NCBI GenBank assembly: GCA_030917925.1 | Contig: JAUPTV010000117.1 | Location: 1 to 46,978, forward strand | Length of the DNA stretch: 46,978 nucleotides | Direction of reading: 5' to 3' | Source of the DNA: Pseudomonadota bacterium | Lineage (GTDB): Bacteria > Pseudomonadota > Gammaproteobacteria > Competibacterales > Competibacteraceae | Made by a program: the position numbers and the translations under genes | Shown: positions 1 through 46,978 of the stretch, one piece after another | Position numbering within the stretch: the stretch's first letter is position 1 | How the letters are laid out: each line of letters begins with the position of its first letter | Notes under the pieces: generated by a model | Database searches by the model: none | Seen by the model: the letters and a program-made list of their open reading frames with translations, nothing else | Told to the model about the DNA's origin: nothing

Positions 1-1
1 A

Positions 2-274
2 AGGATCAATCCCGTGCGCCCGGCGGGACAGATTACGCTGGCCGAATACGAACGGCTGGCGGAAGCAATTCGGGAGATTCTGGAAGAGGCTATCCGCCAG
101 GGTGGCACGACCTTGCGTGATTTCGTTGGCGGCGATGGTGAACCCGGTTATTTTCGGCAACAACTCTGCGTCTATGATCGCTACCAGTTGCCTTGCCGCG
201 TCTGTGGCGAATTGATCGACCGCTGCCGACTGGGACAACGGTCCACCTATTACTGTCCGCACTGCCAGCGTTAA
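2..274 (+). CDS. mutM: Formamidopyrimidine-DNA glycosylase, C-terminal part (cut by window start)
   Basis: Only the last 90 or so residues are in the window; the frame is open to the left edge. The visible part holds the end of the helix-two-turn-helix region ([18 protein letters not shown]) and the C-terminal zinc finger, with Cys pairs CRVC and CPHC spaced as in Fpg/MutM. The protein excises oxidised purines such as 8-oxoguanine by its glycosylase/AP-lyase activity. The finger contacts the lesion strand. The gene converges on gyrB with a gap of about 36 bp and no clear terminator between them. The catalytic N-terminal proline lies outside the window, so intactness cannot be judged. Confidence 0.9.
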
Positions 275-310
275 CGGGTTTCGACCTATTTCTGACTCAA
301 CTGGAATCGC

Positions 311-3878
<3,568 letters not shown>

Positions 3879-3916
3879 TCAGGCGATGACCCGAACCTCG
3901 AATCCCGAACCCCGCA

Positions 3917-5017
3917 TTAAAGCCGCATGGGCATGATGACGTGCCGACCGCCGCTCCCTTCAGCTTCTTCGATCAAGCAACTGCTGGCGGAGTCGGAGAA
4001 GGACAGCTTCGCCAATTCACCGGTCAATGCACCCAGAGCATCCAGCATGTAGGTCACGTTGAACCCAATTTCCAGCGGACCGCCGCTGTAATTGATCTCG
4101 ACTTCTTCCTCGGCTTCTTCCTGATCAGGATTCCGCGCCTTTGCCCGCAGAATCCAGTCTTCGAGTTGCAGCGCAACGCCAGTGGTTTTGTCGTTGAGAA
4201 CGATACCGGCGCGGGCCAGAGCACTGCGCAGCACTTGTCGGTCAGCAATGACCACGCGATTGCCTTCACGCGGGATAACGCGCTGGTAGTCCGGGAATTT
4301 GCCGTCAATCAGCTTCGAGGTAAAGCGGATCTCGCCGAGGATCACGCGCAGATGGTTGGTGCCGATTTTCAGGATGACTTCGGCGTCGCTGTCGGCCAGT
4401 AGCCGCATCAGTTCCAGAATGCCTTTGCGCGGGACGATTACCTGACGCGCTTGTACGGTAGCGTCTTCGGTCTGCAATTCCTGAAACGCTAACCGATGAC
4501 CGTCAGTCGCGACTAATCGCAGAGCGTTGGGACCGACTTCCAGCAACAGGCCATTCAGGTAGTAGCGCACATCCTGCTGCGCCATGGCGAAGTGGCTGCG
4601 CTCGATCATGCCGCGCAACGCGCCCTGATGTACGCGGATGTCGCCATCGAAAGGTAAATCTTCCAGCGTCGGGAAATCACTGGCGGGCAGGGTGACCAGG
4701 GTGAACCGGCTACGTCCACAGCGCACGGTGGCCTTGTCGCCTTCCACGGTGATGGTCACTGTGCCGTCTTCCGGAAAGGCACGCAGGATGTCGTGCAACC
4801 GACGTGCGGGGAGCGTCGTTTCGCCTGGCGCTTCTGCGGGCAGATCCGCTCGCGCCGACAGTTCGACTTCCAGATCGGTCGCGGTCATTGTGAGATCCCG
4901 TTCCCGTGCGGCCAACAGGACGTTGGTCAGGATGGGTAACGTTTGCCGACGTTCAACAGCGCCGATGACCGATTGCAGCGGTTTGAGCAATTGCTCGCGC
5001 TTGGCTTCCAGCTTCAT
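3917..5017 (-). CDS. dnaN: DNA polymerase III beta sliding clamp
   Basis: Ring-shaped processivity clamp; the 366 residues match the E. coli clamp length and contain three repeated clamp domains. Recognisable family stretches are the N-terminal PILTNVLL, the middle DVRYYLNGLLLE followed by ATDGHRLA, and the C-terminal HVIMPMRL tail that forms part of the partner-binding groove. A GGAGAA ribosome-binding site sits about 5 nt before the ATG. The gene is separated from dnaA by the origin region, so it may have its own promoter there. Confidence 0.97.
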   Translation of the reverse strand: MKLEAKREQLLKPLQSVIGAVERRQTLPILTNVLLAARERDLTMTATDLEVELSARADLPAEAPGETTLPARRLHDILRAFPEDGTVTITVEGDKATVRCGRSRFTLVTLPASDFPTLEDLPFDGDIRVHQGALRGMIERSHFAMAQQDVRYYLNGLLLEVGPNALRLVATDGHRLAFQELQTEDATVQARQVIVPRKGILELMRLLADSDAEVILKIGTNHLRVILGEIRFTSKLIDGKFPDYQRVIPREGNRVVIADRQVLRSALARAGIVLNDKTTGVALQLEDWILRAKARNPDQEEAEEEVEINYSGGPLEIGFNVTYMLDALGALTGELAKLSFSDSASSCLIEEAEGSGGRHVIMPMRL

Positions 5018-5197
5018 TCAGTTCTCCAAAGTGTGTTCATGGACCTGTGGCGCAGCGCCAGAGGATGGTGAGGCTATTCCTGACTGAAGTCAGGGGTTTT
5101 AAAATTTTTCCTTTTCGGGGAGACCCGAAATTCTGGCTGGTCAATCATATCTTTTTTTTATATTTAAAAGACTGTTGTTGTTGGGTCGGGCATTTTC

Positions 5198-5384
5198 TGT
5201 GGATAACTTTTTTTTTTTGTTTATTTTCAATTAATTACAAGCGTTTTGCCTGTGGATAAGTCTGTGGATAAAATGTGGATAACTCGGTTTGCCTGTGGAT
5301 AACTTTTTTTGGTCGAAAAAGTTATCCACAGGGTAGGCCGAGTTATCCACAGAAATGGCAAAGTTATCCACAGACTTATCCACA
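5198..5384. repeat. Inverted-repeat DnaA-box cluster (left half of oriC)
   Basis: Five boxes read TGTGGATAA and then four read TTATCCACA, giving a large imperfect palindrome centred near 5312-5318. Boxes pair by symmetry (5251 with 5376, 5263 with 5364, 5274 with 5343, 5294 with 5322). The bases next to them also pair, for example CTCGG/CCGAG beside 5274 and 5343. Single strands of this region could fold into a long hairpin. Confidence 0.85.
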
Positions 5385-5607
5385 GGCTATTTTCCAATTT
5401 TTTACCAAGTTGCCTTTATTTTTTATTTAAGTCAGTAAATTTTTCATTATTTACAGTATATGTCAATGAAAATACTTAATTTTACACTATCAATTACACT
5501 ATTTTTTAAAAAATATTTCATGTTGCTGAATTTACATATTAAATTTATGATATTTATTGATTTTACGAAATAGATTACAGATAAAAAATCGCCTTGAAAA
5601 TAGCGAT
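5385..5607. other. AT-rich putative DNA unwinding element
   Basis: Roughly 220 bp composed mostly of A and T, with T-runs and A-runs and no credible gene, lying between the two DnaA-box clusters. Low duplex stability next to DnaA boxes is the usual property of an unwinding element. No 13-mer family was resolved by eye. Confidence 0.65.
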
Positions 5608-5704
5608 CAAAAAGTTATCCACTTATCCACAGAAGTTATCCACAGCTTTTTCCATATGAACTCACCAAAAAGTTATCCACTTATCCACAGAAGTTATCCA
5701 CAGC
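5608..5704. repeat. Direct repeat of DnaA-box triplets (right half of oriC)
   Basis: Two identical 39-bp copies, 5608-5646 and 5666-5704, with a period of 58 bp. Each holds one near-box overlapping a perfect box by one base and a second perfect box 13 bp further on. All boxes face the same way, unlike the left cluster. The last box ends 10 bp from the dnaA stop codon. Confidence 0.85.
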
Positions 5705-5712
5705 CCATTTTT

Positions 5713-7068
5713 CTAATTGGTGAGGGTAGTGAGCAAGTTGGTAAAATCATCGCGGATCTGGTGATCGTGGCGCTGGAGTTCGCGGATCTTCCGACAGGCA
5801 TGCAAGACCGTCGTATGATCGCGTCCGCCAAACGCTTCGCCAATATCAGGCAGGCTGAGTGGGGTCAGTTCTTTAGCCAGTGTCATCGCCATCTGTCGGG
5901 GGCGGGACAAGGTGCGCAGTCGGCTATTGGACAACAGGTCATCGACTGGAATCTTGTAGTAGTCAGCAACGGTCTTCTGGATATTTTCGATGGTGACCAG
6001 TTTCTCCTGCAGGCTCAGCAGATCGTACAGAACTTCCTTGACGTAGCTGATAGTGATCGCTTTGCCGGTGAATTGGGCGTTGGCATAGACCCGCCGCAGG
6101 GATCCTTCGAGTTCCCGGACATTGGAACGGATGCGCTGGGCAATGAAAAACGCCACTTCATCGGGCAGCACAATCTCGGCCTGTTCCGCTTTGCGCTTGA
6201 GAATCGCCACGCGGGTTTCCAGTTCCGGCGGCTCGACCGCGACCGTCAGGCCGGAGCCAAAGCGCGATTTCAGGCGGTCTTCCAACCCATCGACTTCCTT
6301 GGGATAACGGTCACAGGTCAGGATGACTTGTTGTCGGCTTTCCAGCAGGCTGTTGAACGTGTAGAAAAACTCTTCCTGGGACCGTTCCTTGCCCGCCAGA
6401 AATTGCACGTCGTCGATTAGCAACGCATCCAGCGAACGATAACGGCGTTTGAACTCACTCATGGCGTTATGCTGCAAGGAGCGAATCATGTCCGCTACGA
6501 AGTATTCGCAATTCTGATAAACCACTTGCGATTCGGGATTTTGTTCACGCAACATGTTGCCGACGGCGTGGATCAGGTGGGTCTTGCCCAGGCCGGTGCC
6601 GCCGTAGATAAACAGGGGATTATAGGCTTTGCCAGGGTTTTGCGTGACTTGCAGGCAGGCAGCGCGGGCGATCTGGTTGGAATTACCCTCGACGAAAGTT
6701 TCAAAGGTGAAGTCGGGATTCAGAATCCCACTTTTCAGCAGATCGGCAGGCGTGGGGACTGACACGACCGACTCGCGAACCGCTACTGCTTCAGAAAAAC
6801 TCTCGGCCAGGGGCGTTGGCAAGTCGCCACTGCCGATTTCCAGCAGCACTTCTGGCGGTTGTTCTGGTCTTAATTTATTGATTACATTTATAATTTGTTC
6901 AAGATGGTGTTTCCTGACCCAATCGAGTACGAAGCGATTTGGTGCCAGTAGGCGTAAAACGCCGACGTCTTCCTGCGCGTGTAGTGGACGAATCCAGGTG
7001 CTTAACTGTTTTTCGGATAATTCGTGTTCCAGGCAATCCTGGCAGGCTTTCCACAGGGTGTGATCCAC
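5713..7068 (-). CDS. dnaA: Chromosomal replication initiator protein DnaA
   Basis: AAA+ initiator that binds DnaA boxes and melts the origin. The 451 residues show an N-terminal DnaB/DiaA-interaction domain, a variable linker, the AAA+ core with Walker [11 protein letters not shown] and Walker [10 protein letters not shown], and the C-terminal helix-turn-helix with the signature [15 protein letters not shown]. The start is a GTG with AGGAG seven bases upstream. The gene reads toward oriC and dnaN and is divergent from rpmH. A near-consensus DnaA box (TTATCCACT, 7127-7135) lies about 60 bp upstream and could serve autoregulation. Confidence 0.98.
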
Positions 7069-7189
7069 CCGACTTCTCCTTACGGAACTTCAACGGAAAA
7101 ATTGAGTTTAATCACTGGTTGAACGGTTATCCACTACTCACTGAAGCCGGGCGAATTGTTCACTCAGTTCCAACCGGTTGCCATCAAGC

Positions 7190-7219
7190 TTGACAAGCCT
7201 GGCTAACCCTAGGTAATTT
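7190..7219 (+). promoter_or_regulatory. Putative sigma-70 promoter for rpmH-rnpA
   Basis: TTGACA at 7190-7195 is followed after 17-18 bp by an imperfect -10 (GTAATT/TAATTT, 7213-7219), about 70 bp upstream of rpmH in the divergent dnaA-rpmH gap. The -35 is perfect and the -10 is weak. Confidence 0.5.
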
Positions 7220-7285
7220 TGCCCTTTTGACCAAAAAGCGCCAATCGGTTTTGATCAGCCTTGTCTCTCGATTTAAGGAATCTTT

Positions 7286-7420
7286 ATGAAGCGGACGTTC
7301 CAGCCCAGTATTATTCATCGCAAACGCACCCACGGGTTTCGCGCCCGCATGGCCACGACCGGTGGTCGCCGGGTTCTGAAAGCGCGTCGCGCCAAAGGGC
7401 GCGCCCGCCTGACGCCCTGA
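7286..7420 (+). CDS. rpmH: 50S ribosomal protein L34
   Basis: A 44-residue, very basic protein beginning MKRTFQPS and containing [12 protein letters not shown], both hallmarks of bacterial L34. An AAGGAA ribosome-binding site stands about 7 nt upstream. It is the first gene of the conserved rpmH-rnpA-yidD-yidC-mnmE block and lies 5 bp before rnpA, so the two are almost certainly co-transcribed. Confidence 0.97.
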
Positions 7421-7425
7421 GCGCG

Positions 7426-7788
7426 ATGGATAGCGGCGCGTGTTTTCCGCGCCGCGCCCGGATGGCCGGTCAGCAGGCGTTTGCCAACGTATTTGCACAA
7501 CCAGCCAAGTCCAGCGACCGTTATTTTACCGTACTGGCCCGCGCTAATGGTTTGGCGTATCCCCGACTGGGGTTAGCCATCTCGCGCAAGGTGGCCCGGT
7601 CAGCCGTGGCGCGTAATCGCATTAAGCGCATCGTGCGCGAAAGTTTTCGCAGCCAGCAGTCGCAACTCGGCGGTCTGGACTGGGTGGTGATGGGTCGCGC
7701 CGGTTTAACGGCGCAGACCAACCCGGTGCTATTTGCCGCCTTGCAACGCCATTGGCAGAGATTGGCCCCGCCATGCGCGCCGTCCTGA
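7426..7788 (+). CDS. rnpA: Ribonuclease P protein component
   Basis: Protein cofactor of RNase P, which trims tRNA 5' ends. The 120-residue product from the ATG at 7426 contains the conserved RNR-type basic helix ([14 protein letters not shown]) after [14 protein letters not shown]. The frame extends further upstream across rpmH, but family members start a few residues before the FPRRARM-like segment, so the ATG five bases after the rpmH stop is chosen. Its end overlaps yidD. Confidence 0.93.
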
Positions 7789-8003
7789 TCGCGCTGATCC
7801 GTATTTACCAATTATTCGTCAGTCCCCTGCTGGGCAACCATTGCCGGTTTTATCCGAGTTGCTCCCAGTATGCCCGTGAGGCCATTGAGCAGCACGGTGC
7901 GTTGCGCGGGGTCTGGCTGGCGATCCGACGTTTGCTGCGCTGCCATCCCTGGCATCCAGGCGGCGTCGATCCCGTTCCTGAACCGTCCCCGAAGGACCGC
8001 TGA
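7773..8003 (+). CDS. yidD: Membrane protein insertion efficiency factor YidD
   Basis: Small 76-residue protein with the family core [25 protein letters not shown] and a Cys-containing CHPWHPGG motif. It is thought to assist YidC-dependent membrane insertion at the inner membrane. The ATG at 7773 gives the family N-terminus and overlaps the last 16 bp of rnpA, a normal arrangement in this operon. An upstream TTG in frame would add seven atypical residues. Confidence 0.93.
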
Positions 8004-8013
8004 GTCTGAGTCA

Positions 8014-9840
8014 ATGATCGAAAATCAACGTCTATTGCTATTTGCCGCGCTGATGTTTGTGCTGTTTCTCCTGTGGCAGAACTGGCTGGAGTTTCAGGCG
8101 CTGAAACATCCGCCGCCCATGCCGCCGGTGGCCACCACGCCCGCTACCGGTTCAACGTCAACGGTTCCCGGAATTGCGGAGGTCAAGCCCGGTCAGGATA
8201 TTCCGACCGTCGCTGCTGCGCCGAGCGCGGGGCCGCAAACGCTCAGCGGTGGTCAACGGGTGCGGGTGACGACGGACCTGTTTGAAGCGGAAATTGACAC
8301 GGTGGGCGGCGATCTGCGCCAGGTCGGTTTACGCACCTATCCGGATTCGGTGCGTCATCTGGATCAACCCTATCTGCTGCTGAAAGACAGTGGTCCTGAC
8401 CTGTTTATCGCTCAGTCGGGTCTGGTGGCATTGAACAATGGCCCCGCGCCGACTCATTACGCGCCATTTGTCTCCGAGCAGACCGATTACCGGTTAGCGG
8501 ATGGCCAGGATGTGGTGAACGTTCGGCTGAACTGGTCAGATCCGTCCGGGGTGAAAGTGACGAAGGTCTATACCTTCCGGCGCGGCAGTTTCCTGGTGGA
8601 GCTGAATCAGCGGGTGGAAAACGGCGGGGCCAGCGACTGGCAGGGCAGTCAGTACCGGCAATTTCAGCGCATTCCGCCGAAGACCAGCAGCAGCTTTTTT
8701 GGCGGTGGGGTGATTACCTACACCGGCGCAGTAGTGTCTACGCCGGAGCAGCGCTACGAGAAAGTGTCCTTCGGTGACATCGATAAGCAGGCGCTGAATC
8801 AGCCGGTCAAGGACGGCTGGGTGGCGATGATACAGCACTATTTCCTGGGGGCGTGGGTGCCCAATGTAGGGGAAACCAACACGTTTTACACCAAGGCGGT
8901 TGGCGGCGACCGCTATATCGTGGGCATGACCGGCCCGACGCAGAGCGTACCGGTCGGAGCCGCCAGTGATTTTCGCACGCAGTTGTTCATCGGACCGAAG
9001 CTGCCGGAGGTGCTGGATCAAGTTGCGCCCAACCTGCACTTGACGGTCGATTACGGCACGCTGACCATTATCGCCGAGCCGCTGTTCTGGTTGCTCAAGG
9101 CGATTCACGCCATTCTCGGCAACTGGGGCTGGGCGATCATTTTCCTGACCATTCTGATCAAACTGGCGTTCTACAAGCTGTCGGAAACCAGTTATCGGTC
9201 GATGGCCAACATGCGCCGACTGGCCCCGGAGTTGACCCGGTTGAAGGAGCTGTACGGCGACGACAAGCAGAAGATGAACGAGGCCATGATGGCCATGTAC
9301 AAGCGGGAGAAGGTCAACCCGCTAGGTGGCTGTCTGCCCATTCTCGTGCAGATTCCGGTGTTCATTGCGCTGTACTGGGTGCTGGTGGAAAGCGTGCAAT
9401 TGCGCCAAGCGCCGTTCATGTTCTGGATTCGGGATATGTCGATTCCTGATCCGTTCTATGTGCTGCCGCTGATTATGGGCGTGACCATGTTCATTCAGCA
9501 GAAACTCAGCCCTGCGCCGCCCGATCCGATTCAGGCCAAGGTGATGATGTCGTTGCCGATTGTCTTTACCTTTATGTTCCTGTGGTTTCCGGCGGGCCTG
9601 GTGCTGTACTGGGTGGTTAATAACGTTCTGTCGATTGCCCAGCAGTGGGTGATTACGAAACGGGTGGAATCCGGGGCTGATGCCGCAGCAGTCGCCAAGG
9701 CGAAGGAAGAGCCGGGCTGGGTTGGCGTCCAGTTTCGCAAGCTGGTGGATCAGGGCCGCCAGAAGTTGGATGAGGTGATGAAAAAAACGTCGTCTACGAA
9801 AACAGCGAAAAAACCGGATCTCACCAAACGCCGGAAGTGA
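8014..9840 (+). CDS. yidC: Membrane protein insertase YidC
   Basis: Inner-membrane insertase and chaperone working alone or with SecYEG. The 608-residue product starts MIENQRLLLF with an N-terminal transmembrane helix. A periplasmic beta-sandwich domain spans roughly residues 70-330. The five-helix insertase core follows (WGWAIIFLTILIKLAFY, then NPLGGCLPILVQIPVFIALYW split over two helices) and the protein ends in a lysine-rich tail. This is the gram-negative long form. The frame is open 144 bp upstream into yidD, but the ATG at 8014 gives the family N-terminus. Confidence 0.97.
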   Translation: MIENQRLLLFAALMFVLFLLWQNWLEFQALKHPPPMPPVATTPATGSTSTVPGIAEVKPGQDIPTVAAAPSAGPQTLSGGQRVRVTTDLFEAEIDTVGGDLRQVGLRTYPDSVRHLDQPYLLLKDSGPDLFIAQSGLVALNNGPAPTHYAPFVSEQTDYRLADGQDVVNVRLNWSDPSGVKVTKVYTFRRGSFLVELNQRVENGGASDWQGSQYRQFQRIPPKTSSSFFGGGVITYTGAVVSTPEQRYEKVSFGDIDKQALNQPVKDGWVAMIQHYFLGAWVPNVGETNTFYTKAVGGDRYIVGMTGPTQSVPVGAASDFRTQLFIGPKLPEVLDQVAPNLHLTVDYGTLTIIAEPLFWLLKAIHAILGNWGWAIIFLTILIKLAFYKLSETSYRSMANMRRLAPELTRLKELYGDDKQKMNEAMMAMYKREKVNPLGGCLPILVQIPVFIALYWVLVESVQLRQAPFMFWIRDMSIPDPFYVLPLIMGVTMFIQQKLSPAPPDPIQAKVMMSLPIVFTFMFLWFPAGLVLYWVVNNVLSIAQQWVITKRVESGADAAAVAKAKEEPGWVGVQFRKLVDQGRQKLDEVMKKTSSTKTAKKPDLTKRRK

Positions 9841-9891
9841 CGGGCCTGAAGAATCCCTTGGCGTCTTGGCGGTTCAACAGCGCACTCTACG

Positions 9892-11232
9892 ATGAATGAC
9901 ACCATCGCCGCTATCGCTACCCCCCCCGGTCGGGGCGGGGTGGGGATCGTGCGCGTTTCCGGTCCTCTGAGCGCCGTCATCGCCGAGGCCGTCTGTGGCC
10001 ACCTTCCCCAGCCCCGTTATGCCGCGTTACGGCGTTTCTATGCCCATGATGGCCATGTCATCGACGAAGGTATCGCCTTTTATTTCCCCGCCCCGCATTC
10101 TTTCACCGGCGAGAACGTGCTGGAACTGCAGGGCCATGGCGGTCTGGTGGTTATGGATCTGTTGCTGGCGCGGGTTCTGGAACTGGGTGCCCGTCCCGCC
10201 CGTCCCGGCGAATTTTCCGAACGCGCCTTTCTCAACGACAAGCTGGATCTGGCTCAGGCGGAGGCGATTGCTGACCTGATTAACAGCACGACGGCGGAAG
10301 CAGCTCGTGCGGCGGTGCGGTCACTGGAAGGGGAATTCTCCCGGCGCATTCAGGCGCTAGTTGAAGGCTTGATCGAATTGCGGATGTATATCGAGGCGGC
10401 GATTGACTTTCCCGAAGAGGAAATCGACTTTCTGGCGGACGAGCGCATTACCGATCAGTTACACGTTTTGCGGGAACAGTTATGCGCTTTGCAGGCGGCG
10501 GCCGGGCAGGGGCGGTTGTTGCGCGATGGGATGACCGTGGTGATTGCCGGGCGGCCGAATGCCGGCAAGTCTAGTTTGCTGAATGTATTGGCCGGGCGTG
10601 AGGCGGCGATTGTGACCGCGATTCCCGGCACGACCCGCGATGTATTGCGCGAGCAGATCGCGATTGACGGGATGCCGCTGCATATCATCGACACAGCGGG
10701 TTTGCGGGACAGTGAGGATGTGGTGGAGCAGGAGGGCGTCCGGCGCGCCTGGGCGGAAATTGCGACCGCTGACCGAATTTTGCTGCTGGTGGATGACCGG
10801 GAGGGGTTGACTGCTGAAGATCAGGCGTTGCAGGCGCGGTTGCCGGGGGAAACCGGGGTCACGGTGGTTTATAACAAGATTGATTTGACCGGACGGACGC
10901 CGATCATGCAACTGGTCGAGGGGGAGTCTGCGCTGTGGCTGTCGGCGAAGACCGGTGCCGGTGTAGAGTTGCTGTGCGAACATCTCAAGGATTGCATGGG
11001 TTATCACGGCAGCGAGGGGATGCTGATGGCGCGGCGGCGGCATCTGGAGGCACTGGAGCGGGCAGCGTTGGCGTTGGCGTTGGCGGATGAGCAGTTGACC
11101 GTGGTTCGTGCCGGGGAGTTGGCGGCGGAGGAGTTGCGTCAGGCGCAGAATGCGCTCGGGGAGATCACCGGGGAGGTGACTTCGGAGGAGCTGCTGGGAC
11201 GGATTTTTGGCAGTTTTTGTATCGGAAAATAA
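9892..11232 (+). CDS. mnmE: tRNA modification GTPase MnmE
   Basis: With MnmG it installs the aminomethyl-type modification at wobble U34. The 446-residue protein starts with the formyl-THF-binding domain ([21 protein letters not shown]). It carries an inserted G domain with G1 GRPNAGKS near residue 220, G2/G3 GTTRD and DTAGLR, and G4 NKID. It ends in the invariant CIGK whose Cys is needed for function. It closes the rpmH-yidC block; the gap to yidC is 51 bp. Confidence 0.97.
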
Positions 11233-11237
11233 AGTCA

Positions 11238-11447
11238 ATGCAAAACTATCTACACGCCGAACGTAATCCAAAAACCGGTAAAGAGAAGTTTATATTCCCG
11301 CGTTTTCATTAATTTACTGACGTCCGCAAACTGCTGAATCACGCCAAGGCCCACGGTAGCGGCCATCATTATCTGGTCCAACACAGCGCCGGCTCCGGCA
11401 AATCCAACACTATCCGGTTCCTTAAAGAAGTCGCTAAATTTCCGTAA
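11238..11447 (+). pseudogene. Fragment of a type I restriction enzyme R subunit (HsdR-like)
   Basis: Reading forward from 11238, a single frame encodes YLHAERNPKTGKEKF, then an in-frame TAA, then about 44 more residues including LNHAKAHGSGH and QHSAGSGKSNT, before a TAA-TAG end. The combination resembles the start of the helicase part of HsdR proteins, whose Walker A is GSGKS in the context QHSAGSGKSN. The stop stands where the family usually has Gln, so it is a CAA-to-TAA change. Only about 70 codons remain of a roughly 1,000-residue protein, and no hsdM or hsdS is near. This is an internal relic, not a functional gene. Confidence 0.7.
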
Positions 11448-11488
11448 TAGTGTCAAAATGAAACTAACTCGCTTACCGGAGAATTCTG

Positions 11489-12565
11489 ATGAATGCCGCT
11501 GCTTTTGTCATGAAAGACCACAGCCTGACGCCAGCGCAGGTGCCGCCGACAGTCGTTGAAACCCTGGATAGCGCGGAGAAAGCGGCCTTGGTTGCCCGGA
11601 TTCAGCGCTTGCTGAAGGAGCGCGATGCCACCCTGGTCGCGCACTACTACACCTCGCCGGAATTACAGGAACTGGCTGACGCGACGGGCGGCTACGTCTC
11701 GGACTCGCTGGACATGGCCCGCTTCGGGACTGAGTGCCGGTCCGGCACCCTGATTGTTGCTGGCGTCCGATTCATGGGGGAAACCGCCAAGATTCTCAAC
11801 CCCGAAAAGCGGGTGCTAATGCCGGATCTGGGGGCGGAATGCTCGCTGGATTTGGGCTGCCCGATTGATGAATTTGCCGCCTTCTGCGATCAGCATCCGG
11901 ATCGAACCGTCGTGGTCTACGCCAATACCAGCGCGGCGGTCAAAGCGCGTTCCGACTGGGTGGTCACTTCCGGGATTGCCCTGGATTTGGTGAAGCATCT
12001 GGCCGAGAAGGGTGAGAAGCTGATTTGGGCGCCGGATCGCCACCTGGGCGCTTATGTGCAGCAGGAAACCGGCGTGGACATGTTGTTATGGAACGGGGCC
12101 TGCGTGGTGCATGAGGCGTTCAAGGCGGACGGTCTGCGGCAGTTGCGTGCTGAACATCCCGACGCTCAGGTGCTGGTGCATCCCGAGTCGCCGCTGGATG
12201 TCATCGCTCAGGCCGATTTAGTGGGTTCCACGACCGCACTGGTCAAGGCGGTCACCGAGCTGCCCGCAAAGAAGTTCATCATCGCCACTGACAATGGCTT
12301 GTTCCACAAAATGAAACTGGCCGCCCCGGATAAAATCCTGCTGGAAGCGCCGATTGTTGGGAAGGGTGCCACCTGCGTCAGTTGCGCACATTGCCCGTGG
12401 ATGGCGATGAATGGCTTGCGCAATCTGGCGCGGGTGCTGGAAGTGGGCGATCACGAAATCAGGATTGATGAAGCGATCCGGGAACGGGCGGCGCTGCCGA
12501 TTCGCCGGTTACTGGATTTTGCGAAGCAACGGCGGCAGGTGGTGCTGGGGAATAATGATGCCTGA
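11489..12565 (+). CDS. nadA: Quinolinate synthase A
   Basis: Condenses iminoaspartate with dihydroxyacetone phosphate to quinolinate in NAD synthesis, using a [4Fe-4S] cluster. The 358-residue protein has the three ligand-type cysteines in family contexts: in the [10 protein letters not shown] segment near residue 120, [10 protein letters not shown] near 205, and [16 protein letters not shown] near 300. The N-terminal [15 protein letters not shown] and the [10 protein letters not shown] loop are conserved. GGAGAA precedes the ATG by about 6 nt. No nadB or nadC is adjacent. Confidence 0.95.
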
Positions 12566-12580
12566 ATCGGGAGAAATGCG

Positions 12581-12850
12581 ATGTTGAAGACTGTTGGTAC
12601 GAATGGCCAGATTTCGCTAAGCCGGAAGTACGCTGGCCAGCATTTTGCGCTGGAGGAAGAAGACGGCGTGATTACCCTGACGCCATTGCGCGAGGTTCCC
12701 GAATCGCAGGACTGGCTGCAAACACCGGAGATGCGGGAAAAACTGGCGCGGGCAGACGCCTGGATGAATGCGCATCCTCCGAGGGAAACGGATCTTGACG
12801 AATTGATGCAAGAGGTTGAGATGCGGCTTGCCGCCAAGGAACCCGCATGA
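12581..12850 (+). CDS. AbrB/SpoVT-type antitoxin-like protein
   Basis: An 89-residue protein whose first 45 residues (TVGTNGQISLSRKYAG, then an acidic beta-strand stretch) resemble the swapped-hairpin DNA-binding domain of AbrB/MazE-type antitoxins. The C-terminal half is acidic and helical, as expected for a toxin-wrapping tail. It starts 15 bp after nadA and ends in an ATGA overlap with a short open frame, the usual coupling of an antitoxin to its partner. The family call is by eye and moderate. Confidence 0.5.
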   Translation: MLKTVGTNGQISLSRKYAGQHFALEEEDGVITLTPLREVPESQDWLQTPEMREKLARADAWMNAHPPRETDLDELMQEVEMRLAAKEPA

Positions 12851-12981
12851 CCAGGGGAGTTCAGGTCGATCTGAATTTGCCGGTGTTTCAGGATGATTTG
12901 TTTGCGCTTGAAGCCAATGACCTTGCTGGACATAGAGACTTTGCACATGACACACACGACACACAGACAACGCTGATTTGA
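12847..12981 (+). CDS. Short partner ORF of the AbrB-like antitoxin, probably truncated
   Basis: 44 codons starting in an ATGA overlap with the preceding antitoxin-like gene. The N-terminal VDLNLPVFQDDLFALE looks like a plausible protein start. The end (HDTHDTQTT) is low complexity because the DNA there is a run of ACACA repeats, suggesting the reading frame has been derailed. No complete partner of normal length follows. It may be the remains of a toxin or other second gene; function not assigned. Confidence 0.35.
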   Translation: MTRGVQVDLNLPVFQDDLFALEANDLAGHRDFAHDTHDTQTTLI

Positions 12982-13115
12982 GGAAACATCCTCAAACGCT
13001 CAAATGTATGGCGGGTACGCAATGGCGATTTGCGCCTGAGTCGATTAACCTTATGGAAATAGAGGATACCTAAATCCTCGTTCCTCGACTCGACTACAAA
13101 AACCATCGCCGGTTA
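12982..13115 (+). pseudogene. Possible decayed RelE/ParE-type toxin C-terminus
   Basis: Frame 1 reads NVWRVRNGDLRL and the +2 frame then reads INLMEIEDT, stop, ILVPRLDYKNHR. Joined across one frameshift and one stop these resemble the VWR-x-R-x-GD-x-R ... ILVLR-x-x-HR end of RelE-type toxins. This is a weak, by-eye assignment of a non-functional remnant. Confidence 0.3.
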
Positions 13116-13126
13116 GAACTGCCACC

Positions 13127-13894
13127 ATGGAAATCTTCGTCTACCACACCCCCGATCAAGTCCCTGACTTCAGTAAGAAAGCCCGCAAAGGTGGTCTGCA
13201 ACTCGAAATGCCCACCTGCGCCATCGTCATCGACGTGCTGCGCGCCACCACTACCATGGCCACCGCGCTGGAATCCGGTGCCGAGGCTATTCAGGTTTTC
13301 GATGACCTCGACGAATTGTTCAGAATCAGCAAACGCTGGCCTGCGGAACAACGTCTGCTGGCCGGCGAACGCGGCGGCGAGAAACTGGATGACTTCGATC
13401 TCGGCAATTCGCCAGCGGAATGCACCCCGGACCGGGTCGCTGGCAAACGGCTGTTCATGAGCACTACCAACGGCACCCGCGCCCTGGAACGGGTGCAACA
13501 GGTGCCCATGCTGATGACCGCCTCGATCACTAACCGGGCAGCGGTGGTGCGCTATCTGCTGGAACACCAACCACACACCGTCTGGATCGTCGCGGCGGGC
13601 TGGCGCGGCGGTTTCTCCTTGGAAGATACGATCTGCGCCGGGGCCATCGGCCACCTGCTCAGCGTGGAGCGTGACAGCGATTGTTCGGGGGATGATGAAT
13701 CCATCGCCGCCGTGGCGCTGTTTGAACAGTGGCAAACCCGGCTGCCCCAACTGCTGCGCTACGCCCATCATGGTCGCGGCCTAGCGGCGCTCGGTTGCGG
13801 CGCTGATCTCGATTACTGCGCCCGGATCGACAGCGTGAATGTCGTACCGCTACAAGTCGCGCCAGGGGTATTAAAAGCCGCTGAATTGGATTAA
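13127..13894 (+). CDS. 2-phosphosulfolactate phosphatase-like protein (ComB family)
   Basis: The 255-residue protein carries the ComB family features IVIDVLRATTTMATAL near residue 35, LLAGERGGEK near 85, and FMSTTNGTRAL near 115, followed by AAGWRGGFSLEDTICAG. Characterised members remove phosphate from 2-phosphosulfolactate in coenzyme M synthesis, with Mg2+. Many bacteria without coenzyme M carry the family, so the substrate here is unknown. The ATG at 13127 begins MEIFVYHTPDQV as expected. The gene stands alone between the toxin relic and the frd operon. Confidence 0.75.
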   Translation: MEIFVYHTPDQVPDFSKKARKGGLQLEMPTCAIVIDVLRATTTMATALESGAEAIQVFDDLDELFRISKRWPAEQRLLAGERGGEKLDDFDLGNSPAECTPDRVAGKRLFMSTTNGTRALERVQQVPMLMTASITNRAAVVRYLLEHQPHTVWIVAAGWRGGFSLEDTICAGAIGHLLSVERDSDCSGDDESIAAVALFEQWQTRLPQLLRYAHHGRGLAALGCGADLDYCARIDSVNVVPLQVAPGVLKAAELD

Positions 13895-13971
13895 ACCGGG
13901 CTTTCACGTTATAGGGACTTGATTCGTCCTGTTTTAATAGCGGTTCAGCGTGTTAAAAGTCGCGTCAAAAA

Positions 13972-14002
13972 TTCACTGATACTGCTAAATAGTCTCTATA
14001 AT
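13972..14002 (+). promoter_or_regulatory. Putative promoter of the frdABCD-rquA operon
   Basis: A perfect TATAAT at 13997-14002 lies 63 bp before frdA, with a poor -35 (TTCACT, 13972-13977, 19 bp spacing). The weak -35 fits activator dependence, but no clear FNR/Anr box (TTGAT-N4-ATCAA) was found by eye. Confidence 0.4.
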
Positions 14003-14064
14003 TAAAACCTGAAAACTCCTTCAATCCACCCCCTAGAGAACGCCATGCTGAGGAGCCAGAAGTA

Positions 14065-15825
14065 ATGGAGATCATTAAAGCCGACGTTGCTATCGTCGGA
14101 GCGGGAGGCGCAGGGCTACGAGCCGCCATCGCTCTCGCCGAAGCCGATCCAAAATTGCGCATCGCCCTGATTTCAAAAGTCTATCCCATGCGCAGCCATA
14201 CCTGCGCGGCGGAAGGCGGCGCTGCCGGTGTCATCAAATCCGATGACAGCCTCGACCTGCATTTCAGCGATACCGTGGGCGGCGGCGACTGGTTGAGTGA
14301 TCAGGATGCCGTCGAATACTTCATCAATGAAGCGCCCAAGGAACTGACCCAACTGGAGCATTGGGGCTGTCCATGGAGTCGCGAGGCGGATGGTTCCGTC
14401 GCCGTGCGTCCCTTTGGCGGCATGAAGATCAAGCGCACATGGTACGCCGCCGACAAATCCGGTTTTCATATCCTGCATACCCTGTTTCAAACCTCGCTGA
14501 AATACCCCAGCATCCAGCGCTTCGATGAGTACTACGCGACTGACCTGCTGGTCGAAGATGGACGCTGCCAGGGTCTTACCGCGCTGGAAATTCGCAGCGG
14601 CGAAATGAAGCAGTTCCAGGCTGGCGCGGTCATTATTGCGGCGGGCGGCGGCGGGAAGATGTTCCCGTTCACCACCAACGGCAATATCAAAACCGGCGAC
14701 GGTATGGCTCTGGCCTATCGCGCTGGAACGCCGCTCAAGGATATGGAGTTCGTCCAGTACCATCCCACCGGACTGCCGAATAACGGCATCCTGCTGACCG
14801 AAGGCTGTCGCGGCGAAGGCGGCGTCCTGTTCAACAAGGATGGTCGCCGCTATTTGCAGGACTATGGCATGGGACCGGAAACGCCCATCGGCCAACCGGT
14901 GCTCAAGACCATGGAACTGGGACCGCGTGACCGGCTCAGCCAGGCGTTCTGGGGCGAGCAGAAGAAGGGTAATACCGTCAAGACCCCGTGGGGCGATTGC
15001 GTCCTGCTCGACATGCGCCATCTGGGCGAGAAGAAGATTGACGAACGGCTGCCGCTGGTGCGCGATCTGTGCATCAGCTACCTGGGCATGGACCCGGTTA
15101 AGGAGCCGATTCCGATTCGCCCGGTCGTCCATTACATGATGGGCGGCATCCATACCGATGTGCAGGCCGCCACCCGGCTGCCTGGCCTGTTCGCCGCTGG
15201 CGAATGCGCCTGCGTCAGCATCAACGGCGCTAACCGCCTCGGCTCGAACTCGCTGACCGAACTGCTGGTGTTTGGCCGCCGGGCGGCGCTCAGTGCCATT
15301 GCGCATCTGCAATCCAATCAGGTTCCCAGCAGCGACACGGCATTGGCGGCGAAGGCGAAAGAGTCGCAGAACCGCATTCAGGCCCTGTTCGACAAGAGCA
15401 ACGGCACGGAGAGCATCTCTGGACTGCGCCAGGAAATGATGGACACCATGGAAGAAAACGTTGGCATCTACCGCACCGGCGAAGGTCTGGCGGCGGCCTG
15501 CGAGAAGATTGCCGAACTGCGGCAGCGCTATGCCAACATCACGTTGACCGACAAGACCCATGTCTACAACACCGATCTGATGCAGGCGCTGGAACTGGGG
15601 TCCATGCTGGATTGCGCCGAAGCCGTCACGGTGGGTGCCCGGGATCGCAAGGAATCACGCGGCGCACATCAGCGGCTCGACTTCACCGCCCGCGATGATG
15701 AGAACCTGCTCAAGCATTCGCTGGCCCATTACCATCCCACGGAACCGCCGCGCATCGAATACCTCGATGTCGTCGTCACCAAGTCGAAACCCGGTGTGCG
15801 TGACTATTCAGGAGCCAAGAAATGA
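14065..15825 (+). CDS. frdA: Fumarate reductase flavoprotein subunit
   Basis: Catalytic subunit with covalent FAD, reducing fumarate to succinate (or the reverse). The 586-residue protein has the N-terminal dinucleotide fold [14 protein letters not shown], the histidine of the flavin-attachment segment [10 protein letters not shown] near residue 45, and the active-site region [21 protein letters not shown] near 230-250 with its catalytic Arg. The substrate-binding part contains [10 protein letters not shown] and ANRLGSNSL. Length, and the four-gene order with two small anchors, fit FrdA rather than SdhA. A GAGGAG ribosome-binding site precedes the ATG. It overlaps frdB by 4 bp. Confidence 0.92.
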
Positions 15826-16577
15826 GCGAACTCCAGCAACGCCAGATCCAACTGGAGGTGCTCCGCTACAACCCGGAGACCGATACCGCGCCCCGGTATC
15901 AGACGTATTCCGTGCCCTGTCTGGAAGAATGGGTGGTGTTGGATGCGCTGAACTACATCAAGGACCACCTCGACCCGACGCTGAGTTATCGCTGGTCCTG
16001 CCACATGGCGGTCTGCGGCAGTTGCGGGATGATGGTCAACGGCGAGCCAAAACTGGCTTGTAAGGCGTTCATCCACGAATACAAGGAAGGTCAGATCAAG
16101 GTCGAACCGATGGCGAATTTCCCCATCGAGCGCGATCTGGTCACTTCGGTCGAGGACTTCATCACCAAGCTGGCCAGCGTCAAGCCGTACCTGATTCCCA
16201 AAGAGGATAAGCCGGTTAGCGCCGGTGAGTTCAAGCAGACGCCAGCGGAACTCAAGAAGTTCAAGCAATACACGCTGTGCATCAACTGCATGTTGTGCTA
16301 CGCCGCGTGTCCGCAATACGCCCTGGTGCCGGAATTCCTCGGCCCCGCCGCGATCTCGATGGCGCACCGCTACAACCAGGACTCCCGCGATGGCGGACGG
16401 GATCAGCGTCAGGAAGTGATTGCTTCCGATGAAGGCGTCTGGGAATGCTCATTTGTCGGAGCCTGCTCTGAAGTGTGTCCCAAGCACGTTGACCCAGCGG
16501 GCGCGTTGCAGCAGATCAAGGTGGCCAGCACCATCGACTGGTATAAAGAGCACTTGATGCCCTGGATGAAGAAATGA
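15822..16577 (+). CDS. frdB: Fumarate reductase iron-sulfur subunit
   Basis: Electron-transfer subunit of 251 residues. The N-terminal plant-type ferredoxin domain has the [2Fe-2S] pattern [12 protein letters not shown] plus a later Cys (LACKAF). The C-terminal domain has two cysteine sets for the [4Fe-4S] and [3Fe-4S] clusters ([12 protein letters not shown] and [12 protein letters not shown]). It starts inside an ATGA overlap with frdA and overlaps frdC by 4 bp, so translation is coupled through the operon. Confidence 0.93.
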
Positions 16578-16960
16578 ACAGCAAACCCTATGTTCGTGAA
16601 GTCTCCAAAACGACCTGGTTTCTCAGCCATCCGCGCTACAAGCGTTATATGGCTCGTGAAGTCACCTGCATTTTCATCTTCGCCTACACCTTCCTGCTGA
16701 TTGCTGCCCTGGGTGCCCTGGCGAACGGCCAGGAAGCCTTTGATGCCTTTGTGCTGGGGCTGGGTGGCCCGCTAGGCGTCCTGTTCAACGTGGTGGTACT
16801 GATCGCTACCGTGTACCACAGCCTGTCATGGTTTGTGGTCACCCCGCAGGCCATGCCGATTCAAATGGGTGAGGAATTCGTAGCCGGTCATATTATCGTC
16901 AACGCCCACTACGGCGCTTGGGCGGTGGTCTCGCTGATTATTCTGTTCTGGGGAATGTAA
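16574..16960 (+). CDS. frdC: Fumarate reductase membrane anchor subunit C
   Basis: A 128-residue protein with three hydrophobic helices (starting near residues 28, 60 and 110), close to the 131 of E. coli FrdC. It starts with a polar N-terminus containing KTTWFLSHPRYKRYMAREVT, similar to the conserved RPM-x-x-x-WW-like region of FrdC N-termini only in part. The HSLSWFVVTPQAM stretch matches FrdC. It binds quinol together with FrdD at the inner membrane. Overlaps frdB by 4 bp; frdD follows after 2 bp. Confidence 0.88.
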   Translation: MNSKPYVREVSKTTWFLSHPRYKRYMAREVTCIFIFAYTFLLIAALGALANGQEAFDAFVLGLGGPLGVLFNVVVLIATVYHSLSWFVVTPQAMPIQMGEEFVAGHIIVNAHYGAWAVVSLIILFWGM

Positions 16961-16962
16961 TC

Positions 16963-17304
16963 ATGGCCAAATCCAACAAACCGATTTTCTGGGGTCTGTT
17001 CGCCGCTGGCGGCACCATCACGGCGTTTGTCACCCCGGCTCTGGTGCTGATTACGTTGTTCGCTGCCATGCGCTTCAACATGGACATGTTTACCTATGAT
17101 TCGATCCATGCCTTTGCCGCGTGGTGGCTGGGTAAGCTGATCATCTTCGGCGTGATTCTGGTATCGCTATGGCACGCCGCCCACCGGTTGCGGGTCACGG
17201 TGCATGACTTTGGGGTTCGTGCCGACAAACAGGTCGCGATAGTGGTGTATTCACTGGCCGGCCTGGGTACGCTGTTGACACTGATTTTCCTGTTGCGCAT
17301 CTGA
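16963..17304 (+). CDS. frdD: Fumarate reductase membrane anchor subunit D
   Basis: 113 residues with three membrane helices, beginning MAKSNKPIFWGLFAAGG, which is the FrdD start (normally about 119 residues). It contains SLWHAAHRLRVTVHDFG, corresponding to the FrdD segment with the conserved HxxHR-like motif. A frame extending upstream inside frdC exists, but the ATG at 16963, two bases after the frdC stop, gives the family N-terminus. With FrdC it forms the quinone-binding anchor. Confidence 0.88.
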   Translation: MAKSNKPIFWGLFAAGGTITAFVTPALVLITLFAAMRFNMDMFTYDSIHAFAAWWLGKLIIFGVILVSLWHAAHRLRVTVHDFGVRADKQVAIVVYSLAGLGTLLTLIFLLRI

Positions 17305-17311
17305 CGCGGTT

Positions 17312-17350
17312 CCCTCCCCCAATCCCTTCTCCTTTGAGTGGGGGAAGGGG
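17312..17350. repeat. Imperfect hairpin between frdD and rquA
   Basis: CCCTCCCCC pairs with GGGGGAAGGG across a 19-bp spacer. It has no T-run after it, so it is not an obvious terminator. It could limit or stabilise transcripts between frdD and rquA, or belong to a dispersed C-rich repeat family. Confidence 0.5.
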
Positions 17351-17367
17351 CTTAAGGAAATTTTTGC

Positions 17368-18165
17368 ATGACAAGTTTTGAATCTGTCCAGGGTCCGGCG
17401 ACACCGCCCCAGGCGTCGGCGTTGAATCATGACTCTGGCTTGAAATCCGGGGCTGAAGAGACTATCCACATCGATGCTTCCAGTTCGGCACCGGTGTTGG
17501 TGCCGTTATACCTGCAGCAAACCTACTGGTGGGCCTATCTGCATCCGACAGCCGTGCGGTTTTTTGAACGGCAATGGCTGGTGAACCTGATTCTGTGGGG
17601 TAATTTCGCGGAATTGCGCGACCAGGCGCTGACCGAACTGGAGCCATTTTGCAATGGCCGCCTCCTGCAAGTCGCCTGCGTTTACGGCAATTTTACCGAA
17701 CGGCTGGCGCAACGCCTGGGACCGGAGGGACGACTGGATGTCGTGGATGTGGCTCAGGTGCAATTGGATAATCTGCAAACCAAGCTGGGCGGTGCTGCCG
17801 CGCAGATCAGCTTGCATCATCAGGATTCAACCCATTTGCACTTTGCCGACGCCAGTTTTGACTGCGCGGTGGTGTTTTTCCTGCTGCATGAGCAACCGGA
17901 AGACGTGCGCATCCAGACTATGGCTCAAGCGTGGCGGGTGGTTAAACCGGGCGGCAAGGTGATTTTCGTGGACTATCATGGACCGAACTGGGTGAACCCG
18001 TTCCGGTATGTGATGACGCCGATTCTCAAAATTCTGGAGCCGTTCGCTATGGACCTGTGGCGCAAGGATCTGGTGGACTGGTTGCCCGAGGAGGCGCGTC
18101 AGGCGGTTATCGACAAGCAGACTTTCTTTGGCGGACTCTACCAGAAGGTCGTTATTACCCGCTGA
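17368..18165 (+). CDS. rquA: Rhodoquinone biosynthesis methyltransferase-like protein RquA
   Basis: 265 residues with a class I methyltransferase fold. The segment VLVPLYLQQTYWWAYLHP followed by FFERQWLVNLILWGN is the characteristic RquA N-terminal region. Where ordinary methyltransferases have a D-x-G-x-G-x-G motif I, this protein has QVACVYGNFTERLA, the atypical form seen in RquA. Later segments FFLLHEQP, RVVKPGGKVIFVDYHGP and LEPFAMDLWR also fit. RquA converts ubiquinone to rhodoquinone, a low-potential quinone needed for fumarate reduction. It lies 63 bp after frdD with an AAGGAA site before the ATG and ends in a terminator, so it likely belongs to the frd operon. A UbiE-like methyltransferase is the alternative. 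Confidence 0.85.
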   Translation: MTSFESVQGPATPPQASALNHDSGLKSGAEETIHIDASSSAPVLVPLYLQQTYWWAYLHPTAVRFFERQWLVNLILWGNFAELRDQALTELEPFCNGRLLQVACVYGNFTERLAQRLGPEGRLDVVDVAQVQLDNLQTKLGGAAAQISLHHQDSTHLHFADASFDCAVVFFLLHEQPEDVRIQTMAQAWRVVKPGGKVIFVDYHGPNWVNPFRYVMTPILKILEPFAMDLWRKDLVDWLPEEARQAVIDKQTFFGGLYQKVVITR

Positions 18166-18182
18166 ACGCGTTTGTGGACATC

Positions 18183-18210
18183 AAAAACCCCGGATGACCG
18201 GGGTTTTTTT
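18183..18210 (+). terminator. Rho-independent terminator after rquA
   Basis: ACCCCGG-ATGA-CCGGGGT stem-loop followed by seven T, 18 bp after the rquA stop. It closes the frdABCD-rquA transcript before lptD. Confidence 0.93.
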
Positions 18211-18317
18211 ATAGGTTTGAAACCGCCGGTGAAATGTTGGTGCTGGATAATTGCAGCACAGGTCAATCTGTGCGATGTTAGGGCGTATCCATTCCTGCGT
18301 AAGACTCTGTTTCCGTG

Positions 18318-20591
18318 ATGCCGCATTATCCAATATTGACGGTCAGCCTTCTGGCTTTATTACCGCTGGCTGGCGTCCAGGCGCAATCAGTCAATCTCCT
18401 CGATCCTTGGGTGCGTTGCGAACCCGATGAACTGGCCCGTGAGATCGTACCCACTATGCTGAATGCCCCGCCGCCCGGCGAGTTACCGCTCCAGGCGGAT
18501 GCCGACCGGGTCGAGTCTTCCTCAACTTATTCCTTGCTGGAAGGCAACGTGAGCCTGTCGCGTGGCGATCAACGGTTGCGTGCCGAGCGAATTTCCCTGG
18601 ATCGCACCGCGCAACAGGTTGAAATCGACGGGGAGTTTATCTATGGCGATCCCTATCAGGCGTTGCGAGGTCAACAGGCTGAAGTGAATCTGGACGCCGA
18701 GACCGGTTGGTTCAGCGAAGCTGATTATTATTTGCCGGGACGCCATGCTCAAGGCCATGCCAAATCCGTCCGCGTCGATCAACAGCAACAATTAACTCAA
18801 CTGGAAGAAGCCACTTATTCCACCTGTCCCCGTGGCCAGGAATTCTGGCAACTGCGGGCGCGCGATCTGCAAATCAACGAAGCCACGCAACGCGGCCAGG
18901 CCCGTGACATGACCCTGGCGTTCAAAGATACCCCGATCTTCTATCTTCCCTATCTGTCGTTCCCCACCACCAATGAACGGCAGTCGGGATTCCTGTTCCC
19001 GCGTCAGGGTTATAGCAGCGAGACCGGCTTTGATTTCCAGTTTCCCTATTACTGGAATATCGCGCCTAACCGCGACCTGACCTTGACCCCGCGACTGATG
19101 GCGTCACGCGGGATGTTGCTGGGCATGGAGTATCGCTACCTGTATCCCCGTCATCAGGGACAAATCAGCGCGGAGTATATCCCGGAGGACCGCAGTTACG
19201 GCGGCGACCGGGGGTCATTCACCATCAGTGACCGCGCCGCGCCACTATCCAATGTCTACACCGATCTGCGCTATGAGTATGTATCTGATGATCGCTACTT
19301 CCGGGATTTGAACAATAATCTGGATTTTCTGACCGTCAATTACCTGGAGCGGCATCTGGACGCCCGCTACTATGGCAACTGGTGGCAGGCGCTGGCGCGG
19401 GTGCAGGGCTATCAGATTCTGAATCCGACCCTCTTCGCGAATACCGGCAAACCTTATCAGCGGTTGCCGCAACTGTTGTTTGATGGGGCCTGGCCGACCG
19501 GAGCCAGTGGTTTGCATTACCGGATGTATGGCGAACTCGTCAACTTCCAGCAATCGGATGTCGTGACCGGCACGCGGCTGGACCTGTGGCCCACGGTGGG
19601 CTGGACGCTGGAGCAGTCCTGGGGTTATCTCAAACCCGAGGCCGGGTTCCGCTATACCGGCTACCAGCTCGAAGACACCACTTCGGATGCTAACAATACT
19701 CCAACTCGTGATGCGCCTATTCTGAGTCTGGACAGCGGGCTGATCTTTGACCGGCCACTCGAGGCGGACTGGCTGGGCGTCAGTGCGGGAACCCAGACCC
19801 TGGAGCCGCGACTGTTTTATCTCTACGTTCCCTACCGTAATCAGGATGATATTCCGCTGTTCGACAGCACCCGGATGGATCGCGATTATGACTGGCTGTT
19901 CCGCAAGAATCGCTTTATTGGCGCTGACCGCCTGGGCGATGCGAATCAGTTGACGGCGGCGTTGACGACCCGGTTCATCGACGGCAAGAGTGGTCGCGAG
20001 CGGTTGCGGGCCAGCGTGGGCCAAATTCAGTATTTCGCGGATCGCCAGGTAGGCTTGTATCCCGAAGCGCCCCCGGAGACCGCTGACAGTTCGGGAGTGA
20101 TCGCCCAGGGCGCGGTGAATCTGTCATCCCGTTGGTCGGTTCAAGGTGGGGTGCAACTGGAACCCGATAACCGCGATTTCCTGCGCAGCGGATTCGATCT
20201 GCGTTATTACGCCAATCCCCGGCAACTGGTTAACCTATCCTACCTGCGCGACCAGGATCCCTCGGTTGAGGTGCTGGATTCCGGCGATCAGATTCACTCG
20301 GTAGATGCATCAATGCTCTGGCCGCTCAATGCACAATGGCGGATGCTGGCTCGCTGGAATCAGGCCATTAATATCGGGCGGAATCTGGAAACACTGGCCG
20401 GCTTCGAATATGAGGATTGTTGCTGGGCATTGCGCGCTGTCGCCCGTCAGTATCGCTATAGTCCGGTTGATGAAGATGCACAGACCGGATTTTACCTGGA
20501 ACTGGAACTGAAAGGGCTATCCCGACTGGGCAGTGGTCTTGGCAACCTCCTCCAAAGTTCTATCCTTGGCTATCAACCGATCCGCTACTAA
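18318..20591 (+). CDS. lptD: LPS-assembly protein LptD
   Basis: Outer-membrane beta-barrel that inserts lipopolysaccharide with LptE. 757 residues from the ATG (a GTG lies just before it in frame). A signal peptide ends near VQA. An N-terminal OstA/jelly-roll domain follows (ADRVESSSTYSLLEGNVSLSRGDQRL), then a large barrel. Cysteines occur at WVRCEPD, STCPRG and the C-terminal pair YEDCCW, matching the disulfide pattern that E. coli LptD needs for activity. surA follows after 13 bp, the conserved lptD-surA order. Confidence 0.96.
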   Translation: MPHYPILTVSLLALLPLAGVQAQSVNLLDPWVRCEPDELAREIVPTMLNAPPPGELPLQADADRVESSSTYSLLEGNVSLSRGDQRLRAERISLDRTAQQVEIDGEFIYGDPYQALRGQQAEVNLDAETGWFSEADYYLPGRHAQGHAKSVRVDQQQQLTQLEEATYSTCPRGQEFWQLRARDLQINEATQRGQARDMTLAFKDTPIFYLPYLSFPTTNERQSGFLFPRQGYSSETGFDFQFPYYWNIAPNRDLTLTPRLMASRGMLLGMEYRYLYPRHQGQISAEYIPEDRSYGGDRGSFTISDRAAPLSNVYTDLRYEYVSDDRYFRDLNNNLDFLTVNYLERHLDARYYGNWWQALARVQGYQILNPTLFANTGKPYQRLPQLLFDGAWPTGASGLHYRMYGELVNFQQSDVVTGTRLDLWPTVGWTLEQSWGYLKPEAGFRYTGYQLEDTTSDANNTPTRDAPILSLDSGLIFDRPLEADWLGVSAGTQTLEPRLFYLYVPYRNQDDIPLFDSTRMDRDYDWLFRKNRFIGADRLGDANQLTAALTTRFIDGKSGRERLRASVGQIQYFADRQVGLYPEAPPETADSSGVIAQGAVNLSSRWSVQGGVQLEPDNRDFLRSGFDLRYYANPRQLVNLSYLRDQDPSVEVLDSGDQIHSVDASMLWPLNAQWRMLARWNQAINIGRNLETLAGFEYEDCCWALRAVARQYRYSPVDEDAQTGFYLELELKGLSRLGSGLGNLLQSSILGYQPIRY

Positions 20592-20604
20592 GAGTTCCCT
20601 TGAG

Positions 20605-22050
20605 ATGATCCGTATAAACAAGTTGCTTGTTCGCCTGATGCTGTGTCTGCCTCTGGGGGGTATGCCAGTCCATGGCCAAACCCAGATGGTGTTCGGTCCC
20701 GGTCCCGAAGGCGCAACCAGTACCCTGGATGCGATTGTGGCGGTCGTGAATGATGATGTGGTGACACGCCGTGAACTCAACGCCGCTACGGCGCAAATCG
20801 AGCGCCAGTTGCAACAGAAAAAAGTGCCGATGCCGCCTCGTCCGATCTTGGAAAGCCAGGTGCTGGAACGGCTGATTCTGTCTCAACTGGAACTGCGCGC
20901 CGCCGAGCGCGTCGGCATCACGGTGGATGATGCGACCTTGAACGCCGCCATTGATAACCTGGCCCGACGCAATAATATGAACCTGACCCAAATGCGGCAA
21001 AACGTCGAAAAGGATGGAATGAGCTTTGCCCGATTCCGCGATGATGTGCGCCGGGAGTTAATCGCGGCGCGCCTGCGGCAGAAAGTGGTGGATAGCCAGA
21101 TCCAGATTTCCGAACAGGATGTCGATAGCTTGCGCAGCCAAATCGGTAGCCCGAACGCGGAGCGTCCCGGCGGCAATGATCCGGGGACAGGCGGCAGCAG
21201 TGGTGGTCGTCAATATCATATTGCCCAGATTTTGGTTGCCGTGCCGGAAGGCGCTTCACCCGATCAGATCGCCACCATTAAGCGTCAGGCTGATAACGTA
21301 CTGGCCCGGTTGCGCAAGGGCGAAGATTTCCAGCAACTGGCGGCGGGTGTGTCGGCTGGTCAACAGGCGCTGGAAGGTGGCGATCTGGGCTGGCGCGATG
21401 CGGAACAGTTACCAACCATCTTCACTAACGTCGTGCCGAAGTTGCAGCCTGGGCAGTTTAGCGAACTGGTCCGCAGTCCCAGCGGTTTCCATATCGTTAA
21501 ACTGCTGGAAGTGCGCGGTGGTGGAAGTCGTAACGTGACCTCCCGTCCCGCGAGTCAGCCGTTGGCCGGTGTAGTGAATCAGACCCGCGCCCGGCATATC
21601 CTACTCAAAACCTCCCCGGAATTGCCCGACGATGAAGCACATCGGCGTCTGGAGCAATTGCGCCAGCGGATTGAGGCGGGCGAGGATTTTGCGGCGCTGG
21701 CCCGCGCCCATTCCGATGACAAGGGTTCAGGAGCGCGTGGCGGCGAACTGGGCTGGGTGTCGCCGGGCATGTTAGTTCCGGAATTCGAGCAGGAACTTGG
21801 AAATTTGCAGGCTAACCAGATGAGTGCGCCATTTAAAACCCAGTTCGGCTGGCATATCGTTCAGGTGCTCGAACGCCGCCAGGGTCAGGCCTCACCCGAA
21901 ACCGAGCGGGCGCGTGTTCGCGAGGCGCTATTTCGACGCCGTTCCGATGAAGAATGGGAACTGTGGCTACGCCGGTTGCGCGATGAGGCCTATGTGGAGA
22001 TTCGCTTGCCACGCCCGATGGAATCGACGGCTGTCGATGTCAAACCGTGA
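20605..22050 (+). CDS. surA: Periplasmic chaperone and peptidyl-prolyl isomerase SurA
   Basis: 481 residues with an N-terminal signal peptide (MIRINKLLVRLMLCLPL), the SurA N-domain (LDAIVAVVNDDVVTRREL), and two parvulin domains (about residues 205-305 and 325-430, each with a GGDLGW or GGELGW motif). It chaperones outer-membrane proteins including LptD. A frame runs upstream into lptD, but the ATG at 20605 gives the signal peptide. Its last four bases overlap the rsmA start. The pdxA gene usually found between surA and rsmA is absent. Confidence 0.95.
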   Translation: MIRINKLLVRLMLCLPLGGMPVHGQTQMVFGPGPEGATSTLDAIVAVVNDDVVTRRELNAATAQIERQLQQKKVPMPPRPILESQVLERLILSQLELRAAERVGITVDDATLNAAIDNLARRNNMNLTQMRQNVEKDGMSFARFRDDVRRELIAARLRQKVVDSQIQISEQDVDSLRSQIGSPNAERPGGNDPGTGGSSGGRQYHIAQILVAVPEGASPDQIATIKRQADNVLARLRKGEDFQQLAAGVSAGQQALEGGDLGWRDAEQLPTIFTNVVPKLQPGQFSELVRSPSGFHIVKLLEVRGGGSRNVTSRPASQPLAGVVNQTRARHILLKTSPELPDDEAHRRLEQLRQRIEAGEDFAALARAHSDDKGSGARGGELGWVSPGMLVPEFEQELGNLQANQMSAPFKTQFGWHIVQVLERRQGQASPETERARVREALFRRRSDEEWELWLRRLRDEAYVEIRLPRPMESTAVDVKP

Positions 22051-22853
22051 GCCAGATCCCCACCCGGCATCAACCGCGCAAACGCTTCGGGCAACACTTT
22101 CTGCATGATCCCCAGGTCATTGCCCACATTATGGCCGCGATTCGCCCCAAATCCGGCGAACATCTAGTGGAAATTGGTCCGGGTTTAGGCGCATTGACCC
22201 GACCGCTGCTACAGGCGGTTGGGGAACTGGATGTCGTGGAACTGGACCGTGACCTGGTGGAGCCGTTGCACGCGCAGTGCGCTGGGCTGGGAACGTTGCG
22301 GATTCATCAGGCCGATGCGCTGAAATTTGATTTTGCGAAGCTGCGGGTTGAAGACGGCCCGCGCTTGCGGGTCGTTGGCAATCTGCCCTACAACATTTCT
22401 ACGCCTCTGCTATTTCACCTGTTGGCTCAGGCGGAACATCTCCACGATTTGCACTTCATGTTGCAACAGGAGGTAGTGGCGCGGATGGCGGCAGGTCCCG
22501 GCGAAGAGGCCTACGGGCGATTGTCCGTTATGCTGCAATATCGTTGTCAGGTTGAAGCGCTGTTTACCGTGGGGCCAGGTGCTTTTCAGCCGCCGCCTAA
22601 GGTTCGGTCGGCGGTCGTGCGCCTGGTTCCACGTGAAACATTGGCCGTAGCCGTGCGGGATGAACAGCAGTTTGCTGAAGTAGTGCGACGGGCTTTCGCG
22701 CAGCGCCGCAAGACCTTGCGCAACAGCCTGCGGGGGTTGCTGGAGTCTGCGCAAATTGAAAGCGCTGGCGTTAATCCGGTCGCCCGCCCGGAAACCCTGG
22801 ATTTGGCCGCGTTCGCCGCGTTGAGCAATGCTGTGATCACTGAACCTGCATAG
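22047..22853 (+). CDS. rsmA: 16S rRNA (A1518/A1519) dimethyltransferase RsmA (KsgA)
   Basis: 268 residues with the family N-terminus PRKRFGQHFLHD, SAM motif I VEIGPGLGALT, acidic motif VVELDRDL, and the catalytic NLPYNIS motif. It dimethylates two adjacent adenines near the 3' end of 16S rRNA during 30S assembly. The start is a GTG inside a GTGA overlap with the surA stop. A parS site lies inside the coding sequence at 22625-22640. Confidence 0.96.
   Translation: MSQIPTRHQPRKRFGQHFLHDPQVIAHIMAAIRPKSGEHLVEIGPGLGALTRPLLQAVGELDVVELDRDLVEPLHAQCAGLGTLRIHQADALKFDFAKLRVEDGPRLRVVGNLPYNISTPLLFHLLAQAEHLHDLHFMLQQEVVARMAAGPGEEAYGRLSVMLQYRCQVEALFTVGPGAFQPPPKVRSAVVRLVPRETLAVAVRDEQQFAEVVRRAFAQRRKTLRNSLRGLLESAQIESAGVNPVARPETLDLAAFAALSNAVITEPA
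22625..22640. promoter_or_regulatory. parS-like ParB binding site inside rsmA
   Basis: GGTTCCACGTGAAACA differs from the 16-bp parS consensus TGTTCCACGTGAAACA only in the first base. It sits within the rsmA coding sequence and is translated. Confidence 0.75.
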
Positions 22854-22863
22854 CGGGTTCGAT

Positions 22864-22879
22864 GGTTTCACGTGAAACA
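22864..22879. promoter_or_regulatory. parS-like ParB binding site downstream of rsmA
   Basis: GGTTTCACGTGAAACA, a 14-bp perfect palindrome with one outer mismatch to the parS consensus, 11 bp after the rsmA stop codon. Confidence 0.8.
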
Positions 22880-22975
22880 TGACTTCATTCTGGCAGACAT
22901 CATGTTTTAGCGAGACTGTCCGGCGGCGCTGGACCGTTCTTTCTGAACGGGTTACGCAGGAATTACGCAGGGCAT

Positions 22976-23004
22976 AAAAAAACCTCGGCATTTTCACGCC
23001 AAGG
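22976..23004 (-). terminator. Terminator of tRNA-Lys
   Basis: On the minus strand the stem CCTTGGC...GCCGAGG (one G-U pair) is followed by seven T, 12 bp after the tRNA 3' end. Confidence 0.85.
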
Positions 23005-23016
23005 CATTGAATTTGA

Positions 23017-23092
23017 TGGTGGGCCGTGTGCGGTTCGAACGCACGACCAACAGATTAAAAGTCTGCTGCTCTACCGGCTGAGCTAACGGCCC
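23017..23092 (-). tRNA. tRNA-Lys (anticodon TTT)
   Basis: The minus strand folds into a 76-nt cloverleaf. The acceptor stem is GGGCCGT/ACGGCCC with an encoded CCA end. The D arm is GCTC...GAGC, the anticodon loop CTTTTAA (anticodon TTT) on stem GCAGA/TCTGT, and the T arm GTGCG-TTCGAAC-CGCAC. All stems pair (one G-U-type pair in the anticodon stem). It is a single gene with its own terminator. Confidence 0.97.
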
Positions 23093-23174
23093 TTATAAAG
23101 GCCATTCATTCTACAGCAATTCGTTAAAATGACAAGCTGTGGTTTTTTTCGTTTCCAGGATCTAACTTGAAGTG

Positions 23175-24841
<1,667 letters not shown>

Positions 24842-24855
24842 TGCACGACCACTCG

Positions 24856-25635
24856 CTACTCGCGAGTAATGTGCGTCATCGTGTTTTCAATCCATTCCTC
24901 GACCTGGCGGGTCAATTCCTGCGGAGAACGCCCCTTGCTCTCCAGCAACGAGCCGAACACAACCTGAATGGTTCCGGGGTGCTTAATAAAGCCCCCTCGT
25001 GGCCAGAACTGGCCAGCATTGAGCGCCACGGGCAGGATAGGACAACCGCTATGCGTCGCCAGCACGGCACCGCCCAGACCATAGCGCTGGCGCGTACCCG
25101 GCGCAACACGGGTGCCTTCGGGAAAAATCACCACCCATTGCCCCTGACGTAGATGTTCCACGCCTCGCCGGATGACCTGCTTAACGGACGACGCCCCGGC
25201 TTGGCGGTTGATCGCGACTGGCCTCAGCAGCGCTATCGCCCAACCGAAGAAGGGCACCCAAAGTAATTCACGCTTGATGACCCACGCTACCGGCGGCAGG
25301 TACCGTTGGAGAAACATCGTTTCCCAGGTTGATTGGTGCTTGGCCATCACAATGATCGGCTGGTCGGTCGACGTGGGGATATGCTCGACGCCACTCAGTC
25401 GGTAATCAATCCGGCAAGTGATGCGCAACCACCAGAGATTGAAACCGCTCCAGAGTTTGGCAAGCTGGTAGCGCCAGGTGAAGGGCAGGAACCAGCACAG
25501 CAAAACCAGTGACGCAACGATGCAGGTTGCGGCAATCATGCCAATAGAAAATAGCAGTGAGCGCAACAGCAGACCGAGCGTGGCAATGGGAGCAGTCGGG
25601 GGAGTAGAGGACATGGGAGGGACTCGATCATTCAT
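24856..25635 (-). CDS. plsC: 1-acyl-sn-glycerol-3-phosphate acyltransferase
   Basis: Membrane acyltransferase that makes phosphatidic acid. 259 residues from the ATG overlapping the gmhB stop; an upstream ATG three codons earlier and one seven codons later are alternatives. There is one strong N-terminal helix (about residues 20-45). The catalytic HQSTWE motif (HX4E) is near residue 100 and the FPEGTR glycerol-phosphate motif near 172. It is translationally coupled to gmhB. Confidence 0.92.
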   Translation of the reverse strand: MNDRVPPMSSTPPTAPIATLGLLLRSLLFSIGMIAATCIVASLVLLCWFLPFTWRYQLAKLWSGFNLWWLRITCRIDYRLSGVEHIPTSTDQPIIVMAKHQSTWETMFLQRYLPPVAWVIKRELLWVPFFGWAIALLRPVAINRQAGASSVKQVIRRGVEHLRQGQWVVIFPEGTRVAPGTRQRYGLGGAVLATHSGCPILPVALNAGQFWPRGGFIKHPGTIQVVFGSLLESKGRSPQELTRQVEEWIENTMTHITRE

Positions 25636-26170
25636 GGACAGCAATCAACTCATCAGCCACCGCGGCAAGGTCATCGAATACGGGAACATTGGCGCAGATT
25701 TCCGCCTCTCGTTCGAGCGTGATCGTGCCTTTGCCAGTTCGGACTAGAAAGGGCCGTGCATTGGCGGCCCGAGCCGCCCGAATATCACGCACACTGTCGC
25801 CAACGACCGGCGCACCCTGCAAGCTGCATTTTAGACGTCGGCTGATTTCCAGCAACATGCCCGGATTCGGCTTGCGATAAGGATTGGCCTCATCAAGGTC
25901 AGGACAGAAGAAGACCGCATCGATCAAACCGCCTGCTTCCTGGGCCATCCGGTGCATTTTCTTGTGGATCAAATTCAGAGTTTCCAAATCAAAAAGTCCC
26001 CGACTGAGACCGGACTGGTTGGTGGCGACAACCACTCGATAGCCCGCATGGCAAAGCCGGGCAATAGCTTCCAGACTGCCAGGGATCGGCTGCCACTCAT
26101 CCGGGGACTTAATATAGGTATCGGAGTCTTCATTGATAACGCCATCACGGTCCAGAATAATCAACTTCAT
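25628..26170 (-). CDS. gmhB: D-glycero-beta-D-manno-heptose 1,7-bisphosphate 7-phosphatase
   Basis: 180-residue HAD phosphatase of LPS heptose synthesis: nucleophile motif ILDRDGVIN at the N-terminus, motif II VVATNQSGLSRG, and motif III/IV RKPNPGML and VVGDSVRDI. The loop that binds structural zinc in E. coli GmhB (C-x-H ... C-x-C-RKP) reads CPDLDEANPYRKP here, so only the first Cys remains. The function call rests on the HAD motifs and length. It overlaps plsC by 8 bp; a parS array lies just upstream of its start. Confidence 0.85.
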   Translation of the reverse strand: MKLIILDRDGVINEDSDTYIKSPDEWQPIPGSLEAIARLCHAGYRVVVATNQSGLSRGLFDLETLNLIHKKMHRMAQEAGGLIDAVFFCPDLDEANPYRKPNPGMLLEISRRLKCSLQGAPVVGDSVRDIRAARAANARPFLVRTGKGTITLEREAEICANVPVFDDLAAVADELIAVHE

Positions 26171-26206
26171 AAGGATCGGTCTTCATCACACATACAGGGA
26201 AAGGAA

Positions 26207-26321
26207 TGTTCCACGTGAAACCATCAAACCAGGAACTGATGTTTCACGTGAAACCATCAAACCAGGAACCGATGTTCCACGTGAAACCATCAAACCAGGA
26301 ACCAGTGTTTCACGTGAAACC
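26207..26321. repeat. Tandem array of four parS sites with 33-bp period
   Basis: Four 16-bp sites, TGTTYCACGTGAAACC, begin at 26207, 26240, 26273 and 26306, exactly 33 bp apart. The spacer is also conserved (ATCAAACCAGGAAC). Sites alternate TTCC and TTTC in the left arm. They match the ParB consensus except for the last base. The array lies between gmhB and glyS, 20.5 kb from oriC, and is the expected nucleation point for ParB in chromosome segregation. parA/parB are not in the window. Confidence 0.9.
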
Positions 26322-26334
26322 ATGAAACCAGCAG

Positions 26335-28416
26335 TTAATCCTGCAACCGTGAGAAGTCGGCGACGCGCAGGAACAGGCTGCTCAACTCATTCAGCAAAGC
26401 AATCCGGTTATCGCGCACCGCCGTGTCCTCGGCCATCACTAGTACCTGATCGAAGAAGGCATCCACGGGTTCGCGCAACCGGGCTAACCGGTTCAGTGCT
26501 TCACCGTACAAGCCTGCCTCCATGAACGGAATGACTTCGGAAGACAATTCGACCAACTGTCCGGCCAACGCCTGTTCGGCTTCTTCAAGCAGTAAGTCGG
26601 GACGTACCGCGAAGGGCAGCACTGTGTCCACTTTGCGGAGGATATTGCGAATCCGCTTGTTGGCAGCGGCCAGACTGGCGGCTTCCGGCAATTCCCGGAA
26701 AGCGTTGACCGCTCGCACCCGGTGGTCAAAATCCAGCGGTCGCGTGGGCCGACAGTCCAGCACGGCTTCAAAGGTATCCAGGCGAATGCCCTGATCCAGG
26801 TAGTAACTGCGTAATCGTTCCATGATGAAATCAAAGACCTGATCGACCGCATGTTCGGCGCGAATCATGACTTCAAAACTCCCGGCGGCGCGTTCCATCA
26901 GCGCCAGCAGATCCAGATCCAGACCGCCCTCGATCATGATGCGTAAGACCCCCAATGCAGCGCGGCGTAGCGCAAACGGGTCTTTGGCACCGGAGGGTCC
27001 CTGGCCAATGGCGAAAATCCCGATCAGCGTATCTAACCTGTCAGCCAAGGCAACGATGCGCCCTGTAGCGGTCGTCGGCAAGCGGTCGCCAGCAAAGCGC
27101 GGCAGGTAGTGCTCTTCAATGGCCTGAGCGACTTCGGGAGATTCATGGTCATGCAGGGCGTAGTAGCGGCCCATGATGCCTTGCAATTCCGGGAATTCCT
27201 GCACCATCTGGGTCATCAGGTCGCACTTGGCCAACCGCGCCGCCCGATCCGCCGAATCTGAATGCCCTTGCGTCTGCTCGGCGATAACTCGCGCCAATTG
27301 GGCCACCCGCACGCTCTTTTCGTCAGTCGTCCCCAGTCGTTGCTGGAAGACCACGTGTTTGAGCATCTCCATCCGCGCCGCCAACGGTTGCTTGCGATCC
27401 TGGTTCCAGAAAAATTCGGCATCGCTAAAGCGCGGGCGGATCACCCGCTCGTTACCCGCACGGACTTGCGCCGGATCCCGACTTTCCAGATTAGTCATGG
27501 TGATGAAGTGTGGCAGCAACCGACCCTGTGGATCGACGACCGGGAAATAGCGCTGGTTGTCCTGCATCGTACTCATCAATGCTTCGGCGGGCACCTCCAG
27601 AAAGCGCTGCTCGAAATTACCGGCCAGTGCCACCGGCCATTCCACCAGTGCTGTCACTTCATCCAGCAATTCCGGCTTAATCACCGCCGTTCCACCCAGT
27701 TCAGCCGCCATCGCCTCAGCCTGGGTTCGCACCCGGTCGCGCCGCTCGGCAAAGTCGGCAATGACCTTACCCGCGTCCGCCAGTTGCCGGGCGTAGTCCA
27801 TTGGAGCGGTGATGCGGATGGGTTCCGGATGGTGGAACCGATGGCCACGGGTTTCCCGTCCGGTCGCAACCCCCAGGATAGTCGCTGGAATCACTTCATC
27901 GCCCAACAGCAGGATAGCCCAGTGGACCGGGCGGACAAACTGATCGTCACGGTCACCCCAGCGCATCCGCTTGGGAATCGGCAACCCGGCCAGCGCCTGG
28001 TCGACAATGCCAGGAATCAGGCTGGCGGTCTCTGCGCCCGGTTCATGGCTGAAATGGACTAGCCAGGCACCTTTGTCGGTTTCTTGCTTTTGCAACTGGG
28101 CAACGGTGACGCCACAGGACCGGGCGAACCCCTCGGCGGCTTTGGTTGGCGTTCCCGCCGGGCTGAAAGCAGCACTCAACGCCGGGCCGCGCCGTTCCTG
28201 TTGCCGGTCCGGTTGCCGGACGAGCAGGTTCTCGATGAGCACCGCCAGTCGGCGCGGGGTCGCAAAGCGGCGGAGCGCGCCATGCGTGAGTCCGGCTTTT
28301 TCCAGACCTTCCCGGATACCGTTCTCGAAGGCGAGCGACAGGCTGGACAGGGCTTTGGGCGGCAGTTCTTCGGTGCCGATTTCAATCAACAGATCGCGGA
28401 TGTCGGGATTAGCCAT
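26335..28416 (-). CDS. glyS: Glycine-tRNA ligase beta subunit
   Basis: 693 residues from [19 protein letters not shown], the family N-terminus (E. coli 689). It contains the beta-subunit core [16 protein letters not shown] near residue 155, an HD-type domain, and a C-terminal anticodon-binding region ending [16 protein letters not shown]. It pairs with the alpha subunit to charge tRNA-Gly. The frame extends upstream inside glyQ, but the ATG at 28416 overlaps the glyQ end by 8 bp and gives the right start. Confidence 0.96.
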
Positions 28417-29359
28417 GAGCGGCCTCCTGGGCGAGAGCGGCCTGCTGACACATCGGGAAGCCCCGGGCGGCGCGGGCGTCGTAATAGGCCTGGGCGACCG
28501 CACGCGCCAGTGTGCGGACGCGCAGGATAAAGCGCTGGCGTTCGGTGACCGAGATCGCCTTGCGGGCGTCCAGCAGGTTAAAAGTATGCGAGGCTTTCAG
28601 GGCCATTTCGTAGGCGGGCAGCGGTAGCCCCACCTCAATCAACCGCTTGCTTTCCGATTCATGCGTGTCGAAAGCCATGAACAGGGCGGTCGTGTCCGCA
28701 TGTTCGAAATTGTAGGTGGACATTTCGACTTCGTTCTGATGAAACACGTCGCCGTAAGTCACGCGGCCCAGTGGCCCGTTAGTCCAGACCAGATCAAAGA
28801 CGCTTTCCACGCCTTGCAGATACATGGCGATGCGTTCCAGGCCGTAGGTGATTTCGCCAGTCACGGGTTTGCAATCCAGACCGCCGACCTGCTGGAAATA
28901 GGTGAATTGGGTGATTTCCATACCGTTCAGCCAGACTTCCCAACCCAGCCCCCAGGCACCAAGGGTGGGTGATTCCCAGTTGTCCTCGACGAAGCGGATA
29001 TCGTGGATCAGCGGGTCCAGGCCCAGTTCCTTGAGCGAACCGAGGTAAAGATCCTGCAAATCCAGCGGCGAGGGTTTAATGACCACCTGATACTGGTAGT
29101 AATGCTGCAGGCGATTGGGATTCTCACCATAACGGCCATCAGTAGGGCGGCGGGACGGCTGCACATAAGCCGCGCTCCACGGTTCGGGACCGATAGCGCG
29201 GAGGAAGGTCGCGGGGTGAAAGGTTCCCGCGCCGACTTCCATATCATAAGGTTGCAGCAGGACGCAGCCTTGCCGCGCCCAGTATTCTTGTAGGGCCAGG
29301 ATCAGTCCCTGGAAAGTTGAAACATCACGCACAGGCGTCTCCGGAATCCAGGGGGACAT
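28409..29359 (-). CDS. glyQ: Glycine-tRNA ligase alpha subunit
   Basis: Class II synthetase catalytic subunit: [37 protein letters not shown] and [21 protein letters not shown] (split here by subdomain) are diagnostic. 316 residues from the ATG at 29359, or 325 from an upstream ATG at 29386. The shorter form is preferred because a good promoter -10 box at 29399-29404 would leave almost no leader for the longer one. E. coli GlyQ has 303. It overlaps glyS by 8 bp. Confidence 0.95.
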
Positions 29360-29398
29360 TGAAAACGCCCCCGGTTTTTTCGTCATGATTGAGGGTTA

Positions 29399-29427
29399 AG
29401 TATAGCCCGGTGCCGGGCCAGGGTCAG
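29399..29427 (-). promoter_or_regulatory. Putative sigma-70 promoter of glyQS
   Basis: On the minus strand CTGACC (29427-29422), exactly 17 bp, then TATACT (29404-29399), just upstream of glyQ. Confidence 0.6.
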
Positions 29428-29799
29428 GCATCATTTGAGAGGGTCTCCAGCATCATCCATCCCCCCTCGCTACACTCCGCCACCCCGAATCTCCAGAATA
29501 TCCGGCAACCGCGCCCGCAGGTCGTCGAGTTTCTGTGTGGCATAGTCCAGCATAGTGGCCTGATAACCGGTTATGGTAGTCCTGAAATCTGAGTGATATT
29601 ACTGCTTTCCCGTAAGTTATCCGGACGTGGAAATGAACCAAATTTTCATTTTGTTGTCAATTGATTGTAGAGGTTACACGGTTTTATTCATCACTATAAT
29701 TCTACTCTTTGTAATTGTTGAGGCACCACACCTCAATTTAAGATCACTCATATTTCAGGACCACCCAAAATGTAATACGATTTAGTGTAATCAGGCCAT
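29428..29799. other. Intergenic region between glyQ and the pcc terminator
   Basis: No gene supported. On the minus strand a short frame ending at 29470 reads MLDYATQKLDDLRARLPDI near its end and looks protein-like, but it has only about 27 codons from its ATG. It could be the tail of a lost gene. The rest, especially 29630-29790, is AT-rich without recognisable signals. Confidence 0.4.
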
Positions 29800-29830
29800 A
29801 AAAAAACCGGTCGCACGGTGCAACCGGTTC
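29800..29830 (-). terminator. Terminator of the pccBA operon
   Basis: On the minus strand AACCGGT-TGCACCGTGCG-ACCGGTT followed by a run of T, about 70 bp after the pccA stop. Confidence 0.85.
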
Positions 29831-29901
29831 AAGGCGATCCACGGGGCGGCATGACCGCCCCTCATTGTTAGACGTTAGACGAGTTTATGCCGCAAGGATG
29901 A

Positions 29902-31887
29902 TCACTCGAACTCAATAATCGCCTGATCGACCGCCAGGCTGTCGCCAGCTGCCGCCGTGATCTTCAAGACCTTGGCGTCCTGCTCGGCGCGCAGCACGTT
30001 CTCCATCTTCATCGCTTCGATGACCGCCAACTCTTCGCCGGCCTTGACCTCCTGACCCACTTGCACGGAAACCCGCGTCAACAGGCCCGGCATTGGCGAT
30101 AGCAGATACTTGGACATATCCGGCGGCGCTTTGAACGGCATCAGCGCCTGCAGAGTGGCCACTCGGGGCGACAGCACCATGACATCCGCCTGTGAACCCC
30201 AGTGGAACAGGCGATAAATCATATCGCGACGCTCGACCTGGATGCAGATATCGGTGCCGTTCAGCGTGCCTTTGAACAGTGGCTCACCGAACTGCCAGTT
30301 ACTGCGCACCTGATAGCTCTCGCCCATGTACACCACGTCGTAACCGCCATCCGCCGGATCGATATGCACCGGGTGATGGTTGCCGCCCATCAGCACCACC
30401 CAGTCATTGGTGATTACGCGCTCATGACCCAGCAACTGGCCACTGATACGGGCAGCGCGATCCATATACCGGCGATGCAGGAACGCTGCGACCGAAATCA
30501 GCAGCGCGGGATCGTCATGTGGCACATCGACGGCGTGGAAGCCGTTGGGATACTCCTCAGCGATCATGTTGGTGCTGATTCGCCCAGTCATAAACCGGGT
30601 ATGCACCATCAGCGCCGCCAGGAAGCTGATGTTGTGCGCGACGCCGCGAATGAAGAATTCATTCAGCGCATCCCGCATGTGGGCAATGGCGCGGTCGCGG
30701 GTCGCCCCATAAGTGATCAGCTTGGCGATCATCGGGTCATAGTACATCGACACTTCGCTGCCTTCGTAAATGCCGGTGTCCACCCGCACCACGTCGGTTT
30801 CCTTGGGCGGCATGTACTTGACCAACCGGCCAATGGACGGCAGGAAGTTGCGGAACGGGTCTTCGGCATAGACGCGGGCTTCGATGGCCCAGCCCTTGAG
30901 CTTGACGTCGTCCTGGGTAAAGGCCAGCTTCTCACCTGCGGCAACCCGGATCATCTGCTCAACCAGATCCAGCCCGGTGATGAACTCAGTGACCGGATGC
31001 TCCACCTGCAAGCGGGTGTTCATCTCCAGGAAATAGAAGTTGCGCTTGGAATCGACGATGAATTCCACCGTACCCGCCGACTGATAGTCCACGGCCCGAC
31101 TCAATGCGACCGCCTGTTCACCCATGGCTTTGCGGGTCTTCTCGTCCAGGAACGGCGACGGTGCTTCCTCAATCACCTTCTGATGCCGACGCTGCAAGGA
31201 ACATTCGCGCTCGCCCAGATAGACAATGTTACCGTGGCTGTCGCCCAACACCTGAATTTCGATGTGACGCGGCTCTTCGATGTATTTCTCGATGAAAACG
31301 CGATCATCGCCAAAGGAAGAACGGGCTTCATTGGTCGAACGCTCAAAACCATCGGCACATTCGGCATCATTCCACGCGACGCGCATCCCCTTGCCGCCGC
31401 CGCCGGCTGACGCCTTGATCATCACCGGATAGCCAATGCCCTGGGCAATCTTGACGGCTTCCTGCGTATCCTGGATGACTTCGTTATAGCCAGGGACGGT
31501 GCTGACGCCCGCTTCCTTGGCCAGTTTCTTGGACGTGATCTTGTCGCCCATCGCTTCGATGGCGCGCACTTTCGGGCCGATGAAGGCGATCCCTTCCTTG
31601 TCCAGCGCTTCGCAGAACGCGGCACGTTCCGACAGGAAGCCATAACCGGGATGCACCGCTTCCGCGCCGGTGTCCTTACAGGCTTGCACGATCCGCTCCA
31701 TGACCAGATAGCTCTGCGCCGTGGGCGGTGGACCGATGAACACGGCCTCGTCGGCCAGTTCCACATGCAGCGCGTCCTTGTCCGCTTCGGAATAGACCGC
31801 GACGGTCTTGATGCCCATTTTACGGGCGGTCTTGATCACCCGGCAGGCGATTTCGCCACGATTGGCAATGAGAATTTTCTTAAACAT
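29902..31887 (-). CDS. pccA: Propionyl-CoA carboxylase alpha subunit (biotin-containing)
   Basis: 661 residues. The biotin carboxylase domain (1-450) has KKILIANRGEIACRVI, the glycine-rich ASAGGGGKGMR ATP loop and FLEMNTRLQVEHPVTE. A middle BT-type linker domain follows, then a C-terminal biotinyl domain with EAMKMEN, whose Lys takes biotin. This fused architecture and the linked beta subunit indicate an acyl-CoA carboxylase of the propionyl-CoA type rather than AccC. It interconverts propionyl-CoA and (S)-methylmalonyl-CoA. It follows pccB by 10 bp and has a terminator. Confidence 0.9.
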   Translation of the reverse strand: MFKKILIANRGEIACRVIKTARKMGIKTVAVYSEADKDALHVELADEAVFIGPPPTAQSYLVMERIVQACKDTGAEAVHPGYGFLSERAAFCEALDKEGIAFIGPKVRAIEAMGDKITSKKLAKEAGVSTVPGYNEVIQDTQEAVKIAQGIGYPVMIKASAGGGGKGMRVAWNDAECADGFERSTNEARSSFGDDRVFIEKYIEEPRHIEIQVLGDSHGNIVYLGERECSLQRRHQKVIEEAPSPFLDEKTRKAMGEQAVALSRAVDYQSAGTVEFIVDSKRNFYFLEMNTRLQVEHPVTEFITGLDLVEQMIRVAAGEKLAFTQDDVKLKGWAIEARVYAEDPFRNFLPSIGRLVKYMPPKETDVVRVDTGIYEGSEVSMYYDPMIAKLITYGATRDRAIAHMRDALNEFFIRGVAHNISFLAALMVHTRFMTGRISTNMIAEEYPNGFHAVDVPHDDPALLISVAAFLHRRYMDRAARISGQLLGHERVITNDWVVLMGGNHHPVHIDPADGGYDVVYMGESYQVRSNWQFGEPLFKGTLNGTDICIQVERRDMIYRLFHWGSQADVMVLSPRVATLQALMPFKAPPDMSKYLLSPMPGLLTRVSVQVGQEVKAGEELAVIEAMKMENVLRAEQDAKVLKITAAAGDSLAVDQAIIEFE

Positions 31888-31897
31888 GCGCCACCCC

Positions 31898-33430
31898 TTA
31901 CAGCGGAATATTGCCGTGCTTGCGCCACGGATTTTCGAGTTCCTTGTCCCGCAACATCGCCAGCGAGCGGCAAATGCGCTTGCGGGTGCCGTGCGGCATG
32001 ATCACGTCGTCGATAAAGCCGCGATGACCGGCGATAAACGGGTTGGCGAATTTCTTGCGATATTCCTCGGTGCGGTCGGCAATCTTGGTGGCATCGCCGA
32101 TGTCCTGACGGAAGATAATTTCTACCGCGCCCTTCGGCCCCATCACCGCAATTTCTGCGGTCGGCCAGGCAAAGTTGACGTCGCCGCGCAGATGCTTGGA
32201 ACTCATCACGTCATACGCGCCGCCGTAAGCTTTACGGGTAATGACGGTGACTTTCGGCACGGTGCATTCGGCATAAGCATAAAGCAACTTCGCGCCATGC
32301 TTGATGATGCCGCCGTATTCCTGGGCGGTGCCGGGCATGAAGCCGGGCACATCGACGAACGTGATGATCGGAATATTGAAGGCATCGCAGAAGCGGACAA
32401 AGCGGGCGGCTTTAATCGAAGACTTGATGTCCAGACAGCCCGCCAGGACCAGGGGTTGATTAGCCACGATACCGACCGGCCAACCGTCCATCCGCGCCAG
32501 ACCGATGATGATGTTCTTGGCGTTTTCCGGCTGTACCTCAAAGAAATCCACATCATCTACGATCTTCAGGATCAATTCCTTCATGTCGTAGGGTTTGTTG
32601 GTACTGTCAGGAATCAGCGTATCGAGCGAGTAATCCATCCGGTCGGCCGGATCGGGCGTCGGGCGGAACGGCGGCTTCACTTGGTTGTTGGATGGCAGGA
32701 AGTTCATGAACCGCCGAATCATCAACAGCGCTTCGATGTCATTCTCGAAAGCGCGATCCGCAACACCGGATTTGGTGGAGTGGGTGATCGCGCCGCCCAG
32801 TTCCTCAGCAGTGACTTCTTCGTGGGTCACGGTCTTCACGACTTCGGGACCGGTCACGAACATATAAGAGGTGTCCTTGACCATGAAGATGAAATCGGTC
32901 ATGGCCGGGGAATACACCGCGCCGCCCGCGCAGGGTCCCATGATAACGGAGATCTGCGGAATGACCCCGGAGGCCATCACGTTGCGCTGGAACACGTTGG
33001 CATAACCAGCCAGGGAAGCGACGCCTTCCTGGATGCGGGCACCGCCCGAGTCGTTCAGGCCGATGACCGGCGCGCCGACTTTGATGGCGTGATCCATGAT
33101 CTTGCAGATTTTCTCGGCGTGGGCTTCGGACAGCGAGCCGCCGAACACCGTGAAATCCTGGCTGAAGACAAAAGTAATGCGGCCATTGATCGTGCCATAA
33201 CCGGTCACCACGCCGTCGCCGGGAGTCGAGGTGTCGGCCATGCCAAAATCGGTGCAACGATGCTCAACAAACATATCCCATTCTTCAAAACTACCCGGAT
33301 CGAGCAGGACTTCGATCCGTTCGCGGGCACTGAGCTTGCCTCGCTTGTGCTGCGCGTCAATGCGGCGCTGGCCTCCACCCAGGCGGGCGCCGGCGCGTTT
33401 GTGTTCTAATTGCTGAATGATGTCATGCAT
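31898..33430 (-). CDS. pccB: Propionyl-CoA carboxylase beta subunit
   Basis: 510-residue carboxyltransferase with crotonase-like N and C halves. Markers are [35 protein letters not shown], the oxyanion-type GGARIQEGV and [12 protein letters not shown], and the C-terminal [19 protein letters not shown] and YGGAYDVM. Length equals typical PccB. The ATG at 33430 ([12 protein letters not shown]) has AGGAG about 10 nt upstream; an in-frame ATG six codons earlier is less likely. pccA follows at 10 bp. Confidence 0.92.
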
Positions 33431-33770
33431 GAACGATCTACTCCTCATTAAGTGTCGGGCGCCGCCAGCGAACCGGCGACGGTGGGAGCTTGAAGGCTTG
33501 CCCCGGCGACAGGGCAGGCCAGATAAAAACCGGGATGGTGAAACAGGAAAGCGTGGTCAAGGCTGATCAATTGATGTTGTTGATTTTTTTCCGGTTGATG
33601 CCCGATAGCGCCAAGTCATCAACGGCGAGTTGTATCTTCACTAGTTATCATAAGGTTTTTAGACGTTCGGCGCTATGCGCTCCCGGATTTTTTCGCAGCG
33701 CAGCACTGAAGATCAATCCCCCGAAACTGCCGGGGAGTCGAAACAAAATCAGCAATGGATGGAATGGCCC
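33431..33770. other. Divergent intergenic region pccB / btuF-like gene
   Basis: About 340 bp between divergent genes. It must hold the pccBA promoter and probably that of the rightward gene. The left third is GC-rich, the middle AT-rich. I looked for a cobalamin riboswitch because of the neighbours and did not see its conserved core. No gene is supported. Confidence 0.4.
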
Positions 33771-34586
33771 ATGCCCTCTCTGACTGACGCCCTTGGCTTT
33801 TGCCACGCACCTGCCGAAACCCCGGCGCGCATCGTGTCGCTGACGCCCAGTATTACCGAATTACTGTTTGCCCTGGGACTGGCCGGGCAGATCGTGGGCC
33901 GCACCCATTACTGCATCCATCCGCAACCGGCTGTTGTCGCTCTGCCCAGCGTCGGCGGTACGAAAAAGGTTAATTACCCCCGGCTGCGGGCGCTCCAACC
34001 GACCCATGTCATCCTCAACATTGACGAAAATCCCCGCGAACTGGCGGAACGATTAACCAGGGACGGGTTGAAAGTGATCGTGACGCACCCGGAGGCACCC
34101 GAAGACAATCTGGCGCTCTATCGACTGCTGGGCGGCATTTTTCACCGCGAGGCGGAGGCGGAACAATTAGCGGCGGATTTCACGCAGGCACTGGCGGCGT
34201 TGCGTCAGGAGTCGTGGCCCCGGCGGCAGGTGCTTTATCTGATCTGGCGCAAGCCGTGGATGGGCGTCAGCCGGGACACCTACATCGCCCGAATGCTGGA
34301 ACGGGTGGGGTGGGAAACGCTGCCGGCGGTTGCCGAGGCGCGTTATCCTGAATTGGAACTGGATCAAGCACTGCTGGATGCAGCGGATCTTGTGCTGTTC
34401 AGCAGCGAGCCGTATCGCTTTGCAGCGGCGGACCTGGCCGATTTCGCCCGCGACTACACTTGTCCGCTGGAGAAGTTGCGGCTCATCGACGGGGAAATGA
34501 CCTCGTGGTATGGCAACCGCGCGATTGAAGGACTGGCTTATTTGGGGCAGTTCGCCCGGAACAATGGATTCCCCCGCACACTTTGA
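33771..34586 (+). CDS. Cobalamin-binding protein, BtuF-like
   Basis: About 271 residues of the helical-backbone metal-receptor (Peripla_BP_2) fold: ARIVSLTPSITELLFALGL near the start, GGTKKVNYPRLRALQPTHVI, and IWRKPWMGVSRDTYIARML in the second lobe. These phrases are typical of BtuF-like cobalamin-binding proteins. No signal peptide is seen with any start, so it may act in the cytoplasm or be misannotated at the N-terminus. ATGs at 33759 and 33771 are both possible; 33771 (MPSLTDALGF) is chosen. No BtuC/D transporter is adjacent. The pcc neighbourhood suggests a link with B12-dependent methylmalonyl-CoA metabolism. Confidence 0.7.
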   Translation: MPSLTDALGFCHAPAETPARIVSLTPSITELLFALGLAGQIVGRTHYCIHPQPAVVALPSVGGTKKVNYPRLRALQPTHVILNIDENPRELAERLTRDGLKVIVTHPEAPEDNLALYRLLGGIFHREAEAEQLAADFTQALAALRQESWPRRQVLYLIWRKPWMGVSRDTYIARMLERVGWETLPAVAEARYPELELDQALLDAADLVLFSSEPYRFAAADLADFARDYTCPLEKLRLIDGEMTSWYGNRAIEGLAYLGQFARNNGFPRTL

Positions 34587-34728
34587 GTCATCTTTCTGGC
34601 TGATCAGCGGACATCCCGAACCACCCCGTCGCTTCGCGCCACCCCACCTAAGCCAAGGAGGGGAATCCGAAAATCCGGCTTTCACCGGGAAAGGCGAAGG
34701 AAGAGGGGATGCGCGGCCAACCGCTCTT

Positions 34729-34995
34729 TCAGGCGGCCATCTCGCGGATATGATGGGTCAACCGGCTCTTGTGGCGGGCGGCCTTGTTGGTGTGAATCAG
34801 CCCCTTGCGGGCCATGCGGTCGATGACGGGTACGGCGGTCTGATATTCCGATTCAGCCTTGGCCCGGTCGCCGGACTCAATGGCTTTAACCACCCGTTTG
34901 ACGTAGGTGCGCAGCATGGATTTCATGCTGGCGTTATGCTGACGATGAGCTTCCGCCTGGCGGGCGCGCTTTTTCGCTTGAACAGTATTGGCCAA
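34729..34995 (-). CDS. rpsT: 30S ribosomal protein S20
   Basis: 88 residues, basic and helical. The start is the TTG at 34995, giving [13 protein letters not shown], the family N-terminus. AAGGAG ends 8 nt before it, whereas an upstream TTG at 35001 would be only 2 nt from the same site. E. coli rpsT also starts with UUG, a feature of its autoregulation, so the non-ATG start is credible. C-terminal [22 protein letters not shown] is diagnostic. It is divergent from murJ. Confidence 0.95.
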
Positions 34996-35185
34996 GATCA
35001 AGACTCCTTAATCAATCATTCGCCACCCATTCCGGGCAGGACAGTGGCTGGGGTAAAAGTATAAAAAAAGTTCGATAATATTGATGTTTCCAACGATTCT
35101 GTCAATCCCCAACACGCGCCGGCGCTGACAGTTCGGGCTATTTCCGGCTATTATCCGCGCTTTTCCATCCCCCGGCAGAATCGCC

Positions 35186-36721
35186 ATGAGCAAGGCTCTT
35201 CTCAAATCCACCGGCGTCGTCAGCGCAATGACGTCGCTCTCGCGGGTGACCGGTTTCATCCGCGACATGATTTATGCGCAGATGTTCGGAGCCGGGGCGG
35301 GTACCGACGCCTTCTTCGTGGCGTTCCGCATCCCGAACTTTTTACGCCGACTGTTTGCGGAAGGGGCGTTCTCACAGGCTTTTGTGCCGGTGTTCTCGGA
35401 ATATCAGACGCAGCATTCCCCTGAAGCGTTAAAGGAACTGGTGGATCAGGTGACCGGGACGCTGGGCCTGATCCTGTTTATTATCACGGCGATAGGCGTC
35501 CTGGCCGCGCCGCTGCTGATCTTCATTTTCGCCCCCGGTTTCACGGCCGATGCCGGCAAATATGCGCTGACGGTGGACATGCTGCGCATCACCTTTCCCT
35601 ATTTGCTGTTTATCTCGCTGACCGCCCTGGCTGGCGGGATCTTGAACAGTTGCGGCAAATTCGCCATTCCCGCTGTAACCCCGGTGCTGCTCAATCTGAC
35701 CATGATCGCCGCCGCGCTTTGGTTAGCCCCGCGCATGGACAAGCCGGTGATGGGGCTGGCTTGGGGGGTGTTCATCGCTGGAATCATCCAGTTAAGTTTC
35801 CAAATTCCCTTTCTGCGTCAAGTCAAATTACTGCCACGCCCGCGCTGGGGTTGGGCGGCGCAGGGGGTTCAGAAAGTGCTGAAATTGATGCTGCCTGCTG
35901 TATTCGGATCGTCGGTTGCGCAGGTCAACCTGCTGATCGATACGCTGGTCGCCTCGTTCCTGATTTCCGGCAGCGTCAGTTGGCTGTACTACTCCGACCG
36001 GTTGGTGGAATTTCCGCTGGGTATTTTCGGCGTAGCGCTCGGTACGGTGATTCTGCCCCGGCTCTCCCGCCAACACGCTAACGCCGCGACCGAGGATTTT
36101 TCCCGTACCCTGGACTGGGCGCTGCGCTGGGCCTTGTTGATTGGAGCGCCAGCGACGGTGGCGCTGATCCTGCTGGCTGGACCGCTGCTGGCCGCGTTGT
36201 TCCAATATGGCGAATTTGACGCCCGCGATGTCGAGATGTCCGCCCGCAGTCTGATGGCGTTCGCGCTCGGGTTGACCGCCTTTATGCTGATCAAGGTGCT
36301 GGCTCCAGGGTTCTACGCCCGGCAAGATACCCGCAGCCCGGTCAAATACGGCTTGATCGCCATGGGGGTGAATACGGCATTGGTGCTGATGCTGGTCTGG
36401 CCACTGGCTCATGCCGGGCTGGCGCTGGCGACTTCGCTGGCGGCGTTTCTCAATGCCGGACTGTTGTTGTTTAATCTGCGCCGGCGGGACATTTATCAAC
36501 CGCAACCGGGTTGGACGACGTTTCTCCTGCAACTGGCCGTGGCCAATCTGGTGATGGGCGGCGTGTTGTGGTTCGGCACGGGGAATCTCGAAAGCTGGAC
36601 GCAGGCGGCGGCTGGCGACCGGTTATGGCATCTTAGTGGATTGATTGCTGCGGGCGGAGGGAGTTATCTGCTGGCGGCGCTGGCGGTGGGGATTCGCCCC
36701 CGGCATCTGTTGCATGGTTGA
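35186..36721 (+). CDS. murJ: Lipid II flippase MurJ
   Basis: 511-residue polytopic membrane protein with about 14 hydrophobic segments. The N-terminus SLSRVTGFIRDMIYAQMFGAG and FRIPNFLRRLFAEGAFSQAFVPV (here broken for brevity) contain the charged residues typical of MurJ's central cavity. It translocates lipid II for peptidoglycan synthesis. Divergent from rpsT, the same neighbour pair as in many gammaproteobacteria. Confidence 0.95.
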   Translation: MSKALLKSTGVVSAMTSLSRVTGFIRDMIYAQMFGAGAGTDAFFVAFRIPNFLRRLFAEGAFSQAFVPVFSEYQTQHSPEALKELVDQVTGTLGLILFIITAIGVLAAPLLIFIFAPGFTADAGKYALTVDMLRITFPYLLFISLTALAGGILNSCGKFAIPAVTPVLLNLTMIAAALWLAPRMDKPVMGLAWGVFIAGIIQLSFQIPFLRQVKLLPRPRWGWAAQGVQKVLKLMLPAVFGSSVAQVNLLIDTLVASFLISGSVSWLYYSDRLVEFPLGIFGVALGTVILPRLSRQHANAATEDFSRTLDWALRWALLIGAPATVALILLAGPLLAALFQYGEFDARDVEMSARSLMAFALGLTAFMLIKVLAPGFYARQDTRSPVKYGLIAMGVNTALVLMLVWPLAHAGLALATSLAAFLNAGLLLFNLRRRDIYQPQPGWTTFLLQLAVANLVMGGVLWFGTGNLESWTQAAAGDRLWHLSGLIAAGGGSYLLAALAVGIRPRHLLHG

Positions 36722-36752
36722 AAAATAATGAATCGAGTTCGAGGAACCCTTT

Positions 36753-37472
36753 ATGCGCGCACACTATTTTCAACACGTTCCCTTTGAAGGCTTGGGCAGC
36801 ATCGAGCCTTGGCTGCAATCGGCGGGCTATGAAATCACCCAGACCCGCTACTTTGAATCTGTGGCGCAGCCGGACCCTGAAGCGATTGACCTGCTGGTGG
36901 TGATGGGCGGGCCGATGAGCATCAATGATGAAGCGGAGTTTCCCTGGTTAGTTGCCGAGAAGCAGTTTATTCGGGCCGCTATTCAGTTAGGAAAGCCGAT
37001 TCTGGGGATTTGTCTGGGCGCACAACTGATTGCCAGCGCTATGGGCGCTCGGGTTTACGGTAATCCGGTGAAGGAAATCGGCTGGTTGCCAATCCATGGG
37101 AGGCCAGTGGATGACGATGCAATATTCAATTTCCCGCCTTTGCTGGACGCTTTTCACTGGCACGGCGAGACATTCGACCTGCCCGCTGGAGCGATTCACC
37201 TGGCAAGCAGCGCCGGCTGTGTGAATCAGGCGTTTCAACTCGGCGCGTCGGTCATCGGGTTGCAGTTTCACCTGGAAACGACTCCGCAGTTGGCGCAAAA
37301 CCTGGTCGCTCACTGCCGCCACGAACTGGTTCCCGCGCCCTATATCCAAACGGAAGCACAAATTTTGTCGCCAACGCCGGAACGCTATGCCGCGATGAAC
37401 CGGGTCATGGGCGATATCCTCGCCTTCTTGGCGCGGAAGCCGCAGGTTTATGCGAACCCACGCAGAACCTAG
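36753..37472 (+). CDS. Class I glutamine amidotransferase domain protein
   Basis: 239 residues with the triad of class I GATases: nucleophile in GICLGAQLIASAMGA near residue 85, and the His and Glu in GLQFHLETT near residue 175. MGGPMS and FHWHGETFDLP are typical of stand-alone GMP synthase-like amidotransferases. Some relatives hydrolyse gamma-glutamyl compounds such as gamma-glutamylputrescine; the substrate here is unknown. It begins 31 bp after murJ. Confidence 0.82.
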   Translation: MRAHYFQHVPFEGLGSIEPWLQSAGYEITQTRYFESVAQPDPEAIDLLVVMGGPMSINDEAEFPWLVAEKQFIRAAIQLGKPILGICLGAQLIASAMGARVYGNPVKEIGWLPIHGRPVDDDAIFNFPPLLDAFHWHGETFDLPAGAIHLASSAGCVNQAFQLGASVIGLQFHLETTPQLAQNLVAHCRHELVPAPYIQTEAQILSPTPERYAAMNRVMGDILAFLARKPQVYANPRRT

Positions 37473-37499
37473 CCCGCCGGCATCGCTGGCGACTGATCT

Positions 37500-37560
37500 T
37501 TAGAAGCTATCCAGGAACTCCTCTCCCAGGGGGAGATGGGAGTTTTTAGACAGCTTCTTA
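37500..37560. repeat. Imperfect inverted repeat after the amidotransferase gene
   Basis: TTAGAAGCTATCCAGGAACTCC at the left pairs with GGAGTTTTTAGACAGCTTCTTA at the right, around a CTCTCCC/GGGAGA core. The inner stem is followed by TTTTT, so on the plus strand it could also act as a terminator. The long symmetric outer arms look more like a small dispersed repeat. Confidence 0.6.
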
Positions 37561-37588
37561 GCCTTTAGCCTTCATGAGGGATGGATCA

Positions 37589-38491
37589 ATGACCACTATG
37601 ACTACGATAAGCATTATCCTGCCCGCCCGTAATGAGGCGGTGAATCTGCCGCCATTGCTGAAGAAGCTGACCGGGCAATGTCCGGGCGCAGAGATTATTG
37701 TGGTCGATGATGGGTCGACGGATGAAACGGCAGCGGTGTGCCGATCCTTTGGGGTGCGGGTAATTTCACATCCTTATAGTCTGGGCAATGGGGCGGCGAT
37801 CAAGACTGGGGCGCGGGCGGCGTCGGGGGAGACACTGGTGTGTATGGATGCGGATGGTCAACATGATCCGGCGGATATTCCCCGGTTGCTGGCGAAGTTG
37901 GATGAGGGGTATGCCATGGCGGTCGGGGCGCGGCGGGATCATTCGCAGGCGTCGTGGGGGCGTGGTATCGCGAATCGGGTCTATAATCGGTTGGCGAGTT
38001 GGATGGCGAATTGTCAGGTGCTGGATTTGACGTCGGGATTTCGGGCAGTGCGAGCGCGGCAGTTTCGAGAGTTTTTGTATCTGTTGCCGAACGGGTTTTC
38101 TTATCCAACGACGATTACCATGGCGTTTTTCCGCAGCGGTTATCCGGTTGCTTATGTCCCGATTGTGGCCGGGCGACGGGAAGGGAAGAGTCATATTCAG
38201 CCGTTGCAGGATGGAGTGCGATTTCTGTTGATTATTTTTAAAATCGGGACGCTGTATTCGCCATTGAAGCTATTTTTTCCGATCAGTCTGAGTTTTTTTC
38301 TGATGGGTATTTTTTACTATGCTTATACCTACGTTATGCAGGGCCGCTTTACCAATATGGGCACCTTGTTATTCAGCGTGTCGGTGGTGATTTTTATGAT
38401 GGGTCTAGTATCGGAGCAGATTACCGGTCTGTTTTATCAGAAATCGGATGGCGGTGCCGGGAAGGAAAGGATGGCTTCGAATGAAGACTGA
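37589..38491 (+). CDS. Family 2 glycosyltransferase (polyprenyl-phosphate type)
   Basis: 300 residues from the ATG at 37589, which has GAGGGA about 8 nt upstream; an ATG 15 bp earlier is in frame. The GT-A fold shows ISIILPARNEAVNLP, DDGSTDET and the metal-binding MDADGQHDP. Two C-terminal membrane helices (about residues 225-255 and 258-285) resemble DPM1-like or GtrB-like enzymes that charge a polyprenyl phosphate. It is the first gene of a tight glycosyltransferase cluster and overlaps the next gene by 11 bp. Confidence 0.85.
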   Translation: MTTMTTISIILPARNEAVNLPPLLKKLTGQCPGAEIIVVDDGSTDETAAVCRSFGVRVISHPYSLGNGAAIKTGARAASGETLVCMDADGQHDPADIPRLLAKLDEGYAMAVGARRDHSQASWGRGIANRVYNRLASWMANCQVLDLTSGFRAVRARQFREFLYLLPNGFSYPTTITMAFFRSGYPVAYVPIVAGRREGKSHIQPLQDGVRFLLIIFKIGTLYSPLKLFFPISLSFFLMGIFYYAYTYVMQGRFTNMGTLLFSVSVVIFMMGLVSEQITGLFYQKSDGGAGKERMASNED

Positions 38492-39332
38492 TGCGTTGTT
38501 TTACCGGTTGTTTCAGGCTTTACCGGGTTTGGTGTTTGAGTTGGCCGGGATTACGGGATTGAATGGACGGGATTATCGATTCCGCTCTGAAGAGGTCAAG
38601 CAGACAGCATTTCGGTTGGATGGCGTGTTGACGCCGCCAGCGGCGAAGTCGGAGTGGCCAGTGGTGTTTGTCGAAACGCAAATGCAGGCCGACGATGCGT
38701 TTTATGGGCGATGGTTCGCGGAGATATTCCTGTATCTGTACCGCATGGAGCCGGTGCGGTCATGGCGAGCGGTGGTGATCTATCCCAGTCGGCAGGTGGA
38801 GCGTCTGGATGAGCGGCGGTATGGTTCGGCGGTGGAGCTTCCAGAAGTGTATCGTGTGTATTTGGAAGATTGGGTGGATGTGCCAGCGGCGACGGTGGGA
38901 TTGCGGCTTGTGCAGCTCATGGTGGGAAAGGCGGCGGATGCGCCGGTCAAGGCCCGGCAGTTGGTGCAGGATTCATCAGCAAGCACCGAACTGCCGCAAC
39001 CGGTGTTACTGGATTTGGTTGAAACGATTGTGGTCTATAAGTTGCCAGGTATGAGTCGAGAGGAGGTGCGGCGTATGTTGGAATTACACGATATTGATTT
39101 GCGACAGACCCGGTTTTATCAGGAGGTGTTCGCAGAGGGTGAGGCGCGGGGTGAGGCACGGGGTGAGGCACGGGGTGAAACCAGGCTGTTGCAGAAGTTG
39201 TTGGCCCGTCGCTTTGGAGCCTTGCCGGAGTGGGTGGGGGCAAAATTGGCGGCGGCGGAACCCGCGCAATTGGAGACATGGGGAGAGCGGGTGTTGGAGG
39301 CGCGGTCGCTGGAAGCGGTTTTTATGGCATGA
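38481..39332 (+). CDS. DUF2887 / Rpn-family PD-(D/E)XK nuclease-like protein
   Basis: 283 residues starting MKTDALFYRLFQALPGLVFELAG, the typical opening of DUF2887 proteins, which belong with Rpn/YhgA recombination-promoting nucleases. The likely catalytic residues are in FRLDGVL near residue 52 and VVFVETQMQ near residue 70 (D...ExQ). A helical C-terminus carries three EARG tandem repeats near residue 220. Its start lies inside the end of the preceding glycosyltransferase gene, which is odd for a nuclease-like gene in a polysaccharide operon. Activity is not proven. Confidence 0.75.
   Translation: MKTDALFYRLFQALPGLVFELAGITGLNGRDYRFRSEEVKQTAFRLDGVLTPPAAKSEWPVVFVETQMQADDAFYGRWFAEIFLYLYRMEPVRSWRAVVIYPSRQVERLDERRYGSAVELPEVYRVYLEDWVDVPAATVGLRLVQLMVGKAADAPVKARQLVQDSSASTELPQPVLLDLVETIVVYKLPGMSREEVRRMLELHDIDLRQTRFYQEVFAEGEARGEARGEARGETRLLQKLLARRFGALPEWVGAKLAAAEPAQLETWGERVLEARSLEAVFMA
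39141..39176 (+). repeat. 12-bp tandem repeat within the DUF2887 gene
   Basis: Three copies of GAGGC(G/A)CGGGGT encode EARG three times. The unit is a multiple of three, so copy change alters length without breaking the frame. Confidence 0.85.
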
Positions 39333-39395
39333 AGGTTGTTGTGGTTGGCCCGCCCTGTTGTTTTGATCACAGGAAAGCTTATATGAGGACACAAC

Positions 39396-40529
39396 TTGAA
39401 CGAGTTAAACCGCTCTCGCGTTTTAATGGTGAGCACGTCGTTTCCGGAAACGCGCCAGGATTGGCCAGGGCGTTTTATTGCGAATATGGCGGAGGCTCTG
39501 GCTCGTCGTGAGGATGTGCATCTGGCGTTATGGGCACCGCCCGGTGAGCATTCCGCAATGATTCAGCAAGCGACTTTGCCTGAAGAGGCTCTGTGGTTAC
39601 GCCAGTTACTTCAGTCGGGAGGAATCGCGCATTTATTACGCGCCAAACCCTGGCAGGGAGGGTTGGCGGCCGCCGGTTTGTTGCGTCGGTTGCGTCGAGT
39701 TTATCGACGCTATCAGGATGATGTAGATGTCGTTCACGTCAACTGGTTGCAGAATGCCCTGCCGTTGTGGGGGATGGATCGGCCAGCCGTGATCACGGTG
39801 TTAGGCAATGATTTTGGCTTGCTGCGCTTGCCCGGTATGGTGACGGCGTTGCGAGCAGTGTTGCGGGGACGGCGTGCGATTTTAGCGCCGAATGCGGACT
39901 GGATGAGCGATGAATTGATGCGGCGATTTGGCGATTTGGCGGAGGTTCGCCCGATTCCTTTCGGGGTAGATGATCCCTGGTTTGCCATGGAGCGGTGCGT
40001 CGCCTGGGAGGGGCCACAGCAGTGGTTGGCGGTGACGCGGTTGACCCAACGCAAGATTGGTGATTTGTTTGCGTGGGGTGAGGGGTTGTTTGATGAACAG
40101 CGGCAGTTGCATTTGTTTGGACCGATGCAGGAGGCGCTGACGATTCCAGGCTGGGTGCATTATCACGGCGCGACGCATCCCAAGGCGCTGCTTGAGGAGT
40201 GGTTTCCCAAAGCGGCGGGGTTGGTGACGTTGAGCCAGCATGATGAGGGGCGGCCGCAGGTGTTGCTGGAAGCAATGGCGGCGCGGTTGCCGGTGATTGC
40301 CTCGGCGTTGCCCGCGCATCGGGATTTAATTCGGTCAGGGGAAACGGGAATGTTGGTGAATTCACGTTCGTTGTTTGCCTCGGCCTTGCAGAAATTGGAA
40401 TCACCGGCTGATAACCAGCGGATTGGGGAAGCTGCTCAAGCGTGGATCAAAACCATGGTGGGGACTTGGGATGATTGCGCCAGTCGTTATCATGCTGCTT
40501 ATCAAACCGTTCTGGGAGCCAGTGCGTGA
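39396..40529 (+). CDS. Family 4-like glycosyltransferase
   Basis: 377 residues of GT-B fold. N-terminal acceptor domain: VLMVSTSFPETRQDWPGRF; C-terminal donor domain: WLAVTRLTQRKIGDLF, then LSQHDEGRPQVLLEAMAARLPVIAS with the E-x7-E type motif that binds the nucleotide sugar. The start is taken as TTG at 39396 because GAGGA lies 6 nt before it; an ATG at 39426 is the alternative. Overlaps the epimerase gene by 4 bp (GTGA). Probably builds a surface polysaccharide; the sugar is unknown. Confidence 0.85.
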   Translation: MNELNRSRVLMVSTSFPETRQDWPGRFIANMAEALARREDVHLALWAPPGEHSAMIQQATLPEEALWLRQLLQSGGIAHLLRAKPWQGGLAAAGLLRRLRRVYRRYQDDVDVVHVNWLQNALPLWGMDRPAVITVLGNDFGLLRLPGMVTALRAVLRGRRAILAPNADWMSDELMRRFGDLAEVRPIPFGVDDPWFAMERCVAWEGPQQWLAVTRLTQRKIGDLFAWGEGLFDEQRQLHLFGPMQEALTIPGWVHYHGATHPKALLEEWFPKAAGLVTLSQHDEGRPQVLLEAMAARLPVIASALPAHRDLIRSGETGMLVNSRSLFASALQKLESPADNQRIGEAAQAWIKTMVGTWDDCASRYHAAYQTVLGASA

Positions 40530-41455
40530 GTCAGCAAAGTGTGTTGTTGCTGGGGGGGAATGGATTTCTTGGAACCGCGCTAGCACGGCGTTTGGTCAAG
40601 GAAGGTTGTGAGGTGTGTGTGGTAGGGCGACGAACCGTCAATTCGGCTATAGAGGGTGTGGTGACCCGTCAGGCCCATTTGGATAACGTAGCGATGTTGC
40701 GTGAGTTGTTGCCTGCCTATCGAACGGTAGTGCATTTGGCGTCTACGACAACACCGGGGAGTTCGGCGCACTCGCCAGTCCGTGAGACTGAGGAAAATGT
40801 GTTGCCAGCGCTGCGTTTGCTGGAGGTTTTGGCGGAGTTTGAGCCGGTGCGGCTGATCTACGCGTCTTCCGGGGGGACTTTGTACGGTAATCCAGCAGTG
40901 TTGCCGGTGACTGAGGATCAGCCGTTGTGGCCGTTGTCGAATCATGGCGTGGGTAAGGTGGCTGTTGAGGGATTTTTACGGGTTTATGGGCGGCAGCATG
41001 GCGACCGGGTGACGATTTTACGTCCGTCGAATGTGTATGGCCCGGCGCAACCGTTGCGTGAGGGGTTTGGGGCGATTCGCACGATGCTGGAATATGTGCG
41101 GCGGGGGGAGGCTATGGAGTTTTGGGGGGATGGGGAGGCGGTGCGTGATTTTTTGTTTATTGAGGATTGGGTGGAGGCGTGTTGGCAGTTGTTGGCACCG
41201 GAAGCGCCAGTGGGGGTGTATAACATTGGGGTAGGCGTGGGTTGTTCATTGAATAGTTTGCGAGCAGTGGTGGAGCGGGTCACGGGGCGGGAGTTGCGGG
41301 TGAATTGGCGGCCAGCGCGGTCAGTCGATGTGCGTGGGGTGGTATTGGATTCAACCCGGTTGCAGGCCGCGACAGGATGGGTGCCGCAGGTGACGCTGGA
41401 GGAGGGAATTTGGCAAATGTGGGAATGGTTGCAAGAGAGCGCACAAGGTGACTGA
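40526..41455 (+). CDS. NAD-dependent sugar epimerase/dehydratase
   Basis: 309 residues, extended short-chain dehydrogenase. The NAD-binding motif is GGNGFLGTALARRLV near the start. The catalytic Ser region is YASSGGTLYG; the usual YxxxK appears as HGVGKVAVE, so the Tyr is replaced by His (NHGVGK). RPSNVYGPAQ and DGEAVRDFLFIEDW are typical of UDP-glucose 4-epimerase relatives. The GTG at 40526 overlaps the previous stop. The missing catalytic Tyr, if real, would weaken activity. Neighbouring glycosyltransferases suggest nucleotide-sugar supply. Confidence 0.82.
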   Translation: MSQQSVLLLGGNGFLGTALARRLVKEGCEVCVVGRRTVNSAIEGVVTRQAHLDNVAMLRELLPAYRTVVHLASTTTPGSSAHSPVRETEENVLPALRLLEVLAEFEPVRLIYASSGGTLYGNPAVLPVTEDQPLWPLSNHGVGKVAVEGFLRVYGRQHGDRVTILRPSNVYGPAQPLREGFGAIRTMLEYVRRGEAMEFWGDGEAVRDFLFIEDWVEACWQLLAPEAPVGVYNIGVGVGCSLNSLRAVVERVTGRELRVNWRPARSVDVRGVVLDSTRLQAATGWVPQVTLEEGIWQMWEWLQESAQGD

Positions 41456-42461
41456 GCCGGTTTGTTCGATTTGCATCGCCAATTATAACGGCATGGCGAC
41501 CCTGGCGGCGTGTCTGGATTCGGTGTTGGCGCAGGAGTGTGGTTTTGCTGTTGAGATCATTGTGCATGATGATGCATCGAGTGATGGATCAGTGGCGTTG
41601 ATTCGTCAGTATTATCCGCAGGTGGTGTTGATTGAGAGTACGGAGAATGCGGGTTTTTGCGTGGCGAATAACCGGATGGCGGCGTTGGCCCGAGGCGATT
41701 ATCTGTTGTTATTAAATAATGATGCAGCGCTGTGGCCGGATGCGCTGACAACACTGTTAGCGGCGGCGCAGGTATTAGGTGAACCGGCGATTTTGAGTTT
41801 GCCGCAATATGAGTGGGAGACCGGGAAGTTGTTGGACAGAGGGAGTCGTTTGGATCCGTTCCTGAATCCGGTGGCTAATCAGGATCCGCAGTGTGAGGAT
41901 GTGGGTTTGGTGATGGGGGCGTGTCTGTGGATTCCACGGGTATTGTGGTTGGAGATCGGTGGTTTTCCCGAGTGGTTTGGAAGTATTGGTGAGGATTTGT
42001 ATTTGTGTTGCCGGGTGCGGTTGATGGGTTATGCAGTGCGGGCGCTGAACCGGTCCGGTTATCGGCATCAGGTCGGGCAGAGTTTTGGCGGGGGTAAGGT
42101 GGAGGTGGGGCGGTTGGTGACGACATTTCGGCGGCGGTCATTGTCGGAACGGAATAAGACGTTGGTGATGGCGTTGACGTTTCCGGCACCACTCTTTCAG
42201 ATTATGTTTCCGCTGCATTTGCTGTGGTTGTTATTGGAAGGGGTTTTGCTGTCGCTGGTGAAGTGGGATCGGCGTTTTCTCAGCCGGATTTATTGGCCGG
42301 TGTTTGGATCGCTAGGCCGGGAATGGCGACGGTTATGGCGGTTACGAAGGGAAATTCAGCAGGGGCGGTGTTTGAGTGTGTGGCGCTTTTTTTCAGTGTT
42401 TCAATGGATGCCGCACAAGCTGATTGCGCTGGTGAAGTATGGTTTACCAGAAGTGCGTTAA
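41448..42461 (+). CDS. Family 2 glycosyltransferase (rhamnosyltransferase-like)
   Basis: 337 residues: GT-A core with CSICIANYNGMATLAAC, HDDASSDGS, NAGFCVANN and LLNNDAALWPDA, then a GGFPEWFGSIGEDLYLCCR acceptor region and a hydrophobic stretch near residue 250. It starts with GTG overlapping the epimerase stop by 8 bp. The last 69 bp or so of coding sequence (from 42371) recur almost exactly 855 bp downstream, beyond the MNT-HEPN pair. Confidence 0.85.
   Translation: MTEPVCSICIANYNGMATLAACLDSVLAQECGFAVEIIVHDDASSDGSVALIRQYYPQVVLIESTENAGFCVANNRMAALARGDYLLLLNNDAALWPDALTTLLAAAQVLGEPAILSLPQYEWETGKLLDRGSRLDPFLNPVANQDPQCEDVGLVMGACLWIPRVLWLEIGGFPEWFGSIGEDLYLCCRVRLMGYAVRALNRSGYRHQVGQSFGGGKVEVGRLVTTFRRRSLSERNKTLVMALTFPAPLFQIMFPLHLLWLLLEGVLLSLVKWDRRFLSRIYWPVFGSLGREWRRLWRLRREIQQGRCLSVWRFFSVFQWMPHKLIALVKYGLPEVR
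42371..42439 (+). repeat. 69-bp direct repeat, copy A (inside glycosyltransferase end)
   Basis: Matches 43226-43294 at 67 of 69 positions (two C/T differences). It is part of the coding sequence for the glycosyltransferase C-terminus. Confidence 0.95.
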
Positions 42462-42499
42462 TCAGAAGAAGATATTAAGTTGTAAGATCGAGGCTGACA

Positions 42500-42787
42500 A
42501 TGCGTTTAACAGAACAGCAAAGAAATGTTATTCGCGAGGCAGGGATACGCTATTTTGGCGTGGTGCCGAGTTTGTTTGGATCGCGGCTAAACGATACCGG
42601 GCGTGGTGGTGATATTGATCTTTTTATTCCGGGAGACTGGTCTCCGGAAGAGGCCGTTCCTCGACGGTTACGTTTCTGCGCGGAATTACGTCGTCGCTTG
42701 GGTGACCAAAAAATCGATGTAGTGGTGGAAAATAAAACACCTTCTTCAATTCAGAACCAAGCTAAACTGTATGGAGAACCGGTATGA
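42500..42787 (+). CDS. MNT-type minimal nucleotidyltransferase (antitoxin of HEPN toxin)
   Basis: 95 residues with the nucleotidyltransferase motif GSRLNDTGRGGDIDLF (GS-x9-D-x-D) near residue 27 and a third acidic strand KIDVVV near 73. This is the MntA class. In studied pairs MntA transfers AMP to a Tyr of its HEPN partner and silences it. It overlaps the next gene by 4 bp (ATGA), the standard arrangement of the MNT-HEPN module. Confidence 0.85.
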   Translation: MRLTEQQRNVIREAGIRYFGVVPSLFGSRLNDTGRGGDIDLFIPGDWSPEEAVPRRLRFCAELRRRLGDQKIDVVVENKTPSSIQNQAKLYGEPV

Positions 42788-43218
42788 GAACTTTGGATGA
42801 TCTGCTAAACGAATGTGATCTTCATCTTTTAGCGCTTCAAGAAGCAATGGCCCGTTGTCCCCCAACCTTGACCGTCGATGACTTTGCTACAAGAAATCCA
42901 GATTTGGTTGCAGCTTTGGATCAATTTGCCTATCGCTTCACGAAGCTGCAAGACGTTATGAGTGTCCAGTTGTTCCGGCGGTTTGCGCTGGATGTGTTGC
43001 ATGAACCTGTCGAATCAATGCCGGTGATTGATATTCTGAATTTGTTGGAAAGATACCGATATTTGCCATCGGCTTTGCGTTGGCAAGAAATCAGGGAAAT
43101 TCGCAATCAAATTACTCATGAATATCGTCTCGATCCAAACGAGTTGATTGTGACGCTTAAAATCGCTTTTAGTATGGTTGGAGAAATGTCAGGAGTTATT
43201 GCTGCACTAAAAAAATAG
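42784..43218 (+). CDS. HEPN-domain toxin (HepT-like RNase)
   Basis: 144-residue helical protein ending with the HEPN active motif RNQITHEY, which fits R-x4-H-x-Y: the Arg and His are the RNase residues and the Tyr is the residue AMPylated by MntA in characterised systems. Overlaps the nucleotidyltransferase by 4 bp. Codon use is more AT-rich than the genes to the left. Confidence 0.82.
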   Translation: MRTLDDLLNECDLHLLALQEAMARCPPTLTVDDFATRNPDLVAALDQFAYRFTKLQDVMSVQLFRRFALDVLHEPVESMPVIDILNLLERYRYLPSALRWQEIREIRNQITHEYRLDPNELIVTLKIAFSMVGEMSGVIAALKK

Positions 43219-43225
43219 CACTAAT

Positions 43226-43294
43226 TTTGAGTGTGTGGCGCTTTTTTTCAGTGTTTCAATGGATGCCGCACAAGTTGATTGTGCTGGTGAAGTA
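43226..43294 (+). repeat. 69-bp direct repeat, copy B (orphan glycosyltransferase tail)
   Basis: Second copy of 42371-42439, 8 bp after the HEPN stop. It carries the end of the glycosyltransferase without the rest of the gene and two C-to-T changes. It does not appear to be translated. Confidence 0.95.
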
Positions 43295-43332
43295 ATTTCA
43301 ATGCCGTGTGTGTTGATTGTGCGAGGTGAGCG

Positions 43333-43584
43333 ATGATCCAGACCTATATTAATGCGGCGATGCGACAGGCCCGTTATGAGTTGATTCAAGATGATGAACC
43401 CTACTATGGCGAAATACTGGAATTGCCCGGGGTTTGGGCTACGGGCCGGACTCTGGAGGAATGTCGACAAAATTTATTAGAAGTTGTAGATGGCTGGTTG
43501 TTGTTCCGAATCGTCCGGGGAATGCCGATTCCGCCACTCGGTGATATCCGGATTATGCTGCCACGGGAGATGACCCTTGCCTAG
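43333..43584 (+). CDS. HicB-like antitoxin
   Basis: 83 residues with the HicB partial RNase H fold: ARYELIQDDEPYYGEILELPGVWATGRTLEEC pattern (shown split by DEPYYG and PGVWA), followed by ENLLEVV-like helix (QNLLEVVDGWLL). It lacks a separate C-terminal DNA-binding domain, as do the short HicB forms. It precedes its toxin, the reverse of classic hicAB, and overlaps it by 8 bp. Confidence 0.82.
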   Translation: MIQTYINAAMRQARYELIQDDEPYYGEILELPGVWATGRTLEECRQNLLEVVDGWLLFRIVRGMPIPPLGDIRIMLPREMTLA

Positions 43585-43804
43585 ATTAATCCCAGTGTCT
43601 TGGCTGGAGCTGATTCGGCGCTTGCGGATATTGGGGTTCTCTGGTCCATTTGAAGGGAGCAAGCATCCTTATATGATGCGCGGCGATCATGTATTGACGA
43701 TACCTAACCCGCATCGAAGCGATATTGGCGTTGATCTTCTCAAACGTATTCTGGATCGTGCGGGTGTAAGTCGCGATATGTGGCTGACGACTGAGGAGAA
43801 TTAG
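43577..43804 (+). CDS. HicA-like mRNA interferase toxin
   Basis: 75 residues of the dsRBD-like HicA fold. SWLELIRRLRILGF is followed by GPFEGSKHPYMMRGD with the catalytic-type His, then the LTIPNPHRSDIGVDLLKRIL helix region. The start is TTG at 43577 (MPRLIPVSW), inside the end of the antitoxin gene, which gives the family N-terminus. HicA cleaves mRNA in a translation-related manner in known systems. Confidence 0.85.
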   Translation: MPRLIPVSWLELIRRLRILGFSGPFEGSKHPYMMRGDHVLTIPNPHRSDIGVDLLKRILDRAGVSRDMWLTTEEN

Positions 43805-43849
43805 TTAGAAATACTATCAGGCGGTTAAAAATGGGAGAATTTTACAACG

Positions 43850-44071
43850 ATGCTACATCGTCATTTAAATCATGAACAATGGACCTTGGCGGCTATTGAT
43901 AATTGCATTGCTCGCGGTCAACGGTTGGACTGGGTGGATCTGCGGCGTGCGGCATTGGCGGATCGGGCAATATTGGAGAAGGTGATGCGTATTTGTCAGG
44001 CTCATATCGTGGATTGTTATGCGCAGCGTTATGATTTCTGGAAGCATTATGCCGAAAGACACTTGGCCTGA
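43850..44071 (+). CDS. Small conserved-looking hypothetical protein
   Basis: 73 residues (LNHEQWTLAAIDNCIARG, LRRAALADRAILEKV, YAQRYDFWKHYAE). It looks helical, has balanced codon use and follows the HicA gene by 45 bp, so it is likely real. I do not recognise a named family. A short frame starting ATG at 44049 overlaps its end and runs 24 codons to a stop (MPKDTWPEWERAILIFENIV), which may be the truncated start of a second gene. Position in a toxin-antitoxin island suggests one half of a damaged pair; this is inference. Confidence 0.5.
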   Translation: MLHRHLNHEQWTLAAIDNCIARGQRLDWVDLRRAALADRAILEKVMRICQAHIVDCYAQRYDFWKHYAERHLA

Positions 44072-44363
44072 ATGGGAACGTGCAATATTGATTTTTGAAA
44101 ATATCGTTGGATTAGAAGATTGAGATCAGGTAGAGCTTTTGCAGGGAGTGAATGCGGTGGTTGTTTATAGTTTAAAAAATTCCTTAATTGTTGTTTGCAG
44201 GACGTTCGAACAGGAAAAAGGGTTCTGCCGCGTTAACTCCGTAATATTCAGCGTCGATTTCTGGCAATAGGTTTTTATGTTGGCCTATGTGTGGAATAAA
44301 GAAGCTACCTTTATTGGTATTAGTGAATGTGGTTTTTGGATATTTGAGTAATTACAATTTAGT
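44072..44363. other. Gap between the TA island and the minus-strand polysaccharide genes
   Basis: 292 bp, no firm gene. On the minus strand, 44184-44350, a 55-codon frame with no good start reads in part FFIPHIGQHKNLLPEIDAEYYG, NAAEPFFLFERP and then stops. It looks protein-like and may be the end of a lost gene. The function is not recognised. Confidence 0.35.
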
Positions 44364-45293
44364 TTATTTTTTATACTGTCCCATTCTTCTCTGCAACCCA
44401 TGCCATATTCCCTTAGTTGCCATTTTTAATGTTTCTGCTCGATGATCTCCAAAAAAGATGTGAGCATAGATGACTTTTGTCCAGTACCAACTACTACGAA
44501 GTTTCCAGCGCCAGCTAATATATTCCAAGCGACATAGCGCCACAAAATTTCTTAAGCGGTAGTAGATGCGTAATGGGCTATAGGCGCTCTCATTACGCCA
44601 ACCTAAATACCATACTCTTAGATATGAATCGCCCATCCGTTGATAAAGCGTAGCGTATCCTGTTCCAAATAGATAGTAGCCTTTTGACCGTGCGCGATGA
44701 CACCACTCGATATCTACATGGTCAATAAAAAGATCTTCACGCATCAGTCCGACATCCTTAAACACTTCAACAGGAACCAGTGTTCCCGAGGTAATAAGAG
44801 TTAGTGCTTCTATATGAGGATTATCAGGCGTTGGAGTTTTGTGACCATAGAAAAAATGCCTTGGTAACTGTACCTGAAAAGGATAAGTTATTTTTGTATA
44901 CACGTCAGTATAAGTTGGTCCCACTGCACCGATCTTGAAACCGATACGAGAAATGTCCTGATAAGCTCGCACTAGGTTAGCTACCATATTGAACGATGGC
45001 TGACTATCTTGATCACTGAGGAGAACGTGGGTAAATCCCTCATTTTTGGCCACATCAATACCAATGTTAATTGCTGTTGCAATCCCAAAATTTTTGCCAA
45101 GACGCACAATCCTCAAAGGATAAAAATCTGGTTGATCTTTAAGAGTTTCCCAAACAATATCATTCTCTGCGGGAGTATTATCTATAACTATGATCTCTGT
45201 TGTTTGATTGTGCAGTTCATCAACCAATAGCAAAAGCGTTTCGGAATCTGGATAGTAAGCCACAATAATCGAGAGTATTTTATAATCATCCAA
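44364..45293 (-). CDS. Family 2 glycosyltransferase (rhamnosyltransferase type)
   Basis: 309 residues of the RfbF-type rhamnosyltransferase family: SIIVAYYPDSETL, VIDNTPAEND, GIATAINIGIDVA, LLSDQDSQPS with the DxD-like motif, and a later LFIDHVDIEWCHRARSKGY (contains the acceptor-site D-x-E-W). Likely adds a sugar to O-antigen or another surface polysaccharide. AT-rich compared with the genes before 42 kb. Convergent with the TA island. Confidence 0.85.
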   Translation of the reverse strand: MDDYKILSIIVAYYPDSETLLLLVDELHNQTTEIIVIDNTPAENDIVWETLKDQPDFYPLRIVRLGKNFGIATAINIGIDVAKNEGFTHVLLSDQDSQPSFNMVANLVRAYQDISRIGFKIGAVGPTYTDVYTKITYPFQVQLPRHFFYGHKTPTPDNPHIEALTLITSGTLVPVEVFKDVGLMREDLFIDHVDIEWCHRARSKGYYLFGTGYATLYQRMGDSYLRVWYLGWRNESAYSPLRIYYRLRNFVALCRLEYISWRWKLRSSWYWTKVIYAHIFFGDHRAETLKMATKGIWHGLQRRMGQYKK

Positions 45294-45729
45294 AATATCG
45301 CCTCCTATCTCGAAAATATACTTTTAATGACTTTCTAAGAAGATTCTGGTTCTTCGAGGGTTCTTGTGGAAATCAGGGCTTTATGTAACATAAAAATTTC
45401 ATTTCAACAAATAGCTCATCAATAAATAACTGATTTGTAATGATAATAATTTCACTATGCGCCAACTTGGCGGGCCAAAACCCATTTTTAGAATCGGCTC
45501 CACAAGAAACCTCGAAGAACCAAGATTCTTAGCCAAAAAATTTGCGACTTTAAATATTAACTGCTTCAGAAAAAATAGATCTTCGAGTCTTCTTATGAAA
45601 CCTGGGGAGTTTACGGAACCTATCAACTTTGTCATGATACAAACCATTGTATTTAACAATTTTATATCAATTATTATTACCTCTAATGCGAGCTAACCAC
45701 TATTTCCATAGAACACCACCTGAATAAAC
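45294..45729. other. Non-coding region containing the miniature element
   Basis: About 436 bp between two minus-strand genes. Apart from the 174-bp element no gene, terminator or promoter is supported; the only long frame here (minus strand, 45399-45659) runs through the element's repeat and has no family features. Confidence 0.5.
45348..45521. mobile_element. 174-bp ISL3-like miniature inverted-repeat element
   Basis: 22-bp terminal inverted repeats, GGTTCTTCGAGG(G/T)TTCTTGTGG, match at 21 of 22 positions. They are flanked by an 8-bp direct repeat AAGATTCT (45340-45347 and 45522-45529). GG-TTCTT-like ends and 8-bp target duplications are features of the ISL3 family. No transposase is present, so it is a non-autonomous element. 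Confidence 0.85.
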
Positions 45730-46647
45730 CTAAAAATTAAAGTGTGATTTAACTACTGAAATAAACCTAGAAACCATTTGGTGGTTTTGCTCCTCATCAT
45801 CATGTATTCTAGAAATCAATAGCTCTCTCGTTGATAATGCATAATCAATATCATCTAAACCATAAGCGATTCCATAAGTATACTTCTGTACCGGTTGCCA
45901 CTCCTCTTTAGAAACACCCTCTAATGGAATGACTACTGGGATACATCCACACAAAGAAGCATAGGTCATATACATTGTATGTACGTCATAGGAAAAACAA
46001 TATTTATAACGATTAAATATCTGAGCTAATTCTTCGTGAGGAAAATTATCTACAATAAGAAAGTTTTTCAATTTTGATTTGGGTGGTAAATCTAATCTTG
46101 ATTTACCTTTGCGAATTATATAACAAACTCCTTCCCTCGATCCATAGTTCCACTGCCGATAGATATTCCTAAAATACTCGACAACGAATAGAGGACCACT
46201 GTTAATCATCGATAAATTAGAATCTAAAAAAGCATTTTGGTAATAAAAAAAAATATCTTTCGGTAAGTAGTTGATTTTTTTTTTATAAAAGCTAGGTTTA
46301 TACAATAACCAGCGTACAATAAAAACTCCACCAAGAGGATTTCCATTTACTATTTCCGGGTAAATTATCACTGCTCTGCTAATATCATTGCGCTGTGCTA
46401 GTGGAGTGATAAAATCTTGTCGAACACAATATGGTTTTCTATAAATTCTGCTAATGTAATAAGCAGATGCTCTAAATATCCAAGATATCAATGGAGATTG
46501 AGGAACCTGTGGTTTACCCATAGGCCATATATACGCTTTCTCACCAAGCAGATTTATAATATGACATAGCTTATGAAGGGCTATGGACCCACCTGATTTA
46601 CTATCATAACGTGGTGCATATACAATAAAAATTAGATCGTTATTCAC
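45730..46647 (-). CDS. Glycosyltransferase-like protein of a polysaccharide locus
   Basis: 305 residues beginning LIFIVYAPRYDSKSGGSIALHKLCHIIN, which resembles a GT-B acceptor domain (the SGG-x-x-x-LH pattern), and ending with MYMTYASLCGCIPVVIPLEGVSKEEW, resembling the donor-site region of GT4-like enzymes. Lacks an intact E-x7-E motif as far as I can see. Strongly AT-rich. Probable role in O-antigen or exopolysaccharide synthesis; substrate unknown. It lies 3 bp after the next gene upstream. Confidence 0.6.
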   Translation of the reverse strand: MNNDLIFIVYAPRYDSKSGGSIALHKLCHIINLLGEKAYIWPMGKPQVPQSPLISWIFRASAYYISRIYRKPYCVRQDFITPLAQRNDISRAVIIYPEIVNGNPLGGVFIVRWLLYKPSFYKKKINYLPKDIFFYYQNAFLDSNLSMINSGPLFVVEYFRNIYRQWNYGSREGVCYIIRKGKSRLDLPPKSKLKNFLIVDNFPHEELAQIFNRYKYCFSYDVHTMYMTYASLCGCIPVVIPLEGVSKEEWQPVQKYTYGIAYGLDDIDYALSTRELLISRIHDDEEQNHQMVSRFISVVKSHFNF

Positions 46648-46650
46648 TTT

Positions 46651-46978
46651 TTAGCCCTTACGAATGATTTTCAAGAAAGACTTTAACAATTGAGGATAGG
46701 TAGCACTGCCTAAAAAAGCCCATACAAACAAGTGGATTAATATCCACACTAATAAACAAAAGTAACAGTTTTTTATTTGATCGATTTGATAATAAAAAGA
46801 GAAAAAATAACCCAATAGCCAGAAACATCCCAATATCAGAATGGCGCCGACTAAACAATCCTTAAACCTACATTGATCCCAGACTCCACCGATGATCCGA
46901 TTCATAGAAAAAGGCACACATAGTTCAGCATATATAATACCTACTAAAAATATCACTTTACCTACTCCCACACCTCCA
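46651..46978 (-). CDS. Membrane protein, C-terminal part (cut by window end)
   Basis: The frame is open to the right edge of the window, so this is the end of a longer gene or begins just inside it (a GTG at 46971 is possible). About 106 residues with at least three hydrophobic segments (for example AILILGCFWLLGYFF and CYFCLLVWILIHLF), as in polysaccharide polymerase, flippase or acyltransferase tails. Family not recognised. The next gene starts 3 bp after its stop, so they share an operon. Confidence 0.55.
   Translation of the reverse strand, partial: GGVGVGKVIFLVGIIYAELCVPFSMNRIIGGVWDQCRFKDCLVGAILILGCFWLLGYFFSFYYQIDQIKNCYFCLLVWILIHLFVWAFLGSATYPQLLKSFLKIIRKG

Follow-up and report, generated by a model that had tools for sequence, protein, structure and literature searches.

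The window analysed here, that is, the whole stretch of 46,978 nucleotides, comes from the draft genome (4.2 Mb, 299 contigs) of an uncultured Competibacteraceae bacterium. Apart from an unclassified proteobacterial MAG (RA.bin98), its closest named relatives are Ca. Competibacteraceae MAGs. Two genes border the region of interest.

3917-5017, minus strand: dnaN (profile TIGR00663, 334.7 bits)
5713-7068, minus strand: dnaA (profile TIGR00362, 559.8 bits; residue check)

In the DnaA protein encoded here, the Walker A, arginine finger, box VII, sensor 2 and DNA-binding residues are the same as those of E. coli DnaA. Between the two genes, positions 5198-5702 contain 13 exact copies of the DnaA box TTATCCACA, which start at 5198, 5251, 5263, 5274 and 5294 on the minus strand and at 5322, 5343, 5364, 5376, 5623, 5636, 5681 and 5694 on the plus strand. 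This box map confirmed the sequence-only reading in its claim that two differently built clusters share the dnaA-dnaN gap. The nine boxes of the dnaN-side cluster are as follows.

5198-5206, minus strand: DnaA box equivalent to R1, facing the unwinding element
5251-5259, minus strand: DnaA box equivalent to R5M, 53 bp from the R1-like box
5263-5271, minus strand: DnaA box of the left array
5274-5282, minus strand: DnaA box of the left array
5294-5302, minus strand: DnaA box at the inner end of the left array (fifth of five)
5322-5330, plus strand: DnaA box at the inner end of the right array
5343-5351, plus strand: DnaA box of the right array
5364-5372, plus strand: DnaA box of the right array equivalent to C1, 3 bp from the next box (PMC6727663)
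5376-5384, plus strand: DnaA box equivalent to R4, 178 bp from the R1-like box

The large palindrome that had been described for these nine boxes was found as a broken one, with perfect pairs of 24-nt arms (5248-5271 and 5364-5387) and of 17-nt arms (5292-5308 and 5316-5332).

The whole 4.2-Mb draft has 44 perfect DnaA boxes, 13 of which sit at 5198-5702, and the next largest cluster has 3. In the window, the pattern TTWTNCACA was matched 14 times against 2.5 expected, and 0 shuffles reached 14. A search with a 14-bp core pattern gave six parS sites in the draft, all of them 17-21 kb from the box cluster (22.6-26.3 kb of the window); the strict parS pattern with the terminal bases gave zero matches.

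22626-22639 and 22865-22878, plus strand: two parS-like sites (pattern search)
26206-26331, plus strand: four parS-like sites in a 33-bp tandem repeat (pattern search)

The 33-bp repeat lies upstream of a predicted HAD-type phosphatase gene, and no parAB pair adjoining the parS-like sites was noticed in the ORF list of the window. The cumulative GC skew of the window has its minimum at 4162. On the longest relative contig that was checked (399 kb), the GC skew is weak, with a minimum about 14 kb from oriC, and cannot locate the origin better than about 15 kb; its third-position skew (-0.012 on the left, +0.034 on the right) has the right sign and a small size.

It has to be considered whether the boxes serve transcription of dnaA and dnaN while the true origin lies elsewhere, in the rpmH-dnaA gap or, as in E. 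coli, near mnmG. Box clusters can indeed regulate genes, and upstream of dnaA a box is found in several relatives, at a place where the window has a near-box.

7127-7135, plus strand: near-box TTATCCACT, upstream of dnaA (a perfect box there in several relatives)

The 800 bp upstream of dnaA in the window, however, contain no consensus DnaA box, no other cluster of the draft exceeds 3 boxes, and the parS sites and the local skew minimum indicate the dnaA-dnaN gap. We regard this explanation as highly improbable; the box or near-box upstream of dnaA probably serves dnaA autoregulation and is not an origin. Since the draft-wide box count, the nearby parS sites, the local skew minimum and the box-free 800 bp upstream of dnaA agree, it is nearly certain that 5198-5702 is the chromosomal oriC of this Ca. 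Competibacteraceae bacterium, as had been proposed from the sequence alone. Like other DnaA-dependent origins, it has a box cluster that is not due to chance and is unique in the draft, and it adjoins dnaA and dnaN together with AT-rich DNA.

The main cluster was compared among 22 relatives whose dnaA-dnaN gap is intact, most of them represented by metagenome-derived drafts. Its spacings are nearly fixed across about 20 species. Most relatives have five boxes directed toward dnaN and five toward dnaA; the window has five and four, one central box having been lost. All nine main-array sites of the window are perfect boxes, so that the low-affinity ATP-DnaA sites expected between strong boxes are missing, and inspection by eye of the 12-bp gaps of the main array revealed no box-like 9-mer. 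In the dnaA-dnaN gap of one relative (L011, genome G017), several boxes of both oriC arms read TTATCCACC instead of TTATCCACA, possibly reflecting a shift of DnaA specificity in that lineage.

A candidate IHF site lies in the 44-bp gap between the R1-like and R5M-like boxes.

5225-5237, minus strand: IHF-like site TAATTAATTGAAA, 1 mismatch, 31 bp behind the R1-like box

Of the 22 species, 18 have an IHF-like site with at most one mismatch here, where 2.9 would be expected, and its offset is almost always identical. These sites are consensus matches only, to a consensus that is loose in AT-rich DNA, and it is on the fixed offsets that the argument rests. Both ihfA and ihfB scored above the cut-off in the profile search.

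The E. coli oriC has a 46-bp gap between R1 and R5M, opposed arrays and a 3-bp R4-C1 spacing (PMC8488378, PMC6727663). The locus shares with it the order R1-IHF-R5M, the R1-R5M distance (53 bp here, 55 in E. coli), the span from R1 to R4 (178 bp and 180) with two opposed arrays, the orientation and very nearly the location of the IHF site, the 3-bp R4-C1 spacing, and an R1 box followed by 14 nt and trios, which read TAATAAGAG in E. coli. It had been stated that the locus does not have the E. coli arrangement; this holds for the gene neighbourhood, between dnaA and dnaN, but not for the internal layout, which is E. coli-like both in R1, IHF and R5M and in the spans. There are further differences. 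Every site is consensus here, whereas only 3 of 11 are in E. coli, the other eight being weak and mostly ATP-DnaA specific. The dnaA-side module is extra, and the dense GATC sites of E. coli are absent, with 1 GATC in 5100-5712 (613 bp).

The sequence between the R1-like box and dnaN has the features of an unwinding site.

5184-5197, minus strand: 14-nt spacer GAAAATGCCCGACC between the R1-like box and the trios (also 14 nt in E. coli)
5172-5183, minus strand: DnaA-trios CAA-CAA-CAA-CAG (TAATAATAATAAT in most relatives)
5147-5171, minus strand: AT-rich DNA beyond the trios (TCTTTTAAATATAAAAAAAAGATAT on the trio strand), with a family-conserved TCTTT-AT-rich motif by the trios

Read on the TTATCCACA strand of the outermost dnaN-side box, the relatives have the box, 14 nt and then TAATAATAATAATC, and the window has CAACAACAACAGTC; its trios are CAA, not TAA. 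Box, 14 nt and trios occur on the dnaN side in nearly all of the 22 species. All 20 module-bearing species have at least four NAN trios in a row there, the background probability being 0.135 per place. The arrangement agrees with the box-spacer-trio unit (BUS) as defined in PMC8287927 and PMC6669920, that is, a DnaA box, a short spacer and at least three NAN trios on the TTATCCACA strand. The most likely place of duplex opening is the dnaN side, not the AT-rich middle of the gap, and within the unwinding element 5147-5171 would probably open first.

The sequence-only reading had taken the AT-rich stretch between the clusters as the core of the origin. On this view, the two clusters would open it from both sides. 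AT-rich DNA is indeed present there, over 230 bp and not about 220 bp. DnaA boxes flank it on both sides, and it is the least stable duplex of the region (1.10 kcal/mol per bp, against 1.25 beside the trios). The trios, however, are conserved on the dnaN side: the mean longest run is 4.1 trios there, 1.35 on the side facing the spacer and 2.2 in the background, and among the 20 module-bearing species no conserved trios were found beside the spacer-facing boxes or the dnaA-side boxes. The latter, moreover, point away from the spacer. The spacer itself is not conserved in sequence, its length is either 155-157 bp or about 240-274 bp, and it is missing, together with the dnaA-side module, in one relative (L025). 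Other gammaproteobacteria have dnaN-side trios without such a spacer. Opening in the AT-rich middle is thus a poor prospect in our judgement. A contribution of the spacer to the opening that most likely occurs at the dnaN-side trios, or even a first opening within the spacer, is possible, because these 230 bp are the least stable stretch.

The spacer and the dnaA-side boxes have the following features.

5385-5614, no strand: AT-rich spacer, 230 bp, without conserved trios
5540-5552, minus strand: IHF-like site TATCATAAATTTA, 1 mismatch, 71 bp from the dnaA-side box
5608-5646, plus strand: 39-bp unit, copy 1 (near-box 5615-5623; boxes 5623-5631 and 5636-5644)
5666-5704, plus strand: 39-bp unit, copy 2 (near-box 5673-5681; boxes 5681-5689 and 5694-5702)

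The two units are 100% identical, and the description of them as a perfect 39-bp direct repeat with two perfect boxes and one near-box per copy was borne out. One base is indeed common to the near-box TTATCCACT (5615-5623 and 5673-5681) and the box that follows it, but the suggestion that this overlap allows tight packing of DnaA found no support in the comparison. The overlap results from a 1-bp deletion confined to the genus of the window (L001-L004), and other relatives have TTATTCAAC or TTATTCCAC at this position. Since the base was lost in this genus only, the overlap is a recent detail without conserved function. The core clade has a single two-box module abutting the dnaA stop, which is doubled only in the species of the window and in L002. 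Judged from these sequence comparisons, the dnaA-side boxes are an accessory module, the duplication and near-box overlap of which are recent and genus-specific.

The module boxes are oriented as those of the right array, facing away from the spacer. The IHF-like site of the spacer is at a fixed distance in 17 of 20 species (0.44 in shuffles; maximum 3, n=500), at a distance of 69-74 bp to the module, of 84-88 bp to the main array, or both; these positions were chosen after inspection of the data. An IHF-bent loop may bring the module to the right array.

Module and spacer might instead be mainly a regulator outside the initiation complex, a datA-like site for hydrolysis or titration joined to oriC. 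E. coli datA requires same-direction boxes and one IHF site (PMC5742627). Here too the boxes that flank the IHF site of the spacer are co-directional, and the relative orientation of the IHF site is as in datA; the distance from box 2 to box 3 of datA is 162 bp, and the corresponding distance is 166 bp in the short-spacer species. The orientation and the total length agree in this way, but the IHF-to-box distances do not (about 83/83 here, 65/97 in datA), and spacer and module, whose activity is a prediction, are part of oriC. The module is found only in relatives without Hda. The loss of Hda and the gain of the module, however, fall on a single branch of the DnaA tree and count as one co-occurrence, not as independent support. 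A better datA-like locus, moreover, exists elsewhere in the same genomes. We consider a mainly regulatory module possible but doubtful, and prefer an accessory module of the origin.

Hda (TIGR03420) is absent from 21 family genomes that are at least 90% complete, and is present in the four family members without the module (G008, G011, G012 and G018). Two relatives do not fit a simple rule: L025 (85% complete) has neither Hda nor the module, and in L022, from a 1.2-Mb genome, the module was not seen before the contig end. The genome of the window gave zero matches for SeqA, and the profile of the helicase loader DciA (PF05258) likewise gave zero matches. Our literature search found nothing on a Competibacter oriC or on gammaproteobacteria without Hda.

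The second conserved locus with DnaA boxes and an IHF site lies downstream of acyP in 15 Competibacteraceae loci of the core clade.

G000:C11:26410-26640 (L131:4411-4641; also L139-L152), on another contig of the draft: acyP-downstream locus

Its elements are a box at -187, an IHF site at -98, two boxes at 0 and +12 and, in most of the loci, a reversed box at +26. The IHF site is at -98 in 12 of the 15 loci, against 0.06 expected, and the first-box signature was absent from the Hda-bearing members tested. In E. coli datA, the IHF site is located at -97 and box 3 is followed by a reversed box (PMC5742627, PMC4585315), and the acyP locus matches it more closely than spacer and module do. These facts suggest that a DNA-based control of DnaA may have taken the place of Hda in the core clade. 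In its full form, the proposal would be that Hda was lost and SeqA is absent, and that the Hda shut-off was replaced by nucleotide-blind consensus sites in oriC, the IHF-looped module and the acyP datA-like locus, which would jointly hydrolyse or titrate ATP-DnaA. This full form is speculative, and we think it rather unlikely to be correct in all its parts.

From the observed sequences, spacings, conservation, IHF genes, parS sites and absence of Hda and SeqA, we infer binding, bending, opening and a role of the module as follows. DnaA would occupy all consensus boxes. The 44-bp gap that separates the R1-like box (5198) from the R5M-like box (5251) would be bent by IHF, and DnaA of the left array and the R1-like box could thereby be handed onto the trios at 5172-5183. 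The duplex would open at the trios and then into the adjoining AT-rich DNA on the dnaN side. As in E. coli, a second DnaA sub-complex would form on the opposed right array (5322-5384). IHF bound in the spacer may fold the accessory boxes of the 39-bp units back onto the right array, and these units may feed or titrate DnaA, or promote ATP hydrolysis like datA. We consider the scheme as a whole, an E. coli-like oriC that opens at dnaN-side trios and has an accessory module, to be quite probable.

Box-spacer-trio origins (PMC6669920, PMC8287927) likewise lie in the dnaA-dnaN gap and have a box, a short spacer and trios. The present origin differs from them in its long IHF-bent array with an opposed second array, in its CAA trios, and in a second cluster that lies in the same gap and not upstream of dnaA. 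Other gammaproteobacterial dnaA-dnaN origins (for example L036, L065 and L072) share an R1-like box with IHF 31-32 bp behind it, a 14-nt spacer and TAGTAA-type trios, but their gaps are mostly 180-250 bp long, with 0-3 perfect boxes, and lack the AT-rich spacer, the 10-box array and the dnaA-side module. Bipartite origins, as in B. subtilis and H. pylori, have clusters on both sides of dnaA, whereas both clusters here are in the dnaA-dnaN gap. The oriC of Thermus thermophilus is likewise short and has 13 boxes that are consensus or near-consensus (PMC4451416); the comparison covered the boxes, and no relationship is claimed.

This family combines the internal geometry of E. coli oriC with the ancestral dnaA-dnaN place and clear DnaA-trios. 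The E. coli oriC is thought to be derived from an ancestral dnaA-linked origin. Because of this combination, the present origin looks like an intermediate between B. subtilis-type unwinding and E. coli oriC. With neither low-affinity ATP-DnaA sites in the origin nor Hda in the genomes that carry it, it is moreover a natural counterpart of the engineered oriC-allADP. The purpose of the weak ATP-DnaA sites thereby becomes testable by comparison.

Among the other multi-box loci of the draft, only the one on C11 is conserved. The loci on C166 and C240 are iteron plasmid-like origins: they (L133:2416-2640 and L134:2457-2834) have iterons GTGTGTGAAACCACGTATGA and AAATGTCCCCGTCTATGGGATG and DnaA boxes beside Rep-like genes. 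The locus on C234 was set aside as a phage-like gene region. At the far end of the window, 36000-46978 carries a glycosyltransferase/epimerase cluster with a strong G skew of 0.28-0.36 at 38-43 kb and a low GC content of 0.38 at 44-46 kb, and looks like an acquired surface-polysaccharide island. A gene at 38448-39332 encodes an Rpn-family nuclease/putative transposase (TIGR01784, barely above the cut-off), within which an in-frame 12-bp repeat (39137-39178) encodes GEAR units.
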